A stretch of 64,000 nt of DNA. Source: Crossaster papposus (Eukaryota; Echinodermata; Asteroidea; Velatida; Solasteridae). Position numbers and translations under genes: made by a program. This document shows, piece by piece, positions 1-64,000 of this stretch; position 1 is the first letter of the stretch, and each line of letters begins with the position of its first letter. The notes below the pieces were generated by a model. That model was given only the letters and a program-made list of their open reading frames with translations, was not told the origin of the DNA and ran no database searches. Location of the stretch: NCBI GenBank assembly GCA_037893245.1, contig JBAIAA010000886.1, forward strand, positions 186,001-250,000, read 5' to 3'.

Positions 1-1779
1 AAATGGAATTGTATCTGTTGCATTTCAGTAGACCTACATCAGGACCAACTAAGATTGCATACAAAAACCGGTGAGTTTCAGCTGTAGTGATAACTGTTCT
101 TTTAAATTCTAACTATAACGTTCCTGTTTTCAAATGATTTTACCATTCAGTTTGTCCGTAAACCACGCGCGTCAAGGCTAGACTCAGGATTGCGTGGGGG
201 TCGTAGAGATCTGGGCTGCAATTATCGTCTTGTAAAGTTTGCTGGATGGAAACTTCAAAAGAAATTACATTACTAGTTTAATAGTACATGTACTATTTAA
301 TTTGTACAAATCGATAATCACTTTATTCATTATTGGATGTCACCCACCGAACATGGATGGAATCGCTGAGTACAATTATTCTTTAAAAGGAAGAAGAGAT
401 ATTTTTTTCAACGATAAATTTTAGCTCTAATTTTACAAACATGCGCAGAATTAAGTTGGCTTGAACCAAGGTGACCATGGCAACATCAGCTTATTGCTAT
501 ATATACATATCAGTCAAGACAGATGCGTAACATCTAGAGAACCTTGTAAATCGGCAGGTGCCAGAATAATAATTGTTTTAGGTTGGCTAATCGCAAGTCG
601 TTTCGTGCTTCAATAATTAGGTACGGCACACTCCTTCCACAAACGAAAAACTCTGTCTGATGGCCTCGGTCTGGATGCTAATTAAGCCAAATCCATCACT
701 GTTATAAAAGCTGGGCAAAAGAGAACTGGGTAAACTCCATCAGCCAATTGTTGGTGAATTGTTGTTCAACTATTGAGTAAATTTGGTAGTTTGGTAAGCA
801 AACAAATCGACAATGTAGTTAGTCATGTTAGCTGGGCAAACATTGCCCAACTATTTGGTATTATTATTTTCCTTGATCCAACGACAAATTGTTGGGTAGA
901 AAGTGAAGTAACAATCTCAACAAATGGGCATTACGGCAAGATGTTATCAAATTGATGGGAATGTTATCATCGTGCGCACGTTAGTTTTTAGGACCCTCTA
1001 TCTTTGGAAGAACAGCTCCGATTAGGGTGAAACTTGGTATGCAAGTATTCCAGAATATACGAAAATTAAGGTGACGTCATTTAGTGCCATGTTACGTCAC
1101 ATTTAAGGTTCTGTTTTTCCCCCATAGGATTTGTACATATTTTTTTTCAACAATTACACTTTGGCACTTTGGTACATCCGATCGACTTCACATCCTATAC
1201 CGTAGACCACCACCCACATATTAGTTCAGGGAAAATAAGTTTTGACCTTACACAAATTGCAATAGAATATTTTTCAGCACAGTGCACTTCTATAAGGTCC
1301 CTAGAATGACATACTAAACATCTTTAAAAAATCCAAGTGGTGGAAATATGAATAATTTGCATAAATCGTTAATCCCTGCCGCGTAATATATTTATTCCTA
1401 TATTTGGGTATATTATTATTATTTATTTATTTGAAAAGTTTATTATGGTGATTCTACTTACATATCCTCACTTCAATAACATTTTATAAAGCATATAAGT
1501 GACTGAATAATTATGTGAACATAGAAATTAACACAAATGACAACTTCGTGAACACATAATTGTGCACAAATTACACTATCTCCAGATATTATCAAGTAGT
1601 CAGTATTGGTGAGCTTCAAATTCACCAAGTGGCTTACTGGCACAGTTATCATATTAAAACCTTATGGAAAATCATTATGAACAATATTAACATTGTGATA
1701 TTTAGCTCAGCAAACAAAAACTGGGGGGAAATGGTGTGTCCATAAATTGGGCTAAAAGATAGGTGAAGGATTTTCTTAG
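1..1779. other. non-coding, no gene recognised
   Basis: AT-rich sequence with only short ORFs (about 60 codons) that show no recognisable domain and no convincing splice context. I see no RNA gene and no clear transposon ends here. Confidence 0.5.
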
Positions 1780-1905
1780 GTGAGAGACTTAAACAAGTTC
1801 AAGAAAACCCCCCAAATTAAAGATTTTTGTTGCTAATACAATAATCATATCTACGTTATAATGCATTTGGGGGATTTTCTCCAACTTGTTCAAGTCTCCC
1901 ATGTT
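1780..1905. repeat. small inverted-repeat (foldback) MITE
   Basis: The left arm reads GAGACTTAAACAAGTTC followed by a C-run (CCCCCCAAAT). The right arm is its imperfect reverse complement (ATTTGGGGG ... AACTTGTTCAAGTCTC). The arms are about 40 bp and can fold into a hairpin. There is no coding capacity and the family is not recognised. Confidence 0.6.
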
Positions 1906-1929
1906 AGGCAACTCTTTAACTACATTATT

Positions 1930-3307
1930 TTTTATTTCTTTTAAGATCAGCATCTAAAAATGACCAAAATCTTTCAAGATCTTTCAAGCCTATGTAAATC
2001 AGTACACAACCTAGTGTAAACTAAAATACATGTACAAGTACATGTACATTCACATATGCATAATGTACATGTACATATGCTGCTTCATAAAGCTGTACAG
2101 TAAACTGGCGCCATTTTATGTACGGACTTGCACATGTTGTACGGCAAAGCTGACTGTACACGTACACATAGCCTAGCGACCACTAGGCGCATGGCTAAAA
2201 ACAAGACGCTAGACATGCATGCAGTGCTAGCTTAGCTATAAGTATAAGCATTGACATGGAGGTTTTGTTCCTCCTTGTCTATGCTATAAGCTTACACAGT
2301 GTACACCAAAGACAGGGCGCCTTGCTGCACTCTACGATCTTTGGTGTACACAGGGACGGGGTCTGACCGTAAGTATGGCGCCCCATCGCTGAATTAAAAT
2401 AAAAATACATTTAAAATAAAAATCACACAACCGTAAAAAAGTCCAATTTATTGGAAAATGTTAAAAAATTCTGCATGAAATTAAATATGTTTGCACTTTT
2501 GGGAAATCTTTCAAGATTTGTGGCTTTTTCAGATCTTTTTTTCTCAAGTTTTCAAGGTGGGTCTCAATCTGTCAAGATCTTGAAAGATCTTTTAAGCAGT
2601 GGCAACACTGCGGTCAAGTAGGGTCAACTAGGGTCAACTAGGGTTAACTACGTATATACTAGGTCACAGTATGGTATAGGCATTCAAGGTGACCGTGGAA
2701 ATATTTTAACATGTTGAAAACTTTTGGGATAACTTAACTACGGCCAAATCATGGCTTTCCTCAAGGTCTAAGTACGTTCAGAACTACGGTCCACTACGTT
2801 TAACTATGTGTAACTACATTTAGATAGTGTTTTTTCGTTTTAGACGGTTTCATACGACATGGAAGACGGTGTATGTCTCCTATCGAATCAAAAGCCGTGC
2901 AAAACAATACGCCCTCCCGGCCGGGGCCCCGTCCAATCGATGGCCAGATGACGACCGGTCGTTACATTATTAGGCTTAATACTAGTAATGCAAAGATATT
3001 GTTACATATTCAGCATGAATAATTTATTTAAATAATAAGGAAGCTTTGTTGCGGTTTGTTATAACAAAATGTACACGGGCCCAGCTAAGGTACTCATCTA
3101 GCCGTGGAATTCAGTGTCTTCTTTGTTCAATTTAGAGTCAGCAGGGAATTTAAGTAGCATGGACCATGGATAAATGTCTTATTTCTCCATGCATGCACAA
3201 ATGCGTTTGTGTAAGGATAGACCATGCATAGACATTCTCTTTAATTTGGGTTTAAAGAAAGCCGCTGGGGGGGGGGGGGGGGGGGGCTTTTTAAAACTTT
3301 ATTGGAC
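1930..3307. other. non-coding with short palindromic patches
   Basis: Holds a CATGTA-rich palindromic microsatellite near 2030-2090, a short hairpin GGAGGTTTTGTTCCTCC near 2260-2276, and an inverted repeat at 2299-2351 (TGTACACCAAAGA ... TCTTTGGTGTACA). The motif CTCTACGATCTTTGG in that inverted repeat recurs at about 45630-45645, so it belongs to a dispersed repeat. A G-run of about 20 lies at 3267-3287. No gene seen. Confidence 0.5.
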
Positions 3308-3855
3308 GACTGCAACATCTATAGTTGACAAAATTGCTAATTTGCGGTGCTACTACTATCATAGTGAATAACAAATAACCACTCAACTTGCTTTCAAGCT
3401 CGACGGTAGGCGCAAAGGCTTAATATATTCCTAGCATCTTTATTGTTGTAATGTTAATAAGCCGCTGTTAACTCCAACCGCTCATTTTGAGGCGGTAGGG
3501 CCACTTAAATTATTATGAGCGAACACTAATGTTTTTTAAAACATTTTTCAACAAAGCTCCCTGCCTCAATACCGAGAGCTTAATCGTCGTTTGGGTGACT
3601 GATTGATGCTACAATATTCACAGCTTGGAACACAAACGAAGCGGAAATGTAACGGTTTCATTAGTGGCTTTTAGCTGGATTGAACTAGGAACAAATGCAG
3701 TAAATATTTAATTTAGTTACTATGGGGATTTCAGTAATGATCGCCACGCACGTCAAATGTTTACAATAAATCTTACAATTGTGCCTGCATTTGAATAGTA
3801 CAAAGACCGCAATTACTGTGTAAGTGTATTGTGTTTTCGGGGAAAAATAGAATAG

Positions 3856-4386
3856 TATACAAATATTGACTGCTTTGAGTGGTATACTAAAACTTGCCTC
3901 CCGAGGTGATCCATGGAGCATTCTATTTTCCCGAGGCAAAGCCGAGGTAAAATAGAATGCTCCATGGATCACCGAGGAAGGCTAGTTTTACTATACCGCG
4001 AAATAAAGCAGTCAATATTTGTGTTATAACACCTCACTCACAGATTCTGCACAATTTAAGCTTCCTGAAAGTATAGTAATGACAAAAAATCTCCGAATTA
4101 TACGTCTCTTGATCATACGTGTACTCTGTTGCCTTGATGAACGGGTGCGAAGGTGATAGAGCAATGTTTACGCAATGCACCGAAACACACGTCTGGGTTT
4201 CAGTCACGCTTTCGTTGCTATGCGCATAGTACGTGTGTTGCTATGCGCATAGTCCTTTTTCAGAACGAGGCTGCGTGGTATGGTACAGACTTTTTGGAGC
4301 GCAAGTAAAAAATAGTAAAAATAGCAAGTGACACGTGACGCGCTCTCGGCCAATCAAGACACAGAATCTGTGAGTGAGGTGTTATA
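3856..4386. mobile_element. MITE present only in segmental copy A
   Basis: Copies B and C read straight through from GGGGGAAATAGAATAG to AAGTAAATATA. In copy A about 530 bp lies at that point, so the empty site is present twice next door. The insert starts with a near-perfect foldback (3856-4028: CAAATATTGACTGCTTT ... AAAGCAGTCAATATTTG, and GATCCATGGAGCATTCTATT ... its complement). It ends with a second inverted pair, ATAACACCTCACTCACAGA at about 4024 and its complement ending at 4386. No transposase is encoded. Confidence 0.85.
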
Positions 4387-4676
4387 AAAGTAAATATATT
4401 GTCATTTATTTTGATGCTACAAAATTGGTCAAAGTGTTAAATAGGATGTTTAACAACAAGGCCTACTGTGTTGAAGTTTTGCTCAATTGATATTACGTTT
4501 TCTGTTTAGGGGAAAACAGAAAACATAATGCGCATTTTGGGGTCTTGTGAGTTTTCTTTGCTGACGCATGGTTCCAAACCAGTTCTGGTGAAATTAATTC
4601 ACACAGGTTTGATGTATAAAGGGACGAGCTTGTCAAAAATGACAATGTTTTCAATATCGATTTTATTTTGCTTTAA

Positions 4677-4983
4677 AGATAGGACACACCATTTGAAGAT
4701 ATCAAAAAAACTTACTACCAAATTATTAGGAAATGTCTTACTTATTTGAAAGTATACAATGATTGTAGGCATCCAGCAAAATGATTGCGATATATATCCT
4801 GTAATTGGACGGCATCGCGAAAAAACAAGAACAACATAAGAACAACTACCCAACGCTTTTCTCAGCATCCATGATTGTTAAACTTTAGACAAGTCAGTTA
4901 AACAATATTTACTGTACAATACCCCTCCCCCCAATCCAACCGATCATGATAATTCAAGCAATTACTAATGGTGTATCCTACCT
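4677..4983. mobile_element. TIR element, GGTAGGATACACCATT family (copy A)
   Basis: Non-autonomous element with ends ATAGGACACACCATTT and AATGGTGTATCCTACC as inverted repeats. The same element occurs in segmental copies B and C and, inverted, at 48501-48867. Flanking TTTAAA-like sequence on both sides suggests a TTAA or TA type target site. The terminal motif resembles abundant MITEs I associate with echinoderm genomes (memory, not checked). Confidence 0.7.
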
Positions 4984-5339
4984 TTAAAACATCTCACTCA
5001 ATAATTCTGGCTTGCTTCTAGGAGCTAAACCTGTGTAATGTCTTAACATTAATGTTGTAAGGGGCAGGCATCCCAATACAAGTAATTGCATTTTTCGTTT
5101 TCGCAAAGAGACGCACTTGTTGTGCACAAAATCATGTTTATCGAATGGCGTAAAAAAAGAAAAAGTAAGTAAACTGAAAAATCGTTTTCACGAAGAGACG
5201 GATATCTTTGCTGATAATTTTAGTTAAGAAACTATTGTTTTGTTTGCAATTATCTCAAAACTTTACATGCCCGTCTCTTTCTGAAACCGGTGACGTAATA
5301 ATGCAAATAAGTTTGAAAGAATTTTAATGTGAACAAAGA

Positions 5340-5570
5340 AATTAGCAAGGCGGGACTTGAACCTGCGACATCTGGTACAGTGCTCTATACTAACTGAGCT
5401 ATCTTACCCTAGTATTAAGGCGGTCTCCCATATTGTTAGTATCTTTGTTCTAGGGCGCCAGTCAGAAGTCAAAAACACCAGAATTCAGTGTGGCCAGGGA
5501 TCACGCTCAATGTTACGATACAACCTGGGAAGCGACATTGTGGGGATCACTCAATGAGGAAATGACATTT
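5340..5570 (-). mobile_element. tRNA-derived SINE-like repeat (A1)
   Basis: On the minus strand the segment 5343-5410 reads as a tRNA-like module: A-box region ATAGCTCAGTTAG, B-box GGTTCAAGTCC, and an acceptor-like end CCTTGC. It is preceded (minus sense) by about 150 bp beginning CTCATTGAGTGATCCCC. The same two-part arrangement recurs at 7484-7714, 9628-9860 and 54014-54248. The anticodon region is degenerate, so this is called a SINE and not a tRNA gene. Confidence 0.7.
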
Positions 5571-5644
5571 TTTCTTTAATACACAAATAAACAACAAGGC
5601 AAACTGAGTATGTACAATTGCATACATTTCAAAGTAAACAATGA

Positions 5645-5722
5645 CATTGGCAAGGCGGGACTCAAACCTGCGACCTCCGGAATACTGGACCGGCGCTCAA
5701 CCAACTGAGCTATCTTGCCCTG
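5645..5722 (-). repeat. tRNA-like SINE head (A2)
   Basis: Minus-strand cloverleaf-like sequence: GGCAAG at the 5' end pairs with CTTGCC at the 3' end, with D-arm AGCTCAGTTGGTTGAGC and T-arm/B-box GCAGGTTTGAGTCCCGC. The anticodon loop would read AGT but lacks the normal U33, and identical copies sit in tandem duplicates. It is therefore most likely a SINE promoter and not a working tRNA. Copies occur at 7787-7864 and 9932-9996. Confidence 0.65.
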
Positions 5723-5987
5723 TGTTAGCGAGCTCCTAATTAATTGTCAGTATTTTGGTCGCAGTGGTTAGCAATTTTGTCCAATATAGATGTTACAGTC
5801 ACCAGGTAATGAAGTGTAATTAAGCCCCCCACCCCCCCCCCCCCACCTTCTTCCGCCCCACCATGGCTTTCATCCAACCAATATGAATGAAACATTATGA
5901 AGCGCGATATGTGGCAGAGAACTCCCCCTCCCCCACCCTCTTTTGTGTTGATCATTGTGTTCCCGGAATCTCAGGAATTGTTTGTAT

Positions 5988-8129
5988 GACTGCAACATCT
6001 ATAGTTGACAAAATTGCTAATTTGCGGTGCTACTACTATCATAGTAAATAACAAATAACCGCTCAGCTTGCTTCCAAGCTCGATGGTGGGTGCAAAGGCT
6101 TAATATTCCTTGCCTCTTTCTGTTTGTAATGTAAATAAGCCAACTCCAACCGCTCATTTTGAGGCTACTTAAATTATTATGAGCGAACACTTATGTTCTT
6201 TTAATCCTTTTTCAACAAAGCTCTCTATCTCAATACCGAGAGCTTAATCGTCGTTTGGGTGACTGATTGATGCTACAATATTCACAGCTTGGAACACAAG
6301 CGGAGCGGAAATTGTTCAGCTTATCAGAAAGACAAAAGGCATAGTTCGTTTTATTAGTGGCTTTTAGCTTTATACGGTTATTATTTCGTTTAGGTACTAT
6401 GGGGATTTCGGTAATGATCGCCACGTCAAATGTTTACAATAAATCTTACAACTGTGCCTGCACACGAATAGTACAAAGACCGCAATTACTGTGTAAGTGT
6501 ATTGTGTTTTCGGGGGGAAATAGAATAGAAGTAAATATATTTTTATTTATTTTGATGTTACAAAATTGGTCAAAGTGTTAAATAAGATGTTTAACAAGAA
6601 GGCCTACTGTGTTGAAGTTTTGCTCAATTGATATTACGTTTTCTGTTTAGGGAAAACACAAAACATAATGCACATTTTGGGGTCTTGTGAGTTTTCTTTG
6701 CTGACGCATGGTTCCAAACCGTTTCTGGTGAAATTAATTCACACAGGTTTGATGTATAAAGGGACGAGCTTGTCAAAAATGACAATGTTTTCAATATCGA
6801 TTTTTTTTGCTTTAAAGATAGGATACACCATTTAAAGATATCAAAAAAAATTACTACCAAATTATTAAAAAATGTCTTACTTATTTGAAAGTATATAATA
6901 ATTGTAGGCAACCAGCAAAATGATTGCGCTATATATCCTGTAATTAAACGGCAATCGCAAAAAAACCAAAGAGCAACATAAGAACAACTACCCAACGCTT
7001 TTCTCAGCATCCATGATTGTTAAACTTTAGACAAGTCAGTTAAACAATATTTACTGTACAATACCCCCTTCCCTTAATCCAACCGATCATGATAATTCAA
7101 GCAATTACTAATGGTGTATCCTACCTCTAAAACATCTCACTCAATAATTCTGGCTTGCTTCTAGGAGCTAAACCTGTGTAATGTCTTAACATTAATGTTG
7201 TAAGGGGCAGGCATCTCAATACATTTAATTGCATTTTTCGTTTTCGCAAAGAGACGCACTTGTTGTGCACAAAATCATGTTTATCGAATGGCGTAAAAAA
7301 AAAAAAAGTAAGTAAACTGAAAAATTCGTTTTCACGAAGAGACGGATATCTTTGCTGATAATTTTAGTTAAGAAACTATTGTTTTGTTTGCAATTATCTC
7401 AAAACTTTACATGCCCGTCTCTTTCTGAAACCGGTGACGTAATAATGCAAATAAGTTTGAAAGAATTTTAATGTGAACAAAGAAATTAGCAAGGCGGGAC
7501 TTGAACCTGCGACATCTGGTACAGTGCTCTATACTAACTGAGCTATCTTACCCTAGTATTAAGGCGGTCTCCCATATTGTTAGTATCTTTGTTCTAGGGC
7601 GCCAGTCAGAAGTCAAAAACACCAGAATTCAGTGTGACCAGGGCTCACGCTCAATGTTACGATACAACCTGGGAAGCGACATTGTGGGGATCACTCAATG
7701 AGGATATGACATTTTTTCTTTAATACACAAATAAACAACAAGGCAAACTGAGTATGTACAATTGCATACATTTCAAAGTAAACAATGACATTGGCAAGGC
7801 GGGACTCAAACCTGCGACCTCCGGAATACTGGACCGGCGCTCAACCAACTGAGCTATCTTGCCCTGTGTTAGCGAGCTCCTAATTAATTGTCAGTATTTT
7901 GGTCGCAGTGGTTAGCAATTTTGTCCAATATAGATGTTACAGTCACCAGGTAATGAAGTGTAATTAAGCCCCCCACCCCCCCCCCCACCTTCTTCCGCCC
8001 CACCATGGCTTTCATCCAACCAATATGAATGAAACATTATGAAGCGCGATATGTGGCAGAGAACTCCCCCTCCCCCACCCTCTTTTGTGTTGATCATTGT
8101 GTTCCCGGAATCTCAGGAATTGTTTGTAT
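5988..8129. repeat. tandem segmental repeat, copy B
   Basis: 2142 bp. Its first 1.1 kb is almost identical to the start of copy C, and its last kilobase is almost identical to the end of copy A. This is the pattern expected if B arose by a recent duplication of a junction between two older, diverged copies. It contains C-rich and G-rich runs near 7970-8000, two minus-strand tRNA-like heads (7487-7560, 7787-7864) and the TIR element at 6820-7125. Confidence 0.9.
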
Positions 8130-9996
8130 GACTGCAACATCTATAGTTGACAAAATTGCTAATTTGCGGTGCTACTACTATCATAGTAAATAACAAATAA
8201 CCGCTCAGCTTGCTTCCAAGCTCGATGGTGGGTGCAAAGGCTTAATATTCCTTGCCTCTTTCTGTTTGTAATGTAAATAAGCCAACTCCAACCGCTCATT
8301 TTGAGGCTACTTAAATTATTATGAGCGAACACTTATGTTCTTTTAATCCTTTTTCAACAAAGCTCTCTATCTCAATACCGAGAGCTTAATCGTCGTTTGG
8401 GTGACTGATTGATGCTACAATATTCACAGCTTGGAACACAAGCGGAGCGGAAATTGTTCAGCTTATCAGAAAGACAAAAGGCATAGTTCGTTTTATTAGT
8501 GGCTTTTAGCTTTATACGGTTATTATTTCGTTTAGGTACTATGGGGATTTCGGTAATGATCGCCACGTCAAATGTTTACAATAAATCTTACAACTGTGCC
8601 TGCACACGAATAGTACAAAGACCGCAATTACTGTGTAAGTGTATTGTGTTTTCGGGGGGAAATAGAATAGAAGTGAATATATTTTTATTTATTTTGATGC
8701 TACTGAATTGGTCAAAGTGTTAAATAAGATGTTTAACAAGAAGGCCTACTGTGTTGAAGTTTTGCTCAATTGATATTACGTTTTCTGTTTAGGGAAAACA
8801 GAAAACATAATGCACATTTTGGGGTCTTGTGAGTTTTCTTTGCTGACGCATGGTTCCAAACCGTTTCTGGTGAAATTAATTCACACAGGTTTGATGTATA
8901 AAGGGACGAGCTTGTCAAAAATGACAATGTTTTCAATATCGATTTTTTTTGCTTTAAAGATAGGATACACCATTTAAAGATATCAAAAAAAATTACTACC
9001 AAATTATTAAAAAATGTCTTACTTATTTGAAAGTATATAATAATTGTAGGCAACCAGCAAAATGATTGCGCTATATATCCTGTAATTAAACGGCAATCGC
9101 AAAAAAACCAAAGAGCAACATAAGAACAACTACCCAACGCTTTTCTCAGCATCCATGATTGTTAAACTTTAGACAAGTCAGTTAAACAATATTTACTGTA
9201 CAATACCCCCTTCCCTTAATCCAACCGATCATGATAATTCAAGCAATTACTAATGGTGTATCCTACCTTTAAAACATCTCACTCAATAATACTGGTTTGC
9301 TTCTAGGAGCTAAACCTGTATAATGTCTTAACATTAATGTTGTAAGGGGCAGGCATCTCAATACATTTAATTGCATTTTTCGTTTTCGCGAAGAGACGCA
9401 CTTGTTGTGCACAAAATCATGTTTATCGAATGGCGTAAAAATACAAAATAAAAGTAAGCAAACTGAAAAATTCGTTTTCACGAAGAGACGAATAAGTTTG
9501 CTGATAATTTTAGTTAAGAAACTATTGTTTTGTTTGCAATTATCTCAAAACGTTGACATGCCCGTCCCTTCCTGAAACCAGTGACGTATTAATGCAAATA
9601 AGTTTGAAGGAATTTTAATGTCAACAAAGAAATGAGCAAGGCGGGGTTTGAACCTGCGACCTCCGGACCAGTGCTCTACTAACTGAGCTATCTTACCCTA
9701 GTATTATAGCGGTCTCCCATATTGTCAGTATCTTTGTTCGAGGCGCTAGTCAGAAGTCATAAACACCAGAATTCCGTATGGCCAGGGATCACGCTCAATT
9801 TTACGATACAACCTGGGAAGCGACATTGTGGGGATCACTCAATGAGGATATGACATTTTATCTTTAATAGACAAATAAACCACAAGGCAAACTGACTATG
9901 TACATTTGCATACATTTTAAAGTAAACAATGACATTGGCAAGGCGGGACTCAAACCTGCGACCTCCGGAATACTGGACCGGCGCTCAACCAACTGA
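8130..9996. repeat. tandem segmental repeat, copy C (3' truncated)
   Basis: Near-identical to copy B up to about 9268, which is the right end of the internal TIR element. It then diverges, with scattered substitutions (for example ACTGGTTTGC for TCTGGCTTGC). It stops inside the second tRNA-like head, where a MITE-like sequence begins (TAGTCTTGGTGCAAGACG). Confidence 0.9.
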
Positions 9997-10152
9997 GTAG
10001 TCTTGGTGCAAGACGTTCTTGTTGAGTTAGTAAAACCATAAAACCATAGGGCATATTATGCACTCAACAACACTATACGCGTCGCGACTATTTAACCGAT
10101 AGAGGGCGTATTCTGGAAGCCGCGAATCTGTCAAGAAGAACGTCTTGGCCAA
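9997..10152. mobile_element. MITE related to the MULE-like MITE at 51582
   Basis: Begins TAGTCTTGGTGCAAGACG and closes with AAGAACGTCTTGG. Reading inwards from the right end, TTCGCGG...CGCCCTCTA matches the internal order of the element at 51582-51719. The right end lacks the outermost TAGTCTT bases, so this copy is damaged. A short direct duplication (CCAACTCGTTCAATCTGC, twice) lies just to its right. Confidence 0.5.
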
Positions 10153-10348
10153 CTCGTTCAATCTGCCCAACTCGTTCAATCTGCCCGTCAAATTCCGGGC
10201 AGATTCCTCGCATACCTGTGACGTACCTAATTTGCATAAACATTTTATGTATTGCAGAACACGTGACGAGTCTTGTACCCACACGACTTTGACTCTGACC
10301 ATTGATGGTGTGCATTGATGATCTCTGTGTACATAGTAGACTAGAGAT

Positions 10349-10467
10349 TATGCGTTTGTTTATGGTGTAAATAAACGACCTCGATTGAGATTCGTGTACA
10401 AAACCAATGAGAGCAGTCGAAAGGAAACAAAGGAAACTCCTAAATTTACACCTTAAACAAACGCGTG
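10349..10467. repeat. short inverted-repeat MITE
   Basis: GCGTTTGTTTATGGTGTAAA on the left and TTTACACCTTAAACAAACGC on the right form imperfect terminal inverted repeats around about 75 bp. No coding sequence. Confidence 0.6.
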
Positions 10468-11011
10468 TGGCCTTGTGTGTATGTGTAGTAGTATTGTATA
10501 ATTGGACTCGGCGAGGTGGAAAATTGCGGTATGCACGATGTAATCGAGACTTCAACACACAAGGAGAGTAATAAAACGGCGAAGAGTGTTGATGAGGCTC
10601 TAGATTTTGCAGCACAAAAATCACCGTTGCTACTATTTTTTGTTTCTGATTACAGGAATTTGTACATATCGAAATATGAAACTGCTAAATTGCTAACTTA
10701 GGAAATTTGCTTAGCTTGCAGACTAAAAAAGAACCAACAAAATGGGACTTTACAATTGTTATAATTTTTTTTTTTTAAACTCAGACATGTCAGAACTTGC
10801 ACTTCTCTACTTCTACAAATTGTATTCTTGTTTGAATTGACACCCAAGAGATGGATTGTTCGAAGACTCCCTCATATTGAGTTTCTCAAGAAAGTAAAGA
10901 AAAGCCCTTGAATTTTTTTTAAACACCCCCCCCCCTAATGCAATGAATGAAAACGAAATATTCACAACAATTTTGAGTGTCAAGGAATGCTCTACAAATA
11001 GCCTTACTTAC
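10468..11011. other. intron or intergenic, no feature recognised
   Basis: Downstream (minus sense) of the exon at 11012-11419, so probably intron of that gene. It includes a T-run near 10768 and a C-run near 10925. I found no convincing further exon. Confidence 0.4.
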
Positions 11012-11419
11012 TTTTCGTGTTGTCGGGGTTCCCGGAAAACCTACTGCCTTTCTTTTCTGTCGGTCCAGCAGTCTCTGCGGACTTGCTTGTGGTGTCTGAG
11101 CCACGGGGAGATCGCTGCCGCTCAGACGAGTTGCTTTAGTTTTCTGGTAACTTTGTTTAATTTCAGTTCGTTTTTCGTTGCTCTTTTGCACGTTTACCAC
11201 CTTGGTAAAACAACTGTCACACATGAATGTTGTATTGGAGTGTTCGACTGCATCATCAACGATTTCACTTAACTGGGCGAGAAATAATGGGCTTTTCTTG
11301 GCCAATGTGCTCAATGTTGAATATCTCTTACAAGTGACCAACTCTCTGTTACATATCACACACCAGCGATATTTTCTTGCTCGAATACCACCGCCAGCAG
11401 TTGCCTCTGCTGCGGCCAT
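11012..11419 (-). CDS. first coding exon, CxxC...CxxC protein (unrecognised)
   Basis: Minus-strand open exon of 136 codons. It starts at an ATG in good context (AGAAATGGCC) and ends at a strong 5' splice site, CGAAAA|GTAAGT, in phase 0. The N-terminal region holds two Cys pairs, CVIC near residue 20 and CDSC near residue 66, about 45 residues apart, as in a zinc-binding module. This is followed by a basic, Ser/Pro-rich stretch (SPQRLLDRQKRKAVGFPGTP). It looks like the DNA-binding head of a nuclear or transposon-derived protein. I cannot name the family, and downstream exons were not found. Reading past the donor ends after 28 codons of low-complexity sequence, which supports splicing. Confidence 0.6.
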
Positions 11420-11597
11420 TTCTAATTCAACAGTACACTGCAAAACGAGTTGGCCAAAGCTTCCCTAAATAATTATAAAACTTGTCCGCTTCATGCAATT
11501 CGATACACGACATGTACCCTGTACTTTATTTCTCACAAACTGAAATAACATCAAACTCTCTAGAAACTACGCAAACTCTACTAGTAATACATGTACA

Positions 11598-12550
11598 ATG
11601 GGCCATATGCATAAAAACTAGCATTTGCTTTTACTACCAATTTTCAAGCATTTACTGGAATCTGTATGAATAAAAATGAAGCAAAAGGTTTTACTGGAAA
11701 GTATTTGCTAAAGACTAAAATTATTTACTTTTTAATTTTCAGCATTTGCTAGAATATTAGTATTTGCTCCATTTGGTATGAATAAAAATGAGTAAATGCT
11801 TCAGATTTGCAGTATTTACTCGTAATTTTTCAAGGTTGGGTCGGGGCTACCTTGAAAAAAGAGAAGCAAATACTAATATGAAAAATAGGAGCTTTTGTAT
11901 ATGTGGTTAGGCAGGAAAAGTTATGAACATGGAAGATGGATTGTCTGGGATTAAAATACAAGCAGTCGTACTGATTTTGGGGAAGGAAATGAGACGTAGA
12001 TGGCCGATAATTTCTTGCAATATTGTTGAGACAGAAAACGGCATCGTGACTGCGAAGCAGTAACTTGAGGTTTCGATTTCATTCAAACACCCCTGTCAGC
12101 GTGCGTGTGCCGTGTGCGTTTGTATTGACCGGCAATCGTGGTCGTCGGACAAAAGAATATGGATTCAAACAATGGGTCCACGATTGACACAACGTCCACG
12201 ATCTTTTCCCATGTACAAATCCTATGGCGATCATCAAACATGTATAAACAAAAGAGGGAAGACGGTCGGACAATACCCCGTCCACGATTGCCGGTCAAAA
12301 CAGAGCTTTTCTGTGTGCGTGGGTGTGTATCGTACACACAATATAGACCCTATTGTTATAAACCATTCGGCTGTGAAATCAGAAAGCATTTACTGCTATT
12401 TCAGCCAGTAAATGGTAAACAGTAAAACTTTATTTTATTCATACGAATTGAAGCATTTGCTTTTCCTTAATGCTTTTACTTCGAAGTAAATGCTTTTACT
12501 TTTTGCTTGTACGTCATAGCATTTGCTAGTTTTTATTCATACGACCCAAT
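11598..12550. mobile_element. TIR element with subterminal repeats
   Basis: Left end TGGGCCATATGCATAAAAAC and right end GTTTTTATTCATACGACCCA are inverted repeats of about 25 bp continuing into CTAGCA. Both subterminal regions are full of short repeats of AGCATTTGC and TTTTACT in alternating orientation (11610-11830 and 12385-12530), typical of transposase-binding repeats. No transposase ORF. A smaller MITE is nested at 12125-12298. Confidence 0.65.
12125..12298. mobile_element. nested MITE, TTGACCGGCAATCGTGG ends
   Basis: TTGACCGGCAATCGTGG at the left and CCACGATTGCCGGTCAA at the right are perfect inverted repeats, with further pairing of CGGAC / GTCCG just inside. It sits inside the larger TIR element 11598-12550. 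Confidence 0.65.
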
Positions 12551-12719
12551 AAATACATTGAAAAATGTAATGAAGAACCAGAATTTTAAGCTTTTTGTGG
12601 TTTCCTTGTAAATATTCCTTTTTGTGATAAAATTCAAATAAGTTGAATTTGAATTATTGTTTTTGGTTTATATTGCGCAATCTAAACTTCGAATATTAGT
12701 TCCGATAATATTTTTCGAA

Positions 12720-12940
12720 GAGGCCTGTGGCCTGGTGGTCTAGCTTGCTAATGCCAGACTCGTGGGATCCCTGGTTCCGATCCTGGCCCGGGAACCTGGG
12801 TGGATAATTTTTCTTCGGTGCAGTGGTTACATTTTAAAAGTGTATACAACAGTATCGTAGGTGGGACTTGAACCACGTACCTCTAGCATAGCAGTCCTAC
12901 TCTTTTCTACTATGTAACTGCCCCACCAGGGGAACCCATG
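12720..12940. mobile_element. two tRNA-like SINE heads, opposed
   Basis: On the plus strand 12723-12797 carries tRNA-like boxes (GTGGCCTGGTGGTCTAG and GGTTCCGATCC). On the minus strand 12855-12930 carries GGTGGGGCAGTTACATAG and B-box GGTTCAAGTCC. Both lack a clean cloverleaf, so I call them SINE promoter remnants. Confidence 0.5.
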
Positions 12941-12959
12941 TTACAGGCCAACTGGCCAT

Positions 12960-13394
12960 GGCGTGCGATCGAGCAAAACGCATTTTATTCCAGAGATTTC
13001 TTGAAATGCATGTCGCTCAACACTTATGCATATGCAAACAGCTTGTCACAATCGTAAATTGGTCACTTTAATATTTCCTGTGGAGTCTAATCAGCTTCCA
13101 TTGAGAACTGGTAACCAGGCAACTAAGTTGTTTTGAGAGGCAGAATAAAACTGTTGTCTACTTCTACTCCAGTTTGTGGTTGTATTCTTGGTGTTTGTAC
13201 GAGTTGGATAATTAATTTAAGGCCCTGGATAACAGTTCTACAAGAGCCAATCGATGGCAATGAATATTAAGCACTTAATTTGACCTTGTACTTTTCACCT
13301 TTTTTGCCTGTGTCTGCCTGTTTTGTTTGGTTGGGGTCAAGAGGGTATCTGAGAATTGATGCTCTTTTTAGCTTGTGCAGACCATGCATGGTGT
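12960..13394. other. non-coding, no feature recognised
   Basis: No ORF with domain similarity, RNA gene or transposon terminus recognised. Confidence 0.4.
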
Positions 13395-13705
13395 TCAGTT
13401 CTTAACCAGTTCGCGCCGGAATTGTTTTATTTTTTATTAACCATTATTAACCATTTTATCAAACCATTGACGCGTATTAAGAAAGGTTCAGGCCGACATC
13501 GGGATTATTTTGACATCGACTGGACTCACAGGATTGGTTTTTTTATTAACTATTATTAACTATTTTATTAAACCATTTACACTTATTAAGAAGGGTTCAG
13601 GCCGACATCTGTGGGTGGCACACCCTGAAATTTCCGCCCTAGCTCATCACTGCGAGCTAGTCGCTAGTAACAAATATTTCCGGCCTTGCTTATGACATGT
13701 CGTTT
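13395..13705. mobile_element. diverged copy of TTAA-flanked MITE family
   Basis: Starts AACCAGTTCGCGCCGGA, the end sequence of the intact element at 55054-55287. Reading on, it shares GGTTCAGGCCGACATC..GTGGGTGGCACACC and TTTCCGGCCTTGC in the opposite orientation to that element. It contains an internal direct duplication of about 120 bp: two versions of ATTAACYATTATTAAC followed by AAGGGTTCAGGCCGACATC. Confidence 0.55.
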
Positions 13706-13861
13706 CGAATTCCGGAGAAAAAAACCATTGTATACATTTGTGTACATGGCATCGACGCCAACTGGATAACAGACACCATTGAGAAGCCTGTAAATAATGC
13801 AATAATGTACTGATTTTGTGAGGTTTGCTCATGTCAAGTCAAAAGATGACTGTTTGTATAA

Positions 13862-14347
13862 GGCCAAATAAAAAAAAAACATGTTTAGCGTCATGCCCTT
13901 TTTTTAAAAGGAAGGAGGAGGCCCTTTTTTTTTCTTTTTTTTTTCTTCAAAATGGCCGCCCGACACATCTTTAATTCGAGTCATGCAGTAAACATGTCAC
14001 ACCCTATCTTCCAATTTAAAATTAAAACATGGTTCACCCACGATTAAACATTCAAATTCATGTGGGTCGATCAAGTATGCACCGTACACGACTACACATC
14101 ACACCCTAGCCTAGCCTTCCTATAAGGAAAAAAAATATTTCCAGAGCATGTACACAGTGATGCTAAAGTCTAAAATACGATCTTAAAATGTTATTATCTT
14201 AAAAAAAAAAAATATATATATATATATTTTTTGCCAAAATGGTTAAATTTATGATTTTTTTCAAAAAGAAAAAAAAAAGAAAAAAGGAGGCGGCCCCCAA
14301 AAAGGAAGCGGGCGGTGACGCTAAACATGTTTTTTTTAAATTTGGCC
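13862..14347. mobile_element. PIF/Harbinger-like MITE
   Basis: Left end GGCCAAATAAAAAAAAAACA continuing TGTTTAGCGTCA; the right end is the reverse complement (TGACGCTAAACATG ... TTTGGCC). TAA flanks it on both sides (13859-13861 and 14348-14350), a 3-bp target duplication. GGCC ends with a TAA/TTA duplication are typical of PIF/Harbinger; the family call is inference. The Lys-rich ORF inside is a low-complexity artefact. Confidence 0.65.
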
Positions 14348-14350
14348 TAA

Positions 14351-17314
14351 GTGGACTGTACCAGAGGTTATCTTTAAGTTTGGTTGACAACCTGAAGGAA
14401 GTTAAGGAACCAGACTGCAAGAACAGCTCTGTTTTCTTGGTTTTTCCAGCTTATATTGCCACAACACAGTAAAACTGGTATATTTACCATAAAATATAAA
14501 GCCCCTAACCCATTCATTTTCAAAAATTACAGCCACAAGAGCCTATAGTGTATACCGGGGTTCAGTAAGAAATGGTATCAAAAACAGTCAAATATCATAT
14601 CGTTTTATGGGATTAGTATGTGGTACCAAATAAGACAATTTTACCTAAATGGCTTCAGTGGTTATTTTTTTCATTTGTCGTGACTTTATTTCCACAAGTG
14701 CATTATGATTAAATTTAAAATGAGTGCTGCGCCAATATAACATTGCCTTATATACATGATACAATCTCCTTTCTACGCTTTTAGATGATGGCCGAGTTCG
14801 GGCGGTCTGTTCTTGACACGTGTAACTTGTTCGTGCAAAACCCTGATGGATAGGTGGTGTGTGTTCTTGTTCCGAGTGCAATGTTCACGGGTCGCGTTCC
14901 CGCCGTTCAAGCGAGAACCGAGTTCGTGTATCAATTTCCCATCTTGTTCTCCCCTCCCCATACCCTTATACCCCGCCCCTTCCCTACAAACAATGAGATG
15001 TATAGGGACAAAATTTCAAATAATTTTCCTCAAATGATGCTATACAAAGTACATGTATAGTACGGTGCCCCTGTAGTTGCGCCACTGTGTTGGAAACCCA
15101 ATTGCACAAAAGTTACATAAAATGCCTAAAACAACGGTAACCGGCCTAGCCTACACATCTGCAAACTCTTCAAACTCGGAACGCAGCTAGTGTCGAGTGC
15201 ATGCAAGGTTTACATTTACGCTATCGCGACTACCATTAACTTATTCCTCCATGATACAATCAAACTGTGCTAACACATGTTCTAAATGATTTCGGATCCC
15301 ACATATTTGCGACAATGCAATGCAATATACCTTCATGTACTCAAATCTAAAATAATTATATGTATTTAAGTGCAATAGGCCTATATTATGATACTTTGAT
15401 CCTAGAGGTAGGCTACCTCTGTGCTTTGATCATCGATCCGTAGAATATAGTGTGTCTACCTATCACTATCATTATGCATGCAGCAGATGCGAGTAAACTA
15501 CCTATACATGTGTAAATACATCGGAACGGCGACGACAACTATATCTGCCTGCAACATGTACAACAGCAGAAATCTATGCCAGCACTCGCTCTGTTGGCTG
15601 TTGAATGAACATTGACAATACCCTACGTACAATAACAGATTACAGCTACTAGTTTGTACCATACATCATGGGCCAAATATTGATTAGATAATAGATGGTC
15701 TCTCTATTCCGCTAGTATTGATCGCGGGTTTATCGGATTCGCCGCCACGTGATATCTTCCAGCCAAATCATGTGTGTTTTGCACTTGAAACTACATGTGG
15801 TTATTGACTGGCAGTATTATCTTCCGTGCAAAGTGTCCTAGTGCGCCATCATCGCTGTAGCCTTGGTCAATGCGTTCATCGTTACCCGTCCGTACGTACA
15901 GCGCAGCGGTAATCGGAGCTCAAACTACGACCTCACGCGGCCACTATTATGCAAACTAACTGAGGATACTCGAACGCCTTGGATCATTAGGTTTTTGGGG
16001 CGGTGCTCATTATGCTAATAGATCAAGCTGACCTTTATAGTCGTTTTCTTATTGGTCGATCGTTGCGTAGAAACTGCATAATTTGAGATAGCGGTGAAAG
16101 GTCATAGCTAGCTCGCAAGTGTTTACGAACACCGCCATCGTTGACATATTTTATCGGAGAAAGTTGAGTGATTTTTACGAAGGCTTGTAGGAATTACACA
16201 TGAAGATTTGAATTGTCTTAATTGCTTGATTGGTGAGGGTCGCAGTTATTTTCGCTCGTTTTGCTGGGTATTTTCTTGAATGTTGACATTGTTATGGTCA
16301 AAACTAGTTGTGTTTAGCTGCTTAGTTTTGAGTTTTCAACCGCGGTGACTGGGGAAGGCCGCAACTCTATTGAAACGTGTCGAACTCGGCCCTGTATTAT
16401 GTCGCACACATCTAATCCAGCTGATCTGAAAACCGTGGCTCGGTAAAACGCGGAACTCTGATAATTAAATGCCTTGCCGGCTGAATTTTGCCAAGAAAAT
16501 AATCTGAGGAGTTATTGGGGATATAAGACACTTGTCCCTGTTTAAATTACGATATTGCGATCACTTTGAAGGTTGGTTCTGCAGCCGTAAACATGCCCCC
16601 TCCCCACAGCGTTGGACCATGCTTGGACCACAATGTGGCGATACCGCACAGACCAGCATATGCCTGGGTTAATGCCGATTATGCGGCGATAAGAAACTGA
16701 CGCTGAGTACCTGGCCGTACGTGCGAGCTCCGAGCAAAATGGGGCTCAGGCTGCCTGAAAAATGACGGATTTCCCATAACCTGTCGGCAAATTCACAAAG
16801 ACCACGAAGAAAGGATTCTAATGGCCTTTCGCTGCTCGGGTCTAAAATCTTCGAGGGATAATATTTGCGCTGCAAAATTCAAACAACACGACAGATCTTC
16901 GGACGAAAGACGACGCTGAATATCTGCCATTTTGTCTTAAATGTCATGCTGCATCAAATTTGATGACGTCGGGTTTCAACCGCGTTGTGATTGGACACTT
17001 CACATCTTAGCCCCGCCTATACTTATCTGTATTCGCATACGAGGTCATGCGCCACAAATGTGGCGCAAAATATAGGAAAAACATAAGATTTCAAAAACCC
17101 AATGATCCAAGGCGAAAAAGTAGCCTCAGTAGATTTGCATAAATAGTGGCCGTATGAGGTCGCTGTTCGCGCTGTATCTTTGCATGGGGCGCAAGCTAGC
17201 AGCATAATGCGGGGCGCGCGCACAGTGTATTTCTGGACGGATAACGACGAACTCGCCTTGACCAAGGCTATCATCGCTGGTAATTTCTGTGGAATATAAA
17301 ACCAACTTAAAGAC
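14351..17314. other. 3-kb non-coding stretch, no gene recognised
   Basis: No ORF above about 110 codons and no recognisable domain in any frame. The 15.5-16.9 kb part is less AT-rich, with scattered CpG. It includes a possible 5' splice site after CTTGATTG at about 16230 (GTGAGG), so a 5' noncoding exon or promoter is possible. Nothing downstream confirms this. Confidence 0.4.
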
Positions 17315-17587
17315 CAGGGCCCAATTCCATAAAAGCATTCTAACTTTAGTATATTACTAGGTTTTAGCAAGATTCCAAATGTCTAGTTGGTTGCTTGCTA
17401 GAAATCAACTAAATCGCGTTCCATAACACCATTCTATGAAATATTCTTACTATTTGCTTGCTTGCAGCTTGTCCGTGGGGGTTTAATCGCCAAAGTACAT
17501 GGTCAGTTTGAGTTAACAACTGGAAAGAGTTCAAATCAGGTCATGCTGTGGGTTGTATTGCCAATGCATTCCTCTGTACCCTATTTT

Positions 17588-17753
17588 AATTCTATTTCAT
17601 AACATTCGTACAAGTCTTCAGAGGATTAGCATTCCTTTCCACGTGATAGGTATGCGGACCACAGCATTCAAAGCTTTCTATTGATATTTAAATGAGTCAC
17701 TGAGGGGTGACCCGTGTATATAACCCCATGTAAGAGAGCACAGGCCATCTTTT
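17588..17753. repeat. DIRS left inverted terminal repeat
   Basis: From about 17620 it matches, inverted, the right repeat 22073-22210, with a few indels. The outermost about 42 bp are instead copied, inverted, in the internal complementary region. TATATAA at about 17717 lies 67 bp upstream of the Gag ATG and is a candidate promoter. Confidence 0.85.
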
Positions 17754-17783
17754 TCTTCGTGTGTACAATATTGCGGACAGTCA

Positions 17784-18679
17784 TGATGGACTCCTTGGAG
17801 ATTGACGCACCGTCAGACTTCGACATTCAACCCGGTCAGGGCCACGAGAATCGAGGCCAAACCGACCAAAGCTTAGAAGCGAAGCTTCAAGCTAACTCAG
17901 TGGAGATAAAGAAATTATCTTCCTCTGTTACGGGTATACATGATATGTTATCCACCCTACTAGACAAACCTGATGAAACAGCATTCGTCGGTCAAGACAC
18001 AGACGAATTTGACGATGAGTTTTTTGGTCAGCAGGGTGCCTGCTATGACCCTCAACAAAACTTTGAGCTGACCAGTAACGTGGCAGCCAGTTTTCCCCCT
18101 AACACTGATTATGGAGACTTTGACAGGCTTCCTTGTGAAGGCTTGTACGAAACTACAGAGGCCTCGGGCCCGGAAGTTTTTTCAGGTTTGGCAGACAGAG
18201 CTATTAAAGCAGTTACATTGCCAATAAAAAAGGAAGCTTACACAAAAATTACTGACAAATATGCTTTACCGGCTAATACGGCAGCAGTTACAGCCCCCAG
18301 AATCAATCCTGACCTATGAGCAACAATTCCGGCATCTGCCAGATCTAAAGATTCGGCCTCCCAGCAAATACAAAAACATGTCGTTAAGGGCATGTTGCCG
18401 TACCTTCATATTATTACGGAATTGCGAGAGTCTACAAAATCGGGTGCTCCGATTAAGGTCGACAAAATCAAAGAACTGGTCCTCGATGGCATTACTTTGG
18501 TAGGCAGTGCCTCATATCAAATGAGCATGAAACGCAGAGAAGAGTTAAAACCATGCCTAAACCCTATGTACAGAGGCTTGTGTTCACGCACTACTCCTGT
18601 TTTTGAACTATTGTTTGGAAAAGACCTAAATACTTCTATGAAGCAAGTGTCTGAAGCCTTAAAGCCGGCAGGAAATTGA
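17784..18679 (+). pseudogene. DIRS Gag-like ORF with one in-frame TGA
   Basis: Reads from an ATG at 17784 through acidic, Gln-rich sequence to TGA at 18317-18319. It then continues in the same frame (ATIPASARSKDSASQQ...) for another 119 codons to TGA at 18677. The continuation and spacing look like the conserved C-terminal part of DIRS Gag proteins, where a Trp codon would fit the TGA position (one G-to-A change). I read it as a single ORF with one nonsense mutation, not two genes. The N-terminal boundary could be upstream at 17714. Confidence 0.7.
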
Positions 18680-20936
18680 CAACTTCTTATGGTAACAAAC
18701 GAGGCACAAACCGACGTTTTGTACCTTACCCTTCTCGCAAGCCCCGAGGTGCACCCCAAGCTCGCTTTAATGCTGGCCGAGATCGCCCTAATTACGGGCA
18801 CTCATACTCTACCTACAATCCGAGCGGTAACCGCCGAGGACGCAACTGGGACAAGCATCCCAGACCTGCAGAGTCAAGCCACGCAGCATCGGAAGTAAAA
18901 AACTGGTACGTTCCAATAAATCCTTTGGCGATTGCCGGACAGTTAAAAAACTTTCAAAGTAACTGGTCTCAGATTACCTCAGACAGATGGATATTGGAAA
19001 CAATTTCAGGCTGTCGGATCGATTTTTTAGAAGATCCTATTCAGATTAACAGGCCGCAAAAAATATCTTCTTCCAATAAGGAAATGCATATTATTCACAA
19101 GGAAATCCAAGATCTCCTTATAAAGGGTGCCATTCGACCCATCCATCATTCCGAGTGCAAGTTCGTGTCAAACGTATTCCTCGTTCAGAAAAAATCTGGA
19201 GGCCTGAGACCGGTTATAAATCTGAAAGACCTGAATAGATATGTTCGATACGAACACTTCAAAATGGAAAATACGAAACTTGTAAAAGATATCATTCATT
19301 GCAATGATTTGCTTACATTAATTGACCTCAAAGACGCGTATTTTTCGATACCGATGTGCAAAGAACATCAATGTTACCTGACATTTTCATGGGAAAATAA
19401 ATATTATGCATTTACTTGCTTACCCTTTGGGTTAAGTTCTGCCCCGCGCATTTTTACAAAGGTAATGAAACCAATCCTAGCCATAACTAGAAGTAAAGGG
19501 ATTCGACTGGTAATCTTTCTGGACGATATCCTTATCATGGCTTCGTCAGTAGTCGAAAGTATCGAACATACCAAATTTGTTGGGGATGTACTTGAATCCT
19601 TGGGATTCGTTATTAATAGTAAGAAATCCTGCTTAATTCCTCAAACCAGCTTATCTTATCTTGGCTTTGAATTCGATTCGACTGCCATGACAATAGCAGT
19701 TCCAAAATCAAAGATTGACAAACTACAATCTGAAGGATCTCAATTGCTATCCAAAAAATGTGTTCCCATACGCCAACTGGCCAAAGTTATAGGCATGATA
19801 GTGTCAACATTTGACGCTTTTCCAAAAGGGAGATTACATTTTCGAAATCTAGAGCGTACTAAAACTAATGCTCTAAACATAAATCATGGCAAATTTGATG
19901 CAAAGATTGCAGTTAGCCCCCTTACCATTCAAGAAATTCAGTGGTGGTTGACTTTATCAAACAATGAAGTGAAATCCCATATTAAAATACCTCCAATTGA
20001 TTGTGTTATTTACACAGATGCCAGCAGGACGGGCTGGGGAGCTATATGTGAAAAGGACAATTCCTTTTTCCAGGGTAAGTGGTCAACCACCCAACAAGTT
20101 CTCCACATAAATATTCTGGAGTTAACTGCAGTACATAATGCATTGTACTCTCTCTGTGGAAATAACCAAGCCCATGTCCTGATAAAGTCGGACAACAGCA
20201 CAACGGTTTCATACATTTCAAAAATGGGAGGAACTGTTGTCCTCTTGAATGACATCACCTCATCCATATTTAAGTGGTGTATTGAAAGGAATATTTATTC
20301 ATCTGCAACTCATGTCGCTGGTGTTAACAACACGGTGGCAGACTCACTTTCTCGAAAAGAACTTGACAAAGAATTGAGTCTACAACTGGACATTTTTGAT
20401 AACATTGTTCGGAAAACAATACGACCAAATATTGATCTGTTTGTATCATACGCCAATCATAAATTGGAACGATATGTATCCTGGAAAGCAGATCCCCACG
20501 CATATGGGAGACTGATGCATCTTCGTTGTCCTGGTCAAATATGATACCATATATATTTCCACCTTTCTGTTTGCTCTCTAGAATTCTAGACAAGATAACC
20601 AGAGACAAAACACCGATGAGCCTTCTAATTGCTCCTGTCTGGAAATCCCAGCCCTGGTTTCCACTGATGCTACAGATGTTAATTGCCCGTCCAATCACTC
20701 TACCAACGGAGTGTCTGTCTCCCTCACACCAGTTACAACATCAAGTACCGAACATACGCTTGGCCGCGTGGCTAATCTCAAACAACACTGGCGAACAAGA
20801 TGCTTTTCAGCAGAAGCTTCCAATATCCTCACAAGTTCATGGAGGATGCGTACTGAAAAACAATACGAATCGGCATGGAACTGTTGGTCTAATTGGTGTG
20901 GTAAACAACAGGTTGATCCATTGTCTCCCGCTTTAG
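18676..20936 (+). pseudogene. DIRS reverse transcriptase/RNase H, frameshifted
   Basis: The first frame runs 18676-20544 (622 codons). RT blocks are visible: KKSGGLRPVINLKDLN near residue 172, DLKDAYFSIPM near 215, LPFGLSSAPRIFTK near 248, and the catalytic FLDDILIM near 282. RNase H follows with YTDAS near 445, NILELTAV near 478, KSDNSTTV near 504 and GVNNTVADSLSR near 550. At about 20507 the frame shifts. The next frame continues TDASSLSWSNM...IFPPFCLLSRIL...WFPLMLQML to 20936, the usual DIRS C-terminal block, overlapping the recombinase ORF by about 225 bases. No ATG is obvious at the 5' end, so it may be expressed from the Gag overlap. Confidence 0.9.
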
Positions 20937-21754
20937 CAAACGTAATCAATTTCCTAGCTCACGAACATTCTCAAGGAAAGTCATATGCCACCATAAACAC
21001 TTACAGATCGGCACTTTCGTCAATACTGCCAACGTTTGGAGGACATGTAGCTGGTCAACACCCCCTGGTAGTTAGACTACTTAAAGGTGTATTCAATTTA
21101 AATCCACCGATGCCTAAGTATTCCAAAATGTGGAAAGTTTCTACAGTTTTAGATTATTTGAGTTCATTGGCCGAAAACAAAGAACTTTCACTTTTGAGTT
21201 TGAGCCAAAAACTGTTATCGTTGATGGCCCTTGTGTCTGCTCAACGCTTACAAACACTGACGTGTCTAGATTTAAGATATTTTAATTTCCTTGAGGACTC
21301 TTGTGTTATAACTGTTATGGACATTTTGAAAACTACCTGCCCCAAGAAGAGGGTAGGACATAACAAGATAGTTATTCCTCGTTTTGAAAAGAACACCAAG
21401 TTGTGTGTTCTCACCACTCTAAAGGACTATTTACAAAGGACAGAGAACCTTAGAGCGCAAAATAACGAAACAAAGTTGTTTGTATCAACAAGAAAACCGC
21501 ATAAAAAAGTGACGTCCTCAACCCTAGCTAGGTGGTTAAAGACTGTTTTAAGTGAATCAGGAATAGATGCCACAATTTTTTCTGCACATAGCTTTCGTAG
21601 TGCATCCACGTCTACGGCATTCGCCCAAGGTGTAACCCTGCAAGAAATCTTAAAAACAGCGGATTGGACAAATGTCACTACTTTCGCTAAGTATTACCTT
21701 AAGCCAGAAGAAGAAACGTCATTTGGTAAAATGGTACTTAATTCCAATATGTGA
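20711..21754 (+). CDS. DIRS tyrosine recombinase
   Basis: 347-codon intact ORF of the lambda-integrase superfamily. Its role in the element is to integrate circular cDNA by site-specific recombination. The N-terminal SAM-like core-binding region includes RTEKQYESAWNCWSNWC near residue 50. The catalytic residues expected for the family are visible: Arg in SAQRLQTL near 178, HSFR near 293-296, and Tyr in FAKYYLKP near 326. It overlaps the RT ORF 3' end in another frame. It is undamaged while Gag and RT are broken. Confidence 0.92.
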   Translation: MSVSLTPVTTSSTEHTLGRVANLKQHWRTRCFSAEASNILTSSWRMRTEKQYESAWNCWSNWCGKQQVDPLSPALANVINFLAHEHSQGKSYATINTYRSALSSILPTFGGHVAGQHPLVVRLLKGVFNLNPPMPKYSKMWKVSTVLDYLSSLAENKELSLLSLSQKLLSLMALVSAQRLQTLTCLDLRYFNFLEDSCVITVMDILKTTCPKKRVGHNKIVIPRFEKNTKLCVLTTLKDYLQRTENLRAQNNETKLFVSTRKPHKKVTSSTLARWLKTVLSESGIDATIFSAHSFRSASTSTAFAQGVTLQEILKTADWTNVTTFAKYYLKPEEETSFGKMVLNSNM

Positions 21755-21874
21755 ACGAAGATGATACCTTAAATATAAACGGTTACGACATCACATGTAT
21801 GGCGTTTTTTCAGTCAATTGTGTATATATATATGTATATATATATAATTTGAAAGTATTCCTAGCTTTGAACAT

Positions 21875-21990
21875 GCTAATCCTCTGAAGACTTGTACGAA
21901 TGTTATGAAATAGAATTCCTAAATTATGTGAATATATGAAATATAATTGGAATTCTATGAAATAATAATGAAGTACAAGTCGAAGAGGAT
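21875..21990. repeat. DIRS internal complementary region
   Basis: The left half (21875-21917) is the exact reverse complement of the left outer end (17588-17630). The right half (21914-21990) is the exact reverse complement of the right outer end (22203-22279). The halves meet at AATT, which is also the outermost base group of both ends. This is the template region that lets DIRS cDNA be completed and circularised. Confidence 0.93.
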
Positions 21991-22072
21991 CCCTCCCTTT
22001 CTATTTTATAGACTGAAGTATATACTTCAACCCAACCCAGAGTTACTATTTGGCCTATTTAATAACCACTCA

Positions 22073-22279
22073 GAAAAGATGGCCTGTGCTCTCTTACATG
22101 GGTTATATACACGGGTCACCCCTCAGTGACTCATTTAAATATCAATAGAAAGCTTTGAATGCTTTTGTGGTCCGCATACCTATCACGTGGAAAGGAATGC
22201 TAATCCTCTTCGACTTGTACTTCATTATTATTTCATAGAATTCCAATTATATTTCATATATTCACATAATTTAGGAATT
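22073..22279. repeat. DIRS right inverted terminal repeat
   Basis: Reverse complement of the left repeat over about 135 bp, followed by about 70 bp unique to this end that is copied in the internal complementary region. Confidence 0.88.
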
Positions 22280-22712
22280 ATAGGGTGTGTATATTTGTAT
22301 CGGCCTAAGCACATGTTTCAGAAATGGCTAATTCAGAGGGCGTTTCAACTCCAAAATAGGGAAAGAAGCCTAATTACTCGACTCATGAAAATCTGTTCCT
22401 TGCAGAACGCTATAAGGAGTTTAAGGTTATCCTTGACTAGTGCGCATAAGGATGTCAATACAAATTCCTAAAAGATAAAAGATTGAAAGTGACTTAGAAT
22501 GGTGCTAAGGATTTAGACATACCCGAAACCTATTCTAATTTTAGCAAGCAACTAGGAACCTTGCTAAGCGTATAATGGTTTTATGGAATAGATTTAGCAA
22601 GGAACTAGAGATAGAAAGGAAGTTAGCAACCAACTAGGCTTAGAATGCTTTTATGGAATTGGCTCCTGAGTAACTAAATCAAGTTTATAGAGCTGCAAGG
22701 CACTGATGTTAA

Positions 22713-23188
22713 AGGATTACAGAAATAGAAAAATAAAAAGTACTTATATGATATAAAACATAGGTTACAGTATCAATACACCCAATAAAAAAAATTGTGT
22801 GTGATTTTAGGGTTATTTGAGCCATTACAAATTTCAAATTTCTCTTCGATCGCCCCGCCCAGAAAAATTCCTCCTGTCGAAGTCGTGACGTCACGTAAAG
22901 AATAGCTTTCTTCGCGATTGATCGCGATCGCGTGCGTACATACGTAACCACGCGATTGCAATCAATCGCGAAGAAAGCTATTCTTTACGTGACGTCACGA
23001 CTTCGACATCCAGGCATTCTGTCAAAGGAGGAATGTTTCTGGGCGGGGCGATCGAAGAGAAATTTGAAATTTGTAATGGCTCAAATAACCCTAAAATCAC
23101 ACACAATTTTTTTTATTGGGTGTATTAATACTGTAACCTATGTTTTTTTATCATATAAGTACTTTTTATTTTCTATTTCTGTGATCCT
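22713..23188. mobile_element. long-hairpin MITE flanked by TTAA
   Basis: Two arms of about 220 bp are near-complete inverted repeats. Ends are AGGATTACAGAAATAG and CTATTTCTGTGATCCT; internally GACGTCACGTAAAG is mirrored about GCGATCGCGTGCGTACATAC. TTAA lies directly outside both ends (22709-22712, 23189-23192), suggesting a TTAA target duplication as in piggyBac-type elements. The right arm has an extra segment of about 20 bp (CATCCAGGCATTCTGTC). Such a hairpin would be a strong source of double-stranded RNA. Confidence 0.85.
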
Positions 23189-23780
23189 TTAACAATATCA
23201 TTTTGTTGAGCTTTTAAAACACACGTTAGCCAACATGCTGTGGATTTATGCAGAATAAAGGGAGACTAATTTGGAGACGCTAGTATGGTGACAAGAACTA
23301 GTCATTCAAAATGTTTAAAGTTATTACGTCATTTTTAACATGCGCACGCTGACGTAAATAAGGCTGCGTCCGAATCTCTTGTCTGGGGCTATTGTCTAGG
23401 TGTTCATTTATTACAACTACGCGTGACATAGACGTAGCTGTAGCCCTAGCCGTCCATTTTGGACACGTCAGTGAAGAGGACCGGTACGTGTGTTTGCTTC
23501 ACCACCGAGCACCTGAAAAGTCTCATTTAAATTACAAGTAATCGCCAGGCCAAATTACCATACGATGTGTAGCCAATTGTGTAAGTTTTGGCTGTTTACC
23601 GTCACTCTACCCCCCCCCCCCCCCCCCCCCCAAAAAAAAGACCCCCTTTTTCTCTTTCGTTTTTATTGCTAATTCGCCGAGCGCCCTCTATATATCGCTG
23701 CGACATATCATCAGGACATGGTTATCTACCAAACACGTGAAGCAAACAAATACACGAAGCAAGAAAAGAAAAGTTTATTG

Positions 23781-23865
23781 TGGCTCTGAAGGAACATCGC
23801 AATTTAAATCGTGAATATTGACGTCAATATTCACAATTTGCTAGGTCCCTTCAGAACCACCATAT
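23781..23865. repeat. small palindromic MITE
   Basis: TGGCTCTGAAGGAAC ... GTCCCTTCAGAACCACCA with the central palindrome GTGAATATTGACGTCAATATTCAC shortened to a loop. No coding. A C-run at 23611-23631 lies upstream. Confidence 0.6.
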
Positions 23866-23950
23866 GTTAAAGAATTAAAAGAATTAAAAATACATTTAAA
23901 TATTTGTTTATATATATGAATAAATTATATCTCAATAAATAAAGCCAATG

Positions 23951-24070
23951 GGAGACTTTTGAGACGATAGGGGGCGCCCCACCAACCAGTTCTTTTCTAG
24001 TGTTCCCAGTGACGAAAACAATAGAAAAGGACCGGTTGATGGGGCGCCCACTATCGTCTCAAAAGTCTCC
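23951..24070. repeat. inverted-repeat MITE, GGAGACTTTTGAGACGATAG ends
   Basis: Perfect 20-bp ends GGAGACTTTTGAGACGATAG and their reverse complement at 24051-24070, with GGGGCGCC also mirrored inside. About 120 bp in total. Confidence 0.75.
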
Positions 24071-25340
24071 ATTATTGTTGGCGTTTTTACAATCACTTGA
24101 CTTTCTGTCAACTAAAATATAATAATAATTAGTTATGCAAAACATTTTGAAAGTGTTGCTAGTAAAACTATATTAATTAATTGTGCTAATTTGAATAAAA
24201 CGTGTAATAATGTATTGTGTGATATCACACTTTTTCACGAACCAGAATGTGTGGTTCCTCTGGTTGAACTGTATGGTGTTCTAAAACGGAACTACGACGC
24301 TTGTCTGTCCGTTGTAGAACACCATAGGTTTGGCGCCACTAAGAAGGTTCCCTGCTGTAGCTGGTATGCTGTTGTATAGGAACGTGTTATGGGTACCAGT
24401 CTGATGGAGCCCTCTATTCACTCCAGGATACGTGGATAGTCACGTAGTCAGCAATTCCAACACCTTCACCTAATGCATACATTAATTCAAAAAAGTACGT
24501 GGCAACATGGTAATTACTCTGAAACTAACAAATGAGACAAACTTTCGGAATGGTGAATACCCTGCCAAATATAATTCCGTCAGAAATAGTTTTAATCGAT
24601 AGAAAACAATTTAAGAGTTTAGACGCAAAAGCCGCTAAATATCAGCCAAACAAAATAAATAGATTTATCATACTAGAACTTTCACTTGATATCGTTAAAA
24701 TCATTATTTATGGGAGTGGCGTTTGGCGGCTTTTCGGCCGATACTCCTCAATTATTTAGGTTGTTTACAATGTATAGTATATCATTTGCAGCTTTAAAAA
24801 AAAAGGTTTAAAAGTTTACTAGTTTTAAAAGTTATACCGACACTAAACTCCATGTAAAATTAACTCCTCTGACTTGCTGTCATTTTGAAGAAAACCATAA
24901 AAGAAGGTCATTTTCAAAGTTATGTCTCAGAGACTTTTTTCCCATTATAGTATTGGTTTATAATCTGTGAATGGTGCGCACAAACGTTGACACGACACAC
25001 GTGCCTGTGTGGTGTCAATGTTTGTTGCTATTGTCGTTTATAAAAGAAAGGAAAGATGCAGGATAATCCTGATTTCTTTGCATCGTTACCTGGTGATGGC
25101 ATAGTGTGGCTCCATCTCGTGGCATAATTCGAGGTGCTATACATAATGGTGAACGGTTCAGCCCAGGGACAATATGGCTCCAGCCCAGGGACAATCTGGC
25201 TCCGGCCCAGCAAAGAAAAGCCATCCATCGTATGCGCAGTTATCTCCATCTTCGTTGATGAGGAAGTGTCGCCCAGGCCTGCGAAAAAACATTGCAAATG
25301 CAATTACATGTAGTTCAAAGCCTTGGTGCTGGTGCGTGTG
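24071..25340. other. non-coding, repeat fragments
   Basis: Includes an imperfect inverted repeat around TATGGTGTTCTA / TAGAACACCATA (24270-24330). A stretch at 24780-24960 (CTCTGACTTGCTGTCATTTTG...GTCTCAGAGAC) resembles 54470-54570. A 22-bp direct duplication lies at 25160-25205. No gene recognised. Confidence 0.45.
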
Positions 25341-25344
25341 TTTG

Positions 25345-25480
25345 GAGGTTTTTGGTTTTTTTTTTTTTTTTTTTTTGGGGGGGGGGGGGTGTTTGTTTGT
25401 TCGTTTGTGGGGGTGTTGTTGTTGTTGTTGGGTTGGTGTTGTTTTGGGGTTTTTTTTGGGGGGGGGAGGGGGGCGCAGCA
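25345..25480. repeat. T/G-rich low-complexity tract
   Basis: Runs of T, G and GTT repeats. ORFs across this tract are composition artefacts. Confidence 0.85.
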
Positions 25481-25520
25481 GGGTTGATCACCAATACTAA
25501 ACAATAAGTCTTCATTCGTA

Positions 25521-25773
25521 CCCACCGCCCAAAGATGGCGCTAGGAATGGCTAATTTCATCATGTTGCATGACGTAATTTCTTAGAGCTTCCATTAGACA
25601 GAATTGGTTTCAACAATATTATCCGTGTGCGCGTAACACGTGCGCGCTGAATGTACGTATATTGGTTCATTCAAGGCAACAAGCTACCTACATTACTGTG
25701 GGATCTTGTGTTTCCTTTGCATAACGTGGTGAAGCAGGCTAGCCAGTCCCAGCGCCCTACTTTGGGCGGTGGA
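25521..25773. mobile_element. TIR MITE, CACCGCCCAAAG ends
   Basis: Left end CCCACCGCCCAAAGATGGCG and right end (complement) TCCACCGCCCAAAGTAGGGC, each directly flanked by TA. The TA duplication fits a Tc1/mariner-type mechanism. No transposase. Confidence 0.65.
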
Positions 25774-25775
25774 TA

Positions 25776-26890
25776 CGAGACAAGTACGTAGCAACGGCTG
25801 ATGATCGAGAGTCATTTACCGGGACTGGTGGCCTCCGATAGTGAAGTATGTGGGGTATTTAGCGTTCAACCAGGGAGACGCCATAAGACGGTCTACACTG
25901 AACCAGTTCGTGATGTTGGAATTCGTACCGTTGAAGATCAACTGAGCTGCGGGTTGTGCTTCATCAAAGTTGAACAAGGAAAGCTTCACCTTTTTGAGAA
26001 AAAAGGGAAAGTTATAGCCTATAGTTTCAGACTCGGAGCTCTATGTATAAGAGCTTCGAAGACATCAAAGACGTAAATGGTTTTCTTACCAGTTTTAGCT
26101 GGCTGCTGTTGTTGCGCCAAGCATCGTAGATAGACTTGTCGCGGCAATGGCCTTCAAGGGTAGAGTCCCAGCGATTGTCGGTCCATATCGATAGAGAGGG
26201 TTTTTACACGTTAACCGCCGACAATGGCCGCATCAGTCCAAAGCGATTGTCGGTCCATATCTCATACAGGCTACGGCCAGAAGTAGTATGGCCTCCCAGC
26301 CCCTTGAACGCGAGTTGCCACTGCAAGCCTACCAGAAATCAAAGTTATGTGGTGACGGTTATAATGGCATTCAGGATTTACCTTTTTTCTGAATAAAAAC
26401 ATACATACCCCTAGTACCCAAACCTGTTGTTTTCTCGAAAAACAGGCATTATGAAGACCACTCCATAGAGACGTGCGCAAAATGTTACGTTTTTTATTGT
26501 AACCTAACCCGTTTTTACCTAGAGCTTTTTCCACGAAATTTCATATTTAAGCATTTTGGACCCCACTCTAACGACAAAGACAATTAAATGTAAACAAATT
26601 AATCTCCTTCCAGTAGTTCGGCGCTCGGGCGACCTCGAAACGGTCTCCCTAACGACGGTGGTCTCCCTAATGCCGTAAAATTACGGAAAATGGTCGACCC
26701 AAGCGCGATTATGCCATAATATTAGGTGACGTTATAATATGTTAATAGGCGGCGGATGTACATGTACAACATCGATGACAGCTACTAAAGCACGAAAATG
26801 GCTGGGCGTTTATTGAAGAACACATTGAAGAATTGGCTACGAATTGCTGTTTCCAATTCTGTCCTTCCTCAAAATGTAAAAATGTACTAT
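25776..26890. other. no gene confirmed; one 91-codon ORF
   Basis: An ORF at 25801-26076 (plus) has a protein-like composition with a CGLC pair but no domain I recognise, and no clear splice or promoter context. A 20-bp sequence, AGCGATTGTCGGTCCATATC, occurs twice (about 26170 and 26240). Nothing else supported. Confidence 0.35.
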
Positions 26891-27115
26891 GTACAATAAA
26901 AGTATACCCAGCCCAATATGAGACTGGGGGACTCCCCCTAAGTCTCCCATTCCTATACACTCTCTAGACTATTGTTACCTACCCCCCCCCCCTAAAAACC
27001 TAAAATGAATTCCTGAAAAACCACAACATTCCTTAAGCACAATGACCACCACAAAGGAGAGGGGGGGGGGGGGTGGGGGGGTTCTCTCCGTCTTATATCT
27101 TGCTTTGTATGAATA
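26890..27115. repeat. dispersed repeat, family also at 47425-47640
   Basis: The two loci share a line-up of blocks: ATACCCAGC..AATATGAGAC, ACACTCTCTAGACTATTG, CCTGAAAAACCACAACATTC, AGCACAATGACCACCACAAA and a terminal TCTTATATCTTGCTT. The two ends are weak inverted repeats (ATATGAGAC / GTCTCATAT), suggesting a MITE of about 210 bp. C- and G-runs sit in the same places in both copies. Confidence 0.65.
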
Positions 27116-27410
27116 TAAGGACAGATAGGGAAAATATTTGGGAAAATTGTGCCCTTGATGATAAAAACACGAAATGTGGCACACATTCAGAGTATGTCAT
27201 GAAAAATATATTTTGCCATATAGGGCCAAATATAAATAGAATAACAAGCAATGGCAACATTTTAAAAAAGAAAAAGAAATATTGCTTAGATTTTACCTAT
27301 ATTATTTTGTTTCAAAGGAAAAATAGCCAAATATCTTTCTTATGACATACTCTGACTGTGCGCAAAAAATCCCATGCTTGTATCATCAAATGCACAACCC
27401 CATCACCTAT

Positions 27411-27781
27411 CTATAGACTGGTATTACGTACGAGGCGACGCAGAGCATGTGCGGTTGGTAGAACAGCAAAAGGCGTAAGCGAAGGTAGCAGCTGAGGCGT
27501 ATGCGGGATGAGGCTTTCGTCTGCGCTCCCATTTACGATGTAGTAACACTCGTCGTTTCTCCAATAATAAGAGCTACCACAAGGTGCCAACATGGCGTCT
27601 CTCCCTTCAACGTGAACAAAGCCCCATTTGTCATCGGCAAAGCCTGCTTGGTAGGCGTCATACAGCTGGGCTAACGTACATAGCTGCATGCCATACTGAG
27701 AGCAGGCGTGTCTGACTACAGACAAGTAGTCACTAGTACGAGTATTGAATTTCCCAGTGGTTCGGATGATATTGAAAACAT
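27411..27781 (-). CDS. Link-domain protein, terminal exon
   Basis: Minus-strand exon with acceptor CTTTTCTCAAG| and stop at 27411. The residues VFNIIRTTGKFN, HACSQYGMQLCTLAQLYDAY, QAGF..DKWGFVHVEGRD and MLAPCG align by eye with the Link (Xlink) hyaluronan-binding fold, as in TSG-6 and hyalectans: start VF/VY, C-x-x-x-G-L-T-L-x-Q-L, GF...GW, P-x-x-C-G. The Cys normally found before the GW motif is missing (FADDKWGF), so one canonical disulfide may be absent. A Leu/Pro-rich, probably unstructured tail of about 35 residues follows. Expected to be extracellular or at the cell surface. The intron is in phase 1 and matches the exon at 28797. Confidence 0.65.
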
Positions 27782-27795
27782 CTTGAGAAAAGAAA

Positions 27796-28790
27796 AAGGG
27801 AGACACAAGTTGTACATTATTTATACACAATATGAGAACGCTGAGTGTTAATTATACCTTGTTCGTATTTGGTACATCATCTTTGGACGATGTTCTTGGG
27901 GGTTATAATTTTATAATATTTAATAGAGGGTGACAACGACATAACAGAAAATAATCTTGTAAATTAATTCGGAGAAGTATTCCATTAGGCATAAAAGAAA
28001 AATGTTATGTTGGCGTAACGGCCCCCCCCCCAAAAAAAAGGGTAGGTAGGTAGGGATTTTGTTTTCCCCTCCCAGCAATGAAAATGATATGTTTTCTAAT
28101 TGTTTAAGCCGGTAGTGATACACGATAGCGTGTCCAGGTTCAATATTTTCACAATCCACACACACAACAATTAGAAACGGTCAGAAATGGTTTCAAACGT
28201 ATTTATAACTAGATTTATATAGATTTTAATCATTAAATTTCGTCCCTTGAAAAGAAAAATCCAGGGTCGGCCGTATTTTTAGGGTCGGTCGGGTTGCGCC
28301 AACATAACATTAATTTTGTATGCCTTATTGTACAGTCTTTTTGGTTGTACATTTTGTATTTGCGATCTGCATCCCCCTTTTCGTGAAAAGATATCAGGGT
28401 AGATTCACCAGTCACCACCATTAGCCCCAATACTTTTGTGTTTATGATAATTTCCATTATACAAAATCACTTGAGGGTTGTGTACCTGCAACATGGATTT
28501 TACAGTGACATATTTTCATTAAATGTGCAATTGGCAAACAAAAATGGTTGAAAAAAATCACCATTGGTGTCCAATAATAATCATTTTTACCAAAATAACC
28601 AATATCAAGATCAAAATAACCAATATCATTGGTTATTTTGACCAATATGACTAACCACGATGTTGGTTATTTTGACCAATATTTGGGTTAAAATGGCCAA
28701 TGTCATAGCTGGACGTATTTTTTCTAATCAAATGGATATTTTCAACCAATCTGTTTTTACATTGAAATTTATTAAGTCTACAAAGAGTTA
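27796..28790 (-). other. intron of Link-domain gene with small repeats
   Basis: Between the two exons. A C-run lies at 28021-28032. At about 28610-28690 the 15-mer ATAACCAATATCA occurs twice, followed by inverted forms (ATTGGTTATTTTGACCAATAT, shortened here by listing its halves ATTGGTTATTT and GACCAATAT) that repeat twice. This is a mini tandem array with opposed arms. Confidence 0.5.
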
Positions 28791-28796
28791 ATTTAC

Positions 28797-28869
28797 CACT
28801 GGCGTTATTTCCCAAGCTGGGAGGTTCTTGGTTCTCAGGAGCGAACAATTCCAGTGAAACGTCGCTTGA
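28797..28869 (-). CDS. Link-domain protein, penultimate exon
   Basis: 73-nt minus-strand exon: acceptor TTTGTTTGCAG| and donor AGTG|GTAAAT. It encodes SSDVSLELFAPENQEPPSLG followed by NNAS. It ends in phase 1 and the terminal exon starts in phase 1; the joined codon is GAT (Asp), giving a continuous frame NNAS-D-VFNIIR into the Link domain. Upstream exons, including any signal peptide, were not identified in 28.9-29.9 kb. Confidence 0.55.
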
Positions 28870-30045
28870 CTGCAAACAAAATAAAAGCAATAAGTTTTTA
28901 GGTATGTAATTTCTAAACTAAATTCAACAAGATGTTGTTTACTCTTCCAAATTCACGTGGTTTACTGTCGGTTTTCCGATTTCAGATTAGAGTTCACGCG
29001 CACATGACTAGCGTCGTTATCGTTTTAATGATACCGTTTATTGGCTCTCAAGGTTGGATTCGAATCATTCTAAAGTTAAATATTTTCTGCCACCTGTTCA
29101 AACTCAAATTATCAATTTTGACGTTAACTTATTACATAAGGAAATCATAATAAACCATTATTTGTTTCAGTACCGTATAGGTATAGCTCCACCTTTCTAT
29201 ATCTTGACTCAAATTTAACCTCAGGACTCGATCGTTGCCATGGTTGTAACTGACCAATTACCATGGTTAATATATAAATAATTAAAGATACAATTGCCTC
29301 TGCTTCTTATTTGAACGTTCGCAATCGTCTTAAAAACATCTTGGTTTTGGTTGCTTTTGCAATCAGAGATCCACTCTGCGAATAGACTGGTTCACGGACT
29401 ATACATTATCGACTTTGATATGAGGCTGGACTCAGTCTACCTTGCAAGAACTCAATGTGCCCCAAACTAATTAAACATTTTGCGGAGAAAATATTTTGTA
29501 TCCAAACGCCAAATTTTCGATGTCTTAAGTGAATAACCTTTATAATGTTAGAACAAAACCAAAAGAAATTTGACAATTCTTTTTTGGATGAAACACAAAC
29601 ATACCACGGACAGTATACGTCTTTAATGAAGCACCTTCATCAATCGCAAGGGAAGTGTCATATATTTGAATTGCCGCGCAAGGACACGAGGCGTACACAT
29701 TAATTTGTAATCATGCTGGCTAAACACATGCTCTATACAATAATTATGTATTCGTGACAGAGTATAATTATATGCAAAATGATCAACGTACGGAAGGCCG
29801 TTAGGGCCAGGTACCTCTTTTTCTTTTTATACGGATATATGTTTCTCTTTCATGGTAGCTCAACTTTCTTTCAGGAGTTTACAGTAGGCCTACCGTCAAT
29901 TTTAAATAAGCTCCAAAGTCTCTGCAAGAGAATATAAGTCGCAGGACCGAGTGAAGTAGCGGCCGCCACTTAATCACAATAAAGGGAAATACACCCATGT
30001 GAACAAAACAATTAATTTTCCCTCGAAATAGCGAGCCACTGTACA
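28870..30045. other. non-coding, no feature recognised
   Basis: No convincing exon, RNA gene or transposon end. Any 5' part of the Link-domain gene should lie here or further right, but I could not identify it. Confidence 0.4.
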
Positions 30046-30927
30046 TTGGATGTCTGCCCAGCGGTTCTGGTACCGACAAGCAACCGCTTCGCTGCATTGG
30101 CGACAGAGGATCCCGTTATCATCGACTCTAGCACCGGTAATTACCGGACCGAGGCCGAGTTGGTGATCGACACGTACTTCAAAGTCTTGCAGCTAAACGG
30201 CCAGCCTGGGGCTGAGGAGCAGGGATCCTGTCCAACCCCAACCCCCATCAATTTGCCCCGTCCCTCAAAAACTAAGATTTCTTTTGAGTTTCACGAGCAG
30301 CTGAATCAATACCGGAAAAAGCACAAGAAGCTGACCACTGCAAAGGAAAAACCGGCACCTAAAGTGAAACAATCAGCATCCACACCAACGGAACACCACT
30401 GTGCAGATGTGCTTCTATAATCGGTGACTCGATGATAAAACGACTTCAGCCCAGTAGATTGAGCAGGCAAAAGAAAGTGATGTGCCACACCATGCGTGCA
30501 GCAAAATTCCAAGATCTTGCTCCCCACGCCACACAGCTAGCTGTCGACCAAGCACGACGTCTCTCGGATAATTCTCCATGTTGGAACCAACAAAACACCC
30601 GACAACCCAAAGACTATTGCCGCTCAGATCACCTCCCTCGGCGAGTCACTATACAACCAAGATCAGTGAAAAACGAAACGGTACCACAGTGCAAGAGAGT
30701 AGATGATTCCAATAATCTGCTTAAGTCCATAGCAAAGCAAAATAACTGGGGCTTTATCGACAACGTTAAACATAAACTCAAATAAACCATCTTGTGTCGG
30801 ACGGCGTGCACCTCAACTCAGCAAGAGTGCGCCTACTTGCCACGAACATTACCCAACACATCAAAGGACCACCAAAGACCGTTGATATAGTCGCACCCTA
30901 CACCAGAGAACCCCTTTCGATCAGAGT
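30046..30927 (+). pseudogene. CR1/L2-like LINE ORF1, esterase type, frameshifted
   Basis: Begins TSNRFAALATEDPV, a usual LINE ORF1 context. After a frame break at about 30420 it reads IGDSMIKRLQPSRLSRQ, with the GDS block of SGNH esterases. Further on, in another frame, is the block HLVSDGVHLNSARVRLLATN, which holds the D-x-x-H motif of that fold. CR1 and L2 elements of animals carry such an esterase-like ORF1. At least two frameshifts make it nonfunctional. The 5' end is not visible. Confidence 0.7.
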
Positions 30928-31477
30928 TTGTACTCTGATGTCCTGATGAAGCGGACTACAGCGACCCGTAATGTTCCGGCGGGTTTTTCTAATGGCCAAC
31001 CATTATTACCCGTACCCCAATCAGAAACGGCACCCAACCCACCACAATCAACGACGGCAGCCAGTATCCCAGACCAGAGCACACCCGACATATTATCGAG
31101 GCCAGGAGTGGAACCAACATCTGAAAATGGTCAGGGAGCTGCTCAACCCCCAAGGCAAGGTTCTAAAATAGACATAACAGATGGCATTATCTGCAATCAA
31201 AGTTCCGGGGGTTTCTCATTCGCCCATCATAACTTAAGAAGCCTCATAAACAAATTTGACCATTTTAAGATTGTAATGTCTAGAAATCCATTCGACATCA
31301 TCTGTTTAAAGCAAACTTTTTGCGACGCCTCAATCTCTGATGATGAGATAACTCAACAAAATTATTCTATTGTCAGAAAAGACAGGAACCGACATGGTGA
31401 CGGGGTTGCAATTTACATTCTAGATACCCTAATGTTCTCTCGTCGTGAATATCTCGAAATAGATGATATCGAGTGTA
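30928..31477 (+). pseudogene. LINE endonuclease domain, 5' part
   Basis: In-frame with the upstream Pro/Gln-rich linker, the residues FAHHNLRSLINKFDHFK, DIICLKQTFCDASISDDEI and DGVAIYILDT match the start of the APE-type endonuclease of CR1/L2 LINEs. The active-site position usually occupied by E (LTETW) reads KQT, a loss. The frame is cut at about 31477-31488 by the inserted composite and resumes at about 33195. Confidence 0.75.
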
Positions 31478-31485
31478 CTACTGAA

Positions 31486-31533
31486 CTCGTACCCATGTCA
31501 ACTCGTACCCAAGTTAACTCGTACCCAGGTTAA
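31486..31533. repeat. short left arm, 16-bp units AACTCGTACCCAGGTT
   Basis: Three head-to-tail units (AACTCGTACCCATGTC, AACTCGTACCCAAGTT, AACTCGTACCCAGGTT). Their reverse complement carries GGGTACGAGTT, the core of the long array 590 bp to the right, so the two arrays are opposed arms. Confidence 0.8.
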
Positions 31534-32119
31534 GTAATACCCCACTATTTAAAAAGGTGTGCGCGCTCTAGCTCTCTGAAGGACCGTGACGGCCTTTAAG
31601 TATGCCGCTATCTTTTCATGCCGCTCTTTTGTTTAAACAGCAGATTTAATGATTTACTGATTATTATTTGTTAAGGGATGTTTGTTTTATATTTTATACA
31701 TACATATAATGACATTAACCATCATGAAAAAATCATGAAAATTGTATTATTAATTTAGACAAGAAAAGCAATTTTATCACAAAGACTAAAAAATAATTGA
31801 CCACAAAAAGATCGGCACAAAGTTGGAAGTAGCTCTTGCTTAAACATCAGATCCAGCGTCTGAAAAAGAAAAGAAAAAAGGATAATCATTAATAATAATA
31901 AGCAATTTTTTATAAAGCGCAATAAACATAGCAATGGCATCTCAAAGCGCTGACCTAGTTCAATTATTAATTAAGTACGACCATAGGCATAGCAGGCAGT
32001 ATCGTCAACGGCACCGGCCGCTAGCGTATTTCGCCGCTTTGCATGGCAACGAAACATCGCATTTCACACAAGTTATTCGGCCACAAATGGTGTGTCGACC
32101 ACAAACGCGTACCGAATCG
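31534..32119. other. spacer between the opposed arrays
   Basis: No ORF or domain. It includes a stretch near 31905-31960 (TATAAAGCGC ... CTCAAAGCGCTGACC) that resembles common SINE/LINE 3' tail sequence. Confidence 0.45.
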
Positions 32120-32755
32120 GCTGGGGTACGAGTTTACCCGGGTACGAGTTTACCCGGGTACGAGTTTTTACCCGGGTACGAGTTTTTACCCGGGTACGAG
32201 TTTTTACCCGGTTACGAGTTTTTACCCGGGTACGAGTTTTTACCCGGGTACGAGTTTTTACCCGGGTACGAGTTTTTACCCGGGTACGAGTTTTTACCCG
32301 GGTACGAGTTTTTTACCCGGGTACGAGTTTTTAACCCGGGTACGAGTTTTTAACCCGGGTACGAGTTTTTAACCCGGGTACGAGTTTTTACCCGGGTACG
32401 AGTTTTCACCCGGGTACGAGGTTTTCACCCGGGTACGAGGTTTTCACCCGGGTACGAGGTTTTCACCCGGGTACGAGTTTTCTCCGGGTACGAGTTTTCA
32501 CCCGGGAACGAGTTTTTACACGGGTACGAGTTTTTACACGGGTACGAGTTTTTACCCGGGTACGAGTTTTTACCCGGGTACGAGTTTTTACCCGGGTACG
32601 AGTTTTTACCCGGGTACGAGTTTTTACCCGGGTACGAGTTTTTACCCGGGTACGAGTTTACCCGGGTACGAGTTTACCCGGGTACGAGTTTACCCGGGTA
32701 CGAGTTTACTCGGGTACGAGTTGTTTTTACCCGGTACGAGTTGTTTTTACCCGGG
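32120..32755. repeat. minisatellite of GGGTACGAGTTTTTACCC units
   Basis: About 36 head-to-tail units of 16-20 bp. The core ACCCGGGTACGAGTT is constant and the T-run and spacer vary (TTTA, TTTTTA, TTTTCA, TTTTAA). Each unit carries the palindromes ACCCGGGT and GGGTACGAG/CTCGTACCC overlap. ORFs across it are artefacts. Confidence 0.95.
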
Positions 32756-32758
32756 TAC

Positions 32759-33050
32759 ACTGACTTGCTCACACAGCTTGGCACAGTTTAACTTTAAATT
32801 ATCCAGACCAAAGACGCTGTTGCTATATCACGTGATTCGGGGCAAGCCTTACGCTAGCAACCCCCGGCTCTGGAATGGTCTGGTGTCTTTTTGCCATTCT
32901 CACCCATTGTAAACAATGTATTGGTGCTGATCGAGCGTCTCTTACGTAACTATGCAAAAGCTTGCCCCGAATGACGTGATATAGCAACAGTGTCTTTGGT
33001 CTGGAGAATTTAAAGTTAAACTGTGCCAAGCTGTGTGAACAAGTCAGTGT
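32759..33050. mobile_element. mariner-like foldback MITE at the array edge
   Basis: About 90-bp inverted ends: CACTGACTTG..CACACAGCTTGGCACAG on the left and its complement on the right, with GCTTGCCCCGAAT also mirrored. TA lies directly outside both ends (32757-32758, 33051-33052). It directly abuts the last unit of the minisatellite. Confidence 0.8.
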
Positions 33051-33194
33051 ACCAGATATTATTTAAATTTAACTCGGGGTCACGCGCAAATGGCTTATTA
33101 ACAGCTGAAATAGACCCTTTTGTTGGAACGCTGAGGCGTTCTGCAGGGCCGAGCGTGGGGAACGCCCAGGCGTTTTGTAGGGCCGAAAGGGTTA

Positions 33195-33480
33195 AGTGTA
33201 AACATAGACAGCCTGTGCTTATCAGTTCTATTTATAGGCCTTCTTCAAGCTCTGTCAAATTTATGGGAAAACTTAGTGATATCCCTTATATAAGGCCTCA
33301 TGTGAATGTAAAGAAATTATTACAACTGGGGACTTTAATTATGATGTTTCAGCTTATACATGACCCACCACGTGTCACTGAATCCACTCAAACTACCATC
33401 GATCTCATGTTAGTTCCCAACCAGAGCTATGATAAAGTACTGTGTGTCAGAAACTTTTATTGCAGGACTTAGTCAAGTCT
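33195..33480 (+). pseudogene. LINE endonuclease domain, 3' part
   Basis: Resumes as CKHRQPVLISSIYRPSSSSV, then LIHDPPRVTESTQTTIDLML, the C-terminal endonuclease blocks of CR1/L2 (YRPP, then TRxT...IDLI). The catalytic GDFN region is eroded (GTLIMMFQ). The LINE ends abruptly at about 33480 in unrelated repeat sequence; no RT domain remains. Confidence 0.75.
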
Positions 33481-34262
33481 ACTAAAGCCGTGTTCCCATT
33501 GGACTTTTTCTTCCGCGGCATTGCATTAGTAATAACAATGCAATGCCAGAAATATCGGGTAATATCGGGTGGTAATAACAATGCAATACCAGAAATATCG
33601 AGTAAAAGAGGTAATATCGGGTGGTAATAACAATGCAATGTCAGAAATATCGGGTAATATCGGCTAGTAATAACAATGCGATGCCAGAAATATCGGGTAA
33701 AAGAGGTAATATCGGGTGGTAATAACAATGCAATGCCAGAAATATCGGGTAAATGGGGTAATATCGGGTGGTAATAACAATGCAATGCCAGAAATATCGG
33801 GTAAAAGAGGTAATATCGGGTGGTAATAACAATGCAATGCCAGAAATATCGGGTAAAAGAGGTAATATCGGGTGGTAATAACAATGCAATGCCAGAAATA
33901 TCGGGTAAATGGGGTAATATCGGGTGGTAATAACAATGCAATGCCAGAAATATCGGTAATCTCCCTGGCAATATCGGGTAAATGGGGTAATATCGGGTGG
34001 TAGTAACGTGCAATGCCAGAAATATCGGTAACATTCTCCCGGGTAACAGTGGGTAAATGTGGTAATATCGGCTGGTAATAACGGGGAAATGTTCGTCTAC
34101 TATCATCCCCGTTATTACTCGGTGATATTACCCGTAATAACGCGCTATTACTCGTTACAACCCGGGTAATATCGGTATGTTACCCAGTAATAACTAGCGT
34201 TATTACTCGTTACAACCCGGGTAATATCGGGTAAAATGCCCACTGGGTATCTAAACATTCTT
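33481..34262. repeat. 52-bp minisatellite, CAATGCCAGAAATATCGGGT
   Basis: About nine units, mostly 52 bp (some 43 bp lacking AAAGAGGTAAT), at 33520-34080; each holds two TAATATCGGGT sub-repeats. The right flank (34105-34235) has the related but inverted motif GTTATTACTCG...ACCCGGGTAATATCGG. The outer edges CCCATTGGACTTTTT and (complement) CCCAGTGGGCATTTT are weak inverted repeats, so the whole could be one element. The 219-codon minus-strand ORF is an artefact of the repeat. Confidence 0.8.
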
Positions 34263-34871
34263 CGTTTTTTCCAGAGTACCTCTCGAATTGACTTGATATT
34301 GTTATGTAATGTTTGGGGGTGATGGGGGTGTGAGTGACTGCCTGGACCGGCCTACTGGGTGTTTCTTTATCCCTTGTGGCGCTATGTCTGGGGGTGATGA
34401 ACGCCTCCTGTCTCCCTAAGCATTATCCCTTGCTATTTTCTATGATATTCGTTGTTTTCTTTCTATAATTTTCTAGTATCGATTCTCTAGTTTTTCGTCA
34501 CTGACAGATACCGTCTCAACCCACAATGCAAGCGTCGATTAAGTCTCCAGCGATCGCCGCATAGTTAGTGGCGCAAAGGGCACATTTCAATGTGACATAC
34601 GTGCCAACAAAACTTACACCAACCAACAACAGACTCAAAACGGCTAGGTCACGTGGTGTATGGAGCCATTTTGGTTCCAAAGTGCAGTGCCGCGGTGTTT
34701 AGCGTTTCCGGCGTGTATGTATTTTGTTTGGGTGTAAAATTGTCTGTAACACTCAGTACACCAATACAAGGTTCACAGCCATTCTACTCGGAAGAAAACA
34801 TGAAAGGCAAGTTGAAGACAAGTTCTAGATTGTGTGAGCACGATGAGTTGTTAAAGCCTAAGCAATTTGGC
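34263..34871. other. non-coding, no feature recognised
   Basis: Contains a 90-codon ORF (34653-34925) without domain similarity whose end runs into the hairpin at 34872; not called as a gene. Confidence 0.4.
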
Positions 34872-35021
34872 AAAGATTTCGCGAAAATATTTGCGATTTT
34901 ACTTGACTTGTATGTTGTATTGTAATTTCACTACATCATATTTCACGTGCGAATGGTGCACGTATATATATGTAGTGAAATTACAAGTCAAGTAAAATCG
35001 CAAATATTTTCGCGAAATCTT
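34872..35021. repeat. hairpin MITE, AAGATTTCGCGAAAATATTT ends
   Basis: Arms of about 65 bp are almost perfectly complementary (AAGATTTCGCGAAAATATTT...TAATTTCACTACAT and its complement), with one 10-bp insertion (TGTTGTATTG) in the left arm. The loop contains TTTCACGTGCGAATGGTGCA. Confidence 0.8.
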
Positions 35022-36290
35022 ACAAAACAACGTTGCCGTTGGCGAAACATATCGGCGATTTTTATATGCAATGCTTTAATACTTTATTATAGGGTACAAA
35101 ATCTACCTTTTCTAGATTATTGGACGGAAAGAATGTTTATACTAGTCATGTTTATTTCAAAAAGTAAAAAAAAAAATATTAAAAACGAACCTTAAAAACA
35201 ATATAATTGTAAAAATAGGCTACTTCAGTTGAAAATGAAAATAGACTTTGTACACAATCAACATGATCACAGAAGTTAAGTGGCCCAAGATACTACATTC
35301 TTACCTACTGTACTTGCCAAACTAGGCCTATTTTGTAGCGAAATTCATTTTGTAGGCCCTAAATGCTATGCCAGAGGAGAGGCCTAGTACTATCAGGGGG
35401 GGGGGGGGGGGGGGGGGGGGGGGGGCGGAAGGGGTGTTGCGCAATCATTTGCAATCGCAGTTTGGGTACACTCCATTTAAAAAAAAGGTAATGACCATTA
35501 AACATAAATAAATAATCCATGTATACTGTTAACATTTTCTCTTTAACAGCACTGAAAACATAATAGTTTATATTGAAAGAGTATTTTTAATTGTTGAGGT
35601 GCTTAGTTTTAAATAAAAATGCGTACAAATATTACCGACAATTTTCGTTGGTTTATTGCAGCAGCTAACGTGTATGAATGGGTCCAGATGGGAATTTCGT
35701 TACAAAACGTCTCCCCTAAAATGGCTACAAATATCGACATGATGTGAAAAAAAATTATCGTTCATCCTCTGATTTCTTTCAACTAACGTAATAATTAGGA
35801 ATAGATCTTTCATTCCTGAAAGTTAAATAAAAATCCCTCGGTACATCTCTGGATATTTGACCTTTTGTTTTGAATTTGTTTTGGAAAATGGTTTTTGCCA
35901 ATTCTCAATCGCGAAAGTTTACGCCATGCCTGTACTGTACGAATCTGGCTTTGCGGACGTTATATGAATCACTGAATTCGGAGAGCGAGCACGGAGCAAA
36001 TTTGTACGTGTTTCAATGGTGCGCTTCGAGGCAGCGATCTATACGTGTTTACTGTATGAGATGTTCGACTCGTGAGCGTGGAAGAATGAATGAGATACAT
36101 TTCAACGTTGGTGGCGCACCTTTTTGGGACCCCTTCCGCCCCCCCCCCTGTACTACATGTAGTACTTTGTGTTATTTTTAGAGACTTTTGGGGGGTAAAG
36201 TGATGATGGAAAATTAAAAAATGAAACACAAAGAAAACAAAATGACACACATGACACAGAGAACATGCCAAACTGTACTGCTTTGTAGGA
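35022..36290. other. non-coding; long G-run
   Basis: A G homopolymer of about 28 lies at 35398-35425. A 103-codon ORF at 35870-36181 has no recognised domain and ends in a C-run; not called. Nothing else supported. Confidence 0.4.
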
Positions 36291-36296
36291 AACGGG

Positions 36297-36655
36297 TCAA
36301 CTCGTACGCGAACCAACTCGTACGCGGGACAACTCGTACGCAGATTGGTCAACTTGTACGCGGGACAACTCGTACGCCAACCAACTCGTACGCCAACCAA
36401 CTCGAACGCCAACCAACTCGAACGCCAGCCAACTCGTACGCGGTTTGAAAATGTGGTTCACGGTTTGATAGTATTTTTAAGATAAAAAATATTTTGCACG
36501 CGTACGAGTTGGACCGCGTACGAGTTGGTTCGCATACGAGTTGGTTCGCATACGAGTTGGTTCGCATACGAGTTGGTTCGCATACGAGTTGGTTCGCATA
36601 CGAGTTGGTTCGCATACGAGTTGGTTCGCATACGAGTTGGTTCGCATACGAGTTG
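36297..36655. repeat. opposed minisatellite arms of CAACTCGTACGC units
   Basis: Left arm (36297-36440): about eight 16-18-bp units of CAACTCGTACGCCAAC type. Right arm (36500-36655): about nine units GAGTTGGTTCGCATAC in the opposite orientation. The spacer of about 60 bp has no repeats. Whole arms are mutually complementary, so the locus can form a hairpin. The core AACTCGTAC is shared with the locus at 31486-32755. Confidence 0.9.
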
Positions 36656-36776
36656 TCGCGTCTGATTTGTATGGCACCAGAAAATACAAATGTTCTGGTT
36701 TAAAATACATACACAAAATACCGGTATGCCCAACTGGATTGCATGTACACTGCTTTTACATTTTTTTAATTTTGTA

Positions 36777-36866
36777 TTAACCCTAACTCCCTACACAACA
36801 AAGGAAGTTGGAGGATTTTGAAGGAATTGTATTGTTCAATAACAATGGTGAGGGAGTTAGGGTTAA
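36777..36866. mobile_element. tiny TTAA-flanked MITE, CCCTAACTCCCT ends
   Basis: Ends CCCTAACTCCCT and AGGGAGTTAGGG are perfect inverted repeats flanked on both sides by TTAA; 82 bp between the TTAA sites. The ends resemble telomeric CCCTAA, but no array is present. Confidence 0.7.
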
Positions 36867-37189
36867 GCATGCCTTATGGTTGTGTCTGTTCAAATGATTA
36901 CACCGTTCAAATTTAGTATTAACAACACCCTTTTTTTTTCCTTTGTGTAGGAGAACTTTCCTTGACGGCAAGGAAAGCCTCAACAGACCGACAAAAATTT
37001 GAAGTTCCTGCAAGTCTCTACAACTAGCTTATCACAAGGATTTTCACAACAAAGTGGCTATTTTTACGTGACCGTAACTATTTTTACGTGATATAACTGG
37101 TTCCCGACACAGACAAGGGAAACTCAATACGCGCGGAACATATGAAGACCAACGACTTGACAGCCATAATTCACCAAAATAAATGGATA

Positions 37190-37368
37190 CAATCCCTAGT
37201 TAATTGTATACAGTCTCTAGTTTTTTTCGTATACACGATATACCTGTTTCTATTAACCAAAATTATTGGTTAATAATCTCATCTAGATAGGGTCTTATAG
37301 AAAAAGGTATAAAAGTCGTGTATACTTAATACTAGGAACTGTATACATGTACAATTAACTAGGGACTG
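37190..37368. mobile_element. inverted-repeat MITE, CAATCCCTAGTTAATTGTA
   Basis: Left end CAATCCCTAGTTAATTGTA and right end ACAATTAACTAGGGACTG are inverted repeats. A second mirrored pair, GTATACACGA / TCGTGTATAC, and the palindrome ATTAACCAAAATTATTGGTT lie inside. Confidence 0.7.
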
Positions 37369-40200
37369 CGCATGCGCAACCCGAACTCGCATAAAAATAG
37401 CAAAAGTACGTAGGTTTACGGTCACTTAAAATTAGCCACGGCCTTTCCACAAAGGGCACTTGACTTTGGAAAGTTGGAGAACACTGTTTAGGAATGAGAA
37501 ATCTTTGTCCTCATCATATATTGCAGTTTGTGCCATGACATTTGTAAAAAGGAAAGTAAATTATTAAAATTCATTGATACATGCAATAGAAGCATTGTTT
37601 CACATATACCTTTACTTTTGTTGTTAGTTTTATTAACTTTTTGGCTACTCGTGCAAAGCAGTTTTGGCTGACACTCAGCAGTGGTGTAACTATTCCCCCC
37701 CACCCCCATCCTTTCAAATTTAAAATTTCAAGGTGTGCACCCCCCCCCCCCCCCCCCCCCCCCCTACAAATTCAACGCAAGTTACGCTGCTGGTACTTGA
37801 AGTACACTGATGTTACTGGTTCAAATCAATTGCTGCTATCATGATTTGTCAGGAACACTTTGAAAGACAAACAAATATTGTTGACCTAGCCAGATCAAAA
37901 TGAACTGCTTTGACTTGAGTGGCTGTATAATGAGCTTTGACTTGTGTTCATTCCAAACAAGCAGTATTACCGGTACAAATGAATGTCACCCAAGGAACAT
38001 GTACACTCTGAAGGAAAAATGCTTTGTCTTAAAATAGCCTAGTAATTTTGGCAAAGGAAATAGATTCAAAATTAAAGTTTGTTTTTTTACTAGAACAAAT
38101 GGATTTTAACTGTGGTTTACTTTACGTGTTAACCTACTTGAAAATGAATCCAGACTAAATGACAATCAAACTTAAAACTTAAACACTTAAAATTGACTTG
38201 TTGCCTCTTTGTTTATAGATATTTTCTGAAAATTAAATATCTAAGAAATTAAAACATCCAGCTGGGTCGTACTTTTGACTGCTTTTGTTTGTTGTGACTT
38301 AAATATATTTCTGTTTGGCCTGGCATTTAAATACATCATATACATACAGTATACTTCATTCTTGGCATTCTTAAAGAAAACAAAAGAATACAAAACACGA
38401 AATCAGTGCTTCAGCTCCTTGGGTAAATAGTTCTTCCTTTCGAAAATGACTTTCCAAATTACTTTTGTAGCCTGAAACTGTTTTATTTGTTAATTGGCTC
38501 TATAGGTTTGTGTCACTTTGATGAGCCAAGTCGTGCGTAAAACGCATGCAGCGAGTGCGTGTAGTAACAACACGGATAGCGCGCGCGGCGTTACATGGAA
38601 ACAAAATGGCTTCTAATCCGTAGTTGTCGCAACTCTCTCTATCTACGGCTCTGGGCCTGGCTAGGGTGATTTTAAGCTTCCAGCTTTGGAAAATACAACC
38701 ACATTCTGGAACCAAAAAGTCCTATTTGTGGTTTTCTTCGTTTCAGCTGTGCCTCAGACTTATTATGCATTACTGAAAACATGTCTAGAACTAGAAGCAA
38801 ACCAAAATGGTCATGGACATTTCTAACTTTCGGCTTTTTATTAACCAATGAAATGTTTCTGAAACGCCGACATATAAACAGACACGGCTGGAGTAAGTTG
38901 GAAGCCTCTAGAGGTTTTATCTGGGCCGTTTTCCAAAGGCTCCGTTACGGCTCCATCACTATTGCCAAATTACATGAACAAAGCCACAGCGGAAACGAAG
39001 CTGGGATTTGGAAGACGGCCTTAGGTTAATACATTTGTAATTATCTTTCTGTTCCAATTGTTCATTTTAGGCTGAAATATTTTTGAAACAAATAATTATC
39101 TTCAACAAACACGAAAATAAAATCACTCTTTTGTTAAATTGTACATTTCAGGTGATGTTTTATTTACATTTTTATTTATATAGTGAGCTGTCCAACCATA
39201 TTGTAACTGATCTATATTTATTCATAGATAAATACAGTATTTTGAATGGAATTGTCAAATTTACTGCCAACAATTTTCACTCTGAGCCACTAAATATGAA
39301 AGGCAGTTTGAAGGAAATAACACAAGCAAGAATTTAGACAAAACTATTCATATAATAACTGAAGTATATGTACAGAGATTTGTCAAAACTGAACTAATAT
39401 GTCAACAATTCCTAATGAAATATATTTTAACAATTTATGTTCAAAATTTCTTGACAATGAAAAACACGGAAGTTTGGATTGCTCGAGTTTGCAGGTCTCG
39501 CATACAGAATGCCTAGAAATACAGCAAACCTGAGAAAATCTATTTTTATTTTTAGTAACTTGAAATGATATGTACAATGCATATGATGAGGGGGACAATA
39601 AAGAACAGATTATCGAAACACCATATTTTTGTTCATGGAGAATTTTAAAATGTCATACTTACAAAGTACAGATAGCTATTTTCTTGTCAAGAAATGTGTT
39701 TGTCTACAATATGTACATTTAGGCCCTGTTCATGTTCAACTGAACAAACCATATCACCACATCCAATACAAATCCTATGGAAACAAAATTAAAGTTAGTG
39801 TGTCCATGCTTATAGGTTTAGATTAGATAGATTTTGAAATTTAGTTTGATAATTTTCGGCGAGTAATTATTTAATTAAATTCAAATTGGGAATTAGGAGC
39901 GTCGCCGTCCCACTAATTCGTGGAGGGCATAGTACCAGTATGCGCTTTTTCGACCGCATCCCCAAATGTGTATGTACAATGTAAGAACAATTATATTCTT
40001 ATCAAGAAGCGTTCGTCTACAATATGTACATTTAGGTACTGTACAGGTTCAGCTGAACAAACCATATAATCACGTCCAATACAAATTCTATATTAATTTG
40101 CTGTATGAAAATTAAATTAACAAAAATGCAGCGAAACAAAAAGTAGAAAAAAGAAGATACATGTAATTCTTATAAGCCTTTCTTTAGATGTTGTGTACAG
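37369..40200. other. non-coding; homopolymer and a diverged duplication
   Basis: A C homopolymer of about 24 lies at 37741-37764. A region of about 120 bp at 39670-39790 (CTACAATATGTACATTTAGG, CAACTGAACAAACCATAT) recurs in diverged form at 40000-40110, as an old direct duplication. The ORF at 38781-39029 (82 codons) has no domain or splice support. No gene recognised. Confidence 0.45.
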
Positions 40201-40220
40201 AAAAAAATACAGAGTTGTAA

Positions 40221-40628
40221 TCGAGTCCCTGCAAGTCCTTTCACAAGTCCTTGCACAAGTCCTTTCACAAGTCCTTTCACAAGTCCTTTCACAAGTCCTT
40301 TCACAAGTCCTTTCACAAGTCCTTTCACAAGTCCTTTCACAAGTCCTTTCACAAGTCCTTTCACAAGTCCTTTCACAAGTCCTTTCACAAGTCCTTTCAC
40401 AAGTCCTTTCACAAGTCCTTTCACAAGTCCTTTCACAAGTCCTTTCACAAGTCCTTTCACAAGTCCTTTCACAAGTCCAGTCACAAGTCCAGTCATAACG
40501 CCAGTCATAAGTAACTGGTTGAACAATGACAAAGGAATGCTTTTGTTAAAGCTCATTTGAATAGCTTGTGATTTGAATTGAAACTGGAAGACTTGTGATG
40601 GACTTGCAGGGACTTGCAGGGATTTGAC
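40221..40628. repeat. 12-bp minisatellite with short inverted arm
   Basis: About 22 head-to-tail units of TCCTTTCACAAG at 40230-40510, starting with GAGTCCCTGCAAGTCC. After about 80 bp of spacer, 40590-40628 holds the opposite orientation (ACTTGTGATGGACTTGCAGG, then GACTTGCAGG again). This is the same opposed-arm layout as at 31.5 and 36.3 kb, with a different unit. ORFs with HKSF or VLSQ repeats are artefacts. Confidence 0.9.
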
Positions 40629-40895
40629 TACATCCCTGAAAAAAAGTACATGTACTTTCTGTTTGAGTAAATACTATTATACAGTAACAGTAGCATATAC
40701 ATGTACAGTATGTATCTCAATAAATTTAGAACTGACGTAGCTATACAGTACAGTGTATATGCTTTTTCATAGAGTTGTTTTAGTCCCCGAATCCTGCGAC
40801 CAATTTCCATTATGCAAAATGCATCGTACAACTGCCTCGTTGTATTTAATTCTGAGTTCAGACAATTCCGGTGCTCGTCAAGAATATGGTAACCA

Positions 40896-41046
40896 TTAAC
40901 CCTAACCCTGCCAGATCCAGCACAGTGCAACTGTGGTGACTGCTTGACCTTGCTGGACTCTGCACACAAGTCAATGTGACAAAGTATGCAAACTGTTGCG
41001 TCTGGCAGGGTTTTCTAGCCAAAATACCCTGAAGGGTTAGGGTTAA
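40896..41046. mobile_element. TTAA-flanked MITE, left of transposase exon
   Basis: 143 bp between TTAA sites. Ends are CCCTAACCCTGCCAGATCC and (complement) CCCTAACCCTTCAGGGTAT. It is highly similar, in inverted orientation, to 43093-43246. A TTAA target duplication and CCCTAA start are compatible with a piggyBac-type MITE (inference). Confidence 0.8.
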
Positions 41047-41308
41047 GATCACTATTTGTATTAGCTAAAATGTACCCTGGCCAAATGGGAATTGTTTTTG
41101 TTCGCCATGTCTTGAAAGGATTAACTATTCCCACTTGTTCTGATTATCTAGTAAATGTTGCATTTTGAAGATAATCTTGTGCATATATACAACTAAAACT
41201 ACGAACTGAAAATCTAACAGATTAATGTTGATAAGACCACTCATGTTAGTCTTTTAGGTACTGTATCTTCGTGTAAGCTTGGGCAATGTCTGTTTGAATC
41301 ATTAAGGT

Positions 41309-43015
41309 TCACACATGGCTGCTTTCCGGCAAACAAAAAGTGATGCATGCATTCAGCAGTTGCTTCAGTTTCCTGTCCCCTTTCCGAAACTCTTCCCAGA
41401 ACTTGATAATCTGGTGGTTCTTGCCAACTGTGCTGTGGTAGCGCTTCAGGTTTTTTTTGGAAGATGGCTTGGCTTGAGCATCGACTGTCTTCGACTCGCT
41501 CAACAGATGCATGATCAGGACACTGAGGGGCAGCTTGCCTTTCTTGATTTTGTTATTAAGTTGCTTATTCCAGGCTTCCAGGTCATTATTTATCCGCTGC
41601 GGCTGCGAGTAGACACTCCAGACAGAAGGAGACCACATACAGGTAGGCCCTTCAATCCACGTGGCTTCTACGTAGTTCAGGAGCTGGTGTAAGGTTCCCG
41701 TGTTGGCCTTACCTTGTAGTTTGGTGACCATTCTTGGGATGAGCTCTGCTGGGAGGAAACACAAAGCCATCAGTTTTCTCAGGAGACTGTACGCCCTGGT
41801 CGGCTCATGTACATAAGCCTGGCTGCCTTGGATCCCAAACTCCTGTATCTTCTTCCAGATGGCTTGGGACCAGTGGGAGGCACTTCCTGAACACTTAACA
41901 CCCGGAAAGACGTCATTGATTACTCTCCAAATGGTTGGCTCATAGTCTAGGATACACTCTGCGACGGCTATTTCCCCAGGGAGGCATTCCTTAATAGCGC
42001 TGAAGACTTCTTTGTAGTCTTTCTTCTTCTTGCTGGACATCAGTAGGAAGGCCATGGGCGTGAGTTTGGGCTCCTTGTCATGTACCACATAGGCATGGAT
42101 GGACATGAGATCCTTGAATGGGGGTTTGACCACCTTGGGATTGGTGTCAATGTACCAGAGGGTCGTCTGACTCAGAAGCTGAAGCTGCTGCGGAGAGGCC
42201 AAAAAGATGTGGGATTTACACCCGCGTTTGACAACCTTCTGCAGGAAATCAGCAGGGATGGCGGTGTCATGGATGTTATCCGAACCCCGCAGCAGTTTTT
42301 GACGCAGACGGAGGGCAGCACGTCTGAGGTTAGAGGGCTTTGGAATGCCAAGACCTGGTCTGTAGTAACCCACAATCTCCAGTAAGGCCTCGCCGACGAT
42401 GTCATCCATGGGTTCATTGGGATTCGTCGAAGCTTTGGCCTTGACTTGTGCCACTAACCTAGCAGCCACTCCATCGTTGGGTTTGCTTGGATGGACGTGG
42501 TCAAACTTCCCCCTCCTGAACTGCTCCCCAGTCTGCATGACTGACGCCCGACACAACACTTTGTTGTTTCGGATGCTGCACCTCCAGTAGGTGGTGTAAT
42601 TGTTCTTGTTCTTGAGGCAATACATGTAGCCAGCACTGTCAACCAACTTGGCATTTCGTCTCTGAGAGGACCCATCTACGATGGTGAATTCCGAGTCTGC
42701 CACCCTCTGCTCTTGGAATACCTCGGCAACAATTTCAGCAACGCCAAACTCGGACCCTATATCAGGCCCCACGTCGCCATCAGCTGCCCCAACTACGTGT
42801 TCCATTGTTCCTTCAAACTTCTCAGGGTGGGACCCTGTACTTATCTCTGGCTGAGATGGCTGGGATTGCTGTGCTGGGTCTGTCAGACGTTTGTCTTGGT
42901 TTGTATCATCATCATCATCAGAAGAAGAATCCTCTGAGTCTTCAGCTGTTGCCTGGCTGATACTGACTTCAGACCCTAAACCATCAGGCCCTGTATTGAT
43001 CCCAGTAAACTGTGG
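41309..43015 (-). CDS. FLYWCH/MULE-transposase protein, exon 3 (terminal)
   Basis: 569-codon minus-strand terminal exon, including the stop; acceptor CTTCTACAG| in phase 0. It opens with an acidic Ser/Asp linker (EDSEDSSSDDDDD). Next comes a FLYWCH zinc finger (NAKLVDSAGYMYCLKNK, YWRCSIRNNKVLCRA, DHVH). A MULE-type transposase follows: LWYIDTNPKV with the first Asp, CILDYEP with the second, the C...HW.QAIWKK block (VKCSGSASHWSQAIWKK) and a C-terminal NNDLEAWNKQLN region. Proteins like this descend from Mutator-like transposases. The exon is uninterrupted. No MULE terminal repeats were found around it, which leaves open either a live element with unseen ends or a domesticated gene. Confidence 0.85.
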   Translation of the reverse strand, partial: PQFTGINTGPDGLGSEVSISQATAEDSEDSSSDDDDDTNQDKRLTDPAQQSQPSQPEISTGSHPEKFEGTMEHVVGAADGDVGPDIGSEFGVAEIVAEVFQEQRVADSEFTIVDGSSQRRNAKLVDSAGYMYCLKNKNNYTTYWRCSIRNNKVLCRASVMQTGEQFRRGKFDHVHPSKPNDGVAARLVAQVKAKASTNPNEPMDDIVGEALLEIVGYYRPGLGIPKPSNLRRAALRLRQKLLRGSDNIHDTAIPADFLQKVVKRGCKSHIFLASPQQLQLLSQTTLWYIDTNPKVVKPPFKDLMSIHAYVVHDKEPKLTPMAFLLMSSKKKKDYKEVFSAIKECLPGEIAVAECILDYEPTIWRVINDVFPGVKCSGSASHWSQAIWKKIQEFGIQGSQAYVHEPTRAYSLLRKLMALCFLPAELIPRMVTKLQGKANTGTLHQLLNYVEATWIEGPTCMWSPSVWSVYSQPQRINNDLEAWNKQLNNKIKKGKLPLSVLIMHLLSESKTVDAQAKPSSKKNLKRYHSTVGKNHQIIKFWEEFRKGDRKLKQLLNACITFCLPESSHV

Positions 43016-43092
43016 CTGTAGAAGAAAAAAACCAAGAGAATGCTTACAAAAATCATTGTAGCTCAGACAACTATTTGAAATATTTCTGATAA

Positions 43093-43246
43093 TTAACCCT
43101 AACCCTCCAGGGTATTTTAGCTAGAAACCCTGCCAGGCACAACAGATTGCATACTTTGTCACATTGACTTGTGTGCAGGCAGAGTGCAGCAAGGTCAAGC
43201 AGTCACCAAAGATGCACTGTGCTGGATCTGGCAGGGTTAGGGTTAA
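43093..43246. mobile_element. TTAA-flanked MITE, in intron 2 of MULE gene
   Basis: 146 bp between TTAA sites with CCCTAACCCT ends. It is the inverted near-twin of 40896-41046, so the two MITEs bracket the terminal transposase exon. Confidence 0.8.
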
Positions 43247-43513
43247 AATAGTTTTAAATTTGTCACTTCCAATTTGCCATTAAATTGACTTTGTATTTCT
43301 TATGCATGGTAAAGGTCAAATGTAATCTTGTCCGACTTGGAATACGACTACAACTGCAACACGAAAAGGAGATTTAATTTACTCTGGCCCTCGCAATTTG
43401 ATACTATATCAGCAGTTTCAGCACATGTGTTGCACACAAAAATAATAGATATCCTCAATCCTACTGATAAAGAGCTGCCTATCAAATCAAGAAGGTAATG
43501 TAAACGTACATAC

Positions 43514-43606
43514 CATCGCAATTTCCTGTCCCCGCTGCTCAAAAGATTCAGAAATCACTGGAATGACCTGACTGACAGCTACTCCTTCCATTTCAACTGG
43601 AACATT
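43514..43606 (-). CDS. FLYWCH/MULE-transposase protein, exon 2
   Basis: 93 nt, 31 codons, phase 0 at both ends. Acceptor TTTTGGCCTTAG| and donor GCGATG|GTATGT. It encodes a linker rich in Val/Glu (NVPVEMEGVAVSQVIPV...). Joining exons 1, 2 and 3 keeps one frame, for a predicted 724 residues. Confidence 0.65.
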
Positions 43607-43789
43607 CTAAGGCCAAAAAAGAAGACGAAAAGTTGTGTAAATAACAGAACGAAAGAAGTGGGTAGGTTTTTCTTGTATCCAACTTAGAGGTCCCCTGTAA
43701 TTAATTGCTTTGTCGATAACCCTTACCTGCAATCATAATTGAAGGGGAACAGGTGGGGTGGCATTGGGCTCAATTCCCCTAATATTTAC

Positions 43790-44182
43790 CGTAGTTGTTG
43801 TCTTTTTGTAGGCCCTTCTTTTCTTAACTTTCCCAGTCGCTGTAAACTCAGCGCCTCCAAGCTGACCCGGGTGGATGTGATCGTTGTCGCCTTTCTTGAA
43901 TTCATCGCCTTTCTGTTGGAGAGTAGCCCTGCAGTAGATGTTCTTGTTACGCATGGTGCACTGCCATAACGTTGTGTTCTTGTACTTCTTCCTGACGGTG
44001 TACATGTGGCCCAGGTTGATGTCTATCAGCTTGCGATTGTTCCTCTGGGTCGGGACAAACTTGTATCTGCTCCCTTCTTCACACACACTACTCCCGGATT
44101 CGGTAGATTTCTGGATGTTCTGCAATGCTGCCAGTAAGCAACTGTCCACTGATGTTGCTTGCATTGTAACAGAGTGTTACTG
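43790..44182 (-). CDS. FLYWCH/MULE-transposase protein, exon 1 (FLYWCH finger 1)
   Basis: Acceptor AAATCTGCAG| at 44183, with the ATG at 44162-44164, so a 5' noncoding exon must lie upstream. 125 codons to the donor ACTACG|GTAAAT, phase 0. It carries a FLYWCH finger (YKFVPTQRNNRKLIDINLG, LWQCTMRNKNIYCRA, DHIH) and a basic tail (KVKKRRAYKKTTT). Without that splice the ORF ends 19 codons later at 43733, so the alternative is a short single-finger protein. A candidate noncoding exon ending GGAGGAAG|GTAATG lies at about 45150-45170. Confidence 0.75.
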
Positions 44183-44311
44183 CTGCAGATTTTGTTGTAA
44201 TGTAAGATACAAAAAAATATAAGTTAATCATCATCTAGTTTATGTTCTCATATTTGCTCCTAAAATTTCCTCAATAATTTAACAGAAATTAGACACCAGA
44301 AGGTAGAATAT

Positions 44312-44545
44312 ACGGCCAAGTAAAAAAAACATGTTTAGCATTCGGGTTTTTGTCAAAACGGAAGGAAGGGCTTTTATTTGTAATTTGTTATTCTCAAAAT
44401 GACTGCCATTTTTGTATATATTTCTGACAACCATAGGTATTTTTACCGTTCAAAAACACTACAAAAAAACCCGACCTAGCCTATAATATGTGGATTTGTT
44501 GATATATAAAAGATTTAAACATGTTTTGCAGTGGTTTAATTTAGG
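44312..44545. mobile_element. second copy of Harbinger-like MITE
   Basis: Left end GGCCAAGTAAAAAAAACATG, then TTTAGCA; right end AAACATGTTTTGC...AATTTAGGCC. Same terminal design as 13862-14347 but diverged and shorter. No clear TAA duplication. Confidence 0.55.
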
Positions 44546-45869
44546 CCACGTACAAAAGATTGAATCAATAACGTTATGTTCTAAAATAATAACAAAAAAA
44601 TTAGTGTCTCGGTAATTACAATTCTTGCAGCCTGCATATTATGGATAGCACAAAGCCCCAGCCAAATCATCAAGGCCAGCTCTACATCAATCATACATAA
44701 TTAGGGGAATTATGTTAGATTTTGCACAGACCATCATGCATGTAGTTGCTTTTCTGATTTTCTACTGGCCACCCCGGCACTATAATTATAAAGTTTTGCC
44801 ATTCCACAGTAAAACGTAAAGATTTCCCCGGCACTAAACTGAACTTTACAATGCATATTCCTCCGGACCATGCTCAATATGCAAACGTAACATCAGTCAT
44901 GTCATATCACATCACGTCACGTCACGTCAAGTATTCACGGAGGTTAAGATACGATCTGTAGCGCTTTTATTTCAGTTCAACCGGTAAGATCTTGAAATAA
45001 ATGCATGTAAATTTCTTGGCCAATTTCTTGCCCAATTTCCGGACATAACTTATGAGTAGGAAAACACCTAGAAATAGAATTGATTCCTAGAATTATACGG
45101 TCTAACCAGAACATTTGCAAAGAAAATACGAAACTTTCAAATGTTACTACATTACCTTCCTCCAAGTTAAGATGATGGGATAATGGTTTTTAGCCTGTGT
45201 TGGTTTTTAGAGACCTGAAATGTTGCCGTTTGCTCAAACTTGAACGCGCGTAAATACATGAAATAAATATAAAACGCGAACCGCGTCGCGTCGTATTAGA
45301 GCGCCCTCTATAGTTTGATGCACATGACGGGCTATGTTTTGGCAAGGTAAGTTCGGCGCTGTATTTTCGGTAGTTTAGATAAATATTGAGTATTGTTTCT
45401 ATTTTTCTAAGGTTTCTTATTTGAAAAGTAATAATAGGCTTATGGCCTATGTGTATTCAGACAATTAGTTTTGTATCGATAGTGAATCAGGCAACATGCA
45501 GACAGAGTTTGGAAACAAATGAAATGTCATCAGATCAGAAAAACAATTCCATGACCCTACTACTAGTTCATATACAGGTATACCGGGGGCACACTCAAAG
45601 ACCCTAGAGCGTCGCGCAGCCTACGGCGCTCTACGATCTTTGGGCACATAAGTAGTGGGACTATGACCCATGATGTCCGGCCGGGCATCAATAAGCCAGT
45701 TCGGTATCCCAGTGCACATGCGCACATGAAGATTTGACGATTTTTCTTTCGGGATAAACATTTTATCGATTGCGTGCAAAAGCATAGCGGGTACCAGCAA
45801 ATTTAAAGAGATCGTCGTGTTCTAAAGTTACTAAGTACGTTTTGGTGTTTTCACTTTCAGCCTGTTTTG
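44546..45869. promoter_or_regulatory. probable divergent promoter region (MULE gene / TBCK)
   Basis: The minus-strand gene starts to the left and TBCK to the right, so their promoters should lie in here. Two candidate 5' noncoding exon donors are visible: minus strand GGAGGAAG|GTAATG near 45155, and plus strand TTGGCAAG|GTAAGT near 45346. A repeat fragment at 45590-45665 shares CTCTACGATCTTTGG with 2330-2345. No TATA box can be assigned with confidence. Confidence 0.35.
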
Positions 45870-45960
45870 TTACCCCTAGAACTCTATCTGGGGCTCCCGA
45901 CGCCCGTAGGGGCGGAGCCCTACGGGCGTCGGGAGCCCCAGAGTTCTAGCCTAGGGGTAG
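45870..45960. repeat. near-perfect GC-rich palindrome
   Basis: About 43-bp arms: TACCCCTAG...GGGGCTCCCGACGCCCGTAGG and its complement, with a loop of only a few bases around GGGCGGAG. The outer arms differ by small indels (CTATCT against CT; GCC extra on the right). A foldback MITE or cruciform-forming site in the putative upstream region or first intron of TBCK. Confidence 0.85.
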
Positions 45961-46636
45961 TGTTTTGTGTGGCCAAACTTTTGTTCGAACAAAGTGCCCA
46001 TCGTCTTTTCGATTTCAAGAAAATACAAGAAAATACAGAGAATGCAGATTCGGTTACCACGTCCCCCATAGCCTTGTGTGCATTTGTCTGCCGTGTTTAT
46101 CCCGCGAGAAAAATAGTTGAATCTTGTTGTGCACATGCGCAGTTGGAATACCGAATTGGCTTATTGACAGATGCTAATTATGATGAAAGAACTGAGAAGA
46201 AAAGAAATTGAAAACCAGAAAGATGACTCGACACAATATTTCAAGGCTATTAGAAATATACAGCATACAGGCTCTTCATCATCTTAGATGCACTTGACGA
46301 GGGCTGGGCATTAATTATAAGGTAACAAAAAGGTAACATATTTGTATTGGATTCCACCTTTTTCCTCTAATTTCTTGGGAACGGAAGGTGCTTTGTTGCC
46401 TGTTGGCGGCTTTTGGTATTGAGCATGGTAAGAAAGAGGAAACCGATAAGAATACGAAAGAAGCTGTATTTGAGCCACATTTATGGGGCTAATTACTGCA
46501 CATGTGCAGTGCTGGCTATATCTACTGCCATATATTTAATTAACTCGGCCTAAGCCCTAGTAAATCATCAGCCCTAACGTATTAATGATGTTACTCACTG
46601 TTTACAGCATAAAATAATTGTCCTTGTTTTTAACAG

Positions 46637-46864
46637 ATTTCCAAAGAATCTTGAAGTCCTGACCACCGATTATGCAGCCACTGGGTCAAGCAGACCTAGG
46701 CGTATCAACCTTCTATGCTGCAGCTCACCCCCACGACCAATGCGGGCCAGACGGATTACCCCTGACCCCAAACTCCATCCAAATCCTGGGTCGGCTACAG
46801 AGGCTAAGGATACTCGGTCATCCCAGGCTGTGTCAGTATGTGGACATCGTTAGGGGAAAACATG
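46637..46864 (+). CDS. TBCK: TBCK exon 2, start codon and pseudokinase N-terminus
   Basis: Acceptor GTTTTTAACAG|, ATG at 46672, donor CATG|GTGAGA, phase 1. The 64 codons include GLPLTPNSIQILGRLQRL and HPRLCQYVDIVRGKH, which match the start of vertebrate TBCK closely from memory. TBCK is a pseudokinase/TBC/rhodanese protein of the FERRY complex that links early endosomes to mRNA and affects mTOR signalling. An upstream noncoding exon is required. Confidence 0.9.
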
Positions 46865-47190
46865 GTGAGATCATGACAAGGGGCCAGTTACTACACAGAG
46901 CATTGTTGTAATTGGCGATTGGTAAAACCCGGATCTCCCGGATCTAATGTTAACGCTAGTCAGACATTCGGACCTTCCCGGATCCTAAATAAAGAAGTTT
47001 CACCCTCAATGAAATAAAATAAATTGCATTTCAAAGTAGCCTTATTTTGGGGGGATTATAGAGTTAGGCCCAGTATTCTTTGAATGGGTTAGCATTAGGG
47101 CATAGGTAAGGTCCGAAGAGGTCCGGACGATCCGACTTCCACCCACACCCGTTGTAATGCATATTGCCCTGAACAAAGTTGGAAGTCACT

Positions 47191-47274
47191 GGCTGTGTCA
47201 GTATGTGGACATCGTTAGGGGAAAACATGGTGAGTTCATATCAAGGGGCCAGTTACTACACAGAGCATTGTTGT
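47191..47274 (+). repeat. duplicate of exon 2 3' end with its donor
   Basis: Copy of 46826-46911 shifted by 365 bp. It carries the last 39 bases of the exon, CATG|GTGAG and about 45 bases of the following intron, with few changes. It lacks an acceptor, so it is unlikely to be spliced as an exon. A short flanking sequence (GAACAAAGTTGRAAGTCACT) occurs on both sides of this copy. Confidence 0.85.
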
Positions 47275-47424
47275 AACATCCTGAACAAAGTTGAAAGTCA
47301 CTATTGGTACAGAGCTATTTTTAAAAAAATGAAAAGATGAGGAGGTAAATGATAAGAAAACTGTCTGAAAGTAAAGAATTAACATTCTTCTAAAAACAGG
47401 AAAGATCATAGGTTGGAAGGAAAC

Positions 47425-47640
47425 CAATTATACCCAGCACGATATGAGACCAAGGGGCTCCCCATTTAGTCCCCCCCCCTGTATTTATACACTCTTTAGA
47501 CTATTGTTACCTAACGCACCCCCCTAAAAAACCCAAAATAATCCCTGAAAAACCACAACATTCCACGAGCACAATGATCACCACAAAGGAGGGGCGGGGG
47601 TTGTCTCCATCTCATATCTTGCTTAATATGAAACCAATGA
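47425..47640. repeat. dispersed repeat (second copy of 26890 family)
   Basis: Same block order as 26890-27115, in TBCK intron 2. See that entry for the shared motifs. Confidence 0.65.
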
Positions 47641-47726
47641 TTGATTGGTCCCCACAGTACAGGGTGGGGGGGGGGGGGGATGCTGGAGCTATGCCACTGT
47701 CAAACACCCATATTTTTGAATTTCAG

Positions 47727-47799
47727 AAAGAGTTATGGTTGTCTGTGAGCATTACAAGAACAACGTCCACTTGGCAGTACAAAAAGGAGCTTACAAACA
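47727..47799 (+). CDS. TBCK: TBCK exon 3, pseudokinase
   Basis: 73 nt, acceptor TGAATTTCAG|, donor AAACA|GTAAGT; enters in phase 1 and leaves in phase 2. Encodes (E)RVMVVCEHYKNNVHLAVQKG, matching the hinge-like segment of TBCK (ER.VVV.EH). Confidence 0.85.
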
Positions 47800-48308
47800 G
47801 TAAGTTGTAAAAACAACCTTATTTAACCCTAACTTCATAGTGTAATTAAAACATTTTAAATAAACTCATATTAAATTTTAAAAAAAAATTAAAAAAAATT
47901 GTTTAACAACAGATTTGTTCATAATAATAACAATGGATGTTAACAAATAGGCACTTGGGGAGACAATCCCATAGAGATGTACACAAACTTAAAACAGTCC
48001 TAACTTGTTTACCCTAACCCCTTTCTCTTAGATCTTCGAGATTTATGCTATTTAGACCAAAATCTGTCGTTCTAGAGCAAAAATAACTCCCAAATATTGT
48101 TTTTTAGGATAGCTAGACACTTAGGGAGACACTGAAATGTCTTCCTAAGTGCCACTGTCTCCTTATTACCTAAAAACTTACGCTAATTTGTCTCCCCAAG
48201 TGCCTATTTGGAAGAATTGTAACTGAGATCTAATCTCTTTACATTATTATTATTATTTTGGCATCATTATTTACTATTGGTCTATTTTCATGAATTTGTC
48301 ACATACAG

Positions 48309-48423
48309 CTGGTCTAGTGTAATGCAGCTCATCTACGAGGTTCTAGAGGGACTGGTATGTTTGAATCACCATGGCTTAGTGCACAGGGCACTGTCACCAG
48401 CAAATATTCTTCTGGATACAGAG
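48309..48423 (+). CDS. TBCK: TBCK exon 4, degenerate catalytic loop
   Basis: 115 nt; acceptor GTCACATACAG|, donor ACAGAG|GTAACC, phase 0. Encodes [15 protein letters not shown] then [14 protein letters not shown]. The HRD catalytic Asp is Ala (HRA), as in vertebrate TBCK, so kinase activity is not expected. Confidence 0.9.
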
Positions 48424-48500
48424 GTAACCATTTAATAAATATTTAGCTTAGTTTGGACGTTAGCATTATTGGGTAAAAAATACCAGCTCTTCTCCTTAAA

Positions 48501-48867
48501 GGTAGGATACACCATTGGTAATTGCTTGAATTATCAAGAATGGGTGAAATTGGAGTGGGGGTTGTATTTTATAGTAAATATCGTTTAACTGACCTCTCCG
48601 AAGTTTTACAATATTGGATGCTGGGAAAGGCCAGAAAAACTGCATTCTTTTTTTACCCGGCGTCGGGCAGTTTTTCTTATGTTGTTTTTGTTTTTTCGCG
48701 ATCTCCATCTGGCGATTAATATTTTTTTATTTTGAAATCAGAACAATTACAGGATATCTAGCGCAATTATTTTGTTGGATGCCTAGAATCATTATTTACT
48801 TAATAAATAATTTTCTTAATAATTTATTAGTAAAATGTTTTGATATCTGCAAATGGTGTATCCTACC
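48501..48867. mobile_element. TIR element, GGTAGGATACACCATT family (intronic)
   Basis: Intact inverted ends GGTAGGATACACCATT and AATGGTGTATCCTACC (middle of the left end reads CATTGG), 367 bp, in intron 4. Inverted relative to the copies at 4677, 6820 and 8962. Confidence 0.8.
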
Positions 48868-48972
48868 ATGAAGGAGGGAATAGAATTCTAATTTAACGTA
48901 GCATGTTTAGAGGCAGAAATGTTCAAGATGTACTTTGTTCGTTTTTTTTTATTGTGTCTGATAAATCTTCAG

Positions 48973-49046
48973 GGTCATGTCAAGTTAGCTAATCACGGAC
49001 TGTATCACATGACACAATATGGCGTCTGTGTCACATTTCCTATCGG
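48973..49046 (+). CDS. TBCK: TBCK exon 5, degenerate DFG region
   Basis: 74 nt, acceptor AAATCTTCAG|, donor ATCGG|GTGAGT, phase 0 to 2. Encodes GHVKLANHGLYHMTQYG and VTFPIG. The DFG position reads NHG, another pseudokinase mark. Confidence 0.9.
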
Positions 49047-49678
49047 GTGAGTTAACACAACATATCTCACAAAAAGCTTAAAGAATAAAGTGCAAATTTA
49101 GAGCTAGCAACATCGCTGCCATATTTTGTGCCCACAAAGTCTTTACGGAAGTTGCTAATATTTTGTTTCCACCCAATTCTCCCCATTCAACCACAAACAT
49201 GAACACTGTTCCTGCCAAAGGCAACACAGTGCATAAGGTATATACAACTTTGTAGGACCCTACTGCATCGGATTCATCAACAGTTGTACATAAATGGCCA
49301 ATTCTGAGACAATTGGGGCTAGTGGATCATAGTACACTAGGCAGACCATTTAGTCTTTTTGTACATTGCGTTATGGGAACAATCCATAGGGTTTGTGTGC
49401 TAAGGCAAATCTCTCTAAACTTAAACTCAGAACATAAAATTCTAAAATGTTCAACATCACCCTAATTAATTTGTCTTCTTCTACATTTTGTTCTATTATA
49501 CCCTAACCCAATTTTACCTCTAAACCCCTTTACTGAAGACCCAACCTGCTATGGGGACACGGAAATGTCCCTATTACTCGGTCTGGTTTTCTTTCAAACA
49601 AAAGAACCTGTTCCCACAACTAGGTGGAGGCTAGAACTCTCATTTTGACTGTTGTTGCATGTTATTGCAGGGTTGCTG

Positions 49679-49982
49679 TTCAACAACAACTTGCTGTACC
49701 TAGATCTTACCGATCCTGGGGGGACAGATCTTTACGTGTAGCTTCCCCACGTCTGTGGAATAGTCTCCCTATTACTATCCGATCTAGCACATTTCTCAGC
49801 TTATTCAAATTGGCTCTAAAAACACACTACTTTAATCTAGCCTACACCACCAAATGAATTATCCTGATTGTCAGACTGAATGTTCATAGTGTATAGTATT
49901 TGGGTTTTTTTCTGCTGCAGCGTAATGAGCGCCTTATTTTAGGTGGATGTGTGTACATTATAAGTATTCATTATTATTATGT
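49679..49982 (+). mobile_element. CR1/L2-like LINE 3' end
   Basis: Ends of an RT ORF (SWGDRSLRVASPRLWNSLP, FLSLFKLALKTHYFN), then a 3' UTR (TAATGAGCGCC) and a short ATT-repeat tail. A 5'-truncated LINE copy in TBCK intron 5. Confidence 0.8.
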
Positions 49983-50034
49983 TATTTAATTGGGCTTGAG
50001 TTAACTCATTTCATGTTTCTGTGTCGCCCCCAAG

Positions 50035-50302
50035 TCACCCCCGTTACATGGCCCCTGAGGTCCTATCCAGTGGTCCCATCCAGCCTGACGACTCTGGCAC
50101 GCCCCTGATCCCATCAGGCCCCAAAGTAGACATCTGGTCACTAGGCATCATCGTCATGGAGATCTGTCTTGATCTAGATCTCTGGTCCTCATGTACGTTA
50201 CCCCAGCTCATCTCAAAGGTGCTGTTGCTAGGGAAACACAGCAATGGCATCCATTCCTTGGAAACCGTCTTGAGGGAGCACGGCACGCAGAACAAATTTC
50301 AA
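50035..50302 (+). CDS. TBCK: TBCK exon 6, APE/DxWSLG lobe
   Basis: 268 nt; acceptor CGCCCCCAAG| (AAG type), donor TTTCAA|GTGAGA, phase 2 to 0. Encodes HPRYMAPEVLSSG, SGPKVDIWSLGIIVMEICL and VLREHGTQNKF. The APE and D-x-WSLG blocks of the kinase C-lobe are intact. Confidence 0.92.
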
Positions 50303-50393
50303 GTGAGACTTACACAAAATATTGCCAATTATGATTGCTTTGTAAAACCTGTTGTTATTACGAATTGTACACTTGTTTCTGACATGCATTAAT

Positions 50394-50720
50394 AAAGGTG
50401 GCTTGTGTGTAAAGCGCTCACCTCACCAATGTGACACGGGTTCAATTCCCAGCCCGGACCATATGTAAGTAGAGTTGTGCGTTGGTTCTCTTCTTTGCCA
50501 AGAGGGTTTTCTCCGGGTCCTCCGGTTTTCTTCCTCTGGAAAAATCAAACACTTTTGATCTCAGGCAGGCTGTGCTCCGTAGTCATATATGAGTCGATGT
50601 GGCCGGCTTCCATAGATGCCTTTACGTGCCAGAGGCTTGACCATGTTGTAGCCGCGTTCTTCGCAATTCAGCACACCAGCTGCGAGTAAGGATGATTAGC
50701 CTCCCAAATTATTATTATTA
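50394..50720 (+). mobile_element. tRNA-derived SINE
   Basis: A tRNA-like head with B-box GGGTTCAATTCCC. The conserved-looking body GAGGGTTTTCTCCGGGTCCT / CCGGTTTTCTTCCTCT resembles a central domain found in SINEs of many marine animals (memory). Tail ATTATTATTATT. In TBCK intron 6, sense orientation, about 90 bases after the donor. Confidence 0.8.
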
Positions 50721-50884
50721 TTAAAGCTAGCAAACTAAATTATACAACAGCCAGTTTGGACATTGTATGTTGCAGCGCACAACAAATTCATCTCCGTTTG
50801 GAACTTAAAAAATTGACTTGTTTGCACTTGTTACTGGAAAATTGAGTAACTGTTTTCATAATCAGATGCCCTCATTTGTTTCAG

Positions 50885-50946
50885 GAGCTTCCGCAGTCCT
50901 TGCAGAGTTTTCTGAGGCAGTGCTTAACAGTTTCCCCAGATAAAAG
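50885..50946 (+). CDS. TBCK: TBCK exon 7
   Basis: 62 nt; acceptor TTTGTTTCAG|, donor AAAAG|GTGAGG, phase 0 to 2. Encodes ELPQSLQSFLRQCLTVSPDK, the C-lobe helix around the usual (CL..P..RP) block. Confidence 0.88.
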
Positions 50947-50964
50947 GTGAGGGAAATTTAGAGT

Positions 50965-51135
50965 CGGCTAAGATTTGGAGGGTTAGGGCTTTGAATCCAG
51001 CTGCTGGCAATATCATGTGTCCTTGGGCAAGCCACTTCACCCCACTTGCCTCTCCCCACCCAGGAGTATTAATGGGTAACAGCATTAGCTGAAGAGTAAC
51101 CTGCGATGGACTAGCATCACATCCAGGGGAATATA
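50965..51135 (+). mobile_element. SINE fragment
   Basis: Contains the body CTTGGGCAAGCCACTTCACC, GCCTCTCCCCACCCAGGAGT and GATGGACTAGCATCACATCC, shared in part with 56040-56205. tRNA-like remnants (GGTTAGGGCTTTGAATCC) lie at its 5' end. In TBCK intron 7. Confidence 0.7.
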
Positions 51136-51290
51136 AATACTCTGTCGTTTCATGCCAAGGAAACCTGCTTAAGCATAAAATGTTTCTTTAGCACAAAAAC
51201 TCTTACTTGGTAAATCAAGTTAGGAGCCGTAATTCCATGTGATCGTTATGCTAAGCTAACAACAGCTAATTACCAATCACAAATAATATA

Positions 51291-52259
51291 CCGTAATTTC
51301 CTGCGGTAAAGACGCGGCTTATCTGACTTTCTAGACCACAAAAACATCGCCGCGCCTTATCTTTCGGTGCGCCGTATATGATGTCGCTTGAGTTCAAAGT
51401 GATGGTCTTTGTGTGAAGAATTCTTTGAACGCCGCAATCTTACTCAATAATGCGGTCAACCAATTAGCTTAACTCTCCGGACATTGTGACCGTGTTTCCG
51501 TTAACAATGCTGCGATGTGTTGATCCCCCTACGACCGTACATACATACAGTACATGTGATTTAGCACTCGGCAGCGTGCGTAGTCTTGTTTGCAAGACGA
51601 TCTTCGCGATGCGGGGCGCCCTCTAACGTACGCCTTAGACCACGCGCGAATTACCGCATCGGCGGCCTAGCCTACGCGCGCTGCATATACCGCGATTAAG
51701 ATCGTCTTGCAAACAAGACTACAGCGTGCGCTGCATGACGCGTACAACAGCAATAAAAAGCAATTCACCATCCGAACTACACAGCGCGGAGCATTCACAA
51801 CGACTGGAAAAAAGACTAGGGGGTGTCGGAATTAGGGATACCCCGCACGCGATCGCTGCATGTGATGTACATGTGCATGTACATGTACATGTACATGCAT
51901 GCAGTTTATACTGCAGTGATACATGATATGGGTTTTTGGCAAAGTAAACCTCGTGCGATATTCAATTGTGACCACTGGTTTGAACTTTTCATACATTGTT
52001 TGCGTGCCAGATAAACTCAAGTACTCAGCAAATTCTTGCTTGGAATAGTGGGATCGTTCTAAGGCAACAAAATGACCCCTTTCTGGCGATGTACCTACAC
52101 CGGGTGGCGCCTGGTGTTCTTCTAGGTGCGTTCAAGCATGCGTTCAAGCATGCGCCTTTTTCGGCTGTGCGCTTTATCTGTTGACGTTTGAAATTTTTTG
52201 GGGTGATTTTAGGGACCTGCGCCTTAACCGCCGTGCGGCTTTACCGCAGGAAATTACGG
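51291..52259. mobile_element. middle element, CCGTAATTTCCTGCGG ends, TA target
   Basis: 969 bp with inverted ends CCGTAATTTCCTGCGGTAAA and their complement, flanked on both sides by TA. Such ends plus a TA duplication suggest a pogo/Tigger-type non-autonomous element (inference). It contains a CATGTA palindromic microsatellite near 51866-51905 and the inner MITE. Confidence 0.75.
51582..51719. mobile_element. inner MULE-like MITE with 9-bp target duplication
   Basis: Ends TAGTCTTGTTTGCAAGACGA and the reverse complement, followed inside by TCTT...GGGGCGCCCTCT. The 9 bases CAGCGTGCG lie directly outside both ends. A 9-bp duplication is typical of Mutator-like elements. Confidence 0.85.
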
Positions 52260-52469
52260 TACATCCCATAGAGTTGTGGCTGGTAAACTGGTTTTACTAA
52301 GCAATAATGTTTTGTGCTTAAGCAACTTTTATGCTTAAGCAGCTCTATGAAATTGTCCCTAACCTAGCGGCTGATCTGATGGGCTATATATTGGCTTGTG
52401 ACAGACTGTATTTCTTGTACCCATTCATGGAGTACATGTGACACTGTCTATTCTATTGTTTGTTTCCAG

Positions 52470-52621
52470 ACCCAGCCCCTCTGAGCTTCTTGCCAGTGAT
52501 CTCTTCAAAGACTACGACGCCTGTAAGCTACACCCTAAGAGCAATATGACCATGTTCCAGTACCCAGGCCTGAGATGTGAGGATCTACAACTTGACAAGT
52601 TCATCGAGAGTGTCAGAGAAG
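52470..52621 (+). CDS. TBCK: TBCK exon 8, end of pseudokinase
   Basis: 152 nt; acceptor GTTTGTTTCCAG|, donor AGAAG|GTAAGA, phase 2 to 1. Encodes (R)PSPSELLASDLFKDYDACK, NMTMFQYPGLRCEDLQLDKF and IESVRE. Its last 101 bases plus the donor are the template of the 131-bp array that follows. Confidence 0.9.
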
Positions 52622-53514
52622 GTAAGAGTGTGTCTTAACCGGGGGCTACACCTGTAAGCTACACCCTTGGAGCAATATGACCATGTTCCAGTACCCAGGC
52701 CTGAGATGTGAGGATCTACAACTTGACAAGTTCATCGAGAGTGTCAGAGAAGGTAAGAGTGTGTCTCAACCGGGGGCTACACCTGTAAGCTACACCCTTA
52801 GAGCAATATGACCATGTTCCAGTACCCAGGCCTAAGATGTGGGGATCTACAACTTGACAAGTTCATCGAGAGTGTCAGAGAAGGTAAGACTGTGTCTCAA
52901 CTGGGGGCTACACCTGTAAGCTACACCCTTAGGGCAATATGACCTTGTTCCAGTACCCAGGCCTAAGATGTGAGGATCTACAACTTGACAAGTTCATCGA
53001 GAGTGTCAGAGAAGGTAAGAGTGTGTCTCAACCGGGGGCTACACCTGTAAGCTACACCCTAAGAGCAATATGACCATGTTCCAGTACCCAGGCCTGAGAT
53101 GTGAGGATCTACAACTTGACAAGTTCATCGAGAGTGTCAGAGAAGGTAAGAGTGTGTCTCAACCGGGGGCTACACCTGTAAGCTACACCCTAAGAGCAAT
53201 ATGACCATGTTCCAGTACCCAGGCCTGAGATGTGAGGATCTACAACTTGACAAGTTCATCGAGAGTGTCAGAGAAGGTAAGAGTGTGTCTCAACCGGGGG
53301 CTACACCTGTAAGCTACACCCTTAGAGCAATATGACCATGTTCCAGTACCCAGGCCTAAGATGTGAGGATCTACAACTTGACAAGTTCATCGAGAGTGTC
53401 AGAGAAAGTAAGACTGTGTCTCAACCGGGGGCTACACCTGTAAGCTACACCCTTAGAGCTATATGACCATGTTCCAGTACCCAGGCCTAAGATGTGAGGA
53501 TCTACAACTTGACT
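52521..53514 (+). repeat. 131-bp tandem array spanning exon 8 / intron 8 junction
   Basis: Eight head-to-tail units starting at 52521, 52652, 52783, 52914, 53045, 53176, 53307 and 53438, each exactly 131 bp apart. The first unit is the real exon end. Every full unit repeats 101 bases of exon, GAAG|GTAAGA and 25-30 bases of intron; one (near 53404) has lost the donor G (GAAAGTAAG). The last unit is cut by the LINE fragment at 53515. The exon part within the copies is strongly conserved, with few changes. Confidence 0.97.
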
Positions 53515-53790
53515 TTTTCATGTGCCGCTCCCGAACTCTGGAACAAACTACCCTTTGAAATTCGTCAGTCATCATCATTGTCTGTATTTAAATCTTCTCT
53601 GAAAACCCACATGTTTAACTCGCGGTTTTGTGATTAATAGATAGGTATTATCAACAACAACAACAACAACAAAACAACAAATCTGTTAACCAAATTTAAT
53701 TTATTGTTTTGTATTGTGCGCCATGAGCGTCTTGCTTGGCGGATACCAGCGCCTTATAAATGTTCATTATTATTATTATTAACAAATGTT
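53515..53790 (+). mobile_element. CR1/L2-like LINE 3' end
   Basis: RT C-terminus (FSCAAPELWNKLPFEIRQSS, LSVFKSSLKTHMFN), then an AAC-repeat, TGAGCGTCTTGCTTGGCGG, and an ATT-repeat tail. It begins exactly where the 131-bp array stops. Confidence 0.85.
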
Positions 53791-53822
53791 CTTGAATGCC
53801 TCGTGTTGTCTACCATCCCTAG

Positions 53823-53961
53823 AATCCACTGAGGATCACTTAGAGCTGCGGTCCATCACTGAGGTGTACTACCTGTGGGGTCTAGCTGGAGGAGATCTGG
53901 AGGCTGAACTCAGAAAGAAGGGTCTTCTACGAAGCAGTCCTTCCATCTGTAACTTAGCAGG
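53823..53961 (+). CDS. TBCK: TBCK exon 9, linker region
   Basis: 139 nt; acceptor TACCATCCCTAG|, donor GCAGG|GTAAGT, phase 1 to 2. Encodes [20 protein letters not shown] and LLRSSPSIC, matching the conserved TBCK segment EEVYYLWCLAGGDLE. Confidence 0.93.
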
Positions 53962-54013
53962 GTAAGTGAAAGATGCAAGGTAAGATTGCACCTAAAAAGT
54001 AACCTAACTAAAA

Positions 54014-54248
54014 GTGAACAAAGAAATTGGCAAGGTGGGACTCGAACCTGCGACCTGCGGAATACCGGACGGGTGCTCTACCAACTGAGCTTTCTTCTCC
54101 CATGTTTACGGTCTCCCAAACTGTCAGTTTCTTTGTTCGAGAGCGCTTGTCAGAATTCATAAACACCAGAATGCTGTGTGGCCAGGGATCGCGCCCAATT
54201 TTACGATACAACCTGGGAAACGACATTGTGGGGATCACTCAATGAGGA
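54014..54248 (-). mobile_element. tRNA-derived SINE-like repeat in TBCK intron 9
   Basis: Same two-part repeat as in the 3.3-10 kb tandem segments. Minus-strand tRNA-like module at 54028-54098 (AAGCTCAGTTGGTAGAGCAC, B-box GGTTCGAGTCC) and the CTCATTGAGTGATCCCCAC part. Inverted ten-mers, TTCTTTGTTC / GAACAAAGAA, flank the module. Confidence 0.7.
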
Positions 54249-54811
54249 TACAACTTTGTATCTATTATCTATTTGTGTATAATAAGATAAACAGCCAATT
54301 TTGTTGTTCAAATCTTACTTGATGTAAAGGTATTGACGGCTGAAAAAACCTGAAAACCTTTTGTTGGGATTAAAAACGTGAGAAGTAAACAATAGACCCC
54401 ATGATCACTTTGTGTAATACAGGAAAAGGGACTTGTTGTACTTTCTACATTTTTTCTTCAAAAAAAAAGGTTTCCCGTCTTCAGGCCTCACAGTGTTATT
54501 CCTTCTGACATGCTGTTATTTTGAAGAAAATAATTGAAAAAGTTCAAAAATGCATCTCAGAGACGCATTTTGGGAAATTGTCATTTAGTACTTGGATAAG
54601 TTATCTTTGCAGTGTTTAACCTTTGGTTTGCAACATTCTCCAAAACTCTGCAATATTTTAAATGTTGCTCAAGCTGTGAAGTCGATGGCCTTCAATAGAG
54701 CAAGGATAAATGAATGAATGTTGTCAAATTGAAAAAACAAATTGTGCCCGTGGGCACTTTTTTGGTAAAATAAATGATCTCTGATAAGCGAAATGTTGAC
54801 TTTCTTTGTAG

Positions 54812-54961
54812 TTTGGTGACAGAGTTTGGTGATGTGATGGGTTTAGAGAGAGACAGTAGCTCCTTATATGATGACACGGTGGTGACGTTGTCAATGACAC
54901 AGCTTAAGACACGTCTGATGAACATTGACAATACTGCCTTCTATCCGCTGTTGGAGGATGA
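54812..54961 (+). CDS. TBCK: TBCK exon 10, linker region
   Basis: 150 nt; acceptor TTTCTTTGTAG|, donor GATGA|GTGAGT, phase 2 to 2. Encodes LERDSSSLYDDTVVTLSMTQ and FYPLLEDE, which line up with the vertebrate RDRSSLLDDTTVTLS and FYPLLEDD. Confidence 0.93.
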
Positions 54962-55049
54962 GTGAGTTTATAAACTGTGGATAATATTCACTCGATCATT
55001 AACTTTTATGTCTCAAAAACGTTAGTTTCCTTGGACTGTGTTACAAGAT

Positions 55050-55291
55050 TTAACCAGTTCGCGCCGGATGACGTATATAAACGCAAAAATTTCCCCAAAT
55101 TCAAAACGGATTACGCATAAACACGCCAAGTTCAAGTTCAGAAATGTCTGTCAGCAGCGCGCAAGGCCGGAAATACGTGGGTGTGCTCCCCGGCACTATC
55201 AGCCTGAACCCGCTTCGGATCGAGTTTCGTTAAAAATAATCCCGCCCGTGGGCTTGGCGATGTTAAAATAATCCCGGCGCGAACTGGTTAA
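55050..55291. mobile_element. intact TTAA-flanked MITE, CCAGTTCGCGCCGG ends
   Basis: 234 bp between TTAA sites; perfect 14-bp ends CCAGTTCGCGCCGG / CCGGCGCGAACTGG. Diverged relatives at 13395-13705 and 56530-56775. piggyBac-type by target site (inference). Confidence 0.85.
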
Positions 55292-55839
55292 TAAAAGTAA
55301 AATGCGTTAGGTGCGACTTCTACGTGACTATAGCCCAACTGATCTGTAGAACGAGGAAAGTAGAACTAAGAGAATGGGTTCTAGACTCCCAACTTTTAAA
55401 CATTTCTTGTGCTTTCTTGGATTTTCTTGTGCAAAATGTTGCCCATTTGAATTACTAACCGATCCATTGGTTTTGGGGGGTTTGTTTGACAACATAACAA
55501 TTTATCTTTTTTGAGAGAATTTTGTTGTTGTTGAAAGTTTATAAATACTGCATGTATTTCTTCTTCTTCATTTTTTTCGCAATGCTTTTGATCTCTGATG
55601 GGTTTATTCTAAGTATTTTTAATAAATGTTATTCGTATGTAACATTATTATTATTAGTAGTATTTCTTTCTGATCCTGATTTGTAATTTTGATGCTTTCT
55701 CGTGTTTTTAATGCGATGTATTTTTAATGAATATATTTTCTGTGTAATACTTTTTTTAACGATGTAATTCTGATTTGAATTGTAATTTTAATGTATTTGC
55801 TGATTTTAATGGATTTTAAATCAACACTATTTTTCATGC

Positions 55840-55922
55840 CCAGTTGTATTGTACAGCACATTTGAATATATTTATATAGAATTTGTGCTAAACAAATATC
55901 ATTATTATTATTATTAATACAG
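55840..55922 (+). mobile_element. LINE/SINE 3' tail forming exon 11 splice acceptor
   Basis: TTTGTGCTAAACAAATATC followed by (ATT)n, the usual 3' end of CR1/L2-type copies, runs directly into TAATACAG|, the acceptor of exon 11. The element tail therefore supplies the sequence just upstream of a working splice site. Confidence 0.6.
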
Positions 55923-56022
55923 AAAGAACCCAATAAACCTGCCGACATCCGCCAGCTCCAATGATCTGTCAGAGACCGCCAGTCTACCACTCATCATCAG
56001 AGAAAAGGACATTGAATATCAG
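55923..56022 (+). CDS. TBCK: TBCK exon 11
   Basis: 100 nt; acceptor AATACAG|, donor TATCAG|GTAGAT, phase 2 to 0. Encodes [20 protein letters not shown] and IREKDIEYQ, the conserved lead-in to the TBC domain. Confidence 0.92.
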
Positions 56023-56039
56023 GTAGATAGACTGCTAAC

Positions 56040-56205
56040 TGGATCAAGGCTGTGGGGCACTGTGGTACATGGTTACGGTGTTTGACTCTAGGTGGGTTAG
56101 AACCCTACCAGGCAACATGGTGCTTGTGTTCTTAGGCAAGACACTTTGCTACAATTGCCTCTCTCCACCCCAGTAATGGGTACCTCCAAACACTTCCAAA
56201 CAGCC
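56040..56205 (+). mobile_element. SINE fragment
   Basis: tRNA-like head with GGGTTAGAACCC, then CTTAGGCAAGACACTTTGCT and CCTCTCTCCACCCCAGTAAT, the same body as 50965-51135. Lies 18 bases after the exon 11 donor. Confidence 0.65.
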
Positions 56206-56347
56206 TCGTTAATGTGAACTTATTTGTCAGTTACTTTTTAATAACTTCTCGGGGGGAAATATCCTGGAAACTTCCCTCATAACGAAAGAAATTGTGAATT
56301 CACAGTGCAAAGCCTGAAGGTAACCAATCTTTTTCTTGACCTTGTAG

Positions 56348-56482
56348 TTTCATCGCGTGGTCTTATATGACCGGCTACTGCGTGGCTACCCATACACCAT
56401 CGGTCGAGTCTTTCGCGAGTCACGCATAGACACCCCGCCATTGTACAGACCTGAAGTGTGGGCTGCATTGCTAGCAGTTGAG
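56348..56482 (+). CDS. TBCK: TBCK exon 12, TBC domain start
   Basis: 135 nt; acceptor TGACCTTGTAG|, donor GTTGAG|GTAAGT, phase 0. Encodes FHRVVLYDRLLRGYPYTIGR and IDTPPLYRPEVWAALLAVE, the R-x-x-W-x-x-L entry motif of TBC Rab-GAP domains. Confidence 0.93.
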
Positions 56483-56529
56483 GTAAGTTACTGGACCAGG
56501 ATGACATTTCTTGTTTGTAACGATTTCTC

Positions 56530-56775
56530 TCCTCAACCACTTTGCGTCAGATGACGTGTTTACACAGAAAAGTTTTTTTACGGGAATTCAAAATGAATGA
56601 CGAATAAACACGCCACAAGAAAGGCCGGAAAGATCTGTCAGTGACCACCTCGCAGCGAGCGAGACCGGAAATATCAGGGTGTGCTATCCACAAATGCTGG
56701 CCTGAACCCATCTCCGATCGAGGTTTATGAAAAACAATCTCGCGCCCGAGTCTGGTCAATGTCAAAATAAAGAGG
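56530..56775. mobile_element. diverged copy of TTAA-flanked MITE family
   Basis: Shares ATGACGTRTWTA, GGCCGGAAAGATCTGTCAG/GGTGTGCT and CTGAACCCRTCTCCGATCGA type blocks with 55050-55291, but the ends have decayed. In intron 12, orientation the same as 55050. Confidence 0.6.
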
Positions 56776-56814
56776 ACAGCAAGATGATTTTGATCTTTTT
56801 TTGGTTTGAATCAG

Positions 56815-57004
56815 GGTGATTTCAAGGACATGTATGACAGCATTGACAAGGAGACCCCTACAACTACAGACAGACAGATTGAAGTAGACATCCCACGTTG
56901 TCATCAGTACAGCGAGCTCCTCTCGTCTCCTGATGCTCACCGGAAATTCAAGCGGATACTTAAGGCTTGGGTGGTATCACACCCTCATCTGTCTTACTGG
57001 CAAG
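56815..57004 (+). CDS. TBCK: TBCK exon 13, TBC catalytic fingers
   Basis: 190 nt; acceptor TTTGAATCAG|, donor GGCAAG|GTGGGT, phase 0 to 1. Encodes [20 protein letters not shown] and the end HLSYWQ. The I-x-x-D-x-x-R arginine finger (IEVDIPR) and the Y-x-Q glutamine finger (YWQ) are both present, so Rab-GAP activity is plausible. Confidence 0.95.
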
Positions 57005-57286
57005 GTGGGTGTGGCTTGTGTCATAAGACTTTGAACACAAGAAGTTTATAAGGCTTCGTTTTTTGTCTTTGTCTAACGATATATACCTGATGCAAATGTG
57101 AATGCAAATTGAAATTAGCATCAGGAATGATTCACTACGAAATTCACTGGAAAGTTTGGGCAACAGCTTGGCACATCCTTGGCGCTTTAGGTACTACACA
57201 TTTCCCAGGTTTAAAATGCCATGTCCCACATTACGATGATCAGTTAATGTATGTCAACTTTGACGAGTTCTTTCTTTATATCACAG

Positions 57287-57337
57287 GTCTTGACTCCCTA
57301 AGTGCTCCATTTCTATTTCTCAATTTCAACAATGAAG
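57287..57337 (+). CDS. TBCK: TBCK exon 14, TBC domain
   Basis: 51-nt microexon-sized exon; acceptor TTTATATCACAG|, donor ATGAAG|GTAATG, phase 1 to 1. Encodes (G)LDSLSAPFLFLNFNNE, nearly the vertebrate GLDSLCAPFLYLNFNNE. Confidence 0.93.
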
Positions 57338-57586
57338 GTAATGTTGTATTCGCTTGTTTCTCAATTACTTCATGACTAGTTGAGATGTTACGAGTCTTGA
57401 TATTTTCCCGTATTGATGATTTCCTGGGCACTATTCAGGGTCCCTCTATTTACACACTTTGTCAACTCTACAGCATAGAGTTCATATTCTTGATTCTCAC
57501 AAATTATCAGGCATTATCATATCTTTTTCATAGTTCCAGGCTCTAGAAATCAATGGCTTTTTGTCAATTTGTTATTTAATTTACAG

Positions 57587-57670
57587 CCCTGGCCTATACC
57601 TGCCTGTCAGCCTTCATCCCTAAGTACTTATATAAGTTCTTCATGAAAGACAACTCAGCTGTCATACAAG
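57587..57670 (+). CDS. TBCK: TBCK exon 15, TBC domain
   Basis: 84 nt; acceptor ATTTAATTTACAG|, donor ACAAG|GTTTGT (weaker donor), phase 1 to 1. Encodes [20 protein letters not shown] and KDNSAVIQ. Confidence 0.93.
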
Positions 57671-57744
57671 GTTTGTTATAAGAATATTGAATTTTAAATT
57701 TACATCTCCCAACGCAAATGCCATCTTATGAATATCTTGGTTAC

Positions 57745-57835
57745 CATACCTAAACTGGCTAGCTCGGTGGTCAAGTAGTTAAGACTCTGCTCAAGAAAGC
57801 AGAATGTCTCGGGTTCGGGTCCCATTTGAGTAGTT
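57745..57835 (+). mobile_element. tRNA-like SINE in TBCK intron 15
   Basis: TGGCTAGCTCGGTGGTCAAG (A-box region) and B-box GGTTCGGGTCC are correctly spaced for a tRNA-like promoter; the anticodon arm is irregular. Probably a 5' SINE part and not a tRNA gene. Confidence 0.6.
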
Positions 57836-58095
57836 TATGAATTGTTTTCACAATCACTCTGGATACAGTGTTTATAAAACATGCTGTTAAAAGAGAAACC
57901 AAATATGGAATTTACATCACCCTAACGCAAATTCTGCATACCAAACAACTCTAATGCAAGCGGTGTACACCCAATTTTCAGCATTCAGACCTTTTTTCAG
58001 CATTTCAAATTTGCTACGACTAAAATGTGTTTTAGTTTTAGTGGGAAGATCACTTCTTGATTGCCAATCGGTGATGATTTGATTCTTTTGTACAG

Positions 58096-58218
58096 AGTAC
58101 TTGGCTGTGTTCTCGCACCTGATAGCATTTCACGACCCGGAGCTGAGTAATCACATGAACAGTATCGGGTTTATACCGGAGCTCTATGCCATACCCTGGT
58201 TCCTGACAATGTTCTCAC
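58096..58218 (+). CDS. TBCK: TBCK exon 16, TBC domain (last exon seen)
   Basis: 123 nt; acceptor TTTTGTACAG|, donor TCTCAC|GTAAGT, phase 1 to 1. Encodes [20 protein letters not shown] and [18 protein letters not shown]. Vertebrate TBCK continues MFTHVFPLHK in the next exon, which is not in the window. Reading through the donor gives TCA-CGT-AAG-TTT-TAA, a stop after three codons, so the splice is essential. Its last 48 bases seed the array to the right. Confidence 0.94.
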
Positions 58219-61200
58219 GTAAGTTTTAATGGTACCTTGCTCTATGACATCACCCTTATACCGGAGCTCTACGCTATACCTTGGCTCCTGACAATGTTCT
58301 CACGTAAGTTTTAATGGTACCTTGCTCTACGACATCACCCTTATACCGGAGCTCTATGCCATACCCTGGTTCCTGACAATGTTCTCACGTAAGTTTTAAT
58401 GGTACCTTGCTCTATGACATCACCCTTATACCGGAGCTCTACGCCATACCCTGGTTCCTGACAATGTTCTCACGTAAGTTTTAATGGTACCTTGCTCTAC
58501 GACATCACCCTTATACCGGAGCTCTATGCCATACCTTGGTTCCTGACAATGTTCTCACGTAAGTTTTAATGGTACCTTGCTCTATGACATCACCCTTATA
58601 CCGGAGCTCTATGCTATACCTTGGTTCCTGACAATGTTCTCACGTAAGTTTTAATGGTACCTTGCTCTACGACATCACCCTTATACCGGAGCTCTATGCT
58701 ATACCTTGGTTCCTGACAATGTTCTCACGTAAGTTTTAATGGTACCTTGCTCTATGACATCACCCTTATACCGGAGCTCTATGCTATACCTTGGTTCCTA
58801 ACAATGTTCTCACGTAAGTTTTAATGGTACCTTGCTCTACGACATCACCCTTATACCGGAGCTCTATGCCATACCTTGGTTCCTGACAATGTTCTCACGT
58901 AAGTTTTAATGGTACCTTGCTCTACGACATCACCCTTATACCGGAGCTCTATGCCATACCCTGGTTCCTGACAATGTTCTCACGTAAGTTTTAATGGTAC
59001 CTTGCTCTACGACATCACCCTTATACCGGAGCTCTATGCTATACCTTGGTTCCTGACAATGTTCTCACGTAAGTTTTAATGGTACCTTGCTCTATGACAT
59101 CACCCTTATACCGGAGCTCTATGCCATACCTTGGTTCCTAACAATGTTCTCACGTAAGTTTTAATGGTACCTTGCTCTATGACATCACCCTTATACCGGA
59201 GCTCTATGCTATACCTTGGTTCCTAACAATGTTCTCACGTAAGTTTTAATGGTACCTTGCTCTACGACATCACCCTTATACCGGAGCTCTATGCTATACC
59301 TTGGTTCCTGACAATGTTCTCACGTAAGTTTTAATGGTACCTTGCTCTACGACATCACCCTTATACCGGAGCTCTATGCCATACCTTGGTTCCTGACAAT
59401 GTTCTCACGTAAGTTTTAATGGTACCTTGCTCTACGACATCACCCTTATACCGGAGCTCTATGCCATACCCGGGTTCCTGACAATGTTCTCACGTAAGTT
59501 TTAATGGTACCTTGCTCTACGACATCACCCTTATACCGGAGCTCTATGCTATACCTTGGTTCCTGACAATGTTCTCACATAAGTTTTGACGGTACCTTGC
59601 TCTATGACATCACCCTTATACCGGAGCTCTATGCCATACCCTGGTTCCTGACAATGTTCTCACGTAAGTTTTAATGGTACCTTGCTGTACGACATCACCC
59701 TTATACCGGAGCTCTATGCCATACCTTGGTTCCTGACAATGTTCTCACGTAAGTTTTAATGGTACCTTGCTGTACGACATCACCCTTATACCGGAGCTCT
59801 ATGCCATACCTTGGTTCCTGACAATGTTCTCACGTAAGTTTTAATGGTACCTTGCTCTATGACATCACCCTTATACCGGAGCTCTATGCCATACCTTGGT
59901 TCCTGACAATGTTCTCACGTAAGTTTTAATGGTACCTTGCTCTATGACATCACCCTTATACCGGAGCTCTATGCTATACCTTGGTTCCTGACAATGTTCT
60001 CACGTAAGTTTTAATGGTACCTTGCTCTATGACATCACCCTTATACCGGAGCTCTATGCCATACCTTGGTTCCTGACAATGTTCTCACGTAAGTTTTAAT
60101 GGTACCTTGCTCTACGACATCACCCTTATACCGGAGCTCTATGCCATACCCTGGTTCCTGACAATGTTCTCACGTAAGTTTTAATGGTACCTTGCTGTAC
60201 GACATCACCCTTATACCGGAGCTCTATGCCATACCTTGGTTCCTGACAATGTTCTCACGTAAGTTTTAATGGTACCTTGCTCTATGACATCACCCTTATA
60301 CCGGAGCTCTATGCCATACCTTGGTTCCTAACAATGTTCTCACGTAAGTTTTAATGGTACCTTGCTCTACGACATCACCCTTATACCGGAGCTCTATGCT
60401 ATACCTTGGTTCCTGACAATGTTCTCACATAAGTTTTGACGGTACCTTGCTCTATGACATCACCCTTATACCGGAGCTCTATGCTATACCTTGGTTCCTG
60501 ACAATGTTCTCACGTAAGTTTTGATGGTACCTTGCTCTACGACATCACCCTTATACCGGAGCTCTATGCCATACCCTGGTTCCTGACAATGTTCTCACGT
60601 AAGTTTTAATGGTACCTTGCTCTACGACATCACCCTTATACCGGAGCTCTATGCCATACCCTGGTTCCTGACAATGTTCTCACGTAAGTTTTAATGGTAC
60701 CTTGCTCTATGACATCACCCTTATACCGGAGCTCTATGCCATACCTTGGTTCCTGACAATGTTCTCACGTAAGTTTTAATGGTACCTTGCTCTATGACAT
60801 CACCCTTATACCGGAGCTCTACGCCATACCCTGGTTCCTGACAATGTTCTCACGTAAGTTTTAATGGTACCTTGCTCTACGACATCACCCTTATACCGGA
60901 GCTCTATGCCATACCTTGGTTCCTGACAATGTTCTCACGTAAGTTTTAATGGTACCTTGCTGTACGACATCACCCTTATACCGGAGCTCTATGCCATACC
61001 TTGGTTCCTGACAATGTTCTCACGTAAGTTTTAATGGTACCTTGCTCTATGACATCACCCTTATACCGGAGCTCTATGCCATACCTTGGTTCCTAACAAT
61101 GTTCTCACGTAAGTTTTAATGGTACCTTGCTCTACGACATCACCCTTATACCGGAGCTCTATGCTATACCTTGGTTCCTGACAATGTTCTCACATAAGTT

Positions 61201-64000
61201 TTGACGGTACCTTGCTCTATGACATCACCCTTATACCGGAGCTCTATGCTATACCTTGGTTCCTGACAATGTTCTCACGTAAGTTTTAATGGTACCTTGC
61301 TCTATGACATCACCCTTATACCGGAGCTCTATGCCATACCTTGGTTCCTGACAATGTTCTCACGTAAGTTTTGATGGTACCTTGCTCTACGACATCACCC
61401 TTATACCGGAGCTCTATGCTATACCTTGGTTCCTGACAATGTTCTCACGTAAGTTTTAATGGTACCTTGCTCTACGACATCACCCTTATACCGGAGCTCT
61501 ATGCCATACCTTGGTTCCTGACAATGTTCTCACGTAAGTTTTGATGGTACCTTGCTCTACGACATCACCCTTATACCGGAGCTCTATGCCATACCTTGGT
61601 TCCTGACAATGTTCTCACGTAAGTTTTAATGGTACCTTGCTCTACGACATCACCCTTATACCGGAGCTCTATGCTATACCTTGGTTCCTGACAATGTTCT
61701 CACGTAAGTTTTAATGGTACCTTGCTCTATGACATCACCCTTATACCGGAGCTCTATGCCATACCCTGGTTCCTGACAATGTTCTCACGTAAGTTTTAAT
61801 GGTACCTTGCTCTACGACATCACCCTTATACCGGAGCTCTATGCCATACCTTGGTTCCTGACAATGTTCTCACGTAAGTTTTAATGGTACCTTGCTCTAT
61901 GACATCACCCTTATACCGGAGCTCTATGCCATACCTTGGTTCCTGACAATGTTCTCACGTAAGTTTTAATGGTACCTTGCTCTACGACATCACCCTTATA
62001 CCGGAGCTCTACGCCATACCTTGGTTCCTGACAATGTTCTCACGTAAGTTTTAATGGTACCTTGCTGTACGACATCACCCTTATACCGGAGCTCTATGCC
62101 ATACCTTGGTTCCTGACAATGTTCTCACGTAAGTTTTAATGGTACCTTGCTCTACGACATCACCCTTATACCGGAGCTCTATGCTATACCTTGGTTCCTG
62201 ACAATGTTCTCACGTAAGTTTTAATGGTACCTTGCTCTACGACATCACCCTTATACCGGAGCTCTACGCCATACCCTGGTTCCTGACAATGTTCTCACGT
62301 AAGTTTTAATGGTACCTTGCTCTACGACATCACCCTTATACCGGAGCTCTATGCCATACCTTGGTTCCTGACAATGTTCTCACGTAAGTTTTAATGGTAC
62401 CTTGCTCTACGACATCACCCTTATACCGAAGCTCTACGCCATACCTTGGTTCCTGACAATGTTCTCACGTAAGTTTTAATGGTACCTTGCTCTACGACAT
62501 CACCCTTATACCGGAGCTCTATGCCATACCTTGGTTCCTGACAATGTTCTCACGTAAGTTTTAATGGTACCTTGCTCTATGACATCACCCTTATACCGGA
62601 GCTCTACGCTTTACCCTGGTTCCTGACAATGTTCTCACGTAGGTTTTGATGGTACCTTGCTGTACGACATCACCCTTATACCGAAGCTCTACGCTTTACC
62701 CTGGTTCCTGACAATGTTCTCACGTAAGTTTTAATGGTACCTTGCTCTACGACATCACCCTTATACCGGAGCTCTACGCTATACCTTGGTTCCTGACAAT
62801 GTTCTCACGTAAGTTTTAATGGTACCTTGCTCTATGACATCACCCTTATACCGGAGCTCTATGCCATACCTTGGTTCCTGACAATGTTTTCACGTAAGTT
62901 TTAATGGTACCTTGCTCTATGACATCACCCTTATACCGGAGCTCTATGCCATACCTTGGTTCCTGACAATGTTTTCACGTAAGTTTTAATGGTACCTTGC
63001 TCTATGACATCACCCTTATACCTGAGCTCTATGCCATACCCTGGTTCCTGACAATGTTCTCACGTAAGTTTTAATGGTACCTTGCTCTACGATATCACCC
63101 TTATACCGGAGCTCTATGCTATACCTTGGTTCCTAACAATGTTCTCACGTAAGTTTTAATGGTACCTTGCTCTATGACATCACCCTTATACCGGAGCTCT
63201 ACGCTATACCTTGGTTCCTAACAATGTTCTCACGTAAGTTTTAATGGTACCTTGCTCTATGACATCACCCTTATACCGAAGCTCTATGCCATACCCTGGT
63301 TCCTGACAATGTTCTCACGTAAGTTTTAATGGTACCTTGCTGTACGACATCACCCTTATACCGGAGCTCTATGCCATACCTTGGTTCCTAACAATGTTCT
63401 CACGTAAGTTTTGATGGTACCTTGCTGTACGACATCACCCTTATACCGAAGCTCTACGCTTTACCCTGGTTCCTGACAATGTTCTCACGTAAGTTTTAAT
63501 GGTACCTTGCTCTACGACATCACCCTTATACCGGAGCTCTATGCCATACCTTGGTTCCTGACAATGTTCTCACGTAAGTTTTAATGGTACCTTGCTCTAT
63601 GACATCACCCTTATACCGGAGCTCTATGCCATACCTTGGTTCCTGACAATGTTCTCACGTAAGTTTTGATGGTACCTTGCTGTACGACATCACCCTTATA
63701 CCGAAGCTCTACGCTTTACCCTGGTTCCTGACAATGTTCTCACGTAAGTTTTAATGGTACCTTGCTCTACGACATCACCCTTATACCGGAGCTCTATGCC
63801 ATACCTTGGTTCCTGACAATGTTCTCACGTAAGTTTTAATGGTACCTTGCTCTATGACATCACCCTTATACCGGAGCTCTATGCCATACCCTGGTTCCTG
63901 ACAATATTCTCACGTAAGTTTTAATGGTACCTTGCTCTATGACATCACCCTTATACCGGAGCTCTACGCTATACCTTGGTTCCTAACAATGTTCTCACGT
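58171..64000 (+). repeat. 85-bp tandem array of exon 16 3' end plus 5' splice site
   Basis: At least 68 complete units, exactly 85 bp each. TTATACCGGAGCTC starts at 58171, 58256, 58341 and, 68 periods later, at 63951, so there is no net indel over 5.8 kb. Each unit contains 48 bases of exon (TTATACCGGAGCTC...TTCTCAC), the donor GTAAGTTTTAATGG and the spacer TACCTTGCTCTACGACATCA. Variation is by substitution only at a few sites (TACGCC/TATGCC/TATGCT, CCCTGG/CCTTGG, CTGAC/CTAAC, CTCTAC/CTGTAC). A few units have a mutated donor (CACATAAG near 59577, 60427 and 61192). The array continues past the window end. Confidence 0.98.

Follow-up and report, generated by a model that had tools for sequence, protein, structure and literature searches.

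A very large boundary minisatellite carries the end of TBCK exon 15 and its 5' splice site into the following intron in the sea star Crossaster papposus

Introduction

How does a transcript settle on one 5' splice site when its intron opens with dozens of copies of that same site, and how might such an intron have come about? The TBCK gene of Crossaster papposus raises both questions. In a 64,000-nt stretch of DNA from this sea star (the window), a sequence-only reading had noticed an 85-bp unit, which takes in the 48 coding bases that close a TBCK exon as well as the donor GTAAGT, in at least 68 copies that show no net indel among them. Here, we describe the make-up of this array, place it beside similar arrays in the same gene and genome, and weigh the explanations for it.

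Results

The array at TBCK exon 15

Tandem Repeats Finder reported the array (Table 1) with a period of 85, 68.6 copies, 96% matches and 0% indels. Cut into units, it yielded 68 complete 85-bp copies and 50 bases of a 69th inside the window, with a mean pairwise identity of 96.5% and no indels. Each unit joins the 48-nt end of exon 15 to 37 nt of intron bases that include the donor, so that both the copy number and the unit make-up originally proposed were borne out, while the exon, previously numbered 16, is exon 15 when counted from the start codon in the gene model. Across the 69 copies, the donor reads GTAAGT in 65 cases, ATAAGT in three and GTAGGT in one; the dozens of intact decoy exon ends and donors are thus real features of the assembly. 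A transcript read on beyond the first donor comes to a stop codon in frame after 8 nt (58227), again as anticipated.

Array similarity stops at window-equivalent position 64019, 19 nt past the window end. After the 69th donor come 59 nt ending TTTCTCCAG, followed by TBCK exon 16 (VFPLHKIFHLWD...), and the acceptor ahead of this exon ends at 64057 (window-equivalent). Intron 15 therefore measures 5,839 nt, that is, 68 x 85 + 59, with 69 donors against the one acceptor seen after them. The unit straddles the exon-intron boundary, unit 1 is the exon 15 end, and the acceptor of the next exon lies beyond the final unit, as in the boundary repeats called mirages. Besides, the 18-nt filler at the unit joint resembles the exon 15 bases GCTCTATGCCATACCCT, with one mismatch and one gap in a local alignment.

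Table 1. Features of the TBCK locus discussed in the text (window coordinates).
Feature	Position	Strand	Basis or remark
TBCK exon 1, coding part	46672..46864	+	gene model
Single 86-bp copy (96.5%) of 46826-46911 (exon 1 end and donor)	47191..47276	+	
TBCK exon 7	52470..52621	+	gene model
Second donor array, 131-bp unit x 7.6	52517..53513	+	last 105 nt of exon 7, GTAAGA and intron bases
TBCK exon 15 (counted from start codon)	58096..58218	+	123 nt; last 48 nt are array unit 1
85-bp array, 68 full units and start of 69th	58171..64000	+	Tandem Repeats Finder, unit slicing, genome search
First donor GTAAGT, gives normal protein	58219..58224	+	sequence; stop 8 nt past donor
Filler at unit joint, 18 nt	58239..58256	+	local alignment
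Start of last (69th) donor; 59-nt intron-like stretch, acceptor and TBCK exon 16 lie beyond window	63999..64000	+	

The array could owe its size to the assembly, either because the true unit number is small or because units were multiplied by the assembler. The sequence stems from one assembly and one haplotype, and a three-unit run recurs at lag 9. However, the 68 full units comprise 30 different sequences in mosaic order (the most frequent in 10 copies), and that recurring run is the longest in the array and no longer than in shuffled arrays (mean 2.2, maximum 4), so no block duplications were detected above the chance level. Moreover, both flanks join unique TBCK sequence, and arrays of like make-up exist elsewhere in the genome. 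We therefore consider an artefact improbable.

A TBCK copy that appears functional

Spliced according to the gene model, TBCK remains open for 636 amino acids over 15 exons, five more TBCK blocks lie downstream of these, and the best protein match, from the crown-of-thorns sea star, covers the full query at 88%. Judged by these three features of the sequence, the gene looks functional. Its identity as TBCK, already suggested by the sequence-only reading, was upheld by this match together with the TBC domain (PF00566). A search of solved structures with the kinase exon returned only other kinases among the 60 of 86 matches listed.

Were this locus a dead TBCK copy, the array would be irrelevant to expression. 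We found no point in favour of this idea, and both the open frame across 15 exons with its conserved downstream blocks and the genome search speak against it: when the 85-bp unit was run against the 1.02-Gb assembly, as the earlier reading had proposed, all 69 matches fell on this one contig, at the sensitivity of the search used. A TBC-family search of the genome gave 45 matches, among them at least the two TBCK exons of this locus. We give almost no credence to a dead copy.

Variation and donor strength within the array

Six of the 11 variable exonic sites in the exon 15 array are synonymous, against 2.8 expected (P ~0.036; a small test); the figures are 5/7 against 1.9 expected (P ~0.016) for sites present in at least two units, and 4/6 (P ~0.044) for those present in at least three. 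An array that is never translated would not by itself produce such an excess, which therefore speaks against the reading preferred below. We take it as a sign of exchange with the functional exon, although few sites are involved and the balance is reversed in the exon 7 array. Protein-changing variants occur in nine units, seven of which lie within units 51-68, and unit 1 is not diverged.

The exon 15 donor is not strong, with a U1 duplex of -5.7 kcal/mol that is tied third weakest among 15, and its 13-nt context and U1 pairing are identical in 65 of the 69 copies, the first donor included. Inspected by eye, the consensus unit holds a single AG outside the donor (CCGGAG), with no good tract upstream.

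This last observation bears on whether the decoys might enter the mRNA as additional exons, perhaps on the way to new introns. Intron gain from mirages has been proposed in a passage of one study (PMC3087553), and according to another, repeats at exon boundaries of human genes can give rise to new introns (PMC2812944). Yet, besides the poor acceptor context, the period of 85 is not a multiple of three and a frame continued out of unit 1 is closed immediately, which makes such exons very improbable here.

Other duplicated exon ends in TBCK and in the genome

The array is not an isolated case, for two more exon ends of TBCK and further genes of the same genome are affected. At exon 7, the final copy of the second array is truncated ahead of its donor. 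Since 8/9 variable exonic sites among these copies are non-synonymous and 5/8 copies (all five decoys) contain an in-frame stop, the exon 7 decoys are evidently not translated. The single copy of the exon 1 end sits between 23-nt direct repeats (47168-47190 and 47280-47302). When 46000-58340 was aligned to itself (low-complexity filter on, minimum length 35 bp, E up to 1e-4), no direct repeats apart from the duplications at exons 1, 7 and 15 attained 85% identity, two weaker ones standing at 80% and 67%.

Elsewhere in the genome, donor arrays were found at exons matching NSF, LARS1, SDE2, PTGR3, a dynein light intermediate chain and a crotonase; another TBC gene carries an acceptor array. NSF, LARS1, SDE2 and the dynein light intermediate chain are essential or widely conserved genes. 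Exon peptides from 17 of the 18 donor-array loci outside TBCK were run against Pfam, where 12 of the 17 had no match; three of these 12 matched solved structures (NSF, PTGR3 and LARS1), three gave nothing usable in further matching, and six were outside that step. NCBIfam returned nothing for two donor-array exon peptides.

A genome-wide enrichment of donor motifs in arrays was considered and dropped, the reversed-motif controls being more numerous: the triple CAGGTAAGT gave 20 matches (four arrays) against 58 for its reverse and the triple AGGTAAGT gave 86 against 1,184, the control figures being counts of matches, which long arrays dominate. In a sample of 30 loci each from 45 TBC and 91 myosin matches, several of them sharing contig and gene, a repeat overlapped the exon match at 2/60 loci, one being TBCK itself, and at 0/30 myosin loci.

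Discussion

The unit anatomy, the array boundaries, the 59-nt stretch with its acceptor and the other cases in gene and genome lead us to regard the feature as probably a very large mirage whose first donor would be the one used, through exon definition. A tandem duplication that started within the coding exon and stopped after a few dozen intron bases would have carried the end of the exon, 5' splice site included, into the intron. The 59-nt remnant with its acceptor suggests an old intron, which would have been about that long; repeated unequal exchange or slippage may then have extended it to its present length while homogenising the units. Exon definition would pair the acceptor of the 123-nt exon with the nearest donor, and transcription, by presenting the first donor earliest, would favour the same choice. 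The later donors would remain intronic decoys, whose use would lead to a premature stop and presumably to mRNA decay. If short introns are recognised by intron definition here, however, the last donor and its 59-nt intron would be favoured, which would count against this explanation. The modest strength of the exon 15 donor, and the 13-nt context that it shares with most of the copies, weigh against it as well.

Alternatively, the array may be costly or regulatory, with some transcripts taking decoy donors, running into the stop at 58227 and being destroyed, such that TBCK output falls with allele length. This would fit a first donor whose 13-nt context and U1 pairing are the same as those of 64 others, the one acceptor seen after all 69, and the stop that any decoy use brings 8 nt past the exon. 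On the other hand, a like arrangement exists at NSF- and LARS1-matching exons, where strong loss should harm, and excerpts on the amphioxus mirages report normal mRNA (PMC3087553, PMC3902484). We hold such an effect to be unlikely; in our view, the array most likely arose from a duplication process at work in the lineage and is tolerated as a side product, without being a regulator. Two further ideas were dropped: titration of U1, as only a few dozen sites lie in one transcript, and recursive splicing, as the exon ends in CAC with no AG ahead of the donor.

The TBCK array amounts to a natural competition in which one acceptor faces 69 donors, 65 of them with the same 13-nt context, that differ mainly in order and distance. 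Donor choice among equals (by exon definition, transcription order or nearness to the acceptor) is thus measurable from RNA reads at this gene. The array also suggests a route from a 59-nt intron to one of 5.8 kb. More tentatively, and with more doubt than confidence, we propose that a process in this genome repeatedly makes and expands minisatellites exactly at exon-intron boundaries, above all at donors and in many essential genes, which would oblige the splicing machinery to keep strictly to the nearest donor (exon definition) even among scores of identical competitors and make mirages an old deuterostome trait instead of an amphioxus peculiarity.

As for precedents, the earlier claim that no such case had been described was not contradicted for TBCK itself by a literature search that did not name the gene, but it does not hold for the kind, since the array is an extreme example of a boundary repeat already described in amphioxus genes. 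Passages of two papers report minisatellite-like mirages at exon-intron boundaries of amphioxus Adh3 and the globins BflGb6 and BflGb9 (PMC3087553) and, according to PMC3902484, also of troponin C and PGBD5. These lie at donors or acceptors, with AG/GT signals retained in many copies, and those of Adh3 and the globins reportedly leave regular splicing undisturbed (PMC3087553, PMC3902484). As far as these excerpts go, both systems consist of tandem copies spanning the boundary, yet TBCK has 69 copies of 85 bp as compared to six and three units of 150-160 bp in two BflGb6 haplotypes (PMC3087553). Unlike in amphioxus, three exon ends of one gene are affected in the sea star, and an intron-like stretch of 59 nt is intact at the array end. 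Within the literature covered, this extends boundary-spanning minisatellites from amphioxus to an echinoderm.

In human segmentally duplicated genes, internal tandem repeats at exon-intron boundaries can alter splicing, and novel introns can form, according to parts of PMC2812944. They share their position with the TBCK array but are described there as averaging 30 bp in about four copies, in recent paralogues. A minisatellite with multiple splice donors is also announced by the title of a paper on the human interferon-induced gene 6-16 (G1P3/IFI6). To the extent of that title, both minisatellites provide a single transcript with numerous 5' splice sites. The 6-16 unit is reportedly 12 bp long, and its donors are said to be used alternatively, whereas use of a TBCK decoy would give an immediate stop. 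Finally, intron gain by tandem duplication is the subject of the AGGT model. In such gain by tandem genomic duplication, the duplication copies a splice signal, as stated in a portion of PMC4974935. That process makes a new intron, whereas in TBCK, as we read it, an existing intron was lengthened.

Structure of the exon 15 array

A TBCK gene lies on the plus strand with its larger 5' portion inside the window; we placed 15 coding exons there by tblastn, using a TBCK protein as the query, and by splice signals. Joined in the spliced gene model, these exons give a stop-free product of 636 aa with kinase and RabGAP-TBC domains in Pfam. The top two protein matches, among the best 120 of 757 listed, each covered the full query and are both from sea stars (Acanthaster planci, 88%; Asterias rubens, 81%), identities that point to a sea star as the probable source. 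The source assembly comprises 1.02 Gb in 1,841 contigs.

From position 58171, within exon 15 (numbered from the start codon), to the end of the window runs an array of 68 full 85-bp units plus 50 bases of a 69th, with zero indels. Each unit consists of 48 nt of exon 15, the donor GTAAGT and 31 more intron bases. In a search of the assembly, the similarity ended 19 bases beyond the window. The last (69th) donor, at 63999, is followed by 59 nt with a terminal pyrimidine tract and AG, and then by the next TBCK exon. Between the first donor and this acceptor lie 5,839 nt, that is, 68 x 85 + 59, and the simplest reading is that an intron of originally ~59 nt was lengthened by whole units. Among the 69 donors, 65 read GTAAGT, three ATAAGT and one GTAGGT; the 13-nt donor context and the U1 pairing energy are identical in 65 of the 69 copies, the first donor among them.

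As computed from the sequence, use of any of the decoy donors that follow the first one would add at least 85 nt, including a stop 8 nt beyond exon 15. Presumably the cell ignores these decoys, since exons matching NSF, LARS1 and SDE2 carry arrays of the same kind, assuming that those are working copies. The first donor might be chosen by exon definition, in which the acceptor of the 123-nt exon 15 would be paired with the nearest donor, acting jointly with first-come recognition during transcription.

Growth and variation

At the joint of the 85-bp unit, 18 nt resemble a stretch of exon 15 with one mismatch and one gap, as might be expected of templated filler. Variants along the array stand in shuffled order, and the variant order of the units contains no long repeated blocks, which fits units being exchanged a few at a time and is unlike a block copied by an assembler. 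Nine of the 68 units carry protein-changing variants, and seven of the nine lie at unit 51 or later. Six of the 11 variable exonic sites are synonymous, above expectation (P about 0.036); among sites that vary in two or more units, five of seven are synonymous, likewise above expectation (P about 0.016). This synonymous excess, together with the mostly distal protein changes, hints weakly that proximal units may swap sequence with the working exon. The opposite pattern is seen after exon 7, in 7.6 copies of a 131-bp unit that takes in the terminal 105 nt of this exon plus the donor: only one of nine variable sites is synonymous there, and five of eight copies carry stops.

Besides, a single 86-bp copy of the end of exon 1, donor included, lies 365 bp downstream between 23-nt direct repeats and looks like a templated insertion. 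Thus exons 1, 7 and 15, three of the 15 TBCK exons in the window, show such copies; among the local repeats listed further downstream, none extends into the five later coding blocks. The chance that three random repeats each cover a donor is ~0.002 (15 donors, 11.5 kb, units of 85-131 bp), a figure of rough geometry that was devised after the fact and ignores the choice of gene. The exon 7 array breaks off mid-copy, and the adjoining stretch 53514-53640 resembles, by eye, the 3' terminus of a LINE reading frame.

Donor arrays elsewhere in the genome

A genome search for three perfect AGGTAAGT spaced by 70-100 nt gaps returned at least 86 matches, grouped into at least 22 arrays (five short-period and 17 long-unit). 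Adding the NSF array, which came from a stricter search, to the 17 long-unit arrays gave 18 donor-array loci, for all of which the exon side was fetched and then read or scored. Clear protein matches were obtained at six loci (NSF, dynein light intermediate chain, crotonase, SDE2, PTGR3 and LARS1), and two more match CASP C-terminal and PH under Pfam's cut-off; those of the other 10 that were searched gave no protein match. A stop-free run of 90 nt or more leading into the first donor (best of three frames) was present at 15 of 16 scored loci and, by eye, at a further one (L072); the same criterion holds for 0.55 of random points and 0.52 of AGGT sites in the window, so that 16 of 17 exceeds the window rates (P about 0.0003-0.0005). 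At 17 of the 18 loci, the repeat begins 16-102 nt upstream of the donor and the unit extends 5-100 nt beyond it; at the exception, L074, a GTGAGT donor precedes those counted.

Such a repeat occurred at only one of 59 other sampled exon loci, and reversed-motif controls outnumbered the donor motif (58 vs 20 matches in the stricter search; 1,184 vs 86 in the triple AGGTAAGT search). Both results count against a claim of general enrichment.

Further features of the window and of fetched loci elsewhere in the assembly
Feature	Position	Strand	Remarks
Segment of about 2.1 kb in tandem	4384-10005		97% identity
Adjoining reverse transcriptase-like (629 aa) and tyrosine recombinase-like (390 aa) frames	18655-21754	+	by eye; look like a DIRS/Ngaro-like element
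Further minisatellites	32124-32758, 33558-33956, 36499-36655, 40232-40490		12-52 bp units
603-aa open frame carrying FLYWCH and MULE transposase domains	41309-43120	-	
LARS1 exon end (L087)	C927:261200-262300		donor-array matches over about 2.6 kb, to 264688
Acceptor-type array in a TBC-domain gene (L030)	C258:1683661 region		13 units x 112 bp over acceptor and exon start; true exon is the last copy

Local repeats are also present in many sampled loci elsewhere in the assembly.

Relation to known boundary minisatellites

Minisatellite-like duplications of intron-exon boundaries are reported for amphioxus globin genes in an article that cites the earlier 'mirages' of Adh3, gives both boundary types as known to occur, takes Adh3 data and globin RT-PCR to suggest regular splicing, and proposes that mirages may seed new introns (PMC3087553). 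PGBD5 and troponin C appear as further mirage genes (PMC3902484). In literature covered by titles and the starts of abstracts, with most subscription journals outside the coverage, we found no earlier echinoderm or sea-star case. The TBCK array is therefore a giant representative of this known type of minisatellite, coming from a phylum in which no earlier example turned up in the literature covered: judging from the accounts consulted, amphioxus mirages likewise span exon-intron boundaries.
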